A stretch of DNA of 64,000 nucleotides. Origin: Bryopsis sp. KO-2023 (lineage: Eukaryota > Chlorophyta > Ulvophyceae > Bryopsidales > Bryopsidaceae). The position numbers were made by a program, and so were the translations under genes. Numbering within the stretch: the stretch's first letter is position 1; the number at the start of each line of letters is the position of its first letter. The notes beneath the pieces were generated by a model. The model ran no database searches, was not told the DNA's origin, and saw only the letters and a list, made by a program, of their open reading frames with translations. The DNA lies in contig BSYQ01000009.1 of assembly GCA_030272585.1 (NCBI GenBank), positions 3,224,001 to 3,288,000 of the forward strand, given 5' to 3'. Shown here in pieces: positions 1 to 64,000 of the stretch.

Positions 1-840
1 TTTCCAATCATTGCACCCGTTTCATTCGGGACGGCCATCTCCTCTCACATCCCAGATATTGCTTGATCCAAGAAAACGTTTTTAAAAACTTCATCGCCAT
101 AAATTTGGATCACTTTCCTCTGACATCCAGTCACTGAGCTGCAACGCCAACTTGGAGCGCGCGCAAATGCGCCCTCTCGCTGGCCGCCTTTCTCTCGACC
201 GTTTGTCCTGGAAAACGTTAACTTGGTGGTGTTATCGGTTTCAACGTAAGGTGTGGTTTTCTTTAGCCCTGTGCTAACCATGAAGATTGCATTTCGAATG
301 GTGGAGGCACTCCAAATCGTTACCCCCCCCCCCAAAAAAAAAAAATGGAATCCAATAAACCAGCAGCTACAACTGCCCACTTTTGGTTGATGAAGGATCA
401 TGGATAACAGAAAATTATGTGATCACAGATGAAAAATGGAACAGAGGCTTCCATGGGTGCATGCTGGACCTGGCTGGGATCGATTTTGAAACGAAAAACT
501 GGAGAAGGTCTGCGGTGGCGAGCCAACTGGTAAAGTTACTGTGGATGTGTAGCTAATGCAACTGATGCCATACCAAAAAGGAAAAAAAGAGCCTCTCATG
601 GATGATCAACTGTAGTATTTTTGCCTAGAAATATACCATATCTTGTAGTTTTGTCTGCTGAATTTCGATGGATCTCACTATGATTGAATATCGTTATGCT
701 TTTGCTAGAGCACTAGTATTAGACTTTGCTTAATTTAGAAATTATCGCATTCCTGTTTGGATCCTGATCATTGGATATTGTGCTCAGGGTCAGGAACCCT
801 CATCGTGTCGGCATGTACATTCTTTGCCCAAACTTTCAGG
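1..840. other. Left-edge non-coding region and possible first exon of the RAP gene
   Basis: No convincing gene is visible here. The downstream RAP-domain reading frame has no ATG at its left end, so a 5' exon is expected in this stretch. One candidate is an ATG at 429 running to 507 with a GT at 508; it joins in phase to the acceptor ending at 840 (pyrimidine-poor, ...aactttcag). This would add about 26 residues, starting MKNGTEASMG, but nothing about it is diagnostic. Runs of C and A occur near 325-345. Confidence 0.3.
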
Positions 841-2944
841 CGACAGGAAAAAACTGCCCAGAAATACTGACCCAGTGGTGTCAGCTTTCAAAAGCCTGAT
901 TCAGGACACCGATCCCAAAATGTGGTTCAGCGACGTATGGGATGATTCGGTGATCGATCGATGGAACAATTGCAAAGAGTTTGCTTTGGCCAGCATGGAC
1001 ACGGCCCTGTCGTTTCGAGTGGCAAATCTTATCTGTTGTTGCAAGCAATGCCGACGAATCGATGTCTGTCTGCTGGACGAAGTGATGGCGGCCGCCATGA
1101 ACAATGAGAAAATCATGTTGGATTTCGCTCCGATCGGGATCGGCATATGCATTCAATCAGTGGGAATGTTGGCTCGTCTAGCTCGGGCCAACAAAGACGC
1201 TCGGGCGAAGTTTTTCGATGGCAGGGGAAAGGATTTCGTTCTGGCTTTGCTGGTCGAATGCAAGCAGAGGGGCTTGTGGACCCATGAGGATTGCTCCCCC
1301 AGAATTCTAGCCAGCGTGATGCATGGGTTGGGGCTTTTGTTTGGGAAATCGCCGTTGAATTCGGGGGGTCGGCGGGCCGAAGTGCTGGAGGCCGCCGGCT
1401 GCATCGCAGAGGAATTCTGTAGACAAAAAAACACCTTTCGAGTGACATCGCACGATGTTGCCAATATTCTGTATGGGTGCGAAGTGTTGGGATTTGACGA
1501 CAAACGTTTGACTTCGAAAGCTTGCCGAATTTTGGTTAGAAGGCTTGATTTCGGTGACAAAATCAATCCTCAAATTTTGTCGAATGTGTTGTGGGCGTTG
1601 GGGAAAACGGGGTTCGACGACAAATCGGTGCTGTCTAGGTTGGGTCGAGAAGTAAACAAGAAGAGCGAATTGGCAGGCTTTTCCGAGCAGTCTTTGGCCA
1701 ACATCGTGTATGCATACGGATTGCTTGAGTTTGACGATTTTCACTCGATGGATGGCCTTTTGAACGAAATTATCGAGCCGCATCGACTGCGAGAATTCAA
1801 CCAGCAAGAGTTGAGCAACATCGTTTATGGGTTGGGTAAAGTGGGTTATTCCAACGATTCATTGATGGGGCAGCTGTGTGCGGAAATCATCAAAGAGCAT
1901 CGGCTGGCGATTTTTTCTCAGCAGGGTATGGCAAACATCATGTATGGATTGGGGAAGGCCAAATTTTTTGACCGAAACGTGTGGGTAAAGCTCATGAATG
2001 AGGCATCCCAGAGAGTGGGCAAGTTTTCGTGCCAGGAATTGGCCAACATGATGTACGGGTTGGCATTGGTGGAACCTGAGCTCTCGAACGGGGACATGAG
2101 TGCCCTGGTGGAGTTGATGGATAAGACGTGTGCAGAGCTCAAGCGAAGGCGGATGGAAGATTTTGATTCGCAATCGCTGGCCGTTGCTGTCTGGTGCTTG
2201 GGTGTGTTGAGATACTACGATGAGGTGTTGATGGAGGTGCTGTTGGAGGGTTACATGCGAATCGAGGAGAACATCAAGGCCATCGAATTGAGCATGATTA
2301 TGATTTCCTGTGCCTCGCATGGTCATCGCAACAATCGACTGTTCAAAATGGCTCAGAATTACGTTTTCGGCTCGTTGTCGGATGTTTCTGATTTACGGTT
2401 GGTGTGCAACTTCATGTGGGCGTTCGCCATCCTGGGGATTCTCTCCAATATCGATTTCGAGCGATTTTGCCTCAAGGTGGCTTCCCTTGAAGCCAAAGAG
2501 CAAGACATGGTGGTCGCACAGTGGAGGCAAGTAGTCCAAGCCTGGTTGTACATTCAAAAACTGAAACCCGACCCTCCACGCTACGGATTGAGCCACGAGG
2601 TCGATAGGTTGCTTTCCAAGGCCAAGCAGAACTGGAGAAATGAAGAAATCAGTGATCACACCACCACCTTTGAGAGCAAAATTCGGGCAATTTTGCTGGC
2701 AGAAAATGTGGCGTTTGCTCCGAAATCTAAAACTGTGGATGGGCTGCTGGAGGTGGACTTTTTGGTGAAGCAAAAAGACACGACGAAGGACCCGGTGGTG
2801 GTGGAGTGCGATGGGGTTTGGCATTACACCATCAATCAACCGTTCAGAACGATGAGCCACACGGTTTTCCGGAACAAGGTCCTCAAAGCCGCTGGATTTA
2901 AGGTCAGTTCTCTCCAAGATTGGATCAAGAAAATCAATGACTAG
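841..2944 (+). CDS. OPR-repeat / RAP-domain organelle RNA-binding protein
   Basis: Single long exon of about 700 codons ending in TAG at 2944. The C-terminal 50 residues (about nt 2790-2935) form a RAP domain: VVVECDGVWHY, then FRNKVLKAAGFKVSSLQDW. The middle, from about residue 160 to 480, has roughly eight degenerate 38-40-residue repeats with the core LANIxYGLGxxxFDD (for example QELSNIVYGLGKVGY, QGMANIMYGLGKAKF), typical of octotricopeptide (OPR) or FASTK-like helical arrays. Known OPR-RAP proteins of green algae enter the chloroplast or mitochondrion and act on processing, stability or translation of single organelle transcripts. No ATG starts the frame; the first in-frame ATG is at 920, inside conserved-looking sequence, so the true start and any transit peptide probably lie in an upstream exon joined at the acceptor ending at 840. 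Organelle and target RNA cannot be told from the sequence. Confidence 0.8.
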
Positions 2945-4192
2945 CGCTCTTGGAAACTCTGAGGAATCTTGCATCATGGGTCCTCTGTATCCCTTTCGAT
3001 CAAGCCCCTGCTGGATGTGTAGTTACGACTCATCTTTGATTTCACATTCCACATTTTTTCCTGTTTCTCCAGCAGATCCCTGCTGGTATTAGGCATATGA
3101 AAGTGTTCTTAGATGTGAAAAGTATTTGCCCTCTGATTTTTTTTTTTTGGCATTCTTCAATTATTGGATTGATACCCAACAGCAGGGTTGAAATTATGTA
3201 CATTCATGACGAATGTGTTGCTGTGACTTTTTTGTTTTGTTTTGTTTACAACTGATTACAAGTTCTTGTTGCATGTCTCCAGGTGGTCTGCGTTCCTTTC
3301 TTTTTGAAGCAAACAGAGCGGGTTGCAGTGATAAAAGAACTCGTCCAATCCATGACTCCATCATGAATTAGGCTTGTTTTGCCACATCCTAATTTTGCAC
3401 ATATTAATCTTCACCAACACACACTTCTAGGTTATGTTCTTGGGTTGCTAAATCAATTCCATTTTTGTTGGAATAGCAAGGATAAACTTTGCATTTGCCT
3501 GCAAAATTCATAAGGATTCATGCACACTCTGCATTTCTCTGCTGTTTTCACGGAATGGGCCTTTCACATATCCATAATGGGTGTCAGATTTGTCAGACAA
3601 TTTCGCTCTAGAGAAGATCAAAAGATATTCAACATAAATGGAAGAAATAGACTATGCCACCCCCCTTGCACTCCGTGCGCTCTACCAGATTGTCAAATTT
3701 GGTAAAAAAAACAACTAAAAAATTCTACCAAATTTGACAATCGAAGACAGAGTCAGTGGAGCAAATGATCGAATCTTGCAGCAACAGTAATGATTCTTGT
3801 CAGAAATTACCCCAAATGTTGCAACAATATAAGCAATTAGTGGAAAAACTCCAGCATTATATTAATACATATCATATTATATAGTATTGCTATCAAATTA
3901 CATACAAAAACCACCACCACTACTTCAAAACACCGATCCGATTACTCAATTCTTGGTAATTCTCATCCATTGTTGCAGGACCTCAATCCCGGCACCTCCA
4001 CTGTTCAAAACAAAATACAAGCTCCGCACGATTTTTCTTTTTTTTTTGTTATTGCAACGAATCAAACACCAATGAAATTATCAAATGCAAGGCTTGCAAG
4101 CAGAAAATCCACCTGCCAACCTTGTCATCAAATGTTCGACTGTAGAGTTCGGCCCCCCCAAATCCCGCACGAAAATCACATGACGAACCATC
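2945..4192. other. Convergent intergenic region, RAP gene to HIG1 gene
   Basis: The 3' flanks of a plus-strand and a minus-strand gene meet here. No exon was recognised. AT-rich, with a perfect 17-bp inverted repeat (3688-3742) described separately. Confidence 0.6.
3688..3742. repeat. Perfect 17-bp inverted repeat (hairpin) between convergent genes
   Basis: The left arm at 3688-3704 begins gattgtcaaatttggta; its exact reverse complement occupies 3726-3742. The 21-nt A-rich loop could form a stable stem on either strand. It lies between the ends of two convergent genes, so it could act in 3'-end formation, or it could be a tiny solo inverted-repeat remnant. There is no evidence beyond the symmetry. 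Confidence 0.6.
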
Positions 4193-5421
4193 CTATTGCT
4201 TTTTGGTTTCGGGAACATCAGCCACGGCCGCCGGCTCATCCAAAGAAGCGATCAAAGCGGAGCCAGCAAGGGCGGCCAGCGTCACCCCCTATTCCAAAAT
4301 AAATTAAGCAAAACAGTTTCAGAAGATGAAATATGAAAGAGGTCAATGCTCCCTCGATTGTCCCTCCCAGACTTTTCAGGTTAAAAAAAAAAACATTCCA
4401 AACAATTGGTGCCAATCTGCTGCTTCATGCAGCGCAAACATAGTAAAGAAAAACACAAACAAGAATGGCCATGAGCAGAACAACAGTAACTTATTTCATT
4501 AGCAGTCTACAGAGAGAGGAAAAACTGCTTTGGTTATGGGAGCGCCAGTCTGTCACCTGAGCATACACTCGGGAATGAATGAGTTTCATTTGAAGAGGAA
4601 TAGGCTTCGTCCACTGGTATGCGACACACCCTCCCAGCACAGTTGCCCACCCCAGACCTTCAGCAGCAAGATGGGAAATATTTCAGTCACATTCTGAAGT
4701 CAGATTTATGCTGGTGCCTACCCTGTTCCCTTCCTTTTTTTTTTTCCAGTCCGGTTCTTGTTCTTAAAACAAAAAACTAAAAATTAGAATTGCACTTCGA
4801 GGTTTCTTGGGAAAGACACATGACTTCAAGATAAGGGTAGACTTTCTGGGATGGAGCAGAAAACACCATCTCCCGACCAACACAGAGCTTGGCAGTCTGG
4901 AATGTACCAAAAAAATAATAATGAGATGATAAATAAATGATAAATAAAAGTCGCATGCTGGAATGCTGCAGCTGCAGCTGAAAAAATTATACAGTGATTG
5001 ATCAGCATATTACAATCAAAGGAAACTCATGATTTCCCCACACCAACACCAAAAGACTTTTGTTCCCACAAAAACTCACCAACACTTTTGAGCTTGTTTT
5101 TCTCAAACCAAGCTTTGGCATCCTGGAAGTAACTTTGCCCCTTCATAACAAAAAAAAAACACAAGCATGACCAACTGACATCTGTTGGCTGGTGAACAGG
5201 TCCCCAGTGCAACAATCAGATGAAAAACACAACAGCTCCAAACAGTAACGCACTTACGACATACTGCCCGTGACAAAAAGATCCCTCCAAAACAGGTGCC
5301 AACAATTAACACGCCTGGGAGCGAAAAATGCACAGTCCTAGTGCATTGCTGCCCTTATTGTATCGAGGCCTTCAGAAACGTGTTTGAGATGTCGACTCGA
5401 AGCAGTCCTCACCTCAGCCAT
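4193..5421 (-). CDS. HIG1-domain mitochondrial inner-membrane protein (RCF1/HIGD-like), four exons
   Basis: Spliced from 5421-5413, 5140-5080, 4657-4557 and 4288-4193, giving 88 residues with every junction in phase. The protein starts MAEGQSYFQDAKAWF, followed by KNKLKSVG and a first membrane helix GWATVLGGCVAYQW. The loop IHSRVYAQ carries the HxRxxxQ signature, the second helix is GVTLAALAGSALIASL, and a short acidic tail ends in KKQ. Order, length and motif match the plant HIG1 family (Arabidopsis homologues also begin MAE and are about 100 residues). HIG1 proteins sit in the mitochondrial inner membrane and help assemble or stabilise cytochrome oxidase and respiratory supercomplexes. The first coding exon is only 9 nt, and no exon exceeds 101 nt. 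The gene is divergent from the hnRNP U-like gene. Two acceptors end AAG rather than CAG. Confidence 0.85.
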
Positions 5422-6052
5422 TTCTTGGACAAGAAGTCGTCAGCGGCGACTGGGACACTCTGAAAACTTTTTCACTTGTTGAAGTGGTAGATATCAATAC
5501 AATAGCTCTAGGTTCCCTTTCGGAGCACAAATTCGTCTTCACTTCGAGAAACAGACTTTCACAATGAAATATTCAAAAACCACCCCATGCCATACGCTCT
5601 TCATACAATCCTGGACGTCGAGTACAGTAACTAACAGTAATCGGTGATGGTATATATTACGTAATGTGCGTTTCTTAGTCTGACATAGCGCCCTGCGCAG
5701 TGGTCGCAAATTTTTCTTCGAATTCTGTCTACTAAAAATAAAGCGTGTCCGAGCGCGTCGCCCAAAGAGGAGGAGGAGCGGGCACAGATCTTGACCCCTG
5801 GAAAACACATTCGCAGCACGCGAAAGCTGGGCGAACCCCTCGGAATTATTCCAGGATTGTTTTGGGGGGAAACGCAGTGCGTACAAGAAGAACGCAAATT
5901 CGAAAAGAAGAAGAGGTCTGGGTTGGGGAAGAGGTTGCGCAAGAAAAAGCGGTGGAAGAGTAGGGAGGGAAAGGACACACGGGAAAATAGAGATCTGAAG
6001 AAGTTCGGAATTTGTTTTGAGGACGGGTTGGTCATCTCGCGTCAGTGTTTCC
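5422..6052. promoter_or_regulatory. Shared divergent promoter region, HIG1 gene and hnRNP U-like gene
   Basis: A 631-bp gap separates the two start codons on opposite strands, so both promoters must lie here or overlap. I see no clear TATA box. The right half (about 5870-5990) is a purine-rich, probably transcribed 5' leader of the plus-strand gene. Confidence 0.5.
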
Positions 6053-9000
6053 ATGGAGCCTGCGCCTGCCGAGGTCCCCAAAGTGGAGTATTTCGATGTC
6101 CTCGAGGGCGAGGTGAAGACTGAATTGGACGGCACGGGCTCGACGCCCGAAGGTGGCGTCACGCTGGACCACATGGATTGCACCCTGAACTTTGTGTTGT
6201 CGGAAGATCGGTTGGGTGGGCGCTCCTTGTCGGAGGGAGGCATGGCTTACATGTGGTCCGGTGCCAGGGCAACTCTGGGGGTGGTCGGAGGACGATATTA
6301 CTTCAAGTGCAAAATCGTCAAGACATTGCCAGCGGAGGTGTCGAGCACTCCGGATGTGGACGCGTCGCACTCTTGCAGGATCGGTGTGTCGTGGAGATCG
6401 TCTGAGGTGTTCCTCCTCGGCGAAACTGCGACGTCTTGGGGCTACGACGGTGCAGGTGAGGTGTTGCATGCGGGGAAGTTGAGCGCCTACGGGCAGCCTT
6501 TTGGGCCCGACGACGAGATCGTGTGCTTGGTCGACCTGGAGAGCGGCAAACCCGCAGTTTCTTTCGTCAAAAACGGAGAGACCTTGGGCGTTGCGTTTGA
6601 GCTGGACGTGTCTGGCGAAGGAGAGGTGGGGGCTCTGTTCCCACACGTGTTGGTTAAGAATATGGAAGTTGCGTTGGATTTCGGAGGGGCGGGCGTAGAA
6701 AGCGAAGGCGTCCTGCAAGGATATCAGCCGTGGGAGGTTAGTATGCAGTGAAACAAAAACCCGACCCAATGTGGCCACAGCTGGTGCAGTATCCTCCCAG
6801 AATCACAAAACTTTCTGTGGGCCGCACCAGTGTTTTGGTGAAGTGGGGGCTCCTTCCCCAAAGGTGGTTGTGGCAGCCAGGGAAGACCTCCCTTTCCCCA
6901 CCCAATTTTTATTCAGCACTGGATGGTGCAGATAAAGTGATGAAGCGTTTCTTAACTGGCAAAAGAAAGTGTGTTCCTCTATGCAGATACAGGGCAGTTT
7001 CATTCAGTTGCTAGGATTGTGCGGTGTCTGCCAACCAAAATGAATATATATCATGATATTCTATTGGGGATGTGTCATTTTTGGTTTCGTCGCCCCCTTC
7101 AAAAACTCTTCTGCCGAACATTTTAGGGAGTCGAACATCGATTCTGCTGATCGCGACCTCCCCAACCCCCCCTCCTTTAAACAAAAAAAAAATGCTGTCT
7201 AGAAGAAATGTTTTTGATACCAAAAACCACACACACACATATATATACCAAGATAGGCATCGATTTTCGGCAGTTGTACCCGAAACGTGGTTGGAAAGGA
7301 AAAAAAAAAAAAGAGCTTTGTTCACAAATATATTTTTGTTCTGTCGTGGTGCCTGTCCTTCGCAGTATGCTTTGATCGACCCGACTCGCGTGAATATGGC
7401 ACCTCGACAGACCGTTCCGTTTTCTGACTGCGAGGTGCTCATGCTAGTGGGCTTGCCAGGTAGGTATTCCAATATATGGGGATAATCCACGTATGTGTGA
7501 AGTGCCCCCTTAAAAAAACAGTCATTTGGGAGGGGGGGCCAATTACTTTTTGAGCATGTATGTCTATAGTTGGTATGGCATTCGGTTAGCGTTTTCCATA
7601 CCCGCCACCATCTTGTATTGACCAGACCGAGGGAAGGTCTCCTACTAGACCCTTGTAGGATAAAAACCATGGGGCTGCAGAGAAGTAGCCCTACGAATGG
7701 TTGACCCTTCGACTTCGGTAGGCTACATAGAGAAATACCTGTGCATGCCTGGTGAAAGTTTGTCAAGGGTTTTTGCCCCTGTGGAAGGTGCAAGTGTATA
7801 GATGCTAGCTACTGTAGTCATTGGGCCGTTCGCACGGAGGGGGGGGGGGGGGGGGTTCGTGCCATCTTATTGTAAATCATACGTTCAAAAGAAAGAAAAC
7901 TGACGCTGACACGAAGCAATGGACATATCAAACGTGCAGTAGATCACTTCAGGGCAAGGTCTCCAGACATATGGGGCTGTTGTCAGACTGACATGGGGGC
8001 TCACTCACAAGGATATCTTTTAGGTTTGGTGAAGTTGGGTAATGCTGTAGGGAATTGTTTGAAGTGGGAAAAAAGGGGGTGGGGGTGGGATGGCTTCTTT
8101 TGTCGATCATTGGTTTCTGTATTTTTCTCAGGATCAGGAAAGACTTCGTGGGCTTTGGACCATGTGAAAAAGCATCCGGAGAAACGTTACATAATTCTCG
8201 GAAACAGCTTGGTGGAGGAGCACATGAGGGTGAGTGAATGAAACTGATCCTGATTTTCTATGCTGATAACTGTACAGATCAAACACAATCCTCTGTTTAC
8301 TCAGTGCTCAAGTACTCAGTCTCGTAATTGGTCAAAGTGAATTTTGTTTTTTGCTGTGGTTAGATTCCAGAGAAGAAAAAGCAAAATATGCTGACTCGCT
8401 TCGGCCACTTGGAAACGCTGGTGACAGAAGTCTTCAATGAACTGTTGGACAGAGCCACGGCATACCCTCGAAACTACATCCTCGATCAAACAAAGTATGA
8501 GATCTACTGCTGGCGCCAAAAGCGGTTTCAAATTCCATGTGTCAGAGTGAAAAAAAAAGTTGAACACAAAATAGTTGAATTTTCGCTTATTGGAAATGAA
8601 CTTCTTGGTGCTCGGTGGAATATCATCTGTCATGAAGTTTAGTAACTTTCTGGCGGGTTGTTTATTGCAGTGTCTATGCCAACGCAAGGGTGCGAAAACT
8701 GAAACCCTTCATGCTCGCTGGCTTTCGGCGAAAAGCTGTGGTGTTTGTCATTCCCGACGAAGTGCTGTTTCGACGACAGCAAAAACAGCATGTGGAGGAA
8801 GGAAAATTCGTCCCCGACCAGGAAATAGCTGAAATGAAAGGTGGGGTTGGAACACTTTCCCTGCCATGTATAGTTTTCTTTCGGGACACCTGTATGCAAA
8901 GTGAACAGCCCAAAAAAAATCATTTTTACGATGATTGAAAATGGCGCTAATCGATATTTTGATGTGACATGTCAAGAATGGGGAAGCTTCGATGTACTCA

Positions 9001-12000
9001 CATGAGGATCTGTATGTGTGTACCCATTTTTTTGTTGCAGCAAATTTCAACCCCCCAGTCATCGGCAAGTTTCCAAATTTCGATGAAGTTACGTACGTCG
9101 CACGGAAGCCTCCCGAAAGCCAGGCAATCATCGAGGAGCAAAGGAAGAGCAGCAGGGCTTGGCTGGTGCACAATCGGAAGCGAGCCCTGGGGCAGGAGGT
9201 CGGGGACATTCCCAAGAGACTGTTGAACGAAACCCCGATGAACGAAATATCCAGATTCAAAGGTGGAATGACTGGGATAAAAGGGATCGATTTGAGATCG
9301 AGTGCGGTGGGCAATGTACCCGGTGGAATAGGGCCGTTGCGTTTGCAGGTGGGGGTGGGTTGCTTGACTTGGGTTGGAATCGGGGTTCTTACGTAAAGCC
9401 TGACTTGGGTTGCTTGACTTGGGTGTTTGGGTGTTATGGAGTGTGGGGGGTGGTTCTCTGAATAGGATGGGCCTGTGGAAGCATAGAATATTCCCAAGCT
9501 TTCGCTGTTGATCATATGAGGTTGCTGGATGGTATTGTGTAGGTGGTGCCTGGCGGTCTGCTTCAAGGAATGGGGGGGATCCCAAGTGTGACTGGAAATA
9601 GGAGTTTGGTGGCCTTACAAACAGGTTAGTGGGCAGGAAAAGGTTTCTTCTGACTCTGATTATTATTTTTGTTTTGTTGCCAGTGCCCTTTTTTTGTTTT
9701 TTTTAAATGTAATTTTTTTTAATTGGGTGGGTGGGGGGGGGGAGAGTGGAATGGGGCTGAGTTTTGAAGGAAAATGCAGAAAAGGAATTAGAAAAGGAAT
9801 ACATTTAAAATAAAAAAAATTATTCAGGGTTCTGGCTTACAGAGAGGAGAAGCACCTGTGCACGGGTGGTGATTTATTTAAAAAAAATTAATTGTGACAG
9901 GTGGTAGGCAGCGCCCGATTCAGAGCTTGCCTGTCGTCAATGGAATTCAAGGGCCCATCAATGTTATCGTCCCAAGTGCTTCGACGGCAGGTGCCGGCAC
10001 AGGGGGCGTTCAATTGCCCATGATCAGAACAAACTTGTCGAGCCAAAGGATTTCTGGTCCGACTCCCATGGAGAAACCTCACCCAGGGAGTGCAAGATCA
10101 TGTGGAGGCAAAGCGACTGGCTCCAACGCCATCCCAGTGGGACTCAGAAAACCCTCAGCTGTGACAGTGAGGCATCCCATGGCAACCAGTGTGCTCCACG
10201 AAACACAGGGCTTCCAGGATGGGAAGATCGATATCAGGCAAAAAGCTGGAGTTGGTGTCAGCGTTGGTGGTATTGGACTGGAAGCACTGGGTGGTGGTGG
10301 TTTGGGGAGCGATGGGAATATGCTGTTTGCTGGTGGAGTGAATTTTGATGCTAATGGTGGACAAATGCTGCCGACGATAGGGAGGAGTTCAGGTAGGGTG
10401 CAACTTTTCAACGATGGATGGTGAATTTGAACTTAATTTAAAGTTCTCCCCCCACACACTTTTTTGGGTTTTGATTTTTTTTTTCCTTTCTTTCCAAAGT
10501 GTGATGCATCGTTTCAAAAGCCTGATCGAGGGTGTTTTTTTTGTGGAATCTGTGCATTTATTTCTTTTCGGATGTATCTCCAGACGGGAGGCAGCATTCG
10601 GGAAGTTCCTACCAAACTGATCTGAGGATAATAGAAGATGGTAGCATGGTCAACCAGCTCCCAATGAATTTTCAAAACAAGAAGCAAAGGACCATGGGTA
10701 TGTTCGGAAACCAGGGCTCTGCTGCAGATCTTGCCCTTAAGGCCAGGAACATCGTACAAGGTAGGCACTGGGAGAGGTTGAGATATCCCTGTAGGATTTG
10801 AAGTTCGTGCTGATGTGCTACAAGGAGCCTCATTAATTAGCATGTTGAATTATAATGCAAAAACATTTGAATCAGGCTCTCTGGATGACTAATCAAATTT
10901 TCTTAGAATTTAAAAAAATTATACCGAAAAACTACAAAAAGAGTATTGATGTTGAAGTCCTTGTCCATATGTTTATTGTTTTTTTTTAATTCCGTTGTGG
11001 AGCTGCCCATGAAATGAATTTCCGATGATTTTGATTTTTTTTTTGTTGCCAAAGGTGGTAGTGACAAGCTGGTTGCATCCCTGCACCCTATGGCAAGGGT
11101 TACTCCTGGTGTGGGCATGCCAACACGGCCAGCCGCGCAGACGCAACAGGTGCTACCTCATTCTTGATTCAACCAAGGCCATCTCTTTCTTTTGCTTGTG
11201 CATCTGTTGCTCTCCAACTTCCGAAAAAAGAATACGCTCACTGCTGAACTTGTGCCAATATGATCAGGTACCATTACACCAGCCACCCCCTCCCCCAAGG
11301 GTCGCACTAGGTGCTGGGAACAGCAGCCAAGTTCGCACTCCTTTCACTGTGAATGGGCTGACGGTGATTCCTCCAGCTCACGTGAGCCAGAGGAGCCAAA
11401 CCATTGGCCTGGAGGATAATCTAAGACAGCATCGAATGAGCTATGTTGGTCAAAACGGGGGGTCGGTGTCGCAGGTTATCGAGAATGCAGGGGATGCGAG
11501 ACGGGGCAGTGGCCCTGTGGTTGGCGCACCGCCTCAGCAGGTTGAAAAGATGGAACAAGCGTTTGATCTTAACAAAGTTATAGGCTTGGGGAGCATGTGC
11601 CAGAAGTACCCCCATCTTCTCTTGCCAACTGGATTAGGGTGTTCTCAAAAGAAACGCGTCGGATATTGGTGTCTAGGCGAGTGAACGAATCCCTGGTGGT
11701 TTTTGTTGGGAAAGCAGGTTTCGTCCAGTACGATGCCTCCTCTCATTACAGCTTACCAGTCCACTGCCCATCATCAGGACACCCAGAAGCAACAACAGCA
11801 GCAGATCTCCACGTACAAGCACCCAGCCCAGTTCAATTCTGTCCAGAACCGCCAGCAACCTTCGAGCGGACAGTACGGACACTATGTGAGTGAAGTGGGG
11901 ACCGCGAATCAACATCAAACGTACTCCCAGGCTCCTAACCAAACTCAAGGCGTCAGGGGTTCGTCCGTCCAAGAACAGCACAACCCAGGGTACTCTACTC

Positions 12001-13054
12001 CCAGTTCCCAACCACTGGTAAGCTCCGAAGTTTGATACTTCCCTTTTCATCTGTTGTGTATTTCTCGGTTGGCTGTGCAGCAGCATTGCTCTAAAGTGGT
12101 GTTAATTTTTTTTGTTTCTTTTCGAAGGGATTTCAACACCAGTACCACCAAGGGTACCGTGGTCTCGGGGCAAGGCAGGGTGTAGATTACCACACTGCAA
12201 TTCCTGGGCAAAAGGATATTGCAGCACCCGTTCCAAGCAATCCCCGTGCTGGACACAATCTGAGCCATCTGCCAGCAGCTTCCGTGGAGTACCCAGCTTC
12301 AGTTCAGTCGAAACCTGCCCATGGGGGTGCTTACGAACACTATTCTAATCAAGCCAATGGTCAACTCGGCTCGACCAGTGCAAACGTAGTCTCCCAGGCA
12401 CAATTGTATGCGCATGGTGGGGAGGATCCATATGGGCAAGGCAGTGCTCAGTACCGATCGGTGAATCAGTATGGGGCTTTTCCAGGAGGGCAATACCATG
12501 GCCAGGTCGCCGGAGGAAACGGTGTGCAACCTGCAGTCAGTCAGACGTATTCCCTGCCCGGGCAGAAGGGGTTTGGACAGGGTGGCAATGAGCAACAGTA
12601 TCAGCAGCAGCAGCCTCAACAATACGGCCAGGTGACACCCAACCAAACTTACCCTAAGACGCAAGCTTACGTCCAGCAAAACGGTGCCGCTGTTGGAAAT
12701 TACTCTCAATCGGGTCAAGCATACGTGCAACCTGGTGGTGTGCAGCAGCAGTATGGCCATGCTGGGTACCAATATCCGAATCCTGGTGAAGATCGAAGTT
12801 ACGGAGGGGGGAATGCTGCTGCGCAGGCTGGGCAGACTGATCAATATCCTCAACAACATTCGTATGGTCAGACGGCGGGGCAGCAATATGCTCAGGGGCA
12901 GGCTGGACAAGCTTATGGGACTGGTGCTGAAGGGTACAATTATCCATACGGCACGTACGATCCGTCGTGGAATGGGTATGGCTACGATGCAAACGCGTAT
13001 GCCTCGGCGAATCAAGCTAGCTACCAGTACTCAAACCAGGATTATCGACAATAG
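6053..13054 (+). CDS. hnRNP U-like protein: SPRY domain, P-loop kinase-like domain, long Q/G/Y-rich tail
   Basis: Exons 6053-6736, 7366-7459, 8132-8229, 8364-8494, 8671-8840, 9041-9348, 9543-9624, 9901-10392, 10584-10760, 11055-11149, 11268 to about 11605, 11718-12017 and 12128-13054, giving about 1,290 residues. All junctions keep phase except the exon 11/12 junction, which I could not settle. Residues 30-225 are a SPRY domain (LNFVLSEDRLGGRSL, YYFKCKIVKTL, RIGVSWRSSE). A P-loop NTPase/polynucleotide-kinase-like domain follows: Walker A GLPGSGKTSWA built across an intron, NYILDQTNVYANARVRKLK, then AGFRRKAVVFVIPDE. This is the exact hnRNP U/UL order. The rest, over 700 residues, is low-complexity: first G/S/V/P-rich, then Q/Y/G-rich with many YGQ and QQYAQGQ motifs, resembling prion-like RNA-binding tails. 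Expected role: nuclear RNA/chromatin binding, splicing or transcription. The start ATG at 6053 is preceded by a plausible leader. Confidence 0.85.
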
Positions 13055-16000
13055 GTATGAGGCTCCAAGACTAGGAAACACACTCTTTTTACCGTAAATC
13101 GTCCAGGTCGATCTGGAATCACGGTTATTATTCCTTGTGTGTGGGCGGACAAGCTGGTAGTTGAGACTTCGGCGTTGTAGATTGGCTCTTTTCTTTTTTC
13201 CCCTTTTTTTTTTTCATTTACTTTTTTTCTTCTTTCTTATGGGGGGATTCGCGAGGGTAGCCATGTATTGAGCGGCAATCAGTACCACTCACAAGCGATC
13301 TTATAACCCGGTCCACTTGATTTAATTTTGAGACAGTATAGTGTTTTTGCTCATATTTCCGTTTCTGAAGAAGTCCTTTCCGCGATATCTGTACTGTGTG
13401 TTCTCCCCAGCTTTTTGGTACAGCATCTGATTATTCTATCGGTTGTTTCAAATCAACCCCCCACGCTCTGTCTGAACCGATTCTAGCTCCCCTGAATTTT
13501 TCTAAGCATATCCTATGTCATGGCAATTCTGTCACAGAAGATGTCTCAGCGATGTTTTTCAAGAAAACTGTCTCAGGGATATGTTTCAAGGAAAGTAAAC
13601 AAATAACAATACTGAGAGCTGGTCTGTCCACAGTATAACTGGGTGAAACGAACCCTCTGCTAACCTGATCGCGCAGTGAGAAAAACAGCAATTGTAGAAT
13701 TCGCCTCGTAAATTTGCTGCATCGATCGAACTCGAATTGAAAAAGTGCTGGAGTAATGTCCCCATCGACTTTCTAAAGAGCATAGTACACGGATACCAAC
13801 AATAAATCGCACAGATATATGCCTCATTGCTTGGATAATATCTAAAAGTGACAGATTTTCTTTTTCGATTGCTGTTCAACTCGAGATGGAAAAGTTGCAC
13901 ATTGAAAAGCAAAGCATTCGAAAATTCAGAAACAAAAAATGTAAGAACTTACCTGTTGGCAGAAATGCATGTCAGAAATGTCTCGAGTCGAGGAGAGTTC
14001 GTGAATGAAAAAGCAAGCATTCCTCAAAGTTGGGAATGCCTGTTGTATGTTTGCCGAGATCATGATGTAACATTCAAGAGTTTCTGTATCAACCTATGCA
14101 AGTCGATCATCGGTTTGCATGTATTGTACTGAATGCAATTAAAGGTCAACAAAAACATTATTCAGCTCTGCATCGTTTCTTTTTGCCGCCATTTTTGAGA
14201 TAATCTTCTGATATTGGCCCCTCCCCAACTCTTCTGGTGACGATATGTGGCGGGGGGGGGGGGGGCTGTCCAAGCTATCATTGAGAATTCTTCTAGAGAT
14301 TCTGTGGTGTCAAAGGTCACGGTAAATGTAACAGCTGATTTCTTTGATCCGCAAGATTGTGTCTGCATTGTCCCAACTCGGGATTTTTTTTTCTGCACTG
14401 CTCGTTGCCCACCAATTCTGGGTCAAGATCTCGCAATCCAGAAACTGCGCCTGCACAGTGTGTGAATCTTTGCTATCGTGTCTAAAATGATCTTTGAAGT
14501 TATCTTTCTAAAATGAACAAATCTCCAAATATGATCGAATGCTCACCAAAAACAATTACGGACCAGCGAAATAATGGCCACAAATGGCCAAGGCAAAATA
14601 TAGCTCCGATTGCGCAAGTGTAGTTTTTGTTCAGATGCAACTGTGCAAAAGTAGTTTTTTTGGCATTGCAATGTGACCTCTCTAACTGATATCTCTACCA
14701 ATACTACATGCGTAACAGCATCCCCGGTTATCTCTGTGGCAACAAGAAATTCTGACAGATTATCAAAGTATGTGTAGAGAAAAACCTGGAAAATGAAGTC
14801 GCTGAGAAGAACTTGAATAAAACTTCGAAACTTATAACTGCGTATTACTTTATCTCCAGCACAAGCGAGATATGTGGAAAAAAAAAATGTTTCCTCGCAC
14901 GTGTGTGAGGTTTGTGGTGCGAAATGGCCATTATCGATTATATTTGTCGATTATATTTTGTTTTATGTTCCTCATAGGAACTTCCAAAAGGAGAGGAGCT
15001 TGCTCCATGTATAATGCAAGCGGTTAAGGATGGTTTGCTCCAGGTTCGAGTCCTGGTAACCGGAATTGAGCAAGGCAGAATCAGAATTAAACGCAGGGTG
15101 GAATCGGAGTGGTGAATTCATTGGTAGGGATGATCAGAAGCCTGCAGAATGCTGGATAAACACATTCCCAGCAGTGGTAGCAACCCCGAAACCAAGGAAC
15201 AAAATTATTACTGAGGAGCCAATCAATACCAATCAAAAAAGCATTTGTCCCAGAGGGACAGAAACACAAACCAAGCATCAATAGACTCTCCACCTGAAGG
15301 TATCTTAGACTGTCCACCAGAAAGAAAACTGCATTGATTCGAGGATGAGGAATTTCCTCTGCAATATTCTTGGCAACCCTCTACTCCTTGCCAGTGCCCA
15401 AGATGAAAGAGTGCAGGCTTGGTTAGTACCCAATGATCAGAATCAGTACATCAACCCCCAAGAAGCATGGAATGTCATCCAAACATGAATTGCCTTCCAG
15501 ATATCGATATGGATCCACAGGGCAGGACCGATTCATGGTGGTGGAGGCCAGCGGGCAGCATTCATGCATGCCAGCATGAGGGCAGAACCCATCCTTTTGG
15601 TGATTTTTCACATGTCCAACATTATGGTCTACCCAACCACCCTGACTGAGGCTCAATGGTGATTACCACGTCCAATACTCCCCAACAATAAGAAGAAGCA
15701 AACATATAACCCAACGATCAGGAGGACGGAGCTCACAAAAAAAGCCTGTTTAAACTCAATTCCAGCACATTTGTTGGGGGTGGTAGGAACTGTTAAAAAT
15801 GCACAATCTTTAAACTGATTGCTATTGGTTGCACATGAACTCATCACAAATATCGGGACTGTGGGTTGGGTACAGTTAAGATTGGTGGAGCATTCATCCA
15901 GTGACCTCTTTGGACAACATGTAGTCGATCCAAGATGTTTTTCTTTCCTTCGATGCCGTCCGTCCCTTGAGGCCAGCACTGAAATGTGACGAGTTTTCAA

Positions 16001-16475
16001 GTTGAAAACGTCCAACCGCCGCCTTGAAAAAACCCACAATCACATCTGCATGTCAGACCTACATCCCTACCAATGATTGGATTTGCTCTCTCTCTTGCCT
16101 CAGCTGTTGTGGACCTCAGTGAGGCTCCAGCCCCGTGCCATTCCCTGTGTGTTCTGTGCATTCCGTCTCCTTGTGCCATTTGTGTGCATTAGAACCAGAA
16201 TGTGGCCATTTGATGACGGATGATGATCGTTTGAGTGAGTGAGTGGGATCCCTTGGTCGTTGACCAGGTACGTGCGTTGGCAACGACTTCGTGACGTTCA
16301 TTGCGGAGCGCGAGGAAAGACGTTTGCAGCTGATACCCTTCTTTTTTGTTTCGAAGTCAGCTCCTTTGCGTGGACGCGTATTGGTGCTTGGTGCTTGAAG
16401 GCACAAGAGTCGAGAAAAAGAAACGAGAGCCCAGAGTTTCGTTTTGCTTTTTTTTTGGTCGGTGAGAACGGAAGG
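13055..16475. other. Intergenic region between hnRNP U-like gene and FtsH gene
   Basis: No gene was recognised in about 3.4 kb. The first part is the hnRNP U 3' flank. A degenerate tRNA-like hairpin is at 15021-15062. Sequences near 15112-15150 and 16045-16080 are similar in inverted orientation (both contain cattggtagggatg on opposite strands), so the 15.0-16.1 kb block may be a decayed mobile element. The stretch just before 16476 is the FtsH leader. An open frame upstream of the chosen FtsH start (from 16239) is more likely leader sequence. Confidence 0.5.
15021..15062 (+). repeat. Truncated tRNA-like hairpin (SINE head or tRNA relic)
   Basis: A perfect T-arm (CCAGG, loop TTCGAGT, CCTGG at 15040-15056) is enclosed by a six-pair acceptor-like stem, CGGTTA at 15021-15026 with TAACCG at 15057-15062. 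The preceding sequence gcaagcggttaagg resembles the D-arm/A-box of serine or leucine tRNAs. There is no room for an anticodon arm, so this is not a working standard tRNA. It could be the RNA polymerase III promoter of a tRNA-derived SINE, or a deleted pseudogene. Confidence 0.45.
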
Positions 16476-19400
16476 ATGTCTCTGCTGTCCCGTGGAGTGC
16501 CCTGGGGTCGAGGGAAGGTTTCCGAAACTCCTCTCGGAATGCCAATCTGCTCGACCGCTGGAGGGAGCTTGCGTCGTCGGTTGGGTCCTGTCGCTGGCCT
16601 TGCTGTTCGCCCAGTGAGCTCCAGAGCAACGGGCGCGACTCAATCGCGGTCGGTTGAGAGGGCACGCTGCAGCGCGATGGTCCCCTGCCAGCCCACGCAT
16701 GCGTTCGTTTCGCGGAGAAGTTTTCCGAAAACGAGGGACTTGAGATGTTCGAGTCCAGTCGTCGTTCGCAGCTCGAGCGATGACGACGGGGAGAGCTCCA
16801 ACGGGGGAAACCCCAGACGGTCGTGGCAACCATGGAGCTGGATAGGGCGATTGGTTTCTAAGCTTCGCCTGGAACCGTTCGTGATGTTGCTCTTCAACAT
16901 CCAGTTGTTGTTCTTTCTGTTACGACTCTGGCCCGTGGGGGGCCGAAGCGGGATGGCGGAATCGCAGGCGGTGAACCTCAACGTCCCGTTTTCGGAATTC
17001 ATTCGGCGCGTGAAGTCGAACGACGTCGACACCGTGCAGATGGACGGAGCGGAAATCACGTTTTCCGTTCGTCCGAATAGTAGGCTGCTGACGGATGTGC
17101 CGGAAGGGCTGGACCCGGTGCGAGTATCGTACAGCACTGTTCGACCGGGGGATTACCCCACGCCTTACGAAGTGCTGGAGCATCATGGCGTGCGGTTCAG
17201 CGCGGTGGAGAAGAAGGGCAACGGTTTGATAACCGTCGTGGTGAGGCTTCGTAGGACTCTGACAAAAAAACGAGCTGGAAATTTCTGTCTATGTGAAAAA
17301 AATATAAATAAATAAATAAATAAATAAATATATATATTGTTTGGGTCAATATGAGAATATTTCTGTTTCAGACAAGCATATGCATCTTTGTTTTGCATGG
17401 CATGTTGCATTGAAAATATCTGTGGATTCAAATTCGTATTTTATTCGTATTCGTATTTTCATTAGAAATTGTGGTAAATTGTGGTAAAGAGGAGAAAAAA
17501 AAACTTGAGCTGAAGAGGAAAAAAAATCACTCAGAAACGAAACAAAAAACTAAATCTTGCTTTTGCTTCTTTTTTTTTCCCAAGGTTTATGCTCTTTACA
17601 TCGGAATCCTGCTGAGCACGATGGGCCGATTGCAACTGAAGCTGCCACAACGAACGGCTGGGAGAAAACATCAAAACTCGACCAGCCAGAGTCAAGTGAC
17701 GTTTGGTGACGTGGCCGGAGTGGATGAGGCCAAGGAGGAATTAGAGGAGATCGTGGTGGGTATTCTGAAATAACTTCAGCAGGGAAAAAATGAATAATTG
17801 TGCACATACAGTCGAGCCAAAGAAAAAGTGCTGTCAATGATGCTTGGTAAAAAAAAATCAGATCCCTGCAGGCATCATTCCACAAAAGCGATCTTGTAGC
17901 AGCACCCTGTCGAAAAAGCAGTTGGTTGAGATTAAGATGATATCGTCCAATCGACGGACGTCAGAATTCTCCAGTTGCATTTGACGAAATCCAGTCGTTT
18001 CAAGATATGAGATTTTCAAAGAAACATATTTGAACACAAACACGGGGGCAAGTTTCGTACTCCACCATGCTGTGTTGATCCCAGTGTCAGTTATTGCCCT
18101 TGCATGTGAATTATTTATATATTTATCAAATATATAAATCGATGCATATTTGCACACACACCCGCTGATCCCGTTGTTGCTTGGGTTGCCATTTTCAGGA
18201 ATTCCTTCGAAACCCGGAGAAATTCAGCAAATTAGGTGCCCGTCCACCTTGTGGTGTTTTGCTGGTGGGACCTCCTGGTACAGGTAAAACCTTGCTAGCG
18301 AAGGCGGTGGCTGGGGAGGCGGCGGTTCCTTTCTTCAGCATATCTGCGAGTGAGTTCGTGGAGCTGTACGTGGGAATGGGAGCCATGCGAGTCAGAGAGC
18401 TGTTTGCTCAGGTGGGTGTCTGTTGCTTGATGAAATCTCCAGTGTTTCCTACCCATTTGACTTTTTCTCCCCTGTCGATTAAGTCGTTTCTCTGCTCTTT
18501 TGTTCCCTGGACTGTTTGGGGTTCTCTGACATCCACCGAAGAAAACGCATTTCGATATGGACCTGATTTGCAGTATTTGTGAGTGTTTTTGGATGGGGTA
18601 TCTGAGTTTGGTATGTTCAGCTGTTCATCAGGCAAGGAAGGAAGCCCCAGCCATCGTTTTCATTGACGAAATCGATGCGGTGGCTAAAGGGCGTGACACT
18701 CGACTTAGGGGAGTGGGAAACGACGAGAGGGAGCAAACGCTGAACCAGCTCCTGACAGAATTGGATGGGTTCGACAGCAACAAGGAGAACATGGTGATTT
18801 GCTTGGCTGCAACGAATCGACCGGATGTCTTGGATAATGCTCTCTTGAGACCTGGGCGATTCGATCGAAGGGTTGCGGTGGAACAGCCTGATAGAATTGG
18901 GCGGGAGCAAATTCTCAAAGTGAGTGAATGATGTGGCTCGACACAGCTCCGAAGGGGAGGGAGGAATTGTTCAATCAATAAACAATTAGATTATTGTGTT
19001 TCTCGATTGATTTGATTCTTTCAGTGCTGAGGTGGTCATTTCTTAAAACCCACGTCAATGATGAAACCAGCTGGAGCAATGAGGACAAAATTCCTGCTTG
19101 GAATTTGCCAATTCTTTTTACAAAAGCATGGAATAACAACGATGAAAAGAGGAAAACGCTGTGTCACTCAAGACATGATTTTCAATTGCTCTAGGTTCAC
19201 CTCCACAACCGAAATTTGCCATTATCCGACGACGTCAGCGTGGAGAGTGTCGCCGCTGCCACCACTGGCTTCACTGGAGCCGATTTGGCAAATTTAGTGA
19301 ACGAGGCTGCGTTGCTGGCTGGCAGAGAAGATCACAGCCAGGTCACCCAGACGGAGTTTGATTCAGCCATCATGAGAGCAGTGGTTGGAATCGAAAAGAA

Positions 19401-20717
19401 ACGGTCGCTGGTGAAGGGCCAGGAAAAGGACGTCGTTTCGAAACATGAGGTGAGATCGCTGGGGGAAGTTTGGGCGTGTTTTGAGAAGCAGGAGGATTTG
19501 CATATTCCGCTTGTTTAAAAGTATTGTTTGGTTTTTCCGTTTGCAGTTGCTTGACTTTTGTGGTTAATTTTCTTAACTAATGTTGTACATCTATTGCATA
19601 GGTTGGACATGCTCTCGTGGGGACGGCGATTGCTCGCTTGATTCCTGGATCAGCTGAAGTGGAAAAGCTCAGCATCATCCCAAGAAGTGGTGGATCGTTA
19701 GGGTGAGTGCCTGACTTCCCCCCCCCTCTCCTTTCTTTCATTCTGAATTTAAATTCCACGAATGAAATCCTGGAGACGCCAATCCCTAAAAATAGATAGA
19801 AAGCGAAATCGTTTCGAGCCAGGCCATTGAACATGTCTTCTGACTGTCATGGGAACTCTAGAGGAGCACGAAAAAATTCTGCTTTTTGCTGAGAATCGAT
19901 CTTCCTCCTTCAGGTTCACGTACATCCCTCCCCGACCGGAGGACAGGGCATTGATGTTCGACTCTGAGATTCGTGGGCAGTTGGCTATTCTGATGGGAGG
20001 TCGAGCAGCTGAAATGATGACTTGTGGCCAGATCTCTACTGGTGCTGTGGATGACATCCAGAGGGCCACCGGTCTTGCCTACAGAACGGTGACAGAGTTT
20101 GGTTTGAGCACCCGGATTGGCCCGCTGAATGTTGGGACGTTGGTGAATGGAGGAGGCGACGATGGTGGGCTGGTACTCAGGTCAGTGTGTAATCTTTGGG
20201 AAAAAGGGGGGGGGGGGAGAGGGGGAGAAACCGACTTCATTAATAAAGAAGTTTTCTGCAATAATTACCGACTTCATTATTAAAGACGTTTTCTGAAACG
20301 ATATTACGGGCAATCGGTTGTCGATCTGGTTGTGAGTGTGCGTTCGGGGATGTTCCGCGGAAATGATGTTGAAAGGAAGAAAATGTATGGGCGGAAATGA
20401 TGTTGAAAGAAAGAAAATGTATGGGCGGAAATGATGTTGAAAGAAAGAAAATGTATGGTGGCAGGGATGGTGGGAAGGTTTCTCAGCTCGTGGAAGAGGA
20501 GGTCCAGGATTTGTTGGAGGCGGCTCTGGTGGTGGCCAGCGACATGGTGGTGTTGAATCGTAACGTGCATGAAGGGCTTTCCAACACTTTGGAAAAGGAG
20601 GAGCGAGTCGACGGGGAAGAGTTGAAAACTTGGCTGAGTCACATCGAAATTCCATCCTCGCTCACCTCGTTCGTTTTGGATGGAACCATTCCCAAAACGG
20701 GACGATCGTCACCTTGA
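16476..20717 (+). CDS. ftsH: FtsH7/FtsH9-like chloroplast AAA zinc metalloprotease
   Basis: Eight exons: 16476-17240, 17585-17755, 18199-18411, 18632-18919, 19195-19449, 19602-19702, 19914-20180, 20465-20717. The protein has 770 residues and all junctions are in phase. The first 100 or so residues are a Ser/Arg-rich leader starting [14 protein letters not shown], consistent with a chloroplast transit peptide. Two membrane helices follow ([31 protein letters not shown]). Walker A is GPPGTGKT at 336-343, Walker [10 protein letters not shown], the second region of homology [19 protein letters not shown], and the zinc site HEVGH at 563-567. Later blocks [11 protein letters not shown] and [19 protein letters not shown], with a KVEGEEL-like C-terminus, match plant FtsH7/9 rather than the thylakoid FtsH1/2/5/8 types. 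Expected role: ATP-driven degradation of plastid membrane proteins. An intron falls between HE and VGH of the zinc motif. ATG 16476 is chosen because the leader begins there; the frame is open upstream to 16239. Confidence 0.93.
20230..20295 (+). repeat. Two 29-bp direct repeats in the last FtsH intron
   Basis: Near-identical copies at 20230-20258 and 20267-20295, each beginning accgacttcatta and ending gttttctg, with two differences. They lie in the intron before the last FtsH exon. No function is evident. Confidence 0.7.
20357..20458 (+). repeat. Three tandem 34-bp repeats abutting the last FtsH splice acceptor
   Basis: Copies at 20357-20390, 20391-20424 and 20425-20458 begin gcggaaatgatgttgaaag and end aaaatgtatgg. 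The last two are identical and the first differs by one base. The final copy runs almost to the acceptor ending at 20464, so the array replaces the usual polypyrimidine tract with purine-rich sequence. Confidence 0.85.
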
Positions 20718-22323
20718 TATGCAGACGAACAGCGATAATGTACACACACACACACAAAAAAAAAATATTATTTTGTGGCTTCTTTTTCTTTTGGTGGGGG
20801 GGAAGAAAAAGAAGAATTATGTGTGAGAGAAAGTGTGAGAGAAAAAAGAGTGAGAGAAGATAAAAAGAAGAAAAATCATTGGCTTTAATCAAGCAAGCAG
20901 AACACATGTAGCGCATTAAAATTCGAAAAAAAAAGGAAGAAAAAAATAGTGCCAAAAAGACAGAAGAAAAAAAAAGTTTAAAAAAGGAAAAAAAGAAATT
21001 GAAGGGAAGAAAAGATGTGGACCTGACCGAATGCGGTTTTGTGTGGTGGGTTTTGTTTTGGTTTTGTTTGGAAAAAAAAATCGGAAGGTGGAGGGGTGAA
21101 ATTGGACTTTGATTCTTAAAACCAGGAAATCCCTTGAAAGTTGCTACTCTAATTTTGAGGACTGATGTGTCGGCAAAAAACAAAATTTGCTGTTTTTATG
21201 TTATGTTATGTGATGGGGTTAGCAGAGGGGCTGTTTTTTTGAACCCCTAACAGAAAAAAAGAAAGACTGAAAACAAATGAGAATATGTGTGGGTTTTGTG
21301 TTTTATTTGTGAGATTTTTGTGTATTCATTATTTTTTTTTCTTCGTAAAACAGAAATCAGAGGTCCAACAAGACATTTTGATTCATAAAAGGAAAAGGAA
21401 AAAAGAAAAAAGAAACCTCAACCATACCAGGTCCATTGCACCATGGTATGTCAAAAGAAAAAAAAAGGGGAAAATAGTCGTTTTTAATTTTCCATTTCTT
21501 TCCTTTTTTTCTGTCTTTTTGCATGCGTTATTTTTCTTTGGTGATTGTCGTGTCGATCAGGATTTTGAGAAGAAAAATGCAGGGATGGGTTTTTTTTGTT
21601 TTGTCTACGTACAGTCTATATTACAGGGGTGTGGTTTTTTTTTTCTTTCTGTGAGTGATCCTTGAAAGGGTAAGGGGCCCCTTGATTTGGTTCAGAAAAT
21701 CACTCGCTTCGTGAGGATTGGGTTCAGGTTTTTCTTCTTTTTTTTTTTTCCTCTCCTTTTTCTCACAGAGGTTCCAATTTCTCAAAGTGATGCAAACCTC
21801 AAGAAGAAAAAAAAAACAAAAAGAGTACAGCGTTTCGTTTCATTTTTTTTCTTTTCCAAAATAGATGAGAGGGAAGGGATGAGAAAGAAAACCAACAGGG
21901 ATTTACTGGGTTTTTTCTTGTTTTGTGTTGACCTTGTTCTAACGCTTCTGGGTAATTCAGCGAGGAGGGGGGTTGATGGGGGTTTGCTGTGGGGTATATT
22001 TAAGAAAGAAAAGGATATTTCGGCTCCCAAGGAGTGTGGTGAGAATGGGGTGGCGGAGTTTTTTTTTCGTTTTTCTTCGAGGGGGATTTAATGGATGATG
22101 CCGTAGTTTCGTTTCAAACGCTTTGTTGTTGTTCATCAAAAAATCTGGTGATGGATTCAAGAAATTACTAATGGAGCAATGAAGAGGATCGCACAAAAAT
22201 AAACACTACAAACAGAAAAAAAAAAGGATAAGCGAATTATCGAAAAAAAAAAAAGAAAAAAAAGCGGGGCCCTCGGGTTGTATACTAAAAATTGTACACG
22301 ATTCATGAAAAAAAAAAGGAGAG

Positions 22324-22357
<34 letters not shown>

Positions 22358-23849
22358 AAATGTTACGGTTATTGCTTTTCATATTTTGGATTGTTGAAAG
22401 AGCATTTTTTTTGTTTTGGTGGTCTTTCGAACTTTGGAAAAAAAAGGGGGGTGGGGATGGGAAGGGATGTTTGTTTATAGAGGAAAACAAAGAAAAAAGA
22501 AAACAAGTGTTGGGGAGTGTTTATACTGTGGGCTGATCAAGATAGAGGAAACACACATGATATTGCAAAAGGATTTGGTTGCTTTATCATTCTGGTGGGA
22601 AGATGGGTTGTTTTGTTTTCTTTCTTTGTTTCGAAAGCGAGGGGGAAGGATGGCTGTTTATTTATTTATTTTTCTATCTAGGAAAAGGGACGGGGGAGGA
22701 TCTTTTGTGTGTTTCAAGGTCGATCGATCAAGGAAATGTGGGTATGTGTTTTCCTTCTGTGAAACGGTGTTTCCAGGGGAAGAAAAGGAGAGAAAGGGAA
22801 GAATCGACAGGGAGGGGTTTGGGGGGGAATGAGACTTTGGTTTTTTATTGCTCTTCTTGACTTGTCAAATGTTACGTGTCTCGAAAAAACAACGGTGCTG
22901 CGATTCCTGAAGAGTGACTGGCCGATTTTCTTGTTTTCATGTTCCATCTTATGCTGCCCTCACAGAAGTTATCCTTGAATTTCTTTTTCTAAGAAAGGTG
23001 ATAAATCCAATTGCGGTGCAATGAGTGAATACCTACCAGATATGCGTGGATATGCATGCATCCCCCCAAACCACATGTGTTGGTTGCATTTCAGCAGGGT
23101 TTTTTTTTTTCCTCCCAGAACATCACCACCAAGAAAGAAACATACCTCGAGAGTGCTATTTGTGGAAAATTCTAGATTCTAGCAAGAAGAGCACCCCACA
23201 AATCTCTTCTTGGTTTTCTTCACTCACGACAGAATGGAGGAGTATACAAGTTCAAAGTTCAAGTTCTGCTAAGGTATTTTTTGTAACAAGCCACACATAA
23301 CAAACATTTCCATTCACGCACATGCAATCTCTACTAGGATCGGGATCGCTGAAAATTTTGACACAGGAAAGAAACGGACTAGTAAACCCCCTCGTCTTCT
23401 TTCCGCTAATCTTACAAGAAATCACCTGCCTGAAAAACCCTACCCCCCAAATCGTACTTTCTTGAAATCACACCCTTTCCCTCCAAATTACCCAATGAAC
23501 CTTTATTCTTTTTTTCCAGAATTTTCAATATTGCTGTGGGGGAAATTCTTTTTCCCCTCTCTATTCGTTCCAAAAACTGTGACAAGGATCCATGGATGGA
23601 GTGGGCATTTTTCATCGCCCGTCCACCATAAACGTCGATTCTATATTATTCAAGGAAAAAAACAAGCACAATCCTTCAAAAACGAAATTTCTATCGAGAC
23701 CATTTGCTGGTCATTTTTATTCTCTCTGAAGATTCCTTCCAGTTTTTATTCTCGCCGATGTACTCCAATTTTATTCTCCAAACTTACGATCACCTCAAAA
23801 AACAGAAAATGGAACGATGGATTCTCATGATGCTAAGGTCAAGAAGGCC
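20718..23849. other. FtsH 3' flank: long C-depleted, purine-rich tract
   Basis: About 3.1 kb with no recognisable exon. On the FtsH-sense strand cytosine is very scarce and A, G and T runs dominate. For example 22441-22500 has 23 G and 1 C. The skew fades near 23.0 kb, where the 3' flank of the convergent minus-strand gene begins. The apparent open frames here come from the biased composition. Confidence 0.6.
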
Positions 23850-25670
23850 TCAAGGAAGACTGCCAATGCCAGGATTGACATATCCAGGCACCAAGGTGGA
23901 ACTGCTGCTGGTGCTCGAGCTGGAACTGGCACTGGAGCCAACCCCCTGCCCTGAGCTGGTGGCTGTTGTGGAAATTGTCGTGGATCCACCAGGACCTGAG
24001 GTTTTGAAAAATCCTGGGCATCTGGACAGGAACACAACAGGGGTGCGTGGGTCCAAATTTTCCCTTCTTTGGAAAGGTTGAGATGAAAACAAAAACAGAC
24101 AAAAAACGTGAACAGAATAAATGAATACATACGTTTCCTTAGGAACGAACTCCAGCAGCCTCCAGTACATCGATCCAGTAACCACTGTGGTCACACAGCA
24201 CTCCCCTTTGCAGACCGTGATGGCAGCTTTTCGACGAATTTGGGTGAACTGGTCTGAAGGTCCGCGTGGCTTTGGCAGACCGATGGATACTGTAGATGCA
24301 CCGGATCCGCTGAATTCGTCAGCTTCGATGGAGATCGAAGATCCGGAGGATACCATGGATGCGATGGAAGCTCCAGTGGCGATGGAGCTTTCGGAATCCA
24401 GCAAACGGCGCTTCTTTCCAGAAATATGACAGTACCATGGAGGTGGGAAGCAAATTCTTGCCATTTCTGATATTCCCACAAAGAATGTGAGAAAAGTCAG
24501 CCGACCGAAGATGTAAACTCAACCAAATGCATATATTCCTGCCGAATAAAAGGAACAAAGAATCGGCGCCATTGTTGCGTCGCTGGGATGAAAAACGACC
24601 CTCGTTTTCTGAAAATGAAAAGCTGGATGCAAGTTAATTTGCCAATTTATTACCATCATTGCTGGCGAGGTCGAAGATTGATAGGTATGCTTCTGTGATA
24701 TCGCACAGGCGATCAGAATCTGGAATTGTGTTGGAAAGCGTCGCCCGCACAATATTCGGATCCTCACAAGCGCCTGGCGAATTGTCTTCCGGCTGTGGAA
24801 ACTTTCCCCTCCTGCCAAAATCAGGTCTGGGATGATTCTGCTGAGCAACCCCGGTGAGGGAAGTTGGGACCTTCCCATCGTCATCCCCACCTGTTCCCTT
24901 CAGAACCCTGAATCGCCACAACCGTATACTTTCCTTTGAATCTTTTCAAAAGAGGCAGTGTAAAAAATGCATGTCATCTCTGGGTGGAAAATAGCCCCTT
25001 CCCTCCCCTCCCACATCCTTTCTTTTGCAGGGGGGCACAATCCATTGTGCAATTGTGGAAAAACGTTGTTTTGTTGGGGGATGCCATACCCAAAACTTAA
25101 GCATTTTTCTTGTCAGCATTCCGATTTCCAAAATGGGGAGTCACCTACTTGAGGATCCATTTTTTCGCTTGGCAGATCTCGACATCCACCCCGTAGTCGC
25201 TGCCGAGGTCACTCCCAGGGGTAACAAAAACTCGCACCTCCGCGTCGTCATTGTCGGTAAGACCTGCAACGCGCGAAAGAAACGTCTCTGTCCAAGAAAC
25301 GAAAAATTCTACAGATTCGACGAGCGCGCGTCGTTAGGTGTTTGCAGCTGGAACAGGAGCTGTTAGCCTTCCTTTTTTTTGTCACTGCAAAACAGTTACT
25401 CGGCGAGTGGGACTGAATCAGTTCGAAACCAGACGCACGTCACTGCTTTCCTTACAGGATAAGAGATAATGAAACAGGTGTGATTCCCCTTCCACTATAT
25501 ATAGACACGAGGCGGGAGTGCCCTCACTGGTACTCGCACTACCCACCGATGCACACGTCGTCGAACAGCGGAGCGTTCGACAGGGTTGCCCTGGCAAGCG
25601 ACGCGGTGCTTGACAGAAACACACACGCAAGAGCAACCCCGTAGGCCGTGGAAATGGTAGAGACGCCCAT
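23850..25670 (-). CDS. Unrecognised secretory-type protein with Ser/Gly-rich C-terminus (tentative six-exon model)
   Basis: Proposed exons, in coding order: 25670-25547, 25263-25149, 24928-24654, 24608-24519, 24466-24133, 24066-23850, giving 384 residues in phase. Exon 1 begins MGVSTISTAYGVALACVFLS, a good signal-peptide shape with likely cleavage after SLARA. Exon 2 reads LTDNDDAEVRVFVTPGSDLG and is acidic. Exon 5 holds GKKRRLLDSESS and a Ser-rich region. The last exon has TPVVFLSRCPGFF followed by a run rich in Ser, Thr and Gly (SSASSSSSTSSSS), ending VNPGIGSLP. I do not recognise the family. Exons 1, 2 and 6 and the 5/6 junction look sound. The exon 3 acceptor and the 52-nt intron between exons 4 and 5 are weak, so the middle may be wrong. 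A signal peptide combined with a KKRR patch is odd. Confidence 0.45.
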
Positions 25671-26547
25671 ATCGTGGCAAAAACTTCGTGCGTTACTTTG
25701 TTCTACTCCAGACGCCGCCGCTGCGTGAGCGCTACCTTGCCCAATGTTTTTTGTTTTTCCTTGCGCCCAGTCACAGACGTGAACTGACTAAATCTGCGAT
25801 GGTACAACAATTAATTACCCCCAGCTTTTCAGTGTGAAAGTACAGTGATTTCATGGAATAAGTGCGCCCACGTGGATCCAATCAGAAAGACTCGGTACAA
25901 GAAGAGAATAATAATTTTCTTTCATTTAACGTCGTTATTCAGACCTGGAGTTCTCCAATTTTCAAGATTTATTTTACAAACACCTTGAAGAAAAAAGTCA
26001 AGACAGCATCCCTTTATCCTCCCATTTTGTGTTCAGTTCTGCAACTGTTCGACAAGATCAGATACATGAGGGGATAATGTGTTTGTTGAATTGTTGAGAC
26101 GTTGCGCCAGTTTTTGGCAGGAACGATACAGGGAAAGGAAAAGACAATTTGTGTAAGATCAAGAAACTTTGCTCAACGTCTCAAATTGTCTGGTATTGGG
26201 TTGCAAAAGGAGCAGAGTGGCTCTTCAGGCAACATGTAATCATTGATTGATTGAGACCAGATCCAACGTCGAACTCCACGGATCAGCAGAAATGGCGGAC
26301 CTTCACACAATACAAACAAACATACGAACATAAATTACATTGTGGAGGAGAATGCAACGAACAATATAACGAACTGCCAATGTAAGTAATGAACGGGATT
26401 CCAACAGATCGCACATTGAGAGTGCCTGTCGATTTTTCTGAAAGAGATAGCACACTGTTAATGAGCCCAGTTGGGTTTTAGTATGATTATGAAGGAGTGA
26501 TGGATTGATTAGTGTCCTGAATGAATGACAATACATTCAGCAAGCTA
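25671..26547. other. Intergenic, 5' side of the secretory-type gene
   Basis: Contains the presumed promoter and leader of the minus-strand gene ending its coding start at 25670. Nothing else was recognised; short open frames have no protein-like features. Confidence 0.5.
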
Positions 26548-27200
26548 CCGTAGATAGGGTAATTTTTGCGCGCATGAACTTTCGCGTGTTTTTTTTTTGC
26601 GACACTAATTTTTGCGATTCAATCAGGTCGCAAAAATTAGTGCAACGCAAACATTAGGCTGCGCAGAAAAAACAGCTGCGCAAAAGAAAAGCTGCGCAAA
26701 AAAAACAGCGCACGAACCAAGTGCATGTCTCTTCCTAGCTCATTTCCCCCTGAACTATACGAGTCAACACCCTTTGCGTAGCCCATGCGGCTCCAATCGA
26801 CCCCTCCGCAGCCAGTCACTGCCCTTCGCAACCTTTCTTAGCTCCTGAGCCATGTTCGCGACGCCTTTGCACAGCATGTACGTAGCCGTTGTTCAGGATG
26901 CCCGGATGGTTGTCACTGATCCAAGGGTGTGAAATTGGAGTGATGGATTATTGTGGGGAGGTACCGGTAGCTTCACTCTGTTTGCGTTAGCCTTTGTTTG
27001 CGTTAGCCTTTGTTTGCGTTGGCCTTTGTTTGCGTTGGTCTTTGTTTGCGTTGGTCTTTGTTTGCGTTGGTCTTTGTTTGCGATGGTGGGATGTTTGCGC
27101 GGGCTTATTAATTGCGGTGCTTCAATTTTTGCGACACTAATTTTTGCGATTTTTCCTACTCGCAAAAATTAGTCCAACGCAAAAATTACCCTATCTACGG
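26548..27200. mobile_element. Inverted-repeat DNA transposon (MITE-like), 653 bp, TA target duplication
   Basis: The ends are exact inverted repeats: the left end begins ccgtagatagggtaattttt and the right end is its reverse complement ending at 27200, both continuing to cg. TA dinucleotides flank both sides (26546-26547 and 27201-27202). Just inside each end lies a further palindromic unit built from cgacactaatttttgcga and tcgcaaaaattagt. The centre holds a 16-bp tandem array. No transposase frame is visible, so it is non-autonomous. TA duplication suggests mobilisation by a Tc1/mariner/pogo-type enzyme; this is inference. Confidence 0.85.
26981..27092 (+). repeat. 16-bp tandem repeat inside the transposon
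   Basis: Six full copies of tttgcgttRgYctttg from 26981, then a degraded seventh. The unit drifts in order from gttagcc through gttggcc to gttggtc, suggesting stepwise expansion from one side. Many copies contain ttgcg, which is also present in the terminal repeats. Confidence 0.85.
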
Positions 27201-27202
27201 TA

Positions 27203-30200
27203 TTATTCAGTGACAGGGTGTCATGTGACTGTAGGTGGTCAGAATTGAGAAAGGGATAAAATAAGAGTGGAAGTATGGATGCTTGTTCTTTTTGCTGTAA
27301 ATTTTGACAAGCAATCTTCTTGTTTAAAAAACACATAATTGCATGGAGTGTTTCACAGGGGGACAAGGCAAAGGACATGCGACTTGTTACAAAGCTTCAC
27401 TCCTAACAAACAGAAAACACAACACAATCCCATCTGTGAGATCATCATCCCTTCCCCCCCTCCCCCTATCCCTCTGCAAATTTTTCCCCACAATTTCCCC
27501 CACCCCTTCTTTTTGACTAAAACTCCACCGAGACTCGAGCTAAAATTGGTGGCGTTGTCCAAAGAGGTTTTCTGTAATGAACCTCTTTACTCACATTCAA
27601 CCTTCCCTTGATTTTTTGTCACTCGGAAAAAAAAACAAAACACACTCTCAATTTAAAATTCTTTCTGAATTTTTTTGGGTAAATCATAAGAGCCCGTCGT
27701 CGAAATGACATTCACACCAGCAGGTGGTAGGTGGGGGGCAAGCAGTGGGGCAGAAAAGAAAAAAGAAACAAAAAAACAAAAACATTTCCTGGTGCAATTG
27801 AGAAATCGGATCGATCTCAAGATGAAAAAAAATAACAAAAAAAAAAATGGTAGGTCAATTCCACATGATCCTTGTGTCCCTGTGGAAAAGGAAGCAAAAA
27901 AAAAACAAAAAAACTGCTTTTTCTCTCTGGGAATGTGTGCAGCAGGACGAACACCCTTTTTTAAAAAGCAAAGAAAGAAATATTCCTTGACACTTGAAAG
28001 GAAGAGACAATCCTCGGAAAAAAAATACGGTTTTCTTCCCTTTTTTCTTTTCATGTCACGTCGTTTCTTGTTTTTTGTTTTTTTCCCCCCTTATCCCCCC
28101 CCCCCTTCGACCCCCTGCTTGTTTCTCTCTCTCACACACACACTCTCTTTTGCTCTCCTTTATCTTTTGTTCGAGTTTTTCTTGTTTTTACTTTTTTTTC
28201 TCCCCCAATTTATCACCCCATTTTTTTGTCCCCCTTCTTGTTTTCGCCTCCTGCTTTCCTTTCCAAATTCCTAACCCGTTTTTCTTTATCTTTTTTTTTT
28301 TTTTCGTCAACTTTTTAAGTCCTGAAAATAGAGCCAATCATTTCCTCCCCCCCCTCAAATATCAGACCCTTTGTGAATTTATTTTGCAGGTCAAAACAAA
28401 AAAAAACATTTTCCTCCCCTCCTTACAACCCCATTCCCCCGGAATCGTGAAAATCCACAACATATCCAGCAAAATATTTTTTTTTATTTTCTCTCTCTCT
28501 CTCTTCCTCTTTCATTCAAAAATAAGAAAAAAAAAACAAAAACCCCTTGTCCAAAATACACCCACATCCACTCCCGATCGAGAAAGGTTAAAATGCAAAA
28601 AACAAAACAAACTGGGGACGGGAAAAAGCAAACGTTTTTTTTTGACACTCGAGTAGAAAGGTAAAGAGACAAAAAGGTTGAAACTCTCTTGCTCTCACTT
28701 TTTTTTTGAATTGTCCTCTATGACAGACATCAACCAATCACCTCACCCAAGCCCACTGCACCAGCTTTCCCTAAACAGCCCCCTCCAACCAACAGAGTAG
28801 AAGAGAAAAACCACACTGAGCAATTCGACTCTTGCTGCCAGAAAACTCTCGTCCCCCCCCCCCCCCACACACCCAATCCTTCTCTAGCCCGACCTGATCT
28901 ATCCCCATCCCATCCCCCCACAAACCAACTCCACTTTCATTTCATACAACCGCATCATCTATTCCTTTTTTCTTAGGATTCACTTTTTTGGACGTTGATT
29001 TACACATAATTCTGCTTGTTTGTTTTTTGTTTTTTTCCTCCTCCGCCCAAAACAACCCTTGACAGTGGAAGAAGGATGCACAAGAGCATACATTTTCTAG
29101 TATGCATTTAAATCACGTTGTGAGAAAAAAAAAAAAAAAAACCAAAACGAAAAAACACCCCACCATCTAGAAACCCCTCTTTTCTTTTTGCCCTCCCCTC
29201 CTCCTCTGTTTCGGTCAACTTCATAAATTTTTTCAATGGTTTTTAGTCAGAATGTGCAAAAATCCACTCCAGCACTAGGGAAAAAAAAAATCAGTATCCA
29301 AATACAAGAAACCAAAAAACAGAAAAAGAAGGGAGGGATTGTTTTTAACAACAAGAAACGAGCAACACAGGGAAAATGGACCTCACTATTGAAACATTGA
29401 TTGATTTTTTTTGATAAATTTTTCTTTCTTTTCTTCTCCCCCCTTGACAGGAGCACCAGCTAGCCAGCCGCCATATTTCCTTTTCGAAAATGTCCTCTTC
29501 ATCAGGTTTTTTCTTTCAAAACATCTTTTCTTTTTTTCCATCAACCCATTTTTTTTTTTTTGCTTCTCCCCCCTTTTCTTTTTGCACCCCTTCCTCCCCA
29601 AAAGCAACCGTTCTGTGTCCCATCGATTAAATTTTTTTTTCCTCTTCTTCTTGGTCTTTCATTTATCCACCGAGTTTCCTTCACCTCACCCCACCACCCT
29701 CCTACAAAATTACTGAAACCTACAAAACTACTGAAACACTAAGAGGTTTCTCTATTTTCTTTTCGGGTGAAAGGCTTCAGGGAAGGAAAAATTAGAGTCA
29801 ACATTTTTTTTTTTGTTTCTCCTATGTATTCGGGAAAGAATTAACATGGTGAATTTCTCTCTTTTTTTTTCCTTTTTTTTTTCTTTTTTCTTCCCCCCCC
29901 CCCCCCGGGCTGAAACCCACATATCCCCCCTCCCCCTTTCCTCCAACTCTCACTTCGCACCAATTTTTAAGCCACTCCCCTGCTCTCCTTTCGCAGTATG
30001 ACTAATCCTTGGCCTTAAAAACCATTAATGATTAGTCATTCTCCCACAGAACATGAAACGTGAAGGTGGAGGGAATTGGAGAGGGGGCACGGGGGGAAAA
30101 AGGACACAAACAGTGGCTTTTGAGATGGCCAATTTCTTTTTTCCTTTCTTTGTCTATACTTACCGATCACATACAGGGACGGACACACACACTTCTCCTT

Positions 30201-30771
30201 CTTTTTTTTCCAATGCATTCAGCCTTTTTTTTTCTCTTTCCCCCCCAAATTTCCTTTCTTTTTGTCTTGGGACATAACAACAAAACACTCATCATTGCAC
30301 AACCAACCCTACTTTCATTTTCTTTTTTAGTTTTTTTCATCCCTTCGTACGCCACCAGCAAAAGAAAACCCATTCCTGACCCCTCCTAGTTCTGAAAACT
30401 TTCATCCTGATTAAGTCAAATCTAAAAAGTTTTTTTTTGTTCGGGACAACTCCACCACAGAGAAAAAAACCAACTATCAAAAACAAACAAAACACAAACA
30501 CAGAACCACCAGCAATAAATGAACAGAATCGACCAAAAACCAACTCCAGCACTCAAAAATCTATACTACGGTCCAACCCTCCCTTAATCATCAAGGGAAA
30601 AATTTAAGCAAAGCATGTCCAAAGAAGGGGGTCAGAAGAGAAACAAAAAAACCCTCTCCGCCTCGATAAAAGAACATCAACAGATATCCCGACCAAGAAA
30701 CCGTTCCAATCCAGCACAGTCAGGGATACCGAAAATCAATTCACTGGCATCACATGCCCATTGAAAAGTTT
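27203..30771. other. XRN1 gene 3' flank: long G-depleted (C/T/A-rich) tract
   Basis: About 3.5 kb without recognisable exons. From about 27.4 kb the plus strand is strongly C/T/A-rich and G-poor; 28081-28140 has 32 C and 3 G. Relative to the minus-strand XRN1 gene this is again a C-depleted sense strand downstream of a stop codon, mirroring the FtsH 3' flank. Pure runs of C, T and A are frequent. Confidence 0.6.
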
Positions 30772-33700
30772 TCAATAGTGGCGATAAGGAGAGTAGCCTC
30801 CGTAGGGCATTGCGTGACTGGGTGGTGTGGAGGGCATGAACATGCCTCCCCCATATGGGCTCCCATCAGGCACTCCAGCAGGGACAGGGTAATGTCCATG
30901 GCCACCCCTAGGCGACGGAACAGGGACCCCATATGGGCTTCCAGGAGGAGCCATAGTACCTGAAACACAAAAAGACCGTCGAAAAACTTTTAAGTTCAAG
31001 TTTGAGGTCTTAACAGTAAAATTTTCTTAAGATGGGAATCCTCAGCCTGTCATTTTTTCAGCCAATTTTGAGCTTCGATAGAATTTGTCGGAGCTAATCG
31101 GAGAGAACGAATTCAAGAAGTCTTTTCTAGGAGAAAATAGATGGAAACCCATCTGTCTGGGACCATCACAACAAAAAAAACGGGGTTCTCTACAAGGAAG
31201 ATTGCTATGTTTTAGATTTGAACATATGTCGATACCTGGAGGGCCGTACTGCTGCCTCGGCGACAATTGAGGAGCATAAGGGTTGGAGCCAGGCACCATC
31301 ACGGATGGAGGGTACTGTCTGGGAGACAATTGAGGGTAGGAATACCCTGGATTGGCACCCGGTGGAGGGGGATACGCATAATTTGATCTCGGCGACACTT
31401 GGGGCATTCCGTAAGGAGCAGACATAGCATGAGGCGAGCCACGAGGGGATGGTACCCCCCCAGCTCCGCTGTAGCTCGACTGGCGGCTGTTCGACCTGGC
31501 AGGTTTGGGAGACCGGGATGGTTTAGGCGACCGAGATGGAACTGGGGATCGGGAGGGTCGAGGGGAGACTCCGTGGCGAGGGGAGCGGGTTGGGGTGCGA
31601 TTTCCGTGCGAACTTCCGTGTGGGAAAGAGGGGGGGTCTTCTGGGTGAACTGCTGAGCTTGAAGGCATGCTCACTGAACGAGGGGACAGACCAGGGATGT
31701 ACACTCCGGATCCGTAGCTTTGGCCGTAGTTCTGGCTCTGTGTGTCGCTGTGAGCACCTGAAACACATTTGCATACATTAACTTCCACAGCAGTAAAAAA
31801 AGTTCCCCACCTGAAATACACTAATTAATTTCCAAATGAATGTTGAAAATGTGCCAACCCAGGCTTATAGAATCCAATCCTGCCAACATTTTCGATATTC
31901 GAGGCAGATGTAAAAAAAACAAAAGCTGCAAAAAAAAAGACCATGGGGGTCGATGTTCTACTTGTGCGATAATATTTCACTTCTTCTGCAAACTGTTTAC
32001 ATCGATCGGTCTGTCAGTTGTATTTTTTTGGTTCGCCAGCATAAGGAATATTACCCACATACCTTGTGTTGCACCACCCATGGATTGACCACCCCATGAT
32101 CTTTCTGAGGCAGCCGATTCCGTTCTTTGGAGCGACAAGCTCTCCATGCTCGGCACTTGAATGTGGAGCCCCCTGACCACTTCCTTCTGATTCTGCCTTG
32201 GTTCTTGGTAACCAGCCATTTTTCTGTTCTTGCTGCTCCTGGATCGACCCAATTTGGCGTTTCTCTTGGGAGACATGGAATCAGGCACCATGTGGCCTGA
32301 CAGATTTTGCACAATACACAGCAATTCACACTGAATCAGAGAAGCTGTGTTGACCCAACAACTACGTTTCTAGGTAAGACTGGCCAGTTGCACAGCTTCT
32401 TTGCCCTCAAAATTCACAAATTGAATTATTGGTATGCAGGATTTTGTTTTTAAATGGTTCCTTTCATCCCATTCGGAATGAAGGGCTCCACTAATCCCCC
32501 CCCTAAATAAAAAAACCAATAAAGAAATAAAGAAAAAAAGAGGAAACAAGTCCTCCCCCCTCTATACCTCTTGTAGCTGTGGCCTCTGCTGCTGGTACAG
32601 CAATGTTGCCTGGCCATCTTTTGCTGAGTCCATTTTTCTTGGAGAGAGCTCCAGCACTCTTGGAAGCCAAATCCTTCCTTGACACAGGCTCATCACCATC
32701 ATCATCAGGAGTAGCTTTCTCTCCTGCACAGAAAGAAAACCGCAAAAATCAACCATGGGTCGGTAAACTCCAAACATTCACAAAAAACTGGACAGACTGT
32801 TTTGAAACATCATCGCCGCACACAATATACCTGTCAAGGCAGACATGTTCACCATTTCCCAGGGCTGGACCAAGCAACTGCAGTGAGCCGTGGCTGTGCC
32901 AAAAATGGACGACGACTCGAACACCTCATTGGCAAACAGCACCTCGACACCGTCGCTCATAACCCCTACCACCAGCCCTGTCACTCCGAAAGGCACCTTC
33001 CCCGTTCCGACATAGCTGATGATATCACCAATGTCGAAAGACGAACCCACCTGGAATCACCCAGTCAAACAATCAAGTTCTTGGAACAACAAGCTGCAGA
33101 CATCCAGTGCTTCTTTATTTATGGAACATCTGATCACTATGGAGCAATGCATTGGGAAGCCTCACATGTTCTGACAAGAGTTTGGAGTCCTCGACTGGAG
33201 GAATCAGTTCTTCTCGTTTCACAGAGACTGTGACTGGCCTTGGAGTTCGGGAAGTCAATCGCAGGATGGCTTGAGCTCGTTTAATCGCATGCACGTTTGC
33301 CACCAGACAATCAGCCTGTTTCCCAAAAGAAAGACCACAAAAAAACACCATTCAGCGTAACATCACCTCGATAACAACCCTCAATCCAGAACAGTCATGG
33401 CTGCTTTCCCCCATTCAACACCGCCTCAGGAAACCCCTAAGAGACCCTGCTTGCAATCACACAACTTGATTTACCTTTACGAGCGGTCGACCTGCGAGCG
33501 GCAGAGTTGCCAGCCATTCCTTTGTTTTCAAGACCATGTCATCGATATCCCCCTTGTCCAAGTAAGGGAACACGCTGGGCAGTCGGATTTCCCCACCCTC
33601 TGGAGTGCAGTCCACTGCTTTGAAAACCCAATAGAACGATCTCTTGTAGGTTTCCAGAATGGACACCAGAGAATCGGTGTACTCCCAGCCGGTACCATTT

Positions 33701-36700
33701 GGACTAGGACGCACATAGCCAGGCACGCACATATTTTTGGAGCCCAATTTCACAGCCAAACCCACCTCCTCTCGATCGGTCCCTGTGGAAAAATCAGTTT
33801 GAATGTAAAATGCAGCCTTCTAAACATCAGGTACGATTGGTAATATCAAAAATGGGCTGAACAACATACTTGATTCCTAATTGGCTAAGGTGAACATCAA
33901 AACTCTCAAAATTGGGTACCTGTGTTAACCCAAAGACTGCCAGTGATTCTGGACAGCCCCTGCGGAGAAACCCCCAGCAGCTGCGCAATCGCCCCACTGG
34001 GATGATACTCCTCGTCCGACTTCATCATGAGTTTCTGGACCGATTTCCAAGCCAACAGGGAAGCAGGCGAGTGCGGCTGAACCACCACATTAACCTTCAA
34101 GGGCTCCTTGGCTTCTGAATCCTGTTCAGGCTGCTCTTCCAGCACCGAGGCCACGCAGCCCTGATATGGTTTTCCAATGAACAGGAGCTTGTCGCCTCCC
34201 TTCAATCGGAGTTGGCTGAGACCAGGGCGGACCGGCGACATCGTGGGAATCGGGCAGTGTCGAAGCACCACCTGTTTTCACCATACGTACAATTCCAGTA
34301 AAGACAAAATACAGGAAACAGCGATTGAACTTTGCCTTCTACTACGGTTAATTTCAACAAAAAAAATGTGGACACGTGTGTCTTGAATCCTCCTTTTGAA
34401 AAGAAACCTCAGAAAAAGCCTTTTTTCCTTTTTTGGCGACCATACCTGCAAAGGCCACACTTCATCGTCTCCGAATCGCTCCTCCACAGTTCCCTTGCCA
34501 GTTCTCATCCACCCTTCGATCGGTTTCACAGTGACCAGAATTCTGCAATCATCCACATCCACCGCCTTTTTTCGCCTCATCACCCCCAGCACGGCTTCCA
34601 CAGCGTTTTCCCAATCCGTGATCTCTTCTGCTTCTTTGCGTCGCTTTTCTGATTCCGTGACTATGGAATCCCTGTTTTCCACTTTCATCACTTTCGCCTT
34701 GCGCAAGTAGGGCCAATCCACAAACACTTGCCTTCCCAGCAAGTTTTTCGAGACCTGTGCCAGCAGTTTTCAAAACTTTCACACACTGGTAGCTTCATGC
34801 AACATTATTTTTTTATTTTTATTTTTATTTTTTTTTTGGGGGGTGCTCAAGGAATTACAAGGAAACAGTGAAACAGTAGTAGGTATCGATTTATGCAGCA
34901 ATGACTAATCAATGACTAATTGAACCTTGATGGCGTCCACCTCCACGATGTCATCCTTTGAATTCACGGTCAACAGCAGGGACTCCTTTTCACTCGGATA
35001 CGTAAACAACCGAACCCCGATCTTCATTAAGCAACCTTCAACCTATTCCACAACCAAAACAAACATCAACCACCCACCCATACAACTCGATATTGCAGAC
35101 CCACAATCCCTGCCCCCCCCCCCCAAAAAAAGAAAACTTCGCAATCACCTCCAATGTTTTGAGAGTGGGGAAGCCAGGTGGCAAATCCATCATGGTTTCA
35201 CCATTGCCCAAAGGTCCGAGTCCTTTCGGAGCAGCTTTAATTGCTGTTCGGGACTGGGCATCTCTTGTGGAGATCGAGGCATCAGTGGCAGTACCGTTGG
35301 TGCTGCCGTTGCTGCTGGACTTGGTACCTTCTGTCGTCCCCTCCACTTGAAGGCCACCGGGCTCGTCACACAGATGAACTCGGATCAGGCCTGCAACACC
35401 ACCTGGTCAGTAGTCAGTCATGTCAGCAAAACCACAGTGTCAGAGAATTTCTCCTGCCACACTGTTTATTCTCATTTTCATGTAAATATCATCAATGTAT
35501 GGACACCTGATTTTCATCTTTGTTTGGATTCCATCCCTTCCTCCACATTTAGGGGGGGGGGTTTGGCCTTCTGTTTCACCACAATTATTTGGACGCAATT
35601 CTTTTCTTCCCCATATCATATATTGAGCCATGAACCCACCTTCTCTGTAGACGAAGGAGAGGGCATGGCCCAGTTTGTTTCGATCCAGCTCCTCATCCAA
35701 AAACTCTCCACTGGGAATGCTATCCACAAGACCCACCAGTTTTCCATAATCGATTCCTTCAGAAACAAAAAAAAAAATTAACAAAAATTGAAGATAACAG
35801 TATCAAACTATTCCTTTTTCCTTTTTTGCTTGGGGTGGACTGGCTAATTTCATTACCAGTATCGAAATGTAACGATACACAGATACTTTTTTCGTACACC
35901 AGAAGAAAAGTTCGGTGCAGGCGTATGGTGATCCAAGCTTGATTTTCGAGGTGGATTCGTTTTTTCCTTCGCTTCATGGAAAATAAAAGTCAGCAGTTAA
36001 GAATGTTGTGTTTCAGGAGAAAAAAGACCTACCTGGGAGGAGAACCACTGCCTCCCATTCTGCTCGTTTTCCCTCCATGTCGATTCGAGCTTCGTCTGGA
36101 TAGTACTCAGCCAAAGGCGATTCGGGGTCTTCCATGTAAGGTTGCAAAACCTCCGGAAGCAGAGCGTACGAAAACCTCGGCAAAGTTGCCATCAGCTGTG
36201 TGAATGGGGTCAGTGGCTGCCCCATGTCAAAGTTGCCTTTTACGAAAAAAAAAAGAAGCATTTAATCACTGATTTAAAAAAAAAAAATCATTACCAGAAA
36301 AGTGAACTTAAAGGTTTTCTAATTTCACCCAAATTTGACCGACTGGTTTTTTCTTTTCTATTCTGTTTCCCCCCATCTTTTTCTTCTTTTTCTTTTTTCT
36401 TTTTTTTTGGGGGGGGGGGAATGAGGCTCATGACCAAATGCTGCAATCAGACGTATTTTTCACCCTTTGGGTTAAAATGTAACGAGCGGAAAACTCACCC
36501 TTCACAGACTTGAGTCTGGTCATATCCGCCGCGAACGGAGCATACAAATACGGGTAGGAATAATTCCAGCTCCCCACCCCTTTCGTGTAGTAATGCACGG
36601 ACCAATTGAGTGCCCTGCAATATTCCTCCACGACTTGGCGTTTCTCGCTGGGGTCGAAAACTTGGAGCTTCTCCATGTAATGCCTGTCTTGCCACATGGC

Positions 36701-39700
36701 CATGGCTTCCTCCGAACTGGAGGACAGCTCAAAAATTTCCCTCGCAGCCCTGTGCATAAGAATGGGTGCCATTTCTTCCGAAATCAAACTCATGTCGCTG
36801 CCGTACCGCTTGGCCTCGAAATACTCCGAGTTCTGAAGGGGAAATTCAAAAAAACAGGTTTTTCAAGACATCGATCACGAAAATTGTATTGATATCTATA
36901 TATTTTTTAGAAAAGAATGCCCCCCCCCCCCCTTTACCTTGACTCTTTGCGACAGCAAGTCAGACTCCATCTTTGCGATTTTGGTCAGCAGCTGTTCCAA
37001 TCTCTGTGAATTTATCGAATCGCCATCGACGATGTAACCCCCCAAAGTTGGGAGAAGCTGCTTGTAGGCATCCATTGCTCTGTCCAAAACCCCCTCAGCC
37101 ATGTCGAAAGTTGGCAGTCCTGGACAAAAAAAAACACAGCCTTTTTGAACCACTTTCACCATATCTGCTCTAATTCGAAATTATTTCATCTGCTCTGATA
37201 TTTATCAGAATTATTTATTTATTTATTCATTTATGGGGTGATTTTTTGGGGCAGCATCGGACATTCGATCGCTTGCATTAGTTGAAAAAACCAACATTTC
37301 TCATTTTCAGGTGACCAAAAAACCCCCACTGCCATCATCCTGAAACCTGATACCAATATATTACCTGGGAGCCAGCTGTTTCCAGTCAGACAACAGAGGA
37401 GAATGAAATCTTCCACAACTCTGGTAATATCTACATTGAACGATGAAGGCAAAATTGTGTCCACCTCGAGCTCCAGATAATCCCTCAGCAACCTTAAATT
37501 TGATCAAACAATACATTGAGATGTCCTCCTTTTGGTTGCGTCTGTCGCTTTATGTTAAAAAAAAAAAGAAATTGACAAAGAGAAAAAGAAGAAAAAAAAA
37601 AGAAAAAAAAAAAAGATGAAGTGAGGATCTTGGGCAGCTGACAATTGTGCACCTTTTCCAAATTTTCAGCAATTCTCTCAAGAGAGTTGAGAACTACGGA
37701 AGCAAGCAGCAAATCTACTATTCAATGTTTTTTCTTTCCTTCTCTCCACACTTCCCCACCCCCCCCCCAAAAAAAAGCAAGAAAAAAATTCAAATTCTCT
37801 AATAAGACGCGCCTCAGCCGCAACCCTCCTAAGAACGGTGGGTCAAACATCACAGCAGTTTCTAGCATTTCATTTATGGTAGTCAAGAAAAAAAAAAAAA
37901 AGAACAAACTCACCCCATTCTACACAGAATGAATTCATCCTCCAAAGAGCTCTCCAACATTTCCCTAGCTGCTGGCCCTCTGCTTCCTTTGCCATAAGAC
38001 ACGAGCTCCCTCAAAAGGTACATGTGGGGCTCATGACTGACCAGCGCCAGCATCACCATGCTGGCATCCAGCCCGTACACACAATGCGTGAGATTTGCGG
38101 GCCAATTTCCGCTCGCCCTCATGTTACGAATATACTCCAGAATTTTCTGCTCCCCTTCTCCAGGCACATCGGCACCTGTTTAAAAAAAAACAATCATGAA
38201 AAAACACGATATCATCGACACTGGTTTTATTCAAATTTCCTCTTTACTGGGGACACCTTTCTTTTTCTTTTCTGAACAATTCAACTCGAAAAGACTGAAA
38301 AACAAACATAAAACAGGGAGGATACGGACTAAAAGACAATATATATATACAGTGGTACCCCGATTTAGTGCCGCTCGATTTAGTGCCAACCCCGATTTAG
38401 TGCCGCTTTTTTCGGCTTGTCACGACTTTTGACGTCTCCAATGACGATCATCAGATTCAACAGTGATTTCGGTGATTCTGCTCATATGGGGCAGTGTCTT
38501 ACACATTTATATACATCGCTGATATTGTTAAACATTTTTCTGGTCGACTGAAGAAAATCCACATTGTGTCATGACGTAAAATAGTGTTTGTATCAGAAAC
38601 AAAACAGAAAGTTCACCCCCTAGAAGAGACAAAACAAAGCTTGTAAAAAGCCCTCTAGGTTTCCTATCACTAAATCCACAATCCTGCCACCTTCACATTA
38701 AGCTAAATTCTTAAACACTCTGATGAAGGGTTTTCTCAAGGGTGCAATGATTAATCGACTCTGGCGTTTGTTCTCGTTTTTATAATTGTTGCAATTGAGA
38801 TCAACACATGTGCGTATGACAATTTTTATTCTTTCCTCTGGTGAACAAGAGTAAAGCCCATAAACTTCGTTTCACAGAACACAAGACACACTGAGACTTG
38901 CCACACTGACACTGACATTTTTCTGGTTGAGGAAAAATGCGTCAAATTTGACTTTCAGGGTGTTTGTCGTGCGTTCCGTGATTAGTGCCAACCCCGATTT
39001 AGTGCCGCCTTTTTCGGCTTGTCACGGGGCGGCACTAAATCGAGGGAGCACTGTATTCCAAAAATAAAATTGAGAGAAAAAGAGTGATAATGGGTTTGGT
39101 TGCCATTCCTGCTCACCGGAGATGATGACTTTGGGAACTTGCCATGCTCCATTTTCGCTGATCTTCCTCCTCACGTAAAACTTCAAATTGCTGGTCATCT
39201 CGTTCATAAATTGCGTTCCTGGACTGATTGCATTGCTATCGAAAGACCTAAGCGCTTCTCCACGCCGAGCCGCTGCTGCTTTTGCCTGAGATAGAATTTA
39301 TCCAATATTTGGCGTCAGCAGAAGACAGGGCAGGCTCACTTGTTTCCACATCGATGAAACTCAGAAAATGACATCAGAATGCATTCGATCCAGCCATATA
39401 TAAATAATATGACCTGTGGTTTTAGTCATTGGGATTTGTGTGAAATATCGCAAGATACTGGGGGGATGGGTTGATAGGTTACCACTGCTGAAGAAAACAG
39501 CAGCATGAAGAGCCTTGATTCATGGACATATTTCCTTCTGTCTTCCACTGAGGAACCCAACTATGGCCTACACTACAACGAATTTCCTGCTGCGAGCAGC
39601 TCGGCTCAAACAAAACCACGACACAAGCAACGCGTGGTCGACGTTATCGAGAGTCCTATCGCTGCCCGACTCCCTCGACACGAGCAGTAATTGCGACTCT

Positions 39701-40410
39701 AGAAAACGAGGGGGACAAGGTCGCTCACCAATTTCATATTTTCGGACGCTCTGAACCTCCTCGCACGTTGCTCTTCCAGTTTCGCGCGTGGGGCGACTCC
39801 TGTTCGATTCAAAAACTCAAGGACGTCAGCTTCATCCACGATATCTCCTACAGGAAATGAACCAACAAAGCAAACGGTCCAACAACCCACCATCCATCGC
39901 CAAGTACAACAAACTCTGCGGGCGAACCAGGGTTACGAGCCTGTCGATATATTCTTGAGCCCTCTCCATGATGGCGTTGATATCCCCCTGACCTCCAGTT
40001 TGGTTCGCAGCAGCGTGAAGAATTCCATTGAGGTCGAGGTACAAGTTGTCCGTCGGGGGAAGCTCGCCATTGTCGACGGTCTCATATATACAGGGCCAGC
40101 GCTCGCACAACCACCGAAAAAACTTGGGAACGCCTGCGACGAGCCGTGACAATGACTTCAATCCCACGGTCGAGAGCATAGATCGTTTCTGAGGTCAACC
40201 CCCCCAAAACAAGGCATTCCTTCCTTGACTTCGCCGTTCACAGTGCGTCTCAATCGAGTACACACGAGCACCTGTCTCGAAACGTGGACTCGGGCTCTGA
40301 ATTTCAAGCGATCCCAAAACATTTCCTCAAACAGAGTTGTTTTTTTTTCTATTTTTGACCTTCCACGCGCGAAAGCGTTACAGTTTTTGCAGGCAGGTCT
40401 GATTACCCAT
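30772..40410 (-). CDS. XRN1: XRN1-type 5'-3' exoribonuclease homologue with two substituted catalytic acids
   Basis: Twenty-one exons in coding order: 40410-40407, 40133-39891, 39799-39729, 39285-39117, 38175-37914, 37492-37365, 37119-36938, 36832-36499, 36236-36033, 35756-35640, 35390-35149, 35042-34926, 34754-34446, 34271-33920, 33782-33475, 33315-33166, 33050-32831, 32723-32568, 32296-32063, 31757-31236, 30959-30772. Total 1,503 residues, fully in phase. N-terminus MGVPKFFRWL; D35 in YLDLNG, D82 in AMDGVAPRAK, the 5'-phosphate pocket KLEEQRARRF, PGEGEQK (E169, E171), D199. The later XRN1 domains are present, including an SH3-like segment (PFGVTGLVVGV, VEVLFANEVF), so this is the cytoplasmic XRN1 type. 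The tail is rich in Pro, Ser, Arg and Tyr with RSPKPSRSPKP repeats. However, GLDAD reads GLDAS (S201) and GNDFLPH reads GNSWLPG (S289). Binding without normal cleavage is a reasonable inference. The intron after exon 4 carries a transposon. Confidence 0.95.
38350..39053. mobile_element. Pogo-like non-autonomous element in an XRN1 intron, 704 bp
   Basis: The left end begins cagtggtaccccgatttagt; the right end is its inverted copy with 22 of the first 25 positions matching. TA flanks both ends (38348-38349, 39054-39055). Subterminal sequence repeats the motif cgatttagtgcc several times, and a direct repeat ttttcggcttgtcacg occurs near both ends. It is a relative of the element at 55071-55761. 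No transposase fragment was recognised in its centre. It lies in the XRN1 intron 38176-39116 and should be spliced out. Confidence 0.88.
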
Positions 40411-42121
40411 TTTCGAACGCAGGGCTTCGCTGCCCTTGGTTTTCCCCGCAGTCCGCCTTTCGTATGATAAGAGCGTCCCAAAATGTCGCGACGGCTTTTT
40501 CACAGGGGCTCAAAACAGGTATCCCTGCTATGACTCCTTTTCCACCTTCTTTCCCACAGAAAAAGCGAAACGGAAAAAACGTCCAAAAGCAACGCTCGAC
40601 CACCTCGGGGGGGATTCCACGTGCGTTCCGTTCGGGTGTGCTTTGTTTTCTCCTTCCCACCAACAAGCGTCTATTGGCTTATTTCTTTTTGCGCAGCGTT
40701 CGGTTCTGGCATGGGTGGTGGAGGTCTATCCCTGTCACGCTATGATGCCCACCTCCACTATTGTCCAGCTCTCAAACCAGGTAACTGTACAGGTCCCATG
40801 TAGATATGACTGGAAGCAATGATATGAATTCCACTGGGAATTTGAGAAAAGTGGGATGTGGAACCCCACGCGCTGAAATACAACAGAACACCGCAAACGG
40901 GGCGGCTTGCGCGGTGCTCCAAGGTTTCGAATCACCCCCTTCGAGTCGTGAATTGACAGCGACGAGCGCTTCGTTTCTCGTCTTTTTCCCACGATCTGGC
41001 CTCAGTTTGGCTTGTATTTGTGGTGACGTTGTTTTACTGGGGAAGTGACTGCGAAAATCTCTTGGCAAGAGGGGGTTTTACCAGAACACGTCAAGTGGGT
41101 GGCTGAGAACGACGTGCAACGCTGGGGCTCTGCCTGAATCCAGACAGGCCCGATCAACGCTGTCGGGGTGCAGACTTTTTTTTGCTGCTCTGCTTCACGG
41201 TTTTACACCTCTGATGTGCAAGCTGGCTTGCTTTGGTGTAGAACAGGAACAATTGTGGGAAGCCAGCTGGTGTTTCAGTGATGTAAGCAACTTTTTTGGT
41301 GTTTTGGGAGCGGCGTTTGAGGCTTTCTGAAGTCGGGCCAATCAGAGATCGGTCGGAAGGAAACCCAGCAACAAAGTGGCGTGAACTGGTGGGGAAAAAA
41401 CGAAAAAGGGCACCTCGAGGAGCACACACAAGAATATTATGGCCGCCAGGACTCGTATCTTCAGGCAATCCTCTCTTTATTTGCGATTCGAAGCAAGACG
41501 CACGGCCTGAGTACGAAAGTCAAGCCAACTTGATTGCTCAACTGCGTACAGCCCCCCAATCGACGCACTTTCTAGCCTGACTTTGAAGTGCTCATCCCAA
41601 GAATTTGTTCGTATAAATGATGCCAAAGCCACTACGGAAGTACAGAAAAAGAGAACGAATCGCGAAAAGCGCGGATTAACGATGCGACCTCCAGTGATAC
41701 GATTCTGTCCATTGTCAAGGTTGAGGGGTTTATTGGGCCACATGAGTTTGCATTTCAATACTTACTGGATTTTTGCCCCGGGATCCAGGGAAGTTCAGGA
41801 GAGGGAACGCACGGTGGCGTGCACGCGTTAGAAGGCTCCACGCGTGCGAATACGTTCAAACTCTTTTTTGATTCTATTTCGTTTGTTTCATTGACACCCG
41901 CGGCCCGTGTTCGCGCGCGTCCTATCCAGGGGGGGTCGGATTATCTCTTGCGAAAGGTAGCACGGTGCGAGGGAAAAAAAACCGCAACAGCGCTGTTTTC
42001 TTTTTCCTCTCTTTTCAGACATAATCAGGAGGAATAGAAAAGGGGGGGATCGAAGCGATAAACAATACAGGATTTGAAAAAAAAGAAAGCGGAAGAAAGG
42101 ATAAAAGAGGGAAGCGAGACG
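40411..42121. promoter_or_regulatory. Divergent intergenic region, XRN1-like gene and BTB-like gene
   Basis: Holds the promoters of the minus-strand XRN1-like gene and the plus-strand BTB-like gene. GC content is higher than in surrounding flanks. A short plus-strand exon chain (40464-40518, 40560-40620, 40697-40745) closes in phase to a 54-residue product starting MIRASQNVATAFSQ, but it begins only 54 bp from the XRN1 start codon and needs a 41-nt intron, so I do not list it as a gene. Nothing else was recognised. Confidence 0.45.
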
Positions 42122-43908
42122 ATGCTCAGCACCACCACGAACAATGCGCACCGCCAGCCACCCGTCTGCTTCCGCGTGAGAGGACGGGATTTCCTGTCAT
42201 CGATGGATACTGTGAATTACTTCCCCGACTCTTATCTGGCTTGGCTAGTGGGCTGTTCCGTTGCCGAGGTGCGAAGAGGCCTACCAATTACAGTGGACAA
42301 ACAACCAGCTGCCTTTCATCGCCTTCTCGAACGAACGAGGTACGTATCGCGACAGGCTCGTCGGTCCGTTTGTCGTATAGGGAGCTAGGTCCACCCCCCA
42401 AAAGAGTGTTTCAGTGCGTGTGAATGGTCCGCATCGTCACAAAACTCACTTTTTTTTTTGAATCATCCAGATAATAAAGTAACATCAAAAAGAACAACAG
42501 AAATTCCCATCCAATGCATAGGTCCCATGCATGTTTCCATCAGTCAATACATGCAAATGGTGTGCAGGCATTTGAAGGCTCTGAAAATAGGGTACCTGTA
42601 CAACTGCGAAAAAGTGAATGGAGCCGGACCTGTGTCCGAACCAAAACAGCAGCGTTCAGCATCGCGGCCCCAAGATGCTCTGGGGCCTTGGATCCCTGAC
42701 CCCGATCCTGATGATCTGAAAAGCCCGAGGTTCGATGACATACTGGACCTGGGGAGCGATGAAGACGAAAACGGGATGCCTACAGGATTTCCTTTTCCTC
42801 CACCGCCACCACCACCACCACCCCTGCAAGCCTATCCACAGCCACCTCCACCTCCACCACCCCCTCCACCTCGGCCTCCACCCCCTCCGCCGCCGCCACC
42901 GCCACCCCCCCATCTGCGACCTCCCAACCCATTGCTCATGGGTCATCATCCTCCCCCACCTCCGTTTCCACCGCCTGGATCGCTACGATCACCGCCTAGC
43001 AAGAACTCCCCTGGTTACACTCCTCGGAATGCAGCCCATTTCGAAGAAAAGGTTTTTGCCTCGAAATAAAGGACACAATCCAACCTTTTGATATATCGAT
43101 CTATTGCTATGATAACAGAGGGCACTTGAATTGACTCTAAAATTCGACCTTTCGGATCTGACATTAAACCTTGCATGTCCACAAGTTGGCGAACTTGAGG
43201 TTAATATTCCCAAGAGCTCCTGGAAAAGCCATCAAGAATAATGGATTTGATTGGGTTTTTCCAACAGAAAATTGCAGTCATGTATCAGATTGACCTTTTC
43301 TATGATCTGGAGGTTGTAGTGTTTTTCTTGCACTTTGATTTTTTCATTTTCTTCGATTCTGGGCTTTTTCGAAGGGAAAAAGAAAATGAAGCTGATCTCC
43401 CCTTCCTACTCTTTTGCCTTTTTGTCCCCAAAATTAAACGCATTAATTTTGTACACTCCAGGTCGATCTATCCTTCGTGGTGGATGACCTCATCCTCGAC
43501 ACCGTTTCCTTGTTGGAAGAATGCATCCAAGGCCAACGATTTTTCGACAAGGCAGTTTTCGTCGTGACGAGTGGCGAGGGCGCTCACGGCCGAAAAGTGC
43601 TCAGACCCTATGTCTGTCATCTGTTCGACAGCGTGTCCCGAAAAATGGTCGATGTCCTCCGAGCCACCCATGGAAACGTTGCGACGAAAACTTGGCAAGA
43701 ATTCGAGAGTGTTTACGCATCCACCTACCTGACGACTGAAGAACAGCACGCGATAAAAGAGGGAATTCGAAAACTAGGATTTGGGTGTACGTTTTCGGAT
43801 CTGAAAATGGACCCAGACAATTTCTTGCATTGGAGATTAGCTACCGATCGGGGGGCGAGGGTTTTAGATAATGAAATTGCTTTCCGATGTTTGGTCGTGT
43901 CCTTGTGA
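42122..43908 (+). CDS. BTB/T1-like domain protein with long polyproline segment
   Basis: Exons 42122-42339, about 42493-43051, and 43462-43908, giving 407 residues. The first exon reads VCFRVRGRDFLSSMDTVNYF, then PDSYLAWLVGC and VDKQPAAFHRLLERTR, resembling the start of a K-channel-tetramerisation (T1/BTB) domain, where FPDSxLA and a DRDPxxFxxIL element are usual. The second exon continues to KIGYLYNCEK, then a 100-residue region dominated by proline with Leu, Gly and His interruptions, encoded by CCX repeats. The last exon is a globular-looking C-terminus (FVVDDLILDTVSLLEE, KVLRPYVCHLFDSVSRKM) that I cannot place. KCTD-type T1 proteins often act as cullin adaptors; that role is inference. 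The 1/2 junction is uncertain: the only phase-compatible acceptor I found is a weak AAAAG ending at 42492, while the better CAG at 42469 breaks the frame. The last junction is clean. Confidence 0.65.
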
Positions 43909-46900
43909 CGAATAACCACTGCGCCCGACTGTACATGTCGATTAGCTTTAGGATGGGGAGAAAAAAAGAGAGAGAAAAAAAACAGTGGGAGGGAAATTGA
44001 GGGGGGAAAGAAATGGACAGGGAAGAAAGAAAAAAAAAAAAAGAAAACACCAGAACAACATTGCTTGATCTGATGATTTGGGATTTACCTTTTGAGGGGG
44101 GGGAGGGAGAATTCCCCATGTTCTTTTTTTTTTTCCCTTTTTTTTTCTGCTGCCATACGATATTGTGAAACACCAGATGAGAGGGAGAATTTTAATGGGG
44201 AAAAAAAAAGTGAGATTTTTTCTTGAAAAAGAAAAAAAAAGTGATGAGAGAGAGAGAGAGAAAGAGAAGACATACCTGATTTCCAGCTGACCATTTGTCA
44301 AAAAAAAAGAAAAAATTGGCAAGAGGTTGAAAACAAATGTTGAAGCTAATCAGCAAAGTGTGACCATTCTTTTTTCGGATTGCAATGCGAATACCTTCTA
44401 GGGGTGGATGATGTGAGGGTGGGTTCAGAGGCCTCATGGGCAGCAGTTGCTGTCGGCCTCTCAAGAGGTTTTGTGTTTTCATGCCGGGGGTAAAAAAAAA
44501 AAAAGAAATTCAAAAAATTCAAAAAGAAAAAACCAGAAAGACTTGCAGGTAAAATGGTTGCTTGGGGTTTTGTTTCGGGGGGAAGGGGATTTTTTTTGTG
44601 GATAATATTGTTTATTCTCAAGGTGCAAGGAGCGAAAACTCACGGAAAAAAGGTTTTTTAAAAATTCGGGGGAAAAAAAAATATGGAGGAAGAAAAAGTT
44701 ATTGAAAATAACATGGCCATGTGGAGGCAGGAGGGAGGGATGGGGTGCTTGAAAAAAAAAGAAGAAGAAAGAAAAAAAGGGAGAGAACTGTAATTACATG
44801 TGGGAGGGTAACCGTCGATGTTGATATGATACTTGGTACGGTTGGGTAAGGGTTACCACTGCCACTCACATGAAAATCTGTGTGTGTGTGTGGAGAAATG
44901 CCTTTTTTTGTCTTTTTTTGTCTTTTTTTGAAAATATGTTTTGAGTGAAGGCGGGGGGGTGGGGGGGTTGGGGGATGGGCCACCAAAAAAACCAAAAAAA
45001 AGAGGATTGGGTAATCGTGAGTGATTTCTCTTCCTTCGACCGGATTCATGATTGGCGTTTTTTTCTTTTTTATTTATCTGGCTTTTTGCATCCTCGCACA
45101 CTCATTTCATCCGACTGTCTGTAGGTCGATTGATAATAGTAGTTGTTATGGTTAATATCTTTTTTTTTTTGAACATATATATATACCCTCCTTTTCTTCT
45201 CCCCTTTTTTTTTCTCCCCAGATTAAGCAGCCTGAAAATGGAAAAAAAGAAACAAAAATTCACAAAAAGGAAGTAAATGGATAGATGTGGAATTTTTTTT
45301 GCTAATGGCCGTATGATCTCAATGGCCCAGTATTTTTAAAATGCAACATCAGTTGTTTCCATATATTCTTTTTAGGAGGATGACGTTCGGAAAGCAAAAG
45401 GAAAAAGTTTGAAAAAAAGTTTGGGGTGGGGTGGGGTGAAGCCCAAGGGAATATGTAGGGGGGAAAAGAATGGAAAAAAAAAACACACAAAAAACACGAA
45501 TTTTTTTATTTGCAGAGGGTGCCGGGGACTTTGTGATGATGGTACCTGGCAAAAAAGGAGGAAAGTGAGGGAAAAAAAAAGAGAGGGACAAGAGAGTGGA
45601 GATTTGGAAAAAAAACAGGTTTTGAAAAAAAAAAGAAAACAAAGAGTGATGAGGTACCGAAAAGAAAAAAAAAAAAGACGACCATAGAGGTGATGGATGA
45701 AAAATGCCAAAGTCTGGAAAAAAGAGAGAGAGAGAAAAAAAAAAGGTGTTGAAATACCAACGTATGATCGCTTATTATTTTTGGGCATGTGTCACATTGA
45801 CATCTTTTTAACTCTGCGGGAACGGGAGGGTGTTCTTGAAAAAAAAAACAAAAAAAAAACGTATTGGGGTGGGAGACGAACAGAAAAAAATCAAACAAAT
45901 TCCATAGCTGTGAAAGAAAGCTGCGATGGATTCAAAGGAACATATATGTATGTACATATGAAATACATATATGTTGTTTGACGTTGAGGAAAACCCGAAA
46001 AAAAAACAAAAAAAAACAATACGAGATAGCTGCAGTAGAAAATGTATCTGAAAAAAAAAAAAAAAAAAAGAAGGAAATGTTTTGAGTGTTCGACAGGGAA
46101 AGGGTGGGGTTAGGTTTGGTTTTTTCTTGGGTTTTTTTTTTCTTGTTTTGCTATATTTTTTTTTTCTATTGATATTTTATCCTTTTCTTTTGTTTTTTTC
46201 CTTTTTCGTTTCGTATTTGCTTTTGGGGGAGGGTGTTGGGGTATGCTTGGGTGGTGGTGATAATTTTCTGTTTGGACTGGAATGGGGTGTTGATGGAGCT
46301 CGATTTTGTGTATCGTATCGAATGGCCATTTTGTGTTTTTGGAGGGCAGGGGGTGTTATGCTTTTTCTTTTTTTTTTTAAGGAAAAAATAGGGGGGGTTG
46401 TATCGACACGAATGAGTCCTGTTGGAATATTTGACACTCAAAAGCACCATGTAATTTCATCGAGAGGGATGACTGCACGGCGCACGTTGTTCAATGCTTT
46501 GTCTGAGAAAGGGGGAAAAAAAAAAGGAAAGGAAAGCATTAAAAACTGAGAAAAAAGGAAACGTATCCCTTGGGAAAGAACAAGAAAAAAAAATTCAGCA
46601 GGAATCGGGTGAGGTTTTGTGAATGTTTTTGTTGTCCACTTTTCTGTTTTTTTTCTTGTTTCGAAAGTCAGACCTCAGTAGAGGAGGGGGGATCTCAGAA
46701 GCTTCTCTAATGTGAACATCTTTAGAAAAAAAAGAAAAAAAAGCCAAAAAGAATGATTCGTAAGGAGAAAACGTGTTGTGCATTTTCGAGCTATCTATTT
46801 TTCGGAGTTACTCTTATGGACATGACCTAAAAAAAAAAGGTAGTGGTGGGGTTGTGTTACTTTTTTTTTTTTTTTTTTTTTGGGGGGGGGGGTGCTGGAA

Positions 46901-47889
46901 AATTAGTGCATCGCGAAAAGATGACCCAAGGAATTTTTTTGGCCTTTTCATTGCAAAAGGGAAAAAATAAAAAAAATCCATGTGTGTTGGATTTTTTTTT
47001 TCGTTTTTTCTTTTTTCCCCTCCCAAGTCTTGTTTTTGTCATGATTGTCGAGATCCAGGGTTGAAAGCATTTTTTTGTGTCCCCTTTCTCGAAGTTGTTT
47101 TTTTCTTGTGTTGTTTTTTTGCTTAATTTCAAGCTGGAGTGCTGCACAGATGTGTTTGGCATGCTGCATTCAGGAAAAAAAAATTGCCTTTCCCTTTTGT
47201 TCTTTTAAATTCTTAATTTTGGGGGAAAAGCTGTTCCTGGTCGGCTTTTTTTTTTGTGGTTGGTTGAGGATTTAGAGTTGATTAAGGGTTTTTTTTGCTG
47301 CATTTATGCTCATCCAGCCAGGGGGAAAAGGCAGAAAAGGAGCGAAATTCGTTGTTGCTTTTTTGTTGTTTTGCGTGCCAACAGGTTTTAAAAAGGTCAT
47401 TGTAACACCCATTGCCAATACGTCTTTCTTTTCACGCCAATTTCCTTTCGATTTTGTCTAAAATTTTCTGCCCAACTGTTTGATAAGAGTGGTCAGCACA
47501 AGAAAACACCAACACATATTACACCCCATTGTGGAGGAGGTGCCGATTGAGCTTCTCAATTGGATGGATGGTCGTCGCACATGTACCGCCTGCCACATCA
47601 TCGTCTGACTGGGAAAAAAAAGTTCTTCCTGTAAAGGATTTGCATACACTTACCTCATTTTCTCCCTTGGGTCAAGAAACGTGTTCGACAATTTCAGCGC
47701 AAAAAAACACACACACGCACCGTATTTCTGTTCGTGCGGATTTCCGTGAGCTTTTCTATTTTGAGGTGGGAGAGGACGAAATATAGAGTTTTCACCAGTT
47801 TTAGATCCACCCGTGGAAGGCGTGTGTGAGGTGTGGTCTGCTCGGTAGAGGATTCACGGAGGGACGGAACGCGCTGTGGGGACGGGAAG
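43909..47889. other. BTB-like gene 3' flank: about 4 kb C-depleted tract, then OSCA 5' flank
   Basis: No exon recognised. From the stop codon onward the plus strand is dominated by A, G and T with few C; 45421-45480 has 27 G and 3 C. Long A, T and G runs and GA repeats are frequent. The bias fades near 47.4 kb, where the promoter and leader of the OSCA gene should lie. Many open frames are composition artefacts. Confidence 0.6.
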
Positions 47890-50800
47890 ATGGCGCCGGT
47901 CCCGGCGTTTTCGCTCCCTGAAGTGTTGGTGAACGCGACGGAGCGAATCTTGACTCTGCCCAATGCGTCGGCGTCGACGGAGCTCCCTTTGCCGATATTG
48001 GCGAGCGTGGGTCTGGACGAGGAGGCGCCTCTGACGAACGCAGACCAGCGAGGCAACTGTTCTGCCCCCGACGCTCCGATTACATGTTTAGACAACAACG
48101 TGGACGACCGGGAGCTCGTCAGTTCGTGAGTAAAAAAAGCAGCAGCGTTTTGGGGAGGAGGGGGGACGCGCGCGTCCTTGGCGTGAAAACAAAGGATGGT
48201 GCCCCATAAAAAAAACGAAAAAAAAACAATTTGAATTATTTCTGTTCCTGCAATATTCGCAATTAAGACGTGAGACGGCGACGTGTTCGTTTTTTTTCTT
48301 TTTGGTTGTAGACAGTCTTTTTTTTTTCAAAAGTCCAACAACCAATCATAACATTTGTGTAGACAAACTATAGAAGTATAAATAAAAATAAAATAAATCT
48401 AGCTGCTAATCCAGGATGGTGGTGATTAGACTGAGGAAAATGCAACTTGGATAGCACTTGCAGAATTTTCGCCCCCAATATTAGTCAGCTTATTTTCCCA
48501 ATTTTTTTTTCAATTTTTCGCCTGCTGATCGTAGTTCTTTTTATTATTATTATAATTTTTAACTCAATAATTTTTTTTCCTTGTCTTTGAAGAAGTGTTT
48601 GTTATTTTTTCAGCATTCCGACTTCGTTTTTAAAAAAGTTGAAGCTATTTTGTTTGTATGTCAGACTGTGGCTCAATGCACTTCTGGGAATCGTGACTTT
48701 AGTTTCGTTCGGATTGCTTCACAGAAAAATGGTGGTGTATAAAATTCGAACGGTGAGTTCTCCCGCAATCGAACTTCAGTCGAAAAGCCACGCTGAAATT
48801 TCAATTCCATTCAAATGTCGATGAACTTTTCTTTTTGTTTTTGTTCGAGTCGTGTTGCATATGCATATGCAAGGCTTGGCACATGTCCGTATTATTTTAA
48901 AATTTTTGACGTCTTTTTACGTCAGCGCAAGCATTACAAAAAAAGGAATCCAGTTCAACTTCCAAGCGCAAGTTTTCCCATCCCAGTTTCGTGGAGATAA
49001 TGAGGTTTCAGTTCATTTTTTTCTTTTTTTTTTTTTTTCGATTATCAGGTCCTTCCACAAGTCACCGTGAAACCTCCAAGACTTCCATCAACGGGTTGGA
49101 AACAATACTCGTAAGTTTTGTTTCGATTTTATTTATTTATTCTTTTTCTTTTCAAGGGGGGGGGGGGCGATTCTGGATTGTTCCACGTATTACTAACAAA
49201 AGTATAAAATACGCTGGCACTGTTGCTGTCTGTTTGGTTTTTTCAAGCTGTGAGAAGGGAAATGGGAAGACTGGTTTGATTTACCTTTTGCTTCTTGGCC
49301 TAAAATCTGTTGATAAATTTCCATGCAGGGCATGGATTTATCGAACAGTTCTGACGACCGATCAAGATTTGCTCGCCAGTGCCGGGATGGATTCGTTGGT
49401 AAGTGCATGACAAAAATTTTAAAGGGAAGAGAGGGATTGGAAAAAAACAAACAAAATAAAACACACATTAAGTTCATGATCTTTTGTCCTGGCTCGAGTA
49501 AAACTATTTCACGGTAGTGGATTTGAATAATATAATTGTTTTGAAATGCGACTTCTTTGTTTCTTGCAGATGCTTGTCAAGACCATGGGATTTGGAGTCC
49601 AGCTTTTTTTCCCATTGTCTGTTGTTTCACTATGTGTATGTAAGTTTAAGAATCAAATAAATAAATAAAACAAAAGAAAGAAAGAGAATTGGTGAATCGC
49701 ATCCATTGTTTTTTTCTTTCATCCAGAATTGATGAGCCATAATCAATATCATTTTCACATTCATATTTTTGGTATCCCTATCTGAAAAAGAAACTGGAAA
49801 TGATGCTTCAGGAAATGAGTTGGTCATGAATCTTTTGTGCGTGTTTTCTTCATGAATTCTGGTATTTATTTTTTGTTTGTGTTTTCCTTGCCCTGACCAT
49901 TTTGCCTTATTGTTTTTTTGGCCCCTGCTTCAGTGCTGCCCATGCACGCCAACGGAGGAGATCACAAAAAAGGAGAAAGAAAACTGTTCAAATCGCTCAC
50001 TATAAGCAACATCCCTCCAGGAGTCTCCGATTTCTGGTAAGGTTTCTGCACACTCTCAGCTCTTTGCTTTTCCCTTTGCTGTATCCAGAAGCCTGAAACA
50101 GTCCAATGCAATGCTGCCTACAAATTTTTATTTTCTTTTTCCCTCCAGTGATGAAAAAAGAACAAAAAGAAAGGAAAAAAAAATCTCTCTGCCATTCGTT
50201 GAAGTTTTCATGTTTTTTTTTTTGTTTTTTGATTTTCGTTTTTCGCCCTGCAAGGAATTGTGGATGAAATTTTCTCAAGGATGCGGGTTTCCTTTTTTTT
50301 TTCCTATTGTGATATTTTCAGAAAGCAGCGTTTGTTGAAGGAGAGGGGCAATCCTCTTTGTTTCTTCCTGTTTTTTTCCGCTTTATTTTGTGCGTGCGTG
50401 TTTTCACCTACTTTTGTTCGTTTCGTTATTCAGGGTTCATTTTGTATGTGTATATGCCTTCATTGGATACACTCTCCTCCTGTTGTTCTACCACCAAAAG
50501 CGGTTCGTTCAACTTCGGCATCATTATCTCACTGCAGGTAAAAAAACTAGAAAAAATATATTAAATATATGTAAATAATAATAATAATTTTCCCTCAGCT
50601 AACTGTATTCAGTACATTCACGTGTTTCTTTCACAAAACTTTCCACGAGGAAGGCTTCTAAGCAATTAAAAAGAAAAAAAGACTCTCAATCGCCAACGCA
50701 AGAAAAAGAAAACTTATATATATATACATAACTCTGCTTTTCTTTACTTTTTTGTTTTTTTCGCTCGGCCTTTTTGCAGGAGATGACCCTAATCTGTGGC

Positions 50801-53800
50801 GAGTAAAGTATCAATCCCACGCACCCAGACTGAACCGCTCCATGTCGATCGCGAACACTGCTTTCCAATTCAAACAATTCATCAAAAGGGCCACCGGCAT
50901 AGAGGAAGAAGAACTCGGGGCGGTCATCAATCGGCCGTCTGGGTTGCTCTCCCAAGCGGCAAAATCCCAAAACGCCGCAGGAGCGCAGAAAATTATGGAC
51001 GAACTGAAGAGCAGAGGTGTCACCCCAGATGGTGGGGGTACCCCAAGGTCATTATTTTTTTAATTATTATTCGCTGCTGCTTCTGCTGCTGTTATTAAGA
51101 AAGCATCATCTGCTTGAATTGTATTGCACCAAGGGGCTGAAACAAATATATTTGAGTGAAAAAGGGCGACGAAAAAACAATCGTCAGAGATGATGTACAG
51201 AGTCACCCCATGTGCCACTTTATTCTGTTAAAGTGAGGATAGTCAGGTGGCCTTAATGTTATGTTTATTTGTTTTTGTTTGTGTTTTTTTTGCCAAGCAG
51301 GAGTGTGGGGACCCCCATTGGAAGAAGCCCATTTGGAGGGGGTCCAAATACGAGCAACCCAGGCACCCCTCGAGAAAGGAAGTCTGCCGATGCAGGTAAT
51401 CAGTTTTTTCCGAGTGTGGCAAAAACATCACAAAAGAATAAAAAATACTGGAAAAGGAAGAAAAGAGTGTTGCCAGTTTTGTCCAACGCTTACACACATA
51501 TTTAAATGAAAGATTTGATTGAAGGATCTTGGGGTTTGAGGATTTTCTTGCATTCTTGTTTAAGAGGGTTTGTTATAATTGTTGCCCCCAGGAGGTCCAA
51601 GGGTTTCCATAAGTGATCATCAGCAAGAGAACCAGCCGTTGGCGACAAATACATCTGTAACAAGCATTGCTGAAGTTGGGATAGAGGTGGGTTGCTAAGT
51701 AACCCCGAACAAAGGGTGTGTCTCGGCATGCTCCACAGTGTTCCCCCTTATTATACGCTCCCCCCTTATTCTCTTTCCAAGTTTTATCTCCTTTTTTTTT
51801 TTTCGAATGTGAAGCACGAAGGGGTATTTTCCCTATTTTTTTATTTTTTATTTTGGTTTCTCATCCACCATTTAAGAAAAATGAGTGAGAAATGAGTGAG
51901 ATGGGTCATTGCTATCAATTTTCTATTTTCACGGAGGAAACAGGAGGGGGCGGAGGGGGGGAGGGATTTCCTTTTTGTTCATTTCCTGTGTTTTCCACTT
52001 TTTTATTTTGATTTCTTCCTGCTCTCTTGGAATTTTTATTTCCAGGAAAACGGAGCGGAAGGTGATGGAAATGAGCATCAGCGGCTACGAGTGGATACTT
52101 TGCTGAACTTCCCCATGCCCATTCATTCGACCAGCTCGCTCGGTGAGAAGATAACAATCCTCCTCTTTCCCTCCCCCCCCCCCCCTTTTTTTTTGTCTCA
52201 GAAAGATCCCCTCAAAAACAACCAACCAGCAACATACAAGCAGGGTTTGTCCGGTTTTTTTTTTCCTTGAAAAGTAAATAAAAAATCTTCTTTTTTGCAC
52301 GATAGGTGATAAAACGGTGTTGAAATGGTGGGCGGTGGATGGGGACAACTGCGTCGGGGAGGATGGACTCCCGACTCATTCCGCCAAAAGGGGGGTTCAC
52401 ACTGCAAGGCCCTCCGTTCGATTTCTGAAAACCGTGAACACGGAGGACTTGATGGAGGGAGAAGCCGTAGCTGTCAATGCCCAGCAATATTGCGTTCTCA
52501 TCACGGATGTTCCTGACCTGGAGGGACTGTTGAGAAAGTAAGCACTTTCTCTTTCGTTGGGAATTAGAAAGATATATACCTAATGTTTTTTTTTGTTTAG
52601 GAAACCCCTTGATATCTTACCATTTATGGAAATGCAAGGGGAAAAAAAAACCCACACCGGACCACTGATTGGGGTGTGTTTTCTCTTTTTTGTGTGCAAT
52701 GTTGTTGTTTTTTTGCTTGGTGATTATCATGTGTTCTTTATTTTTGCTTTCCTGTTTTGGAAACTCGCAGGAAAGACAAGCCTGAGAACAGCGGAGTGAG
52801 AAAAATGATAATCGACTGCTGGACGTGGATGTCTGGAGCCGTGTCCCTGAAAGATATCAACCCCAGAGATGCTCGCACCAAAAGCGCAATCGACCCAGAC
52901 GTGCTCAGGAAATATGGGACGGGCGTGCAAAGAAGTTCCAGGCTCGACACATCCACTGTATGAAGTCCTAGTATTTTTAGTATTTTTTTTTCCACCAGAA
53001 AACCTGTCTGGCCTAGTCGTTTCCGTATTTAAAATATAGGGTACAGGGTAATAAGGAAAAAAAATTGAAAATGAGAGCAGCCCAGGTGAAAGCTTTCATC
53101 TTCACAGTGTCTTACTTGATGTGTGCGTGTGTTTTCTGCTGACTTTTTTTTTGGTGGAAAAACAACAGCATAGCTCCATGCATAGTTCGGGAACGCTCGG
53201 TCCACTTGGTGGACAGACGGCGAGGAATCCTTTGAAGTCAGCGAGCAGCAAATGGGGTGTCGTTGCTGAAAAGGTAGGCCTGTATTTTGAATTGGTTTTT
53301 TTTTCTTCACGCAGCCCACTTTATCTAAAAATGTACGCAGGAACGTAATCCAACTGGAAATTCTGGACATTCTTTTTGCTTGCTCTGCAGCGATAAGAAA
53401 CAAAACTTACTTCCCTGCATGCTTTTCCGGCTTTTCTTCTTTAAAAGAGAAAGTAGTTTCAATTTTGGGGGGAACGAAAAGTCACCTTGAACAGGGATCA
53501 ACCTATGTGCTATTAAGAAACTGCTGAAAAGATGCATTTCTTCTTGATACAGGTCCGAACTCAGGAGATTTTCAATTTGGAAGAGTGCGTCGTTGCTGAC
53601 AGTTTCCGGTCCCTTTTCCCCCACGATTTTGTGCGAGCCCACCCGATTCGTGTGCAAAAAGAAATCGATCTGCTTTTGGTCAAATGGGAGGGCTTGGCTG
53701 CGAAACTGGAGGAATTGGAGTATGATGTGGCCGCCACCGGACAAACCCCCCTTGTCAGATCTTATAAGTGAGTGCTTGCGTTCATACTGTGGGCTCTGAT

Positions 53801-56800
53801 CAGGAGGCCTCACATCAGATGGATATTTTTTTGCCTGTGTGGTGTCCACCGTCAATGACCCCATGTGTAGGGGAAATCCTTTGGTCAGGATATTTAGCAG
53901 TGGTATATTGTAGATATGGGTGTGTGTACGTTTTGGACATAAGTTACAGATTTTTTTTTCTCGTGCATCCATCGGCATTTCACAATCATATTTGGTTGGT
54001 GGCGAATTTTGAGGGGGGGGGGGGGGGGGATTTGAGGAAAGGAAATCTCAATCGATAAAAAAAACGCTCGCTGGCATGCAGGAAGTGGTGGAGCTTTTTG
54101 ACGTGCAACAGTCTCGGAAAGGGTCCGAAAGTGAAGGCAATTCCTCATTACCAGGGTTTGCTGAGGGACATCGAGGATGAAATCGTGGCGACTCGAAAGA
54201 AAATCCTTCGAGAAAAACCATCATCCACTTGGTTGCTTATTTTCAGGTAATTTCCATACACCCAGTCCCAATCTGTGCTCTCTTTCAGCATATTTTTTTA
54301 TTGTGCTGTGCTTTTCTTACTTTTATTTATTATTTATTTTTTTTTGGGGGGGTGTATGCACCACATTGAATTTTCCATGACATCATTGTTTCATTATTTT
54401 TTTATATTTTTTTCTATTCATAAAAATGAATATCCAATATTTTTTTCGGTATACTCAATGAAAGAGGAAAAAGTGATGTTGCACAGGACACAGTATGCAG
54501 CCACGATCGCAGCCCAAAGTCTGCTCCACTCCGAATCCGGTCACAAATTCCAAGCGCACGCCGCCCCTGGACCAGAAGAAATGAACTGGCAAGCCCTGTG
54601 GAAAACGTGGGTGCAGAAGGACATCAGGAGAGTATTGGTTTTCCCTTGGCTCGTGGGCCTTATCATTTTCCCACTGGGTATCTTTGCTGGTGGACTTTCC
54701 AAGCTGTCGGAGGTGCTGTGCGATCCTGATGGGGACAGCTATGTAGGGGAGGGCTATTGTAAGGACACTGGAAGGCTGTGGAGTCCCCAGAAGCTGATCA
54801 CAGGATGGCTGCCTCCCGTTTTGGTTTCGCTATGGCAGAACATGGTCATGCCGAATCTGTTGTACATGTTGGTTCAGGTGAGCTTGTCACCCAGATGGAC
54901 TGCAAAAGCGGGTCCTAGTTCTTCTTTTTAAGTTTTTTTTTTATGTATAACAGGAGGGGGTAAAAAAAATAGACTTGATTAGAGAGTCTAAAAGTGTTTG
55001 GCTTGATGGAATTACCCTACAGATTCAAAAGAGAATGACTACTTTGTTATTCTATTTATTTTTTCTTGTACAGTCGTACCCCGATTTAGTGCCGCTCGAT
55101 TTAGTGCCAACCCCGATTTAGTGCCGGTTTTCTCGGCTTGTCACGACTTTTGACGTCTCCAGTGACGATTATCACGTGCGACGACGATTTTGACAATTCC
55201 GCTCATCGTGGGCAGTGTTCCTATAAAAACTTCAACTAACTACGAAGTTCTTTTCCCTCGCCAGTGGAAACCACTCCATCAAACGTTTGCAACTCCCCAC
55301 TCTTCACACTTTTTGCACCACCACTCCCCTCCTGCCACTTCCCTTTGTCTTGGACAATATTACTGAGAGTCCTTTCGGACACTCCATATTTAGAGGCAAT
55401 AGCACTTTTTTTCAAATCAAATCAAATCATGATTACACACGGGGGGGCCGCTCGGCTTCTCACTTTTTTTCAGCACTCCCTTTTCTACCTCGTCGACGAG
55501 TTGTGATTTCTCTGCAACCGTCAGCCTTTTTCTTTTGTCGCTCTTTCGTTCGGAAGTCCCTTGTGGACGTAACGGCGAGAGAAGGGGGAGGTGGCGGCTG
55601 ATTTTACTTTTTCAGTGGGTTATGATCATTGATTGATTGTTTTAATTGATTGATTTCTACTTTTAGGGTGCTTATCGTACGTTCCGTGATTAGTGCCAAC
55701 CCCGGTTTAGTGCCGCCTTTTTCGGCTTGTCACGGGGCGGCACTAAATCGGGGTACGACTGTATTATTATTTTTGATCTTTGATTTTGGGGGAGGAGGGG
55801 AAGGGAATCTAAACTTCCGGCTCCCCCCCTCTTTCTCTTTTTTCTTTTTTCTTTTTTTTTTTTTAAAGCTTGTCTTTCCTTTGCATTTGAAAACAGATGC
55901 AAGCTTCTTGCATTTCTTTGAGTCAACTCGACCAGGAAATCGCCAGTCTGTTCTTCTACTGGGACGTTATCAACATTTTCACCGGAGGAATGGTGGGTGG
56001 CACGATTCTGTCGAAGCTGGACGTGATTGTAAACGGTGGAGAGAGCATCACTCAACTGTTGGGAGAAGCACTGCCAACCTCGTCCAATTTCTTCATAAAT
56101 TATGTGGTTTTGCGGGCGTTTTTCTTGGTTCCATATCAGCTCATGCTTCCGCATCCTGGAGTCTGGCAATACTTGCTGAGGTAAGCCCTTTTTTTTCCGC
56201 TTGGCAGTTTTTTTCTCTTTCTTTTTTACCTCAGCAATCCCTAACTCTTTCGTGTCGTCTTGTGAATTTTCTGTTTTTTGTTATTTTCTATAGGTTTGGT
56301 GGAAAAATCGGGACGAAAACTGCAAGGGCCAAAGCTCTGCTCATGAAATCGTGCAGTATCCGTTACGGTCGAGAATATGGGATTGTCATGTTGATTTTCC
56401 TGATCGCTCTGGCTTACTCGGTGACCGCACCCATCATCGTTCCTCTGGCCCTGGTGTTTTTCATGACATCCTGGCTGACGTGGCGGTACCAGGTGTTGTA
56501 CGTTTTCGTGCGAAAATACGAATCCGGAGGGAAAATGTGGCCTTTCGTGTTCAACCGAATGCTTTGGATCCTCTGGCTGTTTCAAGTTTTCACGTCGTGC
56601 ATTCTGACCGTCAAGCAAGCGTTCTGGGAGGCGGCGATCCTATGGGTGACCGTGCCCATCATTCTGCTCAGGTTTTGGAGGTAAGGCCCAAGTTTCAAAG
56701 TTTGGAGGGGGGGGACGCTGAGAAATCGCATTTTTATTCATATTTTTGCTTTCTTGCCCCCTATCCGAGAAAAGACGAAATTGTTTTGCTGGCGTTGTAG

Positions 56801-56987
56801 GTATTGTGAAGCCCGCTTCAAATCTGGAATGGAGCATATTCCCTTGGAAATGGCACACCTAGCACCTCCAGCGGTGGTCGACCCCAAAGTGTATACTCCC
56901 CCTGCTTTGATCCAAGGATGCGCTGGGTGGCATCCTGAATACATGAAAGCTTGGGAAGGCTGGAATGCCCCAGGATACACGTGGTAG
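47890..56987 (+). CDS. OSCA: OSCA/TMEM63 (DUF221, RSN1_7TM) mechanosensitive cation channel
   Basis: Twenty exons: 47890-48125, 48614-48752, 49049-49110, 49329-49398, 49570-49639, 49934-50036, 50434-50537, 50780-51047, 51301-51395, 51592-51686, 52046-52142, 52306-52537, 52771-52957, 53169-53273, 53553-53767, 54082-54246, 54487-54877, 55897-56180, 56294-56680, 56801-56987. Total 1,163 residues in phase. Residues 1-78 are a polar, Asn-rich segment with NAT and NAS glycosylation-type sites. Membrane helices follow (WLNALLGIVTLVSFGLL; VCVYAFIGYTLLLLFY), with the family motif DLLASAGMDSL and ISNIPPGVSDFW between them. A long cytosolic loop (about 260-740) includes a Gly/Ser/Thr/Pro insertion (GTPIGRSPFGGGPNTS). 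The membrane core is in exons 17-19, ending in LRFWRYCEARF. OSCA/TMEM63 proteins are plasma- or organelle-membrane cation channels gated by osmotic or membrane tension. Intron 17 carries a transposon. Confidence 0.93.
55071..55761. mobile_element. Pogo-like element in an OSCA intron, 691 bp, near-intact ends
   Basis: The two ends form a perfect 25-bp inverted repeat beginning cagtcgtaccccgatttagt, flanked by TA (55069-55070, 55762-55763). It has the same subterminal structure as the element at 38350-39053, including repeated cgatttagtgcc and ttcggcttgtcacg. Unlike that copy it keeps a fragment of a transposase-type DNA-binding domain on the minus strand. It lies in the OSCA intron 54878-55896 in a region that should be spliced out. 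Perfect termini suggest it is the younger of the two. Confidence 0.9.
55335..55545 (-). pseudogene. Broken CENP-B/pogo-type helix-turn-helix remnant
   Basis: Read on the minus strand, 55542-55461 gives KRKRLTVAEKSQLVDEVEKG and then VLKKS; 55410-55335 gives AIASKYGVSERTLSNIVQDK. Together these are the first and second halves of the N-terminal DNA-binding domain of pogo/Tigger transposases and CENP-B. They are separated by a 58-bp segment bounded by a 12-bp direct repeat (cactttttttca at 55403-55414 and 55461-55472), which brings in a stop and a frameshift. No catalytic DDE domain is present in the element, so it cannot move itself. Confidence 0.8.
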
Positions 56988-58225
56988 ACAAGAAGTACCA
57001 GGGGTAGGGAACGACCCCCCCCCCCCCAACAAAAAACGAAAACAAACAGAACAGAGGGACGACTAAGAAAACAAAAAAAAGAAAGGAAAGAAAAGTGACA
57101 ATGGAAAGAGAAAGAATAACAAAGACAAAGAAACAGAGTGCCCAAAAAGAAAAACTCAACTGTTCATGGTAATAATTGTTTCTTTGATTTCAAATAACCA
57201 TTTTTTTTTTCAGAGGGGGGAAAAGAAAAAAGTGTGTTTTAAATATGCTACTATTCACTTAATAAATTTTTCGAGCTCTTGTGGGGTGTTCGTAGGTGAG
57301 ACGTCCCATCCTTCGAAGAAAATTGGGTGGTCGTTTTGCGGGGTTTTTTTCTTCTATTTTGTAGTACGTGCTGTTTTTTTGTTATTTTTTTGGGTATGTT
57401 GTTCAATGTTTCCCCCTTTTCTTGATTTTGTGATTTTAAGGGAAGGTCCGTAACATATCATTTGTGATTTCTTTCGTGGCCTGTTTCCTTGCGAGGGATG
57501 AGTTTCATCTCTTTTTATTTTAACTTCTTTGCTTGAGCGGGGCAGGTGGGGGTGGAAAAAAAAATGTTGATATCGGAAAACCTATTTATGCAAAAAAAAA
57601 AAAGAAATTATGATGTGAGGGATGTTTATAGAGTTGCACAACATGTGGAGATAGAGCGTGGGGTTTCATTTTTTTTTCTCAATTTTTTTTAATTATTTTG
57701 AAGAAAGAGGGAGGGGGGGGGGGGGGGGGGAGGGTCAATGGCTGGCATGCATCAGAGAGAAAGGACCAAAGAAAAAATGGGTAAAAGGAAAAGCCAGAAA
57801 TATCCTTGAAAAGAAGACAGTTCAGTGAAAATGATTGGATTCCTTTAGATGGAGAAATTTCCAACAGTTTTCTGTGAATGGGCAGGCCAGACTTTCAAAA
57901 AAAAAAAAAAAAACATTCAAAACAAAATGAAAAGAATGTCAAAATATATGAAAAGAGAGGGATGGGGTTATGGTGAATAAGACAGGTACAAAAGATCAGT
58001 TGCGGCCAACTAGGGGATTAGTTTGTTTTGTCTTGAGGCGAGGAACACGGCCATTCCAAAACAAGCGGGCGGGAGAAGTCCATTATTTTGGTTTTATATT
58101 GCATCTGGATCGACGGAGTTAAAAAAATATGTTTTGATGGAAATGTAATCCAAGCCTTGATTTCTTTGAAAGCAATTCGTACCAAAATAGAAAGAGGTTT
58201 TGTTTTTTTGTTCCTGGGCCACTAC
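56988..58225. other. OSCA 3' flank
   Basis: Begins with a long C run, then purine-rich, C-poor sequence on the OSCA-sense strand to about 57.9 kb with long G runs near 57705-57730. No exon was confirmed. A minus-strand segment near 57800-57870 (LLEISPSKGIQSF) might be a 3' exon of the tentative gene to the right. Confidence 0.5.
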
Positions 58226-58688
58226 CCAGGTATTTTCTGTCAGTTTCACTGATAAAATTCGATCCTGCTACTGTTCCAATTCCATCAACAGATAACAATC
58301 CATTCACCCCATCAATTGGGCTGCTGAGTGACTTGCCCCCGATTTTGCAGCCCTGTTTTTGAAAGTGAAATGCTGCAGCTTTAAAAGCAACTTATATTTT
58401 TTTGGCGGACTCAGGGGAAAAGACAACCCCAGCCTGAAAAACAAGCAAAAGTGAGCCATGTCGTTGCTACAAAACGAATTCCTGAAGTATGTTATGGAAT
58501 GCCAGTTAAAGAAAGTGAGTGAAGTTCATACCAAGGTCACTGGTTTGTTTCGTTTCCGTGTTGGAACGAAAATTAACGAACAAAGTCGAAGTTTTTCCGA
58601 CTACAGCACCCAAATGCCACTCAGCCGTACCATTGATCCGTTTGAAAACTTTCTCGTAATGGGAAATCGGGTCACGATTTTCGTCCAT
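58226..58688 (-). CDS. Tentative small gene of unknown function (two exons seen, 3' end unresolved)
   Basis: Exon A 58688-58532 starts MDENRDPISHYEKVFKRING and continues WHLGAVVGKTSTLFVNF. Exon B 58372-58226 reads FHFQKQGCKIGGKSLSSPID, then GVNGLLSVDGIGTVAGSNF. The two join in phase through a donor GTATGA and acceptor CTGCAG. Composition looks protein-like, but I recognise no family. The 3' end may run through to a stop at 58119 or splice to sequence near 57.87 kb. A competing plus-strand frame from 58458 (MSLLQNEFLKYVMECQ) overlaps and cannot be ruled out. Confidence 0.3.
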
Positions 58689-60491
58689 CAACGCGAAAAA
58701 ATTCACCTCCCGCGCCTACAAATTCTCTCGAAAACCTCCATTCAAACGATCCTTCCAAACCAACACTTCGGTGTTGGGGTTTCTAAAAAATGATGAGTGG
58801 TGCAACCGCCGAAGTCTTGGCGACACGCGTGCGCCCGCAACCTTGTTACGCAAGGCGCGCGACTAACAGCTGATTAATATTGTAACCAACTTGGAAGGCT
58901 CCGATCCCCTCTCGACTGCTCCGCAGCAGTTTCGCCCTCACGGCACAGTGTTTCTTCTTTCTTTTGTGCATTCTTCAATGTAGATGTCTTTACCACGGCT
59001 ACGGAGGATGCGCGCAGTCTGCCCTCGAATGGAACTCACTGACGTGCGTTGTGCTTCCACGGGCTTCAGGTCAGCTTCAGGCCGCCTTTGACGTGATTCT
59101 GCGTCTCGTCGGCGAACACCTCCACCTTTACTCGTGCCGTCACCTAGATGGCACTAGGACCGCCGCCAGAGCCTGGTTCGGGTAGAGTTCAGGTGACTAC
59201 CCTTTCCCCTGTGGCAACCATGCTTTGGTGAATGTTCTGGGTTTTGATGGAAGAGATAACAAGCTCACCCTCTAGGACCTTCTCTGTCCTGGATAATAGT
59301 CTTGGGTAACTAGGCTGCTATATGGTGAGGTTTTTTTGTGAAGAGACTGCTGAATTTTTCTGTTTCGCCTTGGAATGTCACTTATTTTTGTGGTGGGAAC
59401 AAGACGAACCACTGTGAGTCATGTTATCTAACAGTTGGGTAGGTTGATCAAGAATTTTGAAATTGCATCAGGAAGGACTCAACTTGCCTTCCTTTCTGGC
59501 TCTTGTATATTGAATGTGAGATTGACGAGGGATAGGAGCTGTTTGAATAGCTCTATCTTTGTTTGTAGTCCCTGGAGACCTTCAGGTTTCTGTGATGGAT
59601 TTTCCAGGGACTTCTATTACTGGGCTGTAGGAAAGAACTTGTAGGATAACTGCAATTGAAGATGATGGGGATATACAGCGATTGCTCTGAAACTCAATGT
59701 CCAGATGCACAAAACAGAATGCAACAGGATGAAGAATTCTTCAAGTGAAATAGCTAGATATGAGAGAGTGATTTCTCTTGCCCAGACTATGAAAATGAGT
59801 TGCTGGGAGAAGAAAACTTAGCTGGTCTGGAAGCATGTCAGATCTGCCAGACCAGCTGGAAATTACTCTATAGTTTTGACCTGGCTCCACAATTTTCATA
59901 ACCTCCTGATATGTGCAGACACACAATCATGCGAATAAACTCAGCTACAAATCATGAAGCAGCATGCCACAGCTAGACACACTGCCAACTTACATTTCAC
60001 AAACAAACAGATACAGTAACAAAAATTTCATGCAAACAATCGATCCCACCCTTTTATCCTTCTCAACGCACCGAGATAACCAGAGGAGTAAATCAATCTC
60101 CGAAGTGTTCAAATCGAAAGAACGTTCTATACCTGTGCTAATTTTACCACGGGAGTAGAGGAACGAACGAACGAACGAGCAAGCAAGCAAACAAGTCCAG
60201 ATGTAAAACAGGCAAGGAAAAGGGAAGCTGAGTCATCTATTTATCAAACAGGCTGGGGCCCCATCAATACATCTATGAGCGACTAAATTGTGAAACAAAC
60301 ATCAATTTGGCGGCTTGACATTGACTGGGCGATTGTGGACCGACAGGGTCAGATCTGCGGTTGCCAGGTTGGGGATCTCGGGTTGGAAGCACTGCTTCTT
60401 TAGGGTAGGAGGGCGCCAGTTTGTTCATCCAGCAACCACTTCTCTCCGTTCATTCAAACCAGCTCCCTGTGCACCTGTTGATCGTTCTACA
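58689..60491. other. Intergenic region upstream of the LHCII gene
   Basis: No exon recognised in 1.8 kb. The last 200 bp before 60492 must contain the LHCII promoter and leader; the sequence ...ttctacaATGg gives a good start context. I see no clear TATA box. Confidence 0.5.
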
Positions 60492-61656
60492 ATGGCTTCC
60501 ACCATTGCTGCATCGACCTTCGCTGGCGCCGCCTTGAAGAGCGCCAAGGTGACGACGGCTGTTTGCTTCATGACCTGGACCAGGAAATTGAGATTTTTAG
60601 ACCACATGGCGTTGTAAGGGGTTGGGTTTTTGCGATCGATGGAGGTGCTCTTGTCCTTTCCCGAGTCGGGGGGGATCTTGACCGTTTTCGAAGGGTGGTT
60701 GGAGGTCTCTGGAATCGCATTTCTGAGGGACGATGATATTGCTTGCAGGCCACGAAGCAGGTGACACGCGCAGCCATCGAGTTCTATGGTCCCGATCGTG
60801 CTCTCTGGTTGGGACCTTACTCCGAAGGCGCTGTCCCCAGCTACTTGACTGGAGAGTTCCCCGGTGACTACGGATGGGACACCGCCGGCCTGTCCGCCGA
60901 CCCCGAGACTTTCGCCGCCAACCGTGAGCTGGAATTGATCCACGCTCGCTGGGCTATGCTGGGAGTTGTGGGCTGCCTGACCCCTGAGGCCCTCGAGAAA
61001 TACGGAGGTGTCGAGTTCGGCGAGGCTGTCTGGTTCAAGGCCGGCTCGCAGATCTTCGCGGACGGTGGCATCGACTACCTTGGAAACCCATCCTTGGTCC
61101 ACGCTCAGTCGATTCTTGCCATTTGCTGGACCCAGGTGCGCAAAATGTTTTCGCTCCTATCTGCACCTCCGCATCCGCGACGGGAAATGGGCCTAAGCAG
61201 TCAGGGTTGGGGTTGGAGGTTTGTCGATTCAGGTCCATCAAAGAATAGTAGGGAAGGACTCGCCTGCCGCGGTTCGGAGAATATACATTGCTGTATATTG
61301 CTGTGTTTTTACGTCTTTTGAATATGATTCTGTTTTTGCAGGTTGTGCTTATGGGTTTGGCTGAGGGCTACAGGTGCTCCGGTGGACCTCTTGGCGAGGT
61401 CACCGATCCTCTGTACCCTGGTGAGGCATTCGACCCAATGGGCATGGCTGACGACCCCGAGACTTTCGCTGAGCTGAAAACCAAGGAGATCAAGAACGGA
61501 AGGCTGGCTATGTTCGCCATGTTCGGATTCTTCACCCAAGCCCTCCAGACTGGCAAGGGTCCAGTCGAGTGCTGGGCTGAGCACATCGCTGATCCAGTCG
61601 CCAACAACGGATTCGTGTACGCTACCAAGTTCTTCGGAACCTCTTTCTACAATTAG
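60492..61656 (+). CDS. Lhcb: LHCII-type chlorophyll a/b-binding protein
   Basis: Exons 60492-60548, 60749-61135 and 61342-61656 give 252 residues, in phase. The first exon encodes [19 protein letters not shown], a short plastid transit peptide without a secretory signal. The mature part follows the LHCII pattern: [20 protein letters not shown], helix [55 protein letters not shown] and helix [17 protein letters not shown]. Glu, His, Asn and Gln chlorophyll ligands are in their usual places. The protein sits in the thylakoid membrane and collects light, mainly for photosystem II. The trimerisation motif WYGPDR reads FYGPDR here. Codon use is strongly biased to G/C-ending codons compared with neighbours, as expected for a highly expressed gene. 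Confidence 0.96.
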
Positions 61657-62928
61657 GTTTGTACTCTAGATATTGGCAATTTTTGATTCGATGCACCTGG
61701 TTGCATTTTCGAGAAGAACAGATGTATAATGTACATATTAGAGAGAGAGAAAACGCTCTGAGGACTCCAGACATTGGTTATTTTTTGTTGATTGATTTGG
61801 TACTGGTAGTGCCGTGTGCTTATTTGGTCCGTTTTTTGAGCTTTCCGTGTTTGTGGTTTTGATGTAATGGATGTGATTGCTAGTATATCTGCCTGCTTGC
61901 TTGCTTGCTGAAAATTGTTTTGAGGAAGTCTCGGAAAAATGTTTGGGATATCAATTTTATCGAGGAAAAACTTTCTTGACAGCACACCTGAAATTCAAGA
62001 GCTTGCAAAGGAAGACTAAATATGTTTGCACTGCAATTTCACAGGAGATTTTTCACGACCATGTAGATTGTCCACAACCTGTACATGCGTGTGCATAACT
62101 TATCATTATGGTTTGCCAGAGAGCTGAAAACCACACCCCTACAATGAAAGAAAATAAAATACAAAAGTTTGGCAGACAATAGAAGTTGTGAACCATGGTG
62201 TCAGGGGGGGTTCATTCTGTCCGGTTCTGTCTTGCTTTTCAATTGAGGATTAGGGAAAAGATGGATGCATTGTGCATCAATTTCAGATAGGAATCCTCTG
62301 ACCCTAAGCAAGGTTGCTTAGGGTCAGACAAAGCCATCTCAAATAATTCTCAACACACCCAAGCGACCCTGCCTATCTCCTGTGAGGGCACGCACCGCAC
62401 AGCAGTGCCCGTCGATCGGCGGCGGCGCTGATCGGCCGATTGCTTGATCACGCTTCATGCACGGACCATGGAAAGTGCAAGAGAAAAGCCATAACGACCA
62501 AGAGTTGAGGTTTGCTTCCACTGCGACCTCCCCAGCCGTGGAAGTAAGCTGCGAAAGAAAAAAGGGCGGCGCGGCTGCTGGCTGCGGGTTCGACTCCCGC
62601 ACGCCTTGACTGCCAGGAATAAGAAGTTCAGGTGAACTTACAGCAACTCTATAACCGTAACAAAATTTTTCGCTACTTAACCAGGTGAACGCCTTTCTCG
62701 GTCTTTACCCGCTTACTTCTGCAATCATGTTCGAGTGTGTGAGTTCTTACGCTCTTGCATTTGTGCTCATTGCAGCATTGGAATCGTTTTGCGGCTTTTT
62801 GTGGCGAAAGGTAGACTTGGGCGTGGCTGGGAGCATCTCAAACAAAATCACAATGAAGACGTCAAGTAAACTCGTCAATCAACATCAGATTCTCAAGAGC
62901 CTAAAGATGAATGTGTTGATTTGTACAG
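61657..62928. other. LHCII 3' flank and 5' flank of the next gene
   Basis: No coding exon recognised. A T-arm-like hairpin is at 62562-62607. The stretch before 62929 ends in a good acceptor (tttgtacag), so the next gene probably has a non-coding first exon here. Confidence 0.5.
62562..62607 (+). repeat. Second truncated tRNA-like hairpin
   Basis: A perfect T-arm GCGGG / TTCGACT / CCCGC at 62584-62600, followed by ACGCCTT, which can pair imperfectly with AAGGGCG at 62562-62568. As at 15021-15062, there is no room for D and anticodon arms. This could be a tRNA relic, a SINE head or chance similarity to an RNA polymerase III B box. Confidence 0.3.
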
Positions 62929-63785
62929 ATGACCGAGAAAAAGTCCAGCAGACTACAGAGATTGGCGGTGAGAAAGAGAAACGATATCCTTTTGTTTTTT
63001 TCTGGAGAAGTCAACGTCTTTTGATCAGATACATGCATGTCATTGATTTTTCTGATCCAATATCAACCAAAGAACTATTGACGATGTGGGCTGTGAAAAA
63101 AGGCATGGCTGATTTTTGTTTTTCTTGTTGCTGGAAGAACATTCCCCTAGAGGTTTCAGATTTGTTGGAGTTGATTTTCATCGCCAATGTTTGTGTGTAT
63201 ATTTTTCTATTTTTTAAATCTTTTTGGGGGGCTGCAGATCAGAGAGAGGCTTGTGGAATCTCGCGAGCGCCAGCTCCAGGGTGACCTTCAAGACCTCCAG
63301 CGACGCCAAGAACTCTTTCGCCGGGAGCAAATGCAAGCCAAGGTGGGGGCAATTCTTTGCATCAGTTGCCCCAAAGGAAAACCCTCTTGTTGAAAACTCT
63401 TTGTGGAGCTACTCTTGTGTTGAAATGAAAAATATGTGCAGGTACCTATCGAAGAAAATGACATCAAGAATGGATATGATGGGGATGATGATGGCAGCAG
63501 TGCTACTGGATCAACCGATCGAGACTCTGAAAAAGGCTTTCAGACTAATGATTACTATTCCGAGGTACAAAACTGTGTCAGCCCCCTTTCGAAAAACTCA
63601 CATGATGTTTGATTGTTTTAGCATTCTTTATGTTAAACTACTTGTGGTTTGGAATTCAGATCGACGCTGGCACTTCTGCACCGGAATCGACATCTGCCTC
63701 CGCACCTCCATCCTCTCCACCTGAATTGACATCGACATCTGCATCTGCATCTGGAGGAGAGCAAGTTGGCGATGAGCAGGAAAAG
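62929..63785 (+). CDS. Unrecognised coiled-coil / acidic Ser-rich protein, 5' part
   Basis: Four exons, 62929-62967, 63238-63342, 63442-63564 and 63660-63785, all phase 0. They encode 131 residues from MTEKKSSRLQRLA. Exon 2 (IRERLVESRERQLQGDLQDL, then QRRQELFRREQMQAK) is a charged coiled coil. Exon 3 is acidic (ENDIKNGYDGDDDGSS) and exon 4 is rich in Ser, Ala, Thr and Pro. The last exon ends at a GTATTG donor 215 bp from the window edge, so the gene continues to the right. The first ATG lies exactly at the acceptor ending at 62928; an upstream coding exon cannot be excluded. I recognise no family. Confidence 0.55.
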
Positions 63786-64000
63786 GTATTGAAAAATGTG
63801 AACTTTGCACCACCCACTCACCCCTCAAAGGAAAAAACCCTCATTTATTTTATAGTTTACTCCGTGTCTGAACCAATGTATTTCGAAAAATAGTTTAATT
63901 CAAAAACTAAGCTTTACTCAAAAAAAGAACGGAAAGATCCCTCCCATATATGAAGAGCAACCCAAAACGAAATCCTGTTGTGAATCCTATGTGAAGAATT

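What the first reader, a model, noticed from the sequence alone, without database searches (positions are those of the whole stretch)
36938..38175. XRN1 homologue with two of seven catalytic metal-binding acids replaced by serine
The seven acidic residues that hold magnesium in Xrn1 are invariant in active enzymes. Here D35, D82, E169, E171 and D199 are kept, but the second Asp of GLDAD is Ser201 (GLDAS, near nt 38065) and the Asp of GNDFLPH is Ser289 (GNSWLPG, near nt 37372). The position equal to S201 (yeast D208) is the classical site mutated to kill yeast Xrn1. The 5'-phosphate pocket (KLEEQRARRF) and all later XRN1 domains are intact and the 21-exon frame is unbroken, so this is not a decaying pseudogene. 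It may be a conserved non-catalytic binder of 5'-monophosphate RNA, a regulator of a second XRN1, or an enzyme with altered metal use.
Basis: partly seen in the sequence, partly recalled or inferred. Interest (0 to 1): 0.78.

Follow-up and report, generated by a model that had tools for sequence, protein, structure and literature searches.

The report
Catalytically dead XRN1-type protein
A photosynthetic organism, probably an alga, carries an intact, full-length gene for the RNA-chewing enzyme XRN1 in which two of the seven acids that hold the catalytic magnesium are serine, so it probably grips decapped RNA without cutting it; the only other XRN1-type gene found is damaged at different catalytic positions, which suggests that another branch of the family does the cutting.

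Summary
The minus-strand gene (40410-30772, 21 exons, 1503 aa) is a full XRN1: five Pfam domains pass their cut-offs. Of the seven metal-binding acids, five are kept. Yeast D208 is Ser201 and D292 is Ser289, both codons AGC. All 7 XRN references have Asp at both places, apart from the fly chain, a laboratory mutant.

The own-genome search found five XRN loci. Only two match the XRN1-specific D1 domain: this gene and a paralogue about 170 kb away. That paralogue has three other acids changed and most of the 5'-phosphate pocket, so no intact XRN1-type gene was found. Three other XRN genes (one clearly XRN2-type) keep all seven acids.

This gene keeps 6 of 6 substrate-contact residues. The same position is the standard kill site in yeast (D208A), where the mutant binds decapped RNA and stays trapped on it.

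Best reading: a natural pseudo-exoribonuclease that binds 5'-monophosphate RNA and does not degrade it. Loss of catalysis is well supported; RNA binding and role are inferred. A decaying pseudogene is very unlikely. Conservation in relatives could not be tested. "Regulator of a second XRN1" does not fit, because the second XRN1 is itself damaged.

The parts
30772..40410 (-). XRN1-type gene A, 21 coding exons, 1503 aa, ATG to TGA
   Evidence: introns GT-AG, no stop in frame
40407..40410 (-). exon 1, ATGG, start of canonical MGVPKFF
   Evidence: inferred from the canonical N-terminus. Paralogue B has an acceptor at the matching place and one upstream ATGG^GT candidate, but its exon 1 is assumed too
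39891..40133 (-). exon 2: D35 (40035-40033), His41, D82 (39894-39892)
39729..39799 (-). exon 3: 5'-phosphate pocket KLEEQRARRF (K89, Q93, R96, R97)
37914..38175 (-). exon 5: PGEGEQK (E169, E171), GLDAS (D199, S201)
38060..38062 (-). codon AGC, Ser201 in place of yeast Asp208
37365..37492 (-). exon 6: GNSWLPG (S289)
37375..37377 (-). codon AGC, Ser289 in place of yeast Asp292
36499..37119 (-). exons 7-8 (37119-36938, 36832-36499): part of the second conserved region, XRN_M
36033..36236 (-). exon 9: more of XRN_M, base-stacking Trp525 (fly Trp540) in AEWEAVVLLP
32831..35756 (-). exons 10-17: end of XRN_M, then XRN1_D1, XRN1_D2_D3 and SH3_12 domains
   Evidence: each over its Pfam cut-off
30772..32723 (-). 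exons 18-21: Ser/Pro-rich tail, 11 SP[RK] motifs in the last 353 residues

Best explanation
Gene A encodes a natural pseudo-exoribonuclease: an XRN1 that has lost two ligands of the catalytic metal site, and with them exonuclease activity, but kept the fold, the 5'-monophosphate pocket and the base-stacking His and Trp. It should load the 5' end of decapped RNA as XRN1 does and fail to hydrolyse it, like the laboratory D208A trap mutant. It would then act as a reader, shield or scaffold for 5'-monophosphate RNA, while genes of the XRN2/other branch degrade it. Shown: the two substitutions, domains and open frame, and no intact XRN1-type gene found by the genome search. Inferred: inactivity, from mutants at the same position. 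Inferred more weakly: 5'-P RNA binding and the cellular role.
For: Two of seven acids are Ser, each at least two base changes away from an Asp codon. 6 of 6 contact residues (fly His41, Lys93, Gln97, Arg100, Arg101, Trp540; most numbers recalled) are kept. Five Pfam domains of XRN1 pass their cut-offs on the first 1150 of 1503 residues. D206A and D208A, singly or together, are reported to abolish yeast Xrn1 activity (PMC11088878, passage). [quoted passage not shown] GC3 is 0.58 against intron GC 0.39, and 0 stops against about 100 expected at intron composition. A's end branch is 1.25 against 0.13-0.47 for the other rows except B, as expected after loss of a catalytic constraint.
Against: KMNQQR became KLEEQR: two Glu beside the phosphate pocket could weaken binding. 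23 of 76 other invariant columns also differ, so the whole domain has drifted and retention of 6 contacts could be chance (about 0.7^6, or 0.12, hand arithmetic). No expression, relatives, structure or assay was available. No DCP2 gene was convincingly found (weak fragment only), so a decapping pathway was not shown.
Confidence: 0.6

Rival explanations
1. A retired scaffold: the protein is inactive and no longer a 5'-end reader. What is kept is the protein-interaction surface (D1-D3, SH3, Ser/Pro-rich tail) that binds other decay factors.
For: The later domains and a 353-residue Ser/Pro-rich tail are kept; the pocket neighbours are changed; paralogue B has lost most of the pocket as well as acids yet has an open frame through nine modelled exons, the first assumed; deleting the catalytically inactive SMG5 PIN domain abolishes NMD rescue (PMC8233366, passages).
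Against: His41, K93, Q97, R100, R101 and W540 are kept in A.
Confidence: 0.2
2. Still an enzyme with altered metal use: Ser201 and Ser289 hold water-bridged metal, or one metal plus a larger ion such as Mn2+ suffices for slow 5'-3' cleavage.
For: D35, D82, E169, E171 and D199 are kept; XRN_N and XRN_M domains are found over cut-off.
Against: D208A alone is reported dead in yeast Xrn1 (PMC11088878; PMC10557749; passages); 3 of 3 non-XRN1-type paralogues and the giant-virus-like XRN L021 (read by eye) keep all seven; A's end branch is about 2.7 times the longest other non-B row.
Confidence: 0.12
3. A recently dead pseudogene.
For: The two catalytic losses; divergence is faster than in canonical XRN1.
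Against: No stop or frameshift in 1503 codons. Each site needs two substitutions; at 5% neutral divergence about 10 nonsense changes and 22 indels would be expected (indels assumed at 10% of substitutions), P(no disabling change) about 1e-14.
Confidence: 0.03
4. Artefact of gene model or assembly: an unrecognised exon or sequencing error hides GLDAD and GNDFLP.
For: No RNA reads were available.
Against: Both sites lie inside exons with matching flanks; introns 2-6 agree in phase with B, four in the same alignment column and one a column apart (B's first intron was assumed); no alternative exon; two separate two-base changes, with L to M and F to W neighbours.
Confidence: 0.03

Closest known systems
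Xrn1 (yeast Xrn1p, fly Pacman, human XRN1)
   Same: CR1 and CR2, XRN1_D1, D2/D3 and SH3-like domains, MGVPKFF start, 5'-P pocket contacts and stacking residues; best PDB matches are Xrn1 (439.9 bits) ahead of Xrn2 (347.5)
   Different: D208 and D292 are Ser; 53 of 76 other reference-invariant columns kept
Laboratory mutant xrn1-D208A / fly D207A
   Same: Same position lost; the yeast mutant binds decapped RNA and stays trapped (PMC6428865, passage)
   Different: Natural, Ser not Ala, with a second acid lost
SMG5 PIN domain
   Same: Dead nuclease fold in mRNA decay (two of three catalytic residues missing), yet its deletion abolishes NMD rescue (PMC8233366, passages)
   Different: PIN endonuclease fold in NMD, not a 5'-3' exonuclease
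Mkt1
   Same: FEN-like PIN protein with only two of six active-site residues; its function is unlikely to need nuclease activity (PMC7026591, passages)
   Different: Different family and architecture
Plant XRN4 (recalled)
   Same: A precedent for XRN2-type enzymes doing XRN1's cytoplasmic work
   Different: Plants lack XRN1-type genes (recalled); here two damaged ones are kept

Membership tests
XRN1 (sequence family) | XRN_N and XRN_M conserved regions | tested here: met
   252.6 and 235.8 bits, cut-offs 22.9 and 23.8
XRN1 (sequence family) | XRN1-specific D1, D2/D3 and SH3-like domains | tested here: met
   90.4, 73.8 and 35.4 bits, cut-offs 26.2, 21.8 and 26.2
XRN1 (active 5'-3' exoribonuclease) | seven metal-binding acids | tested here: not met
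   5 of 7; S201 and S289
XRN1 (active 5'-3' exoribonuclease) | 5'-monophosphate pocket and His/Trp stack residues | tested here: met
   6 of 6 contact residues kept; two neighbours changed
XRN1 (active 5'-3' exoribonuclease) | processive hydrolysis of 5'-P RNA | not testable with these tools
   needs an assay
XRN2/XRN4 type | lack of D1-D3; closer to XRN2 in the nuclease domain | tested here: not met
   A has D1-D3 and is outside the XRN2 group, 97/97; paralogue C is inside it
Pseudoenzyme (conserved non-catalytic paralogue) | catalytic loss with open frame | tested here: met
   inactivity itself is inferred, not assayed
Pseudoenzyme (conserved non-catalytic paralogue) | conservation of the inactive form across related species | not testable with these tools
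   no eukaryotic relatives held; 0 relatives of A in viral contigs

The most novel reading that the evidence does not exclude
In this photosynthetic lineage the whole XRN1 branch has been turned into non-catalytic proteins: A, a dedicated reader of decapped (5'-monophosphate) RNA, and B, which has lost most of the pocket too. 5'-3' decay would rest on XRN2-type and other XRN enzymes. This would be the first natural pseudo-exoribonuclease pair of the XRN family that I know of.
Probability: 0.35. Interest if true: 0.75.

Novelty: new variant of a known kind. Interest (0 to 1): 0.6.

Why it matters
XRN1 is described as the main cytoplasmic 5'-3' nuclease, and its active-site acids as highly conserved (PMC6753473, abstract in listing; PMC10590902, passage). 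A lineage that keeps full-length XRN1 genes without the catalytic residues would separate the scaffold and RNA-sensing roles of XRN1 from degradation, which so far, as far as I know, can be studied only with engineered mutants such as D208A. It would also show how mRNA decay can be handed from XRN1 to XRN2-type enzymes.

Tried and rejected
Alternative exons encoding the lost Asp: none in six frames of 27001-44000; three stray hits (DSDL at 35222, GND at 36295 and 28345) do not fit. First model started at an in-frame ATG at 40179 with 15 residues before GVPKFF; dropped for the ATGG exon at 40410, which gives the canonical start. The 40179 start is not excluded without RNA. Split active site between A and B: A lost D208 and D292, B changed at E176 (to Asp), E178 and D206. 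The sets do not overlap, but chance gives that in 10 of 35 cases (hand arithmetic), so it is no evidence. Selective loss of acids: not supported (Fisher p=1.0). Relatives: viral contigs with a four-sequence XRN alignment gave 2 loci from 78 candidate stretches: L020, fungal-like XRN2, seen only in part, and L021, giant-virus-like XRN with seven acids (by eye); A alone gave 0. Genome contigs was not scanned. DCP2: one sub-threshold fragment with stops, undecided. Organism: the 18S search did not complete. Bigelowiella natans looks unlikely from contig size: its largest pseudochromosome is about 3 Mbp (PMC8887012, passage), and this genome has an 8.2 Mb contig. Structure prediction was not run: a spliced protein is not a letter-for-letter translation of the DNA, which the tool asks for. 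In print: the searches showed no natural inactive XRN1 in the rows listed; I saw listings, cut (20 of 45; 12 of 14; 10 of 737; 12 of 15), from an open-licence library.

Full report
What is there. The finding lies in a minus-strand gene at window 40410-30772 (C9 of an unnamed 91.1 Mb, 28-contig genome). I spliced it by hand; the introns are GT-AG. On the first 1150 residues Pfam finds XRN_N, XRN_M, XRN1_D1, XRN1_D2_D3 and the XRN1 SH3-like domain, each over its cut-off. The last 353 residues are Ser/Pro-rich with 11 SP[RK] motifs. The best PDB match is Xrn1 (439.9 bits), ahead of Xrn2 (347.5).

The seven acids. I aligned it with human, fly, S. cerevisiae and K. lactis Xrn1 and C. elegans, C. 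thermophilum and S. pombe Xrn2, copied from the PDB alignments. D35, D82, E169, E171 and D199 are kept. Ser201 stands for yeast D208 and Ser289 for D292. The only reference departures at the seven columns are the fly D207 position (Ala) and K. lactis E178 (Gln). Both fit laboratory mutants: K. lactis E178Q is named as the inactive mutant in PMC8850482 (passage), and PMC9512700 says that the fly complex carried a mutation disturbing one Mg2+ site (passage). A second S. pombe chain, not among the seven, also has Ala at this position (8qsz). Both Ser codons are AGC, two changes from GAC, and AGC is ordinary Ser in this gene (34 uses).

What is kept besides. [quoted passage not shown] The other residue numbers (fly Lys93, Gln97, Arg100, Arg101, Trp540) are recalled; the fly chain indexing agrees for His41, Lys93 and Trp540. 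A keeps 6 of 6. Against a clean picture, KMNQQR is KLEEQR, and 23 of 76 other gap-free columns invariant in the seven references (from D35 on) differ, so the acids are not selectively lost (Fisher p=1.0). For comparison C keeps 72 of 76, partial D 50 of 58 and B 41 of 75. A's end branch in a ten-sequence tree is 1.25, against 0.13-0.47 for the other rows except B, which is far longer.

The other XRN genes. XRN_N matches (15) fall at five loci. C (C7:3.52 Mb) is XRN2-type: its joined pieces match XRN2 structures at up to 354 bits and XRN1 structures at up to 241, and lie in the XRN2 group at 97/97. D (C3:7.08 Mb) and E (C3:1.92 Mb) are divergent and not typed further; D was left out of the tree because its model is partial, and E was not aligned. 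C, D and E carry the motifs with the seven acids. B (C9:3.43 Mb, about 170 kb away, other strand) is the only other locus with an XRN1_D1 match (2 matches in the genome, the second at 23 bits, below the cut-off of 26.2). B has Asp at E176, Lys at E178 and Ala at D206, and Arg, Phe, Glu and Lys at H41, K93, Q97 and R100. A and B share introns 2-6 in phase, four in the same alignment column and the third a column apart; B's first exon was assumed, with one ATGG^GT candidate upstream, and its borders were picked with A as a guide. This points to one intron-bearing ancestor; the tree alone does not show it (57/64). The genome search scores only the best candidates and unassembled sequence is unseen, so a further XRN1 is unlikely but not excluded.

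Why it is not a pseudogene. No stop occurs in 1503 codons; about 100 would be expected at intron composition. GC3 is 0.58 against intron GC 0.39. Neutral drift deep enough for two hits in each of the two codons would have left many disabling changes: at 5% divergence about 10 nonsense and 22 indels, indels being assumed at 10% of substitutions.

How it most likely works. D206A and D208A, singly or together, are reported to abolish yeast Xrn1 activity (PMC11088878, passage citing earlier work), and D208A cells match the deletion in autophagy and grow poorly (PMC10557749, passages). xrn1-D208A binds decapped mRNA, cannot degrade it and stays trapped on it (PMC6428865, passage). By FEN1 comparison (recalled), D208 and D292 are ligands of the same, second metal, so A may keep the first metal site and lose the second; no structure was made here to test this. 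The simplest reading is a natural trap: A loads 5'-monophosphate RNA and does not cut it. Whether it shields, reports or scaffolds is open. B would be dead too: E178Q and E176G are named inactive mutants (PMC8850482; PMC5053509; passages), though B's E176 is the milder change to Asp. Dead nucleases with a job in RNA control are known: SMG5 PIN (PMC8233366, passages) and Mkt1 (PMC7026591, passages).

Limits. The window holds a chlorophyll-binding protein ORF, so it is probably photosynthetic; 'alga' is my inference. No relatives, RNA or structure were available, and a DCP2 gene was not convincingly found. Literature searches showed no natural inactive XRN1 in the rows listed, some lists being cut, and cover open-licence papers only.

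Noticed in passing
C9:3432456-3438508 (L009/L010): Second XRN1-type gene B, about 170 kb away on the other strand, with three metal acids and most of the 5'-phosphate pocket changed but an open frame through nine modelled exons, the first of them assumed.
   Followed up: partly
window 38357-39046 and 55078-55754: Two MITE-like elements of about 0.7 kb that share ends (87% over 150 bp and 92% over 107 bp), with CAGT..ACTG termini beside TA, one in the intron before exon 5 of gene A; motif GGCACTAAATCGGGGT 8 times with up to 2 mismatches, 0.02 expected.
   Followed up: partly
window 60737-61318: Chlorophyll A-B binding protein family match (PF00504, E 1.5e-26): the host is probably photosynthetic.
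   Followed up: no
window 16239-17312 and 19831-20280: FtsH-like protease exons (FtsH_ext E 0.00057, below cut-off; Peptidase_M41 E 3.8e-18).
   Followed up: no
window 737-2941: 735-residue open frame with weak RAP and FAST_1 matches below cut-off, perhaps an organelle RNA-binding protein.
   Followed up: no
C3:1923394-1924450 (L015): Divergent XRN gene E with MGIPGF start, GNDSDL and GNDYLP; seven acids kept, family placement unclear.
   Followed up: no
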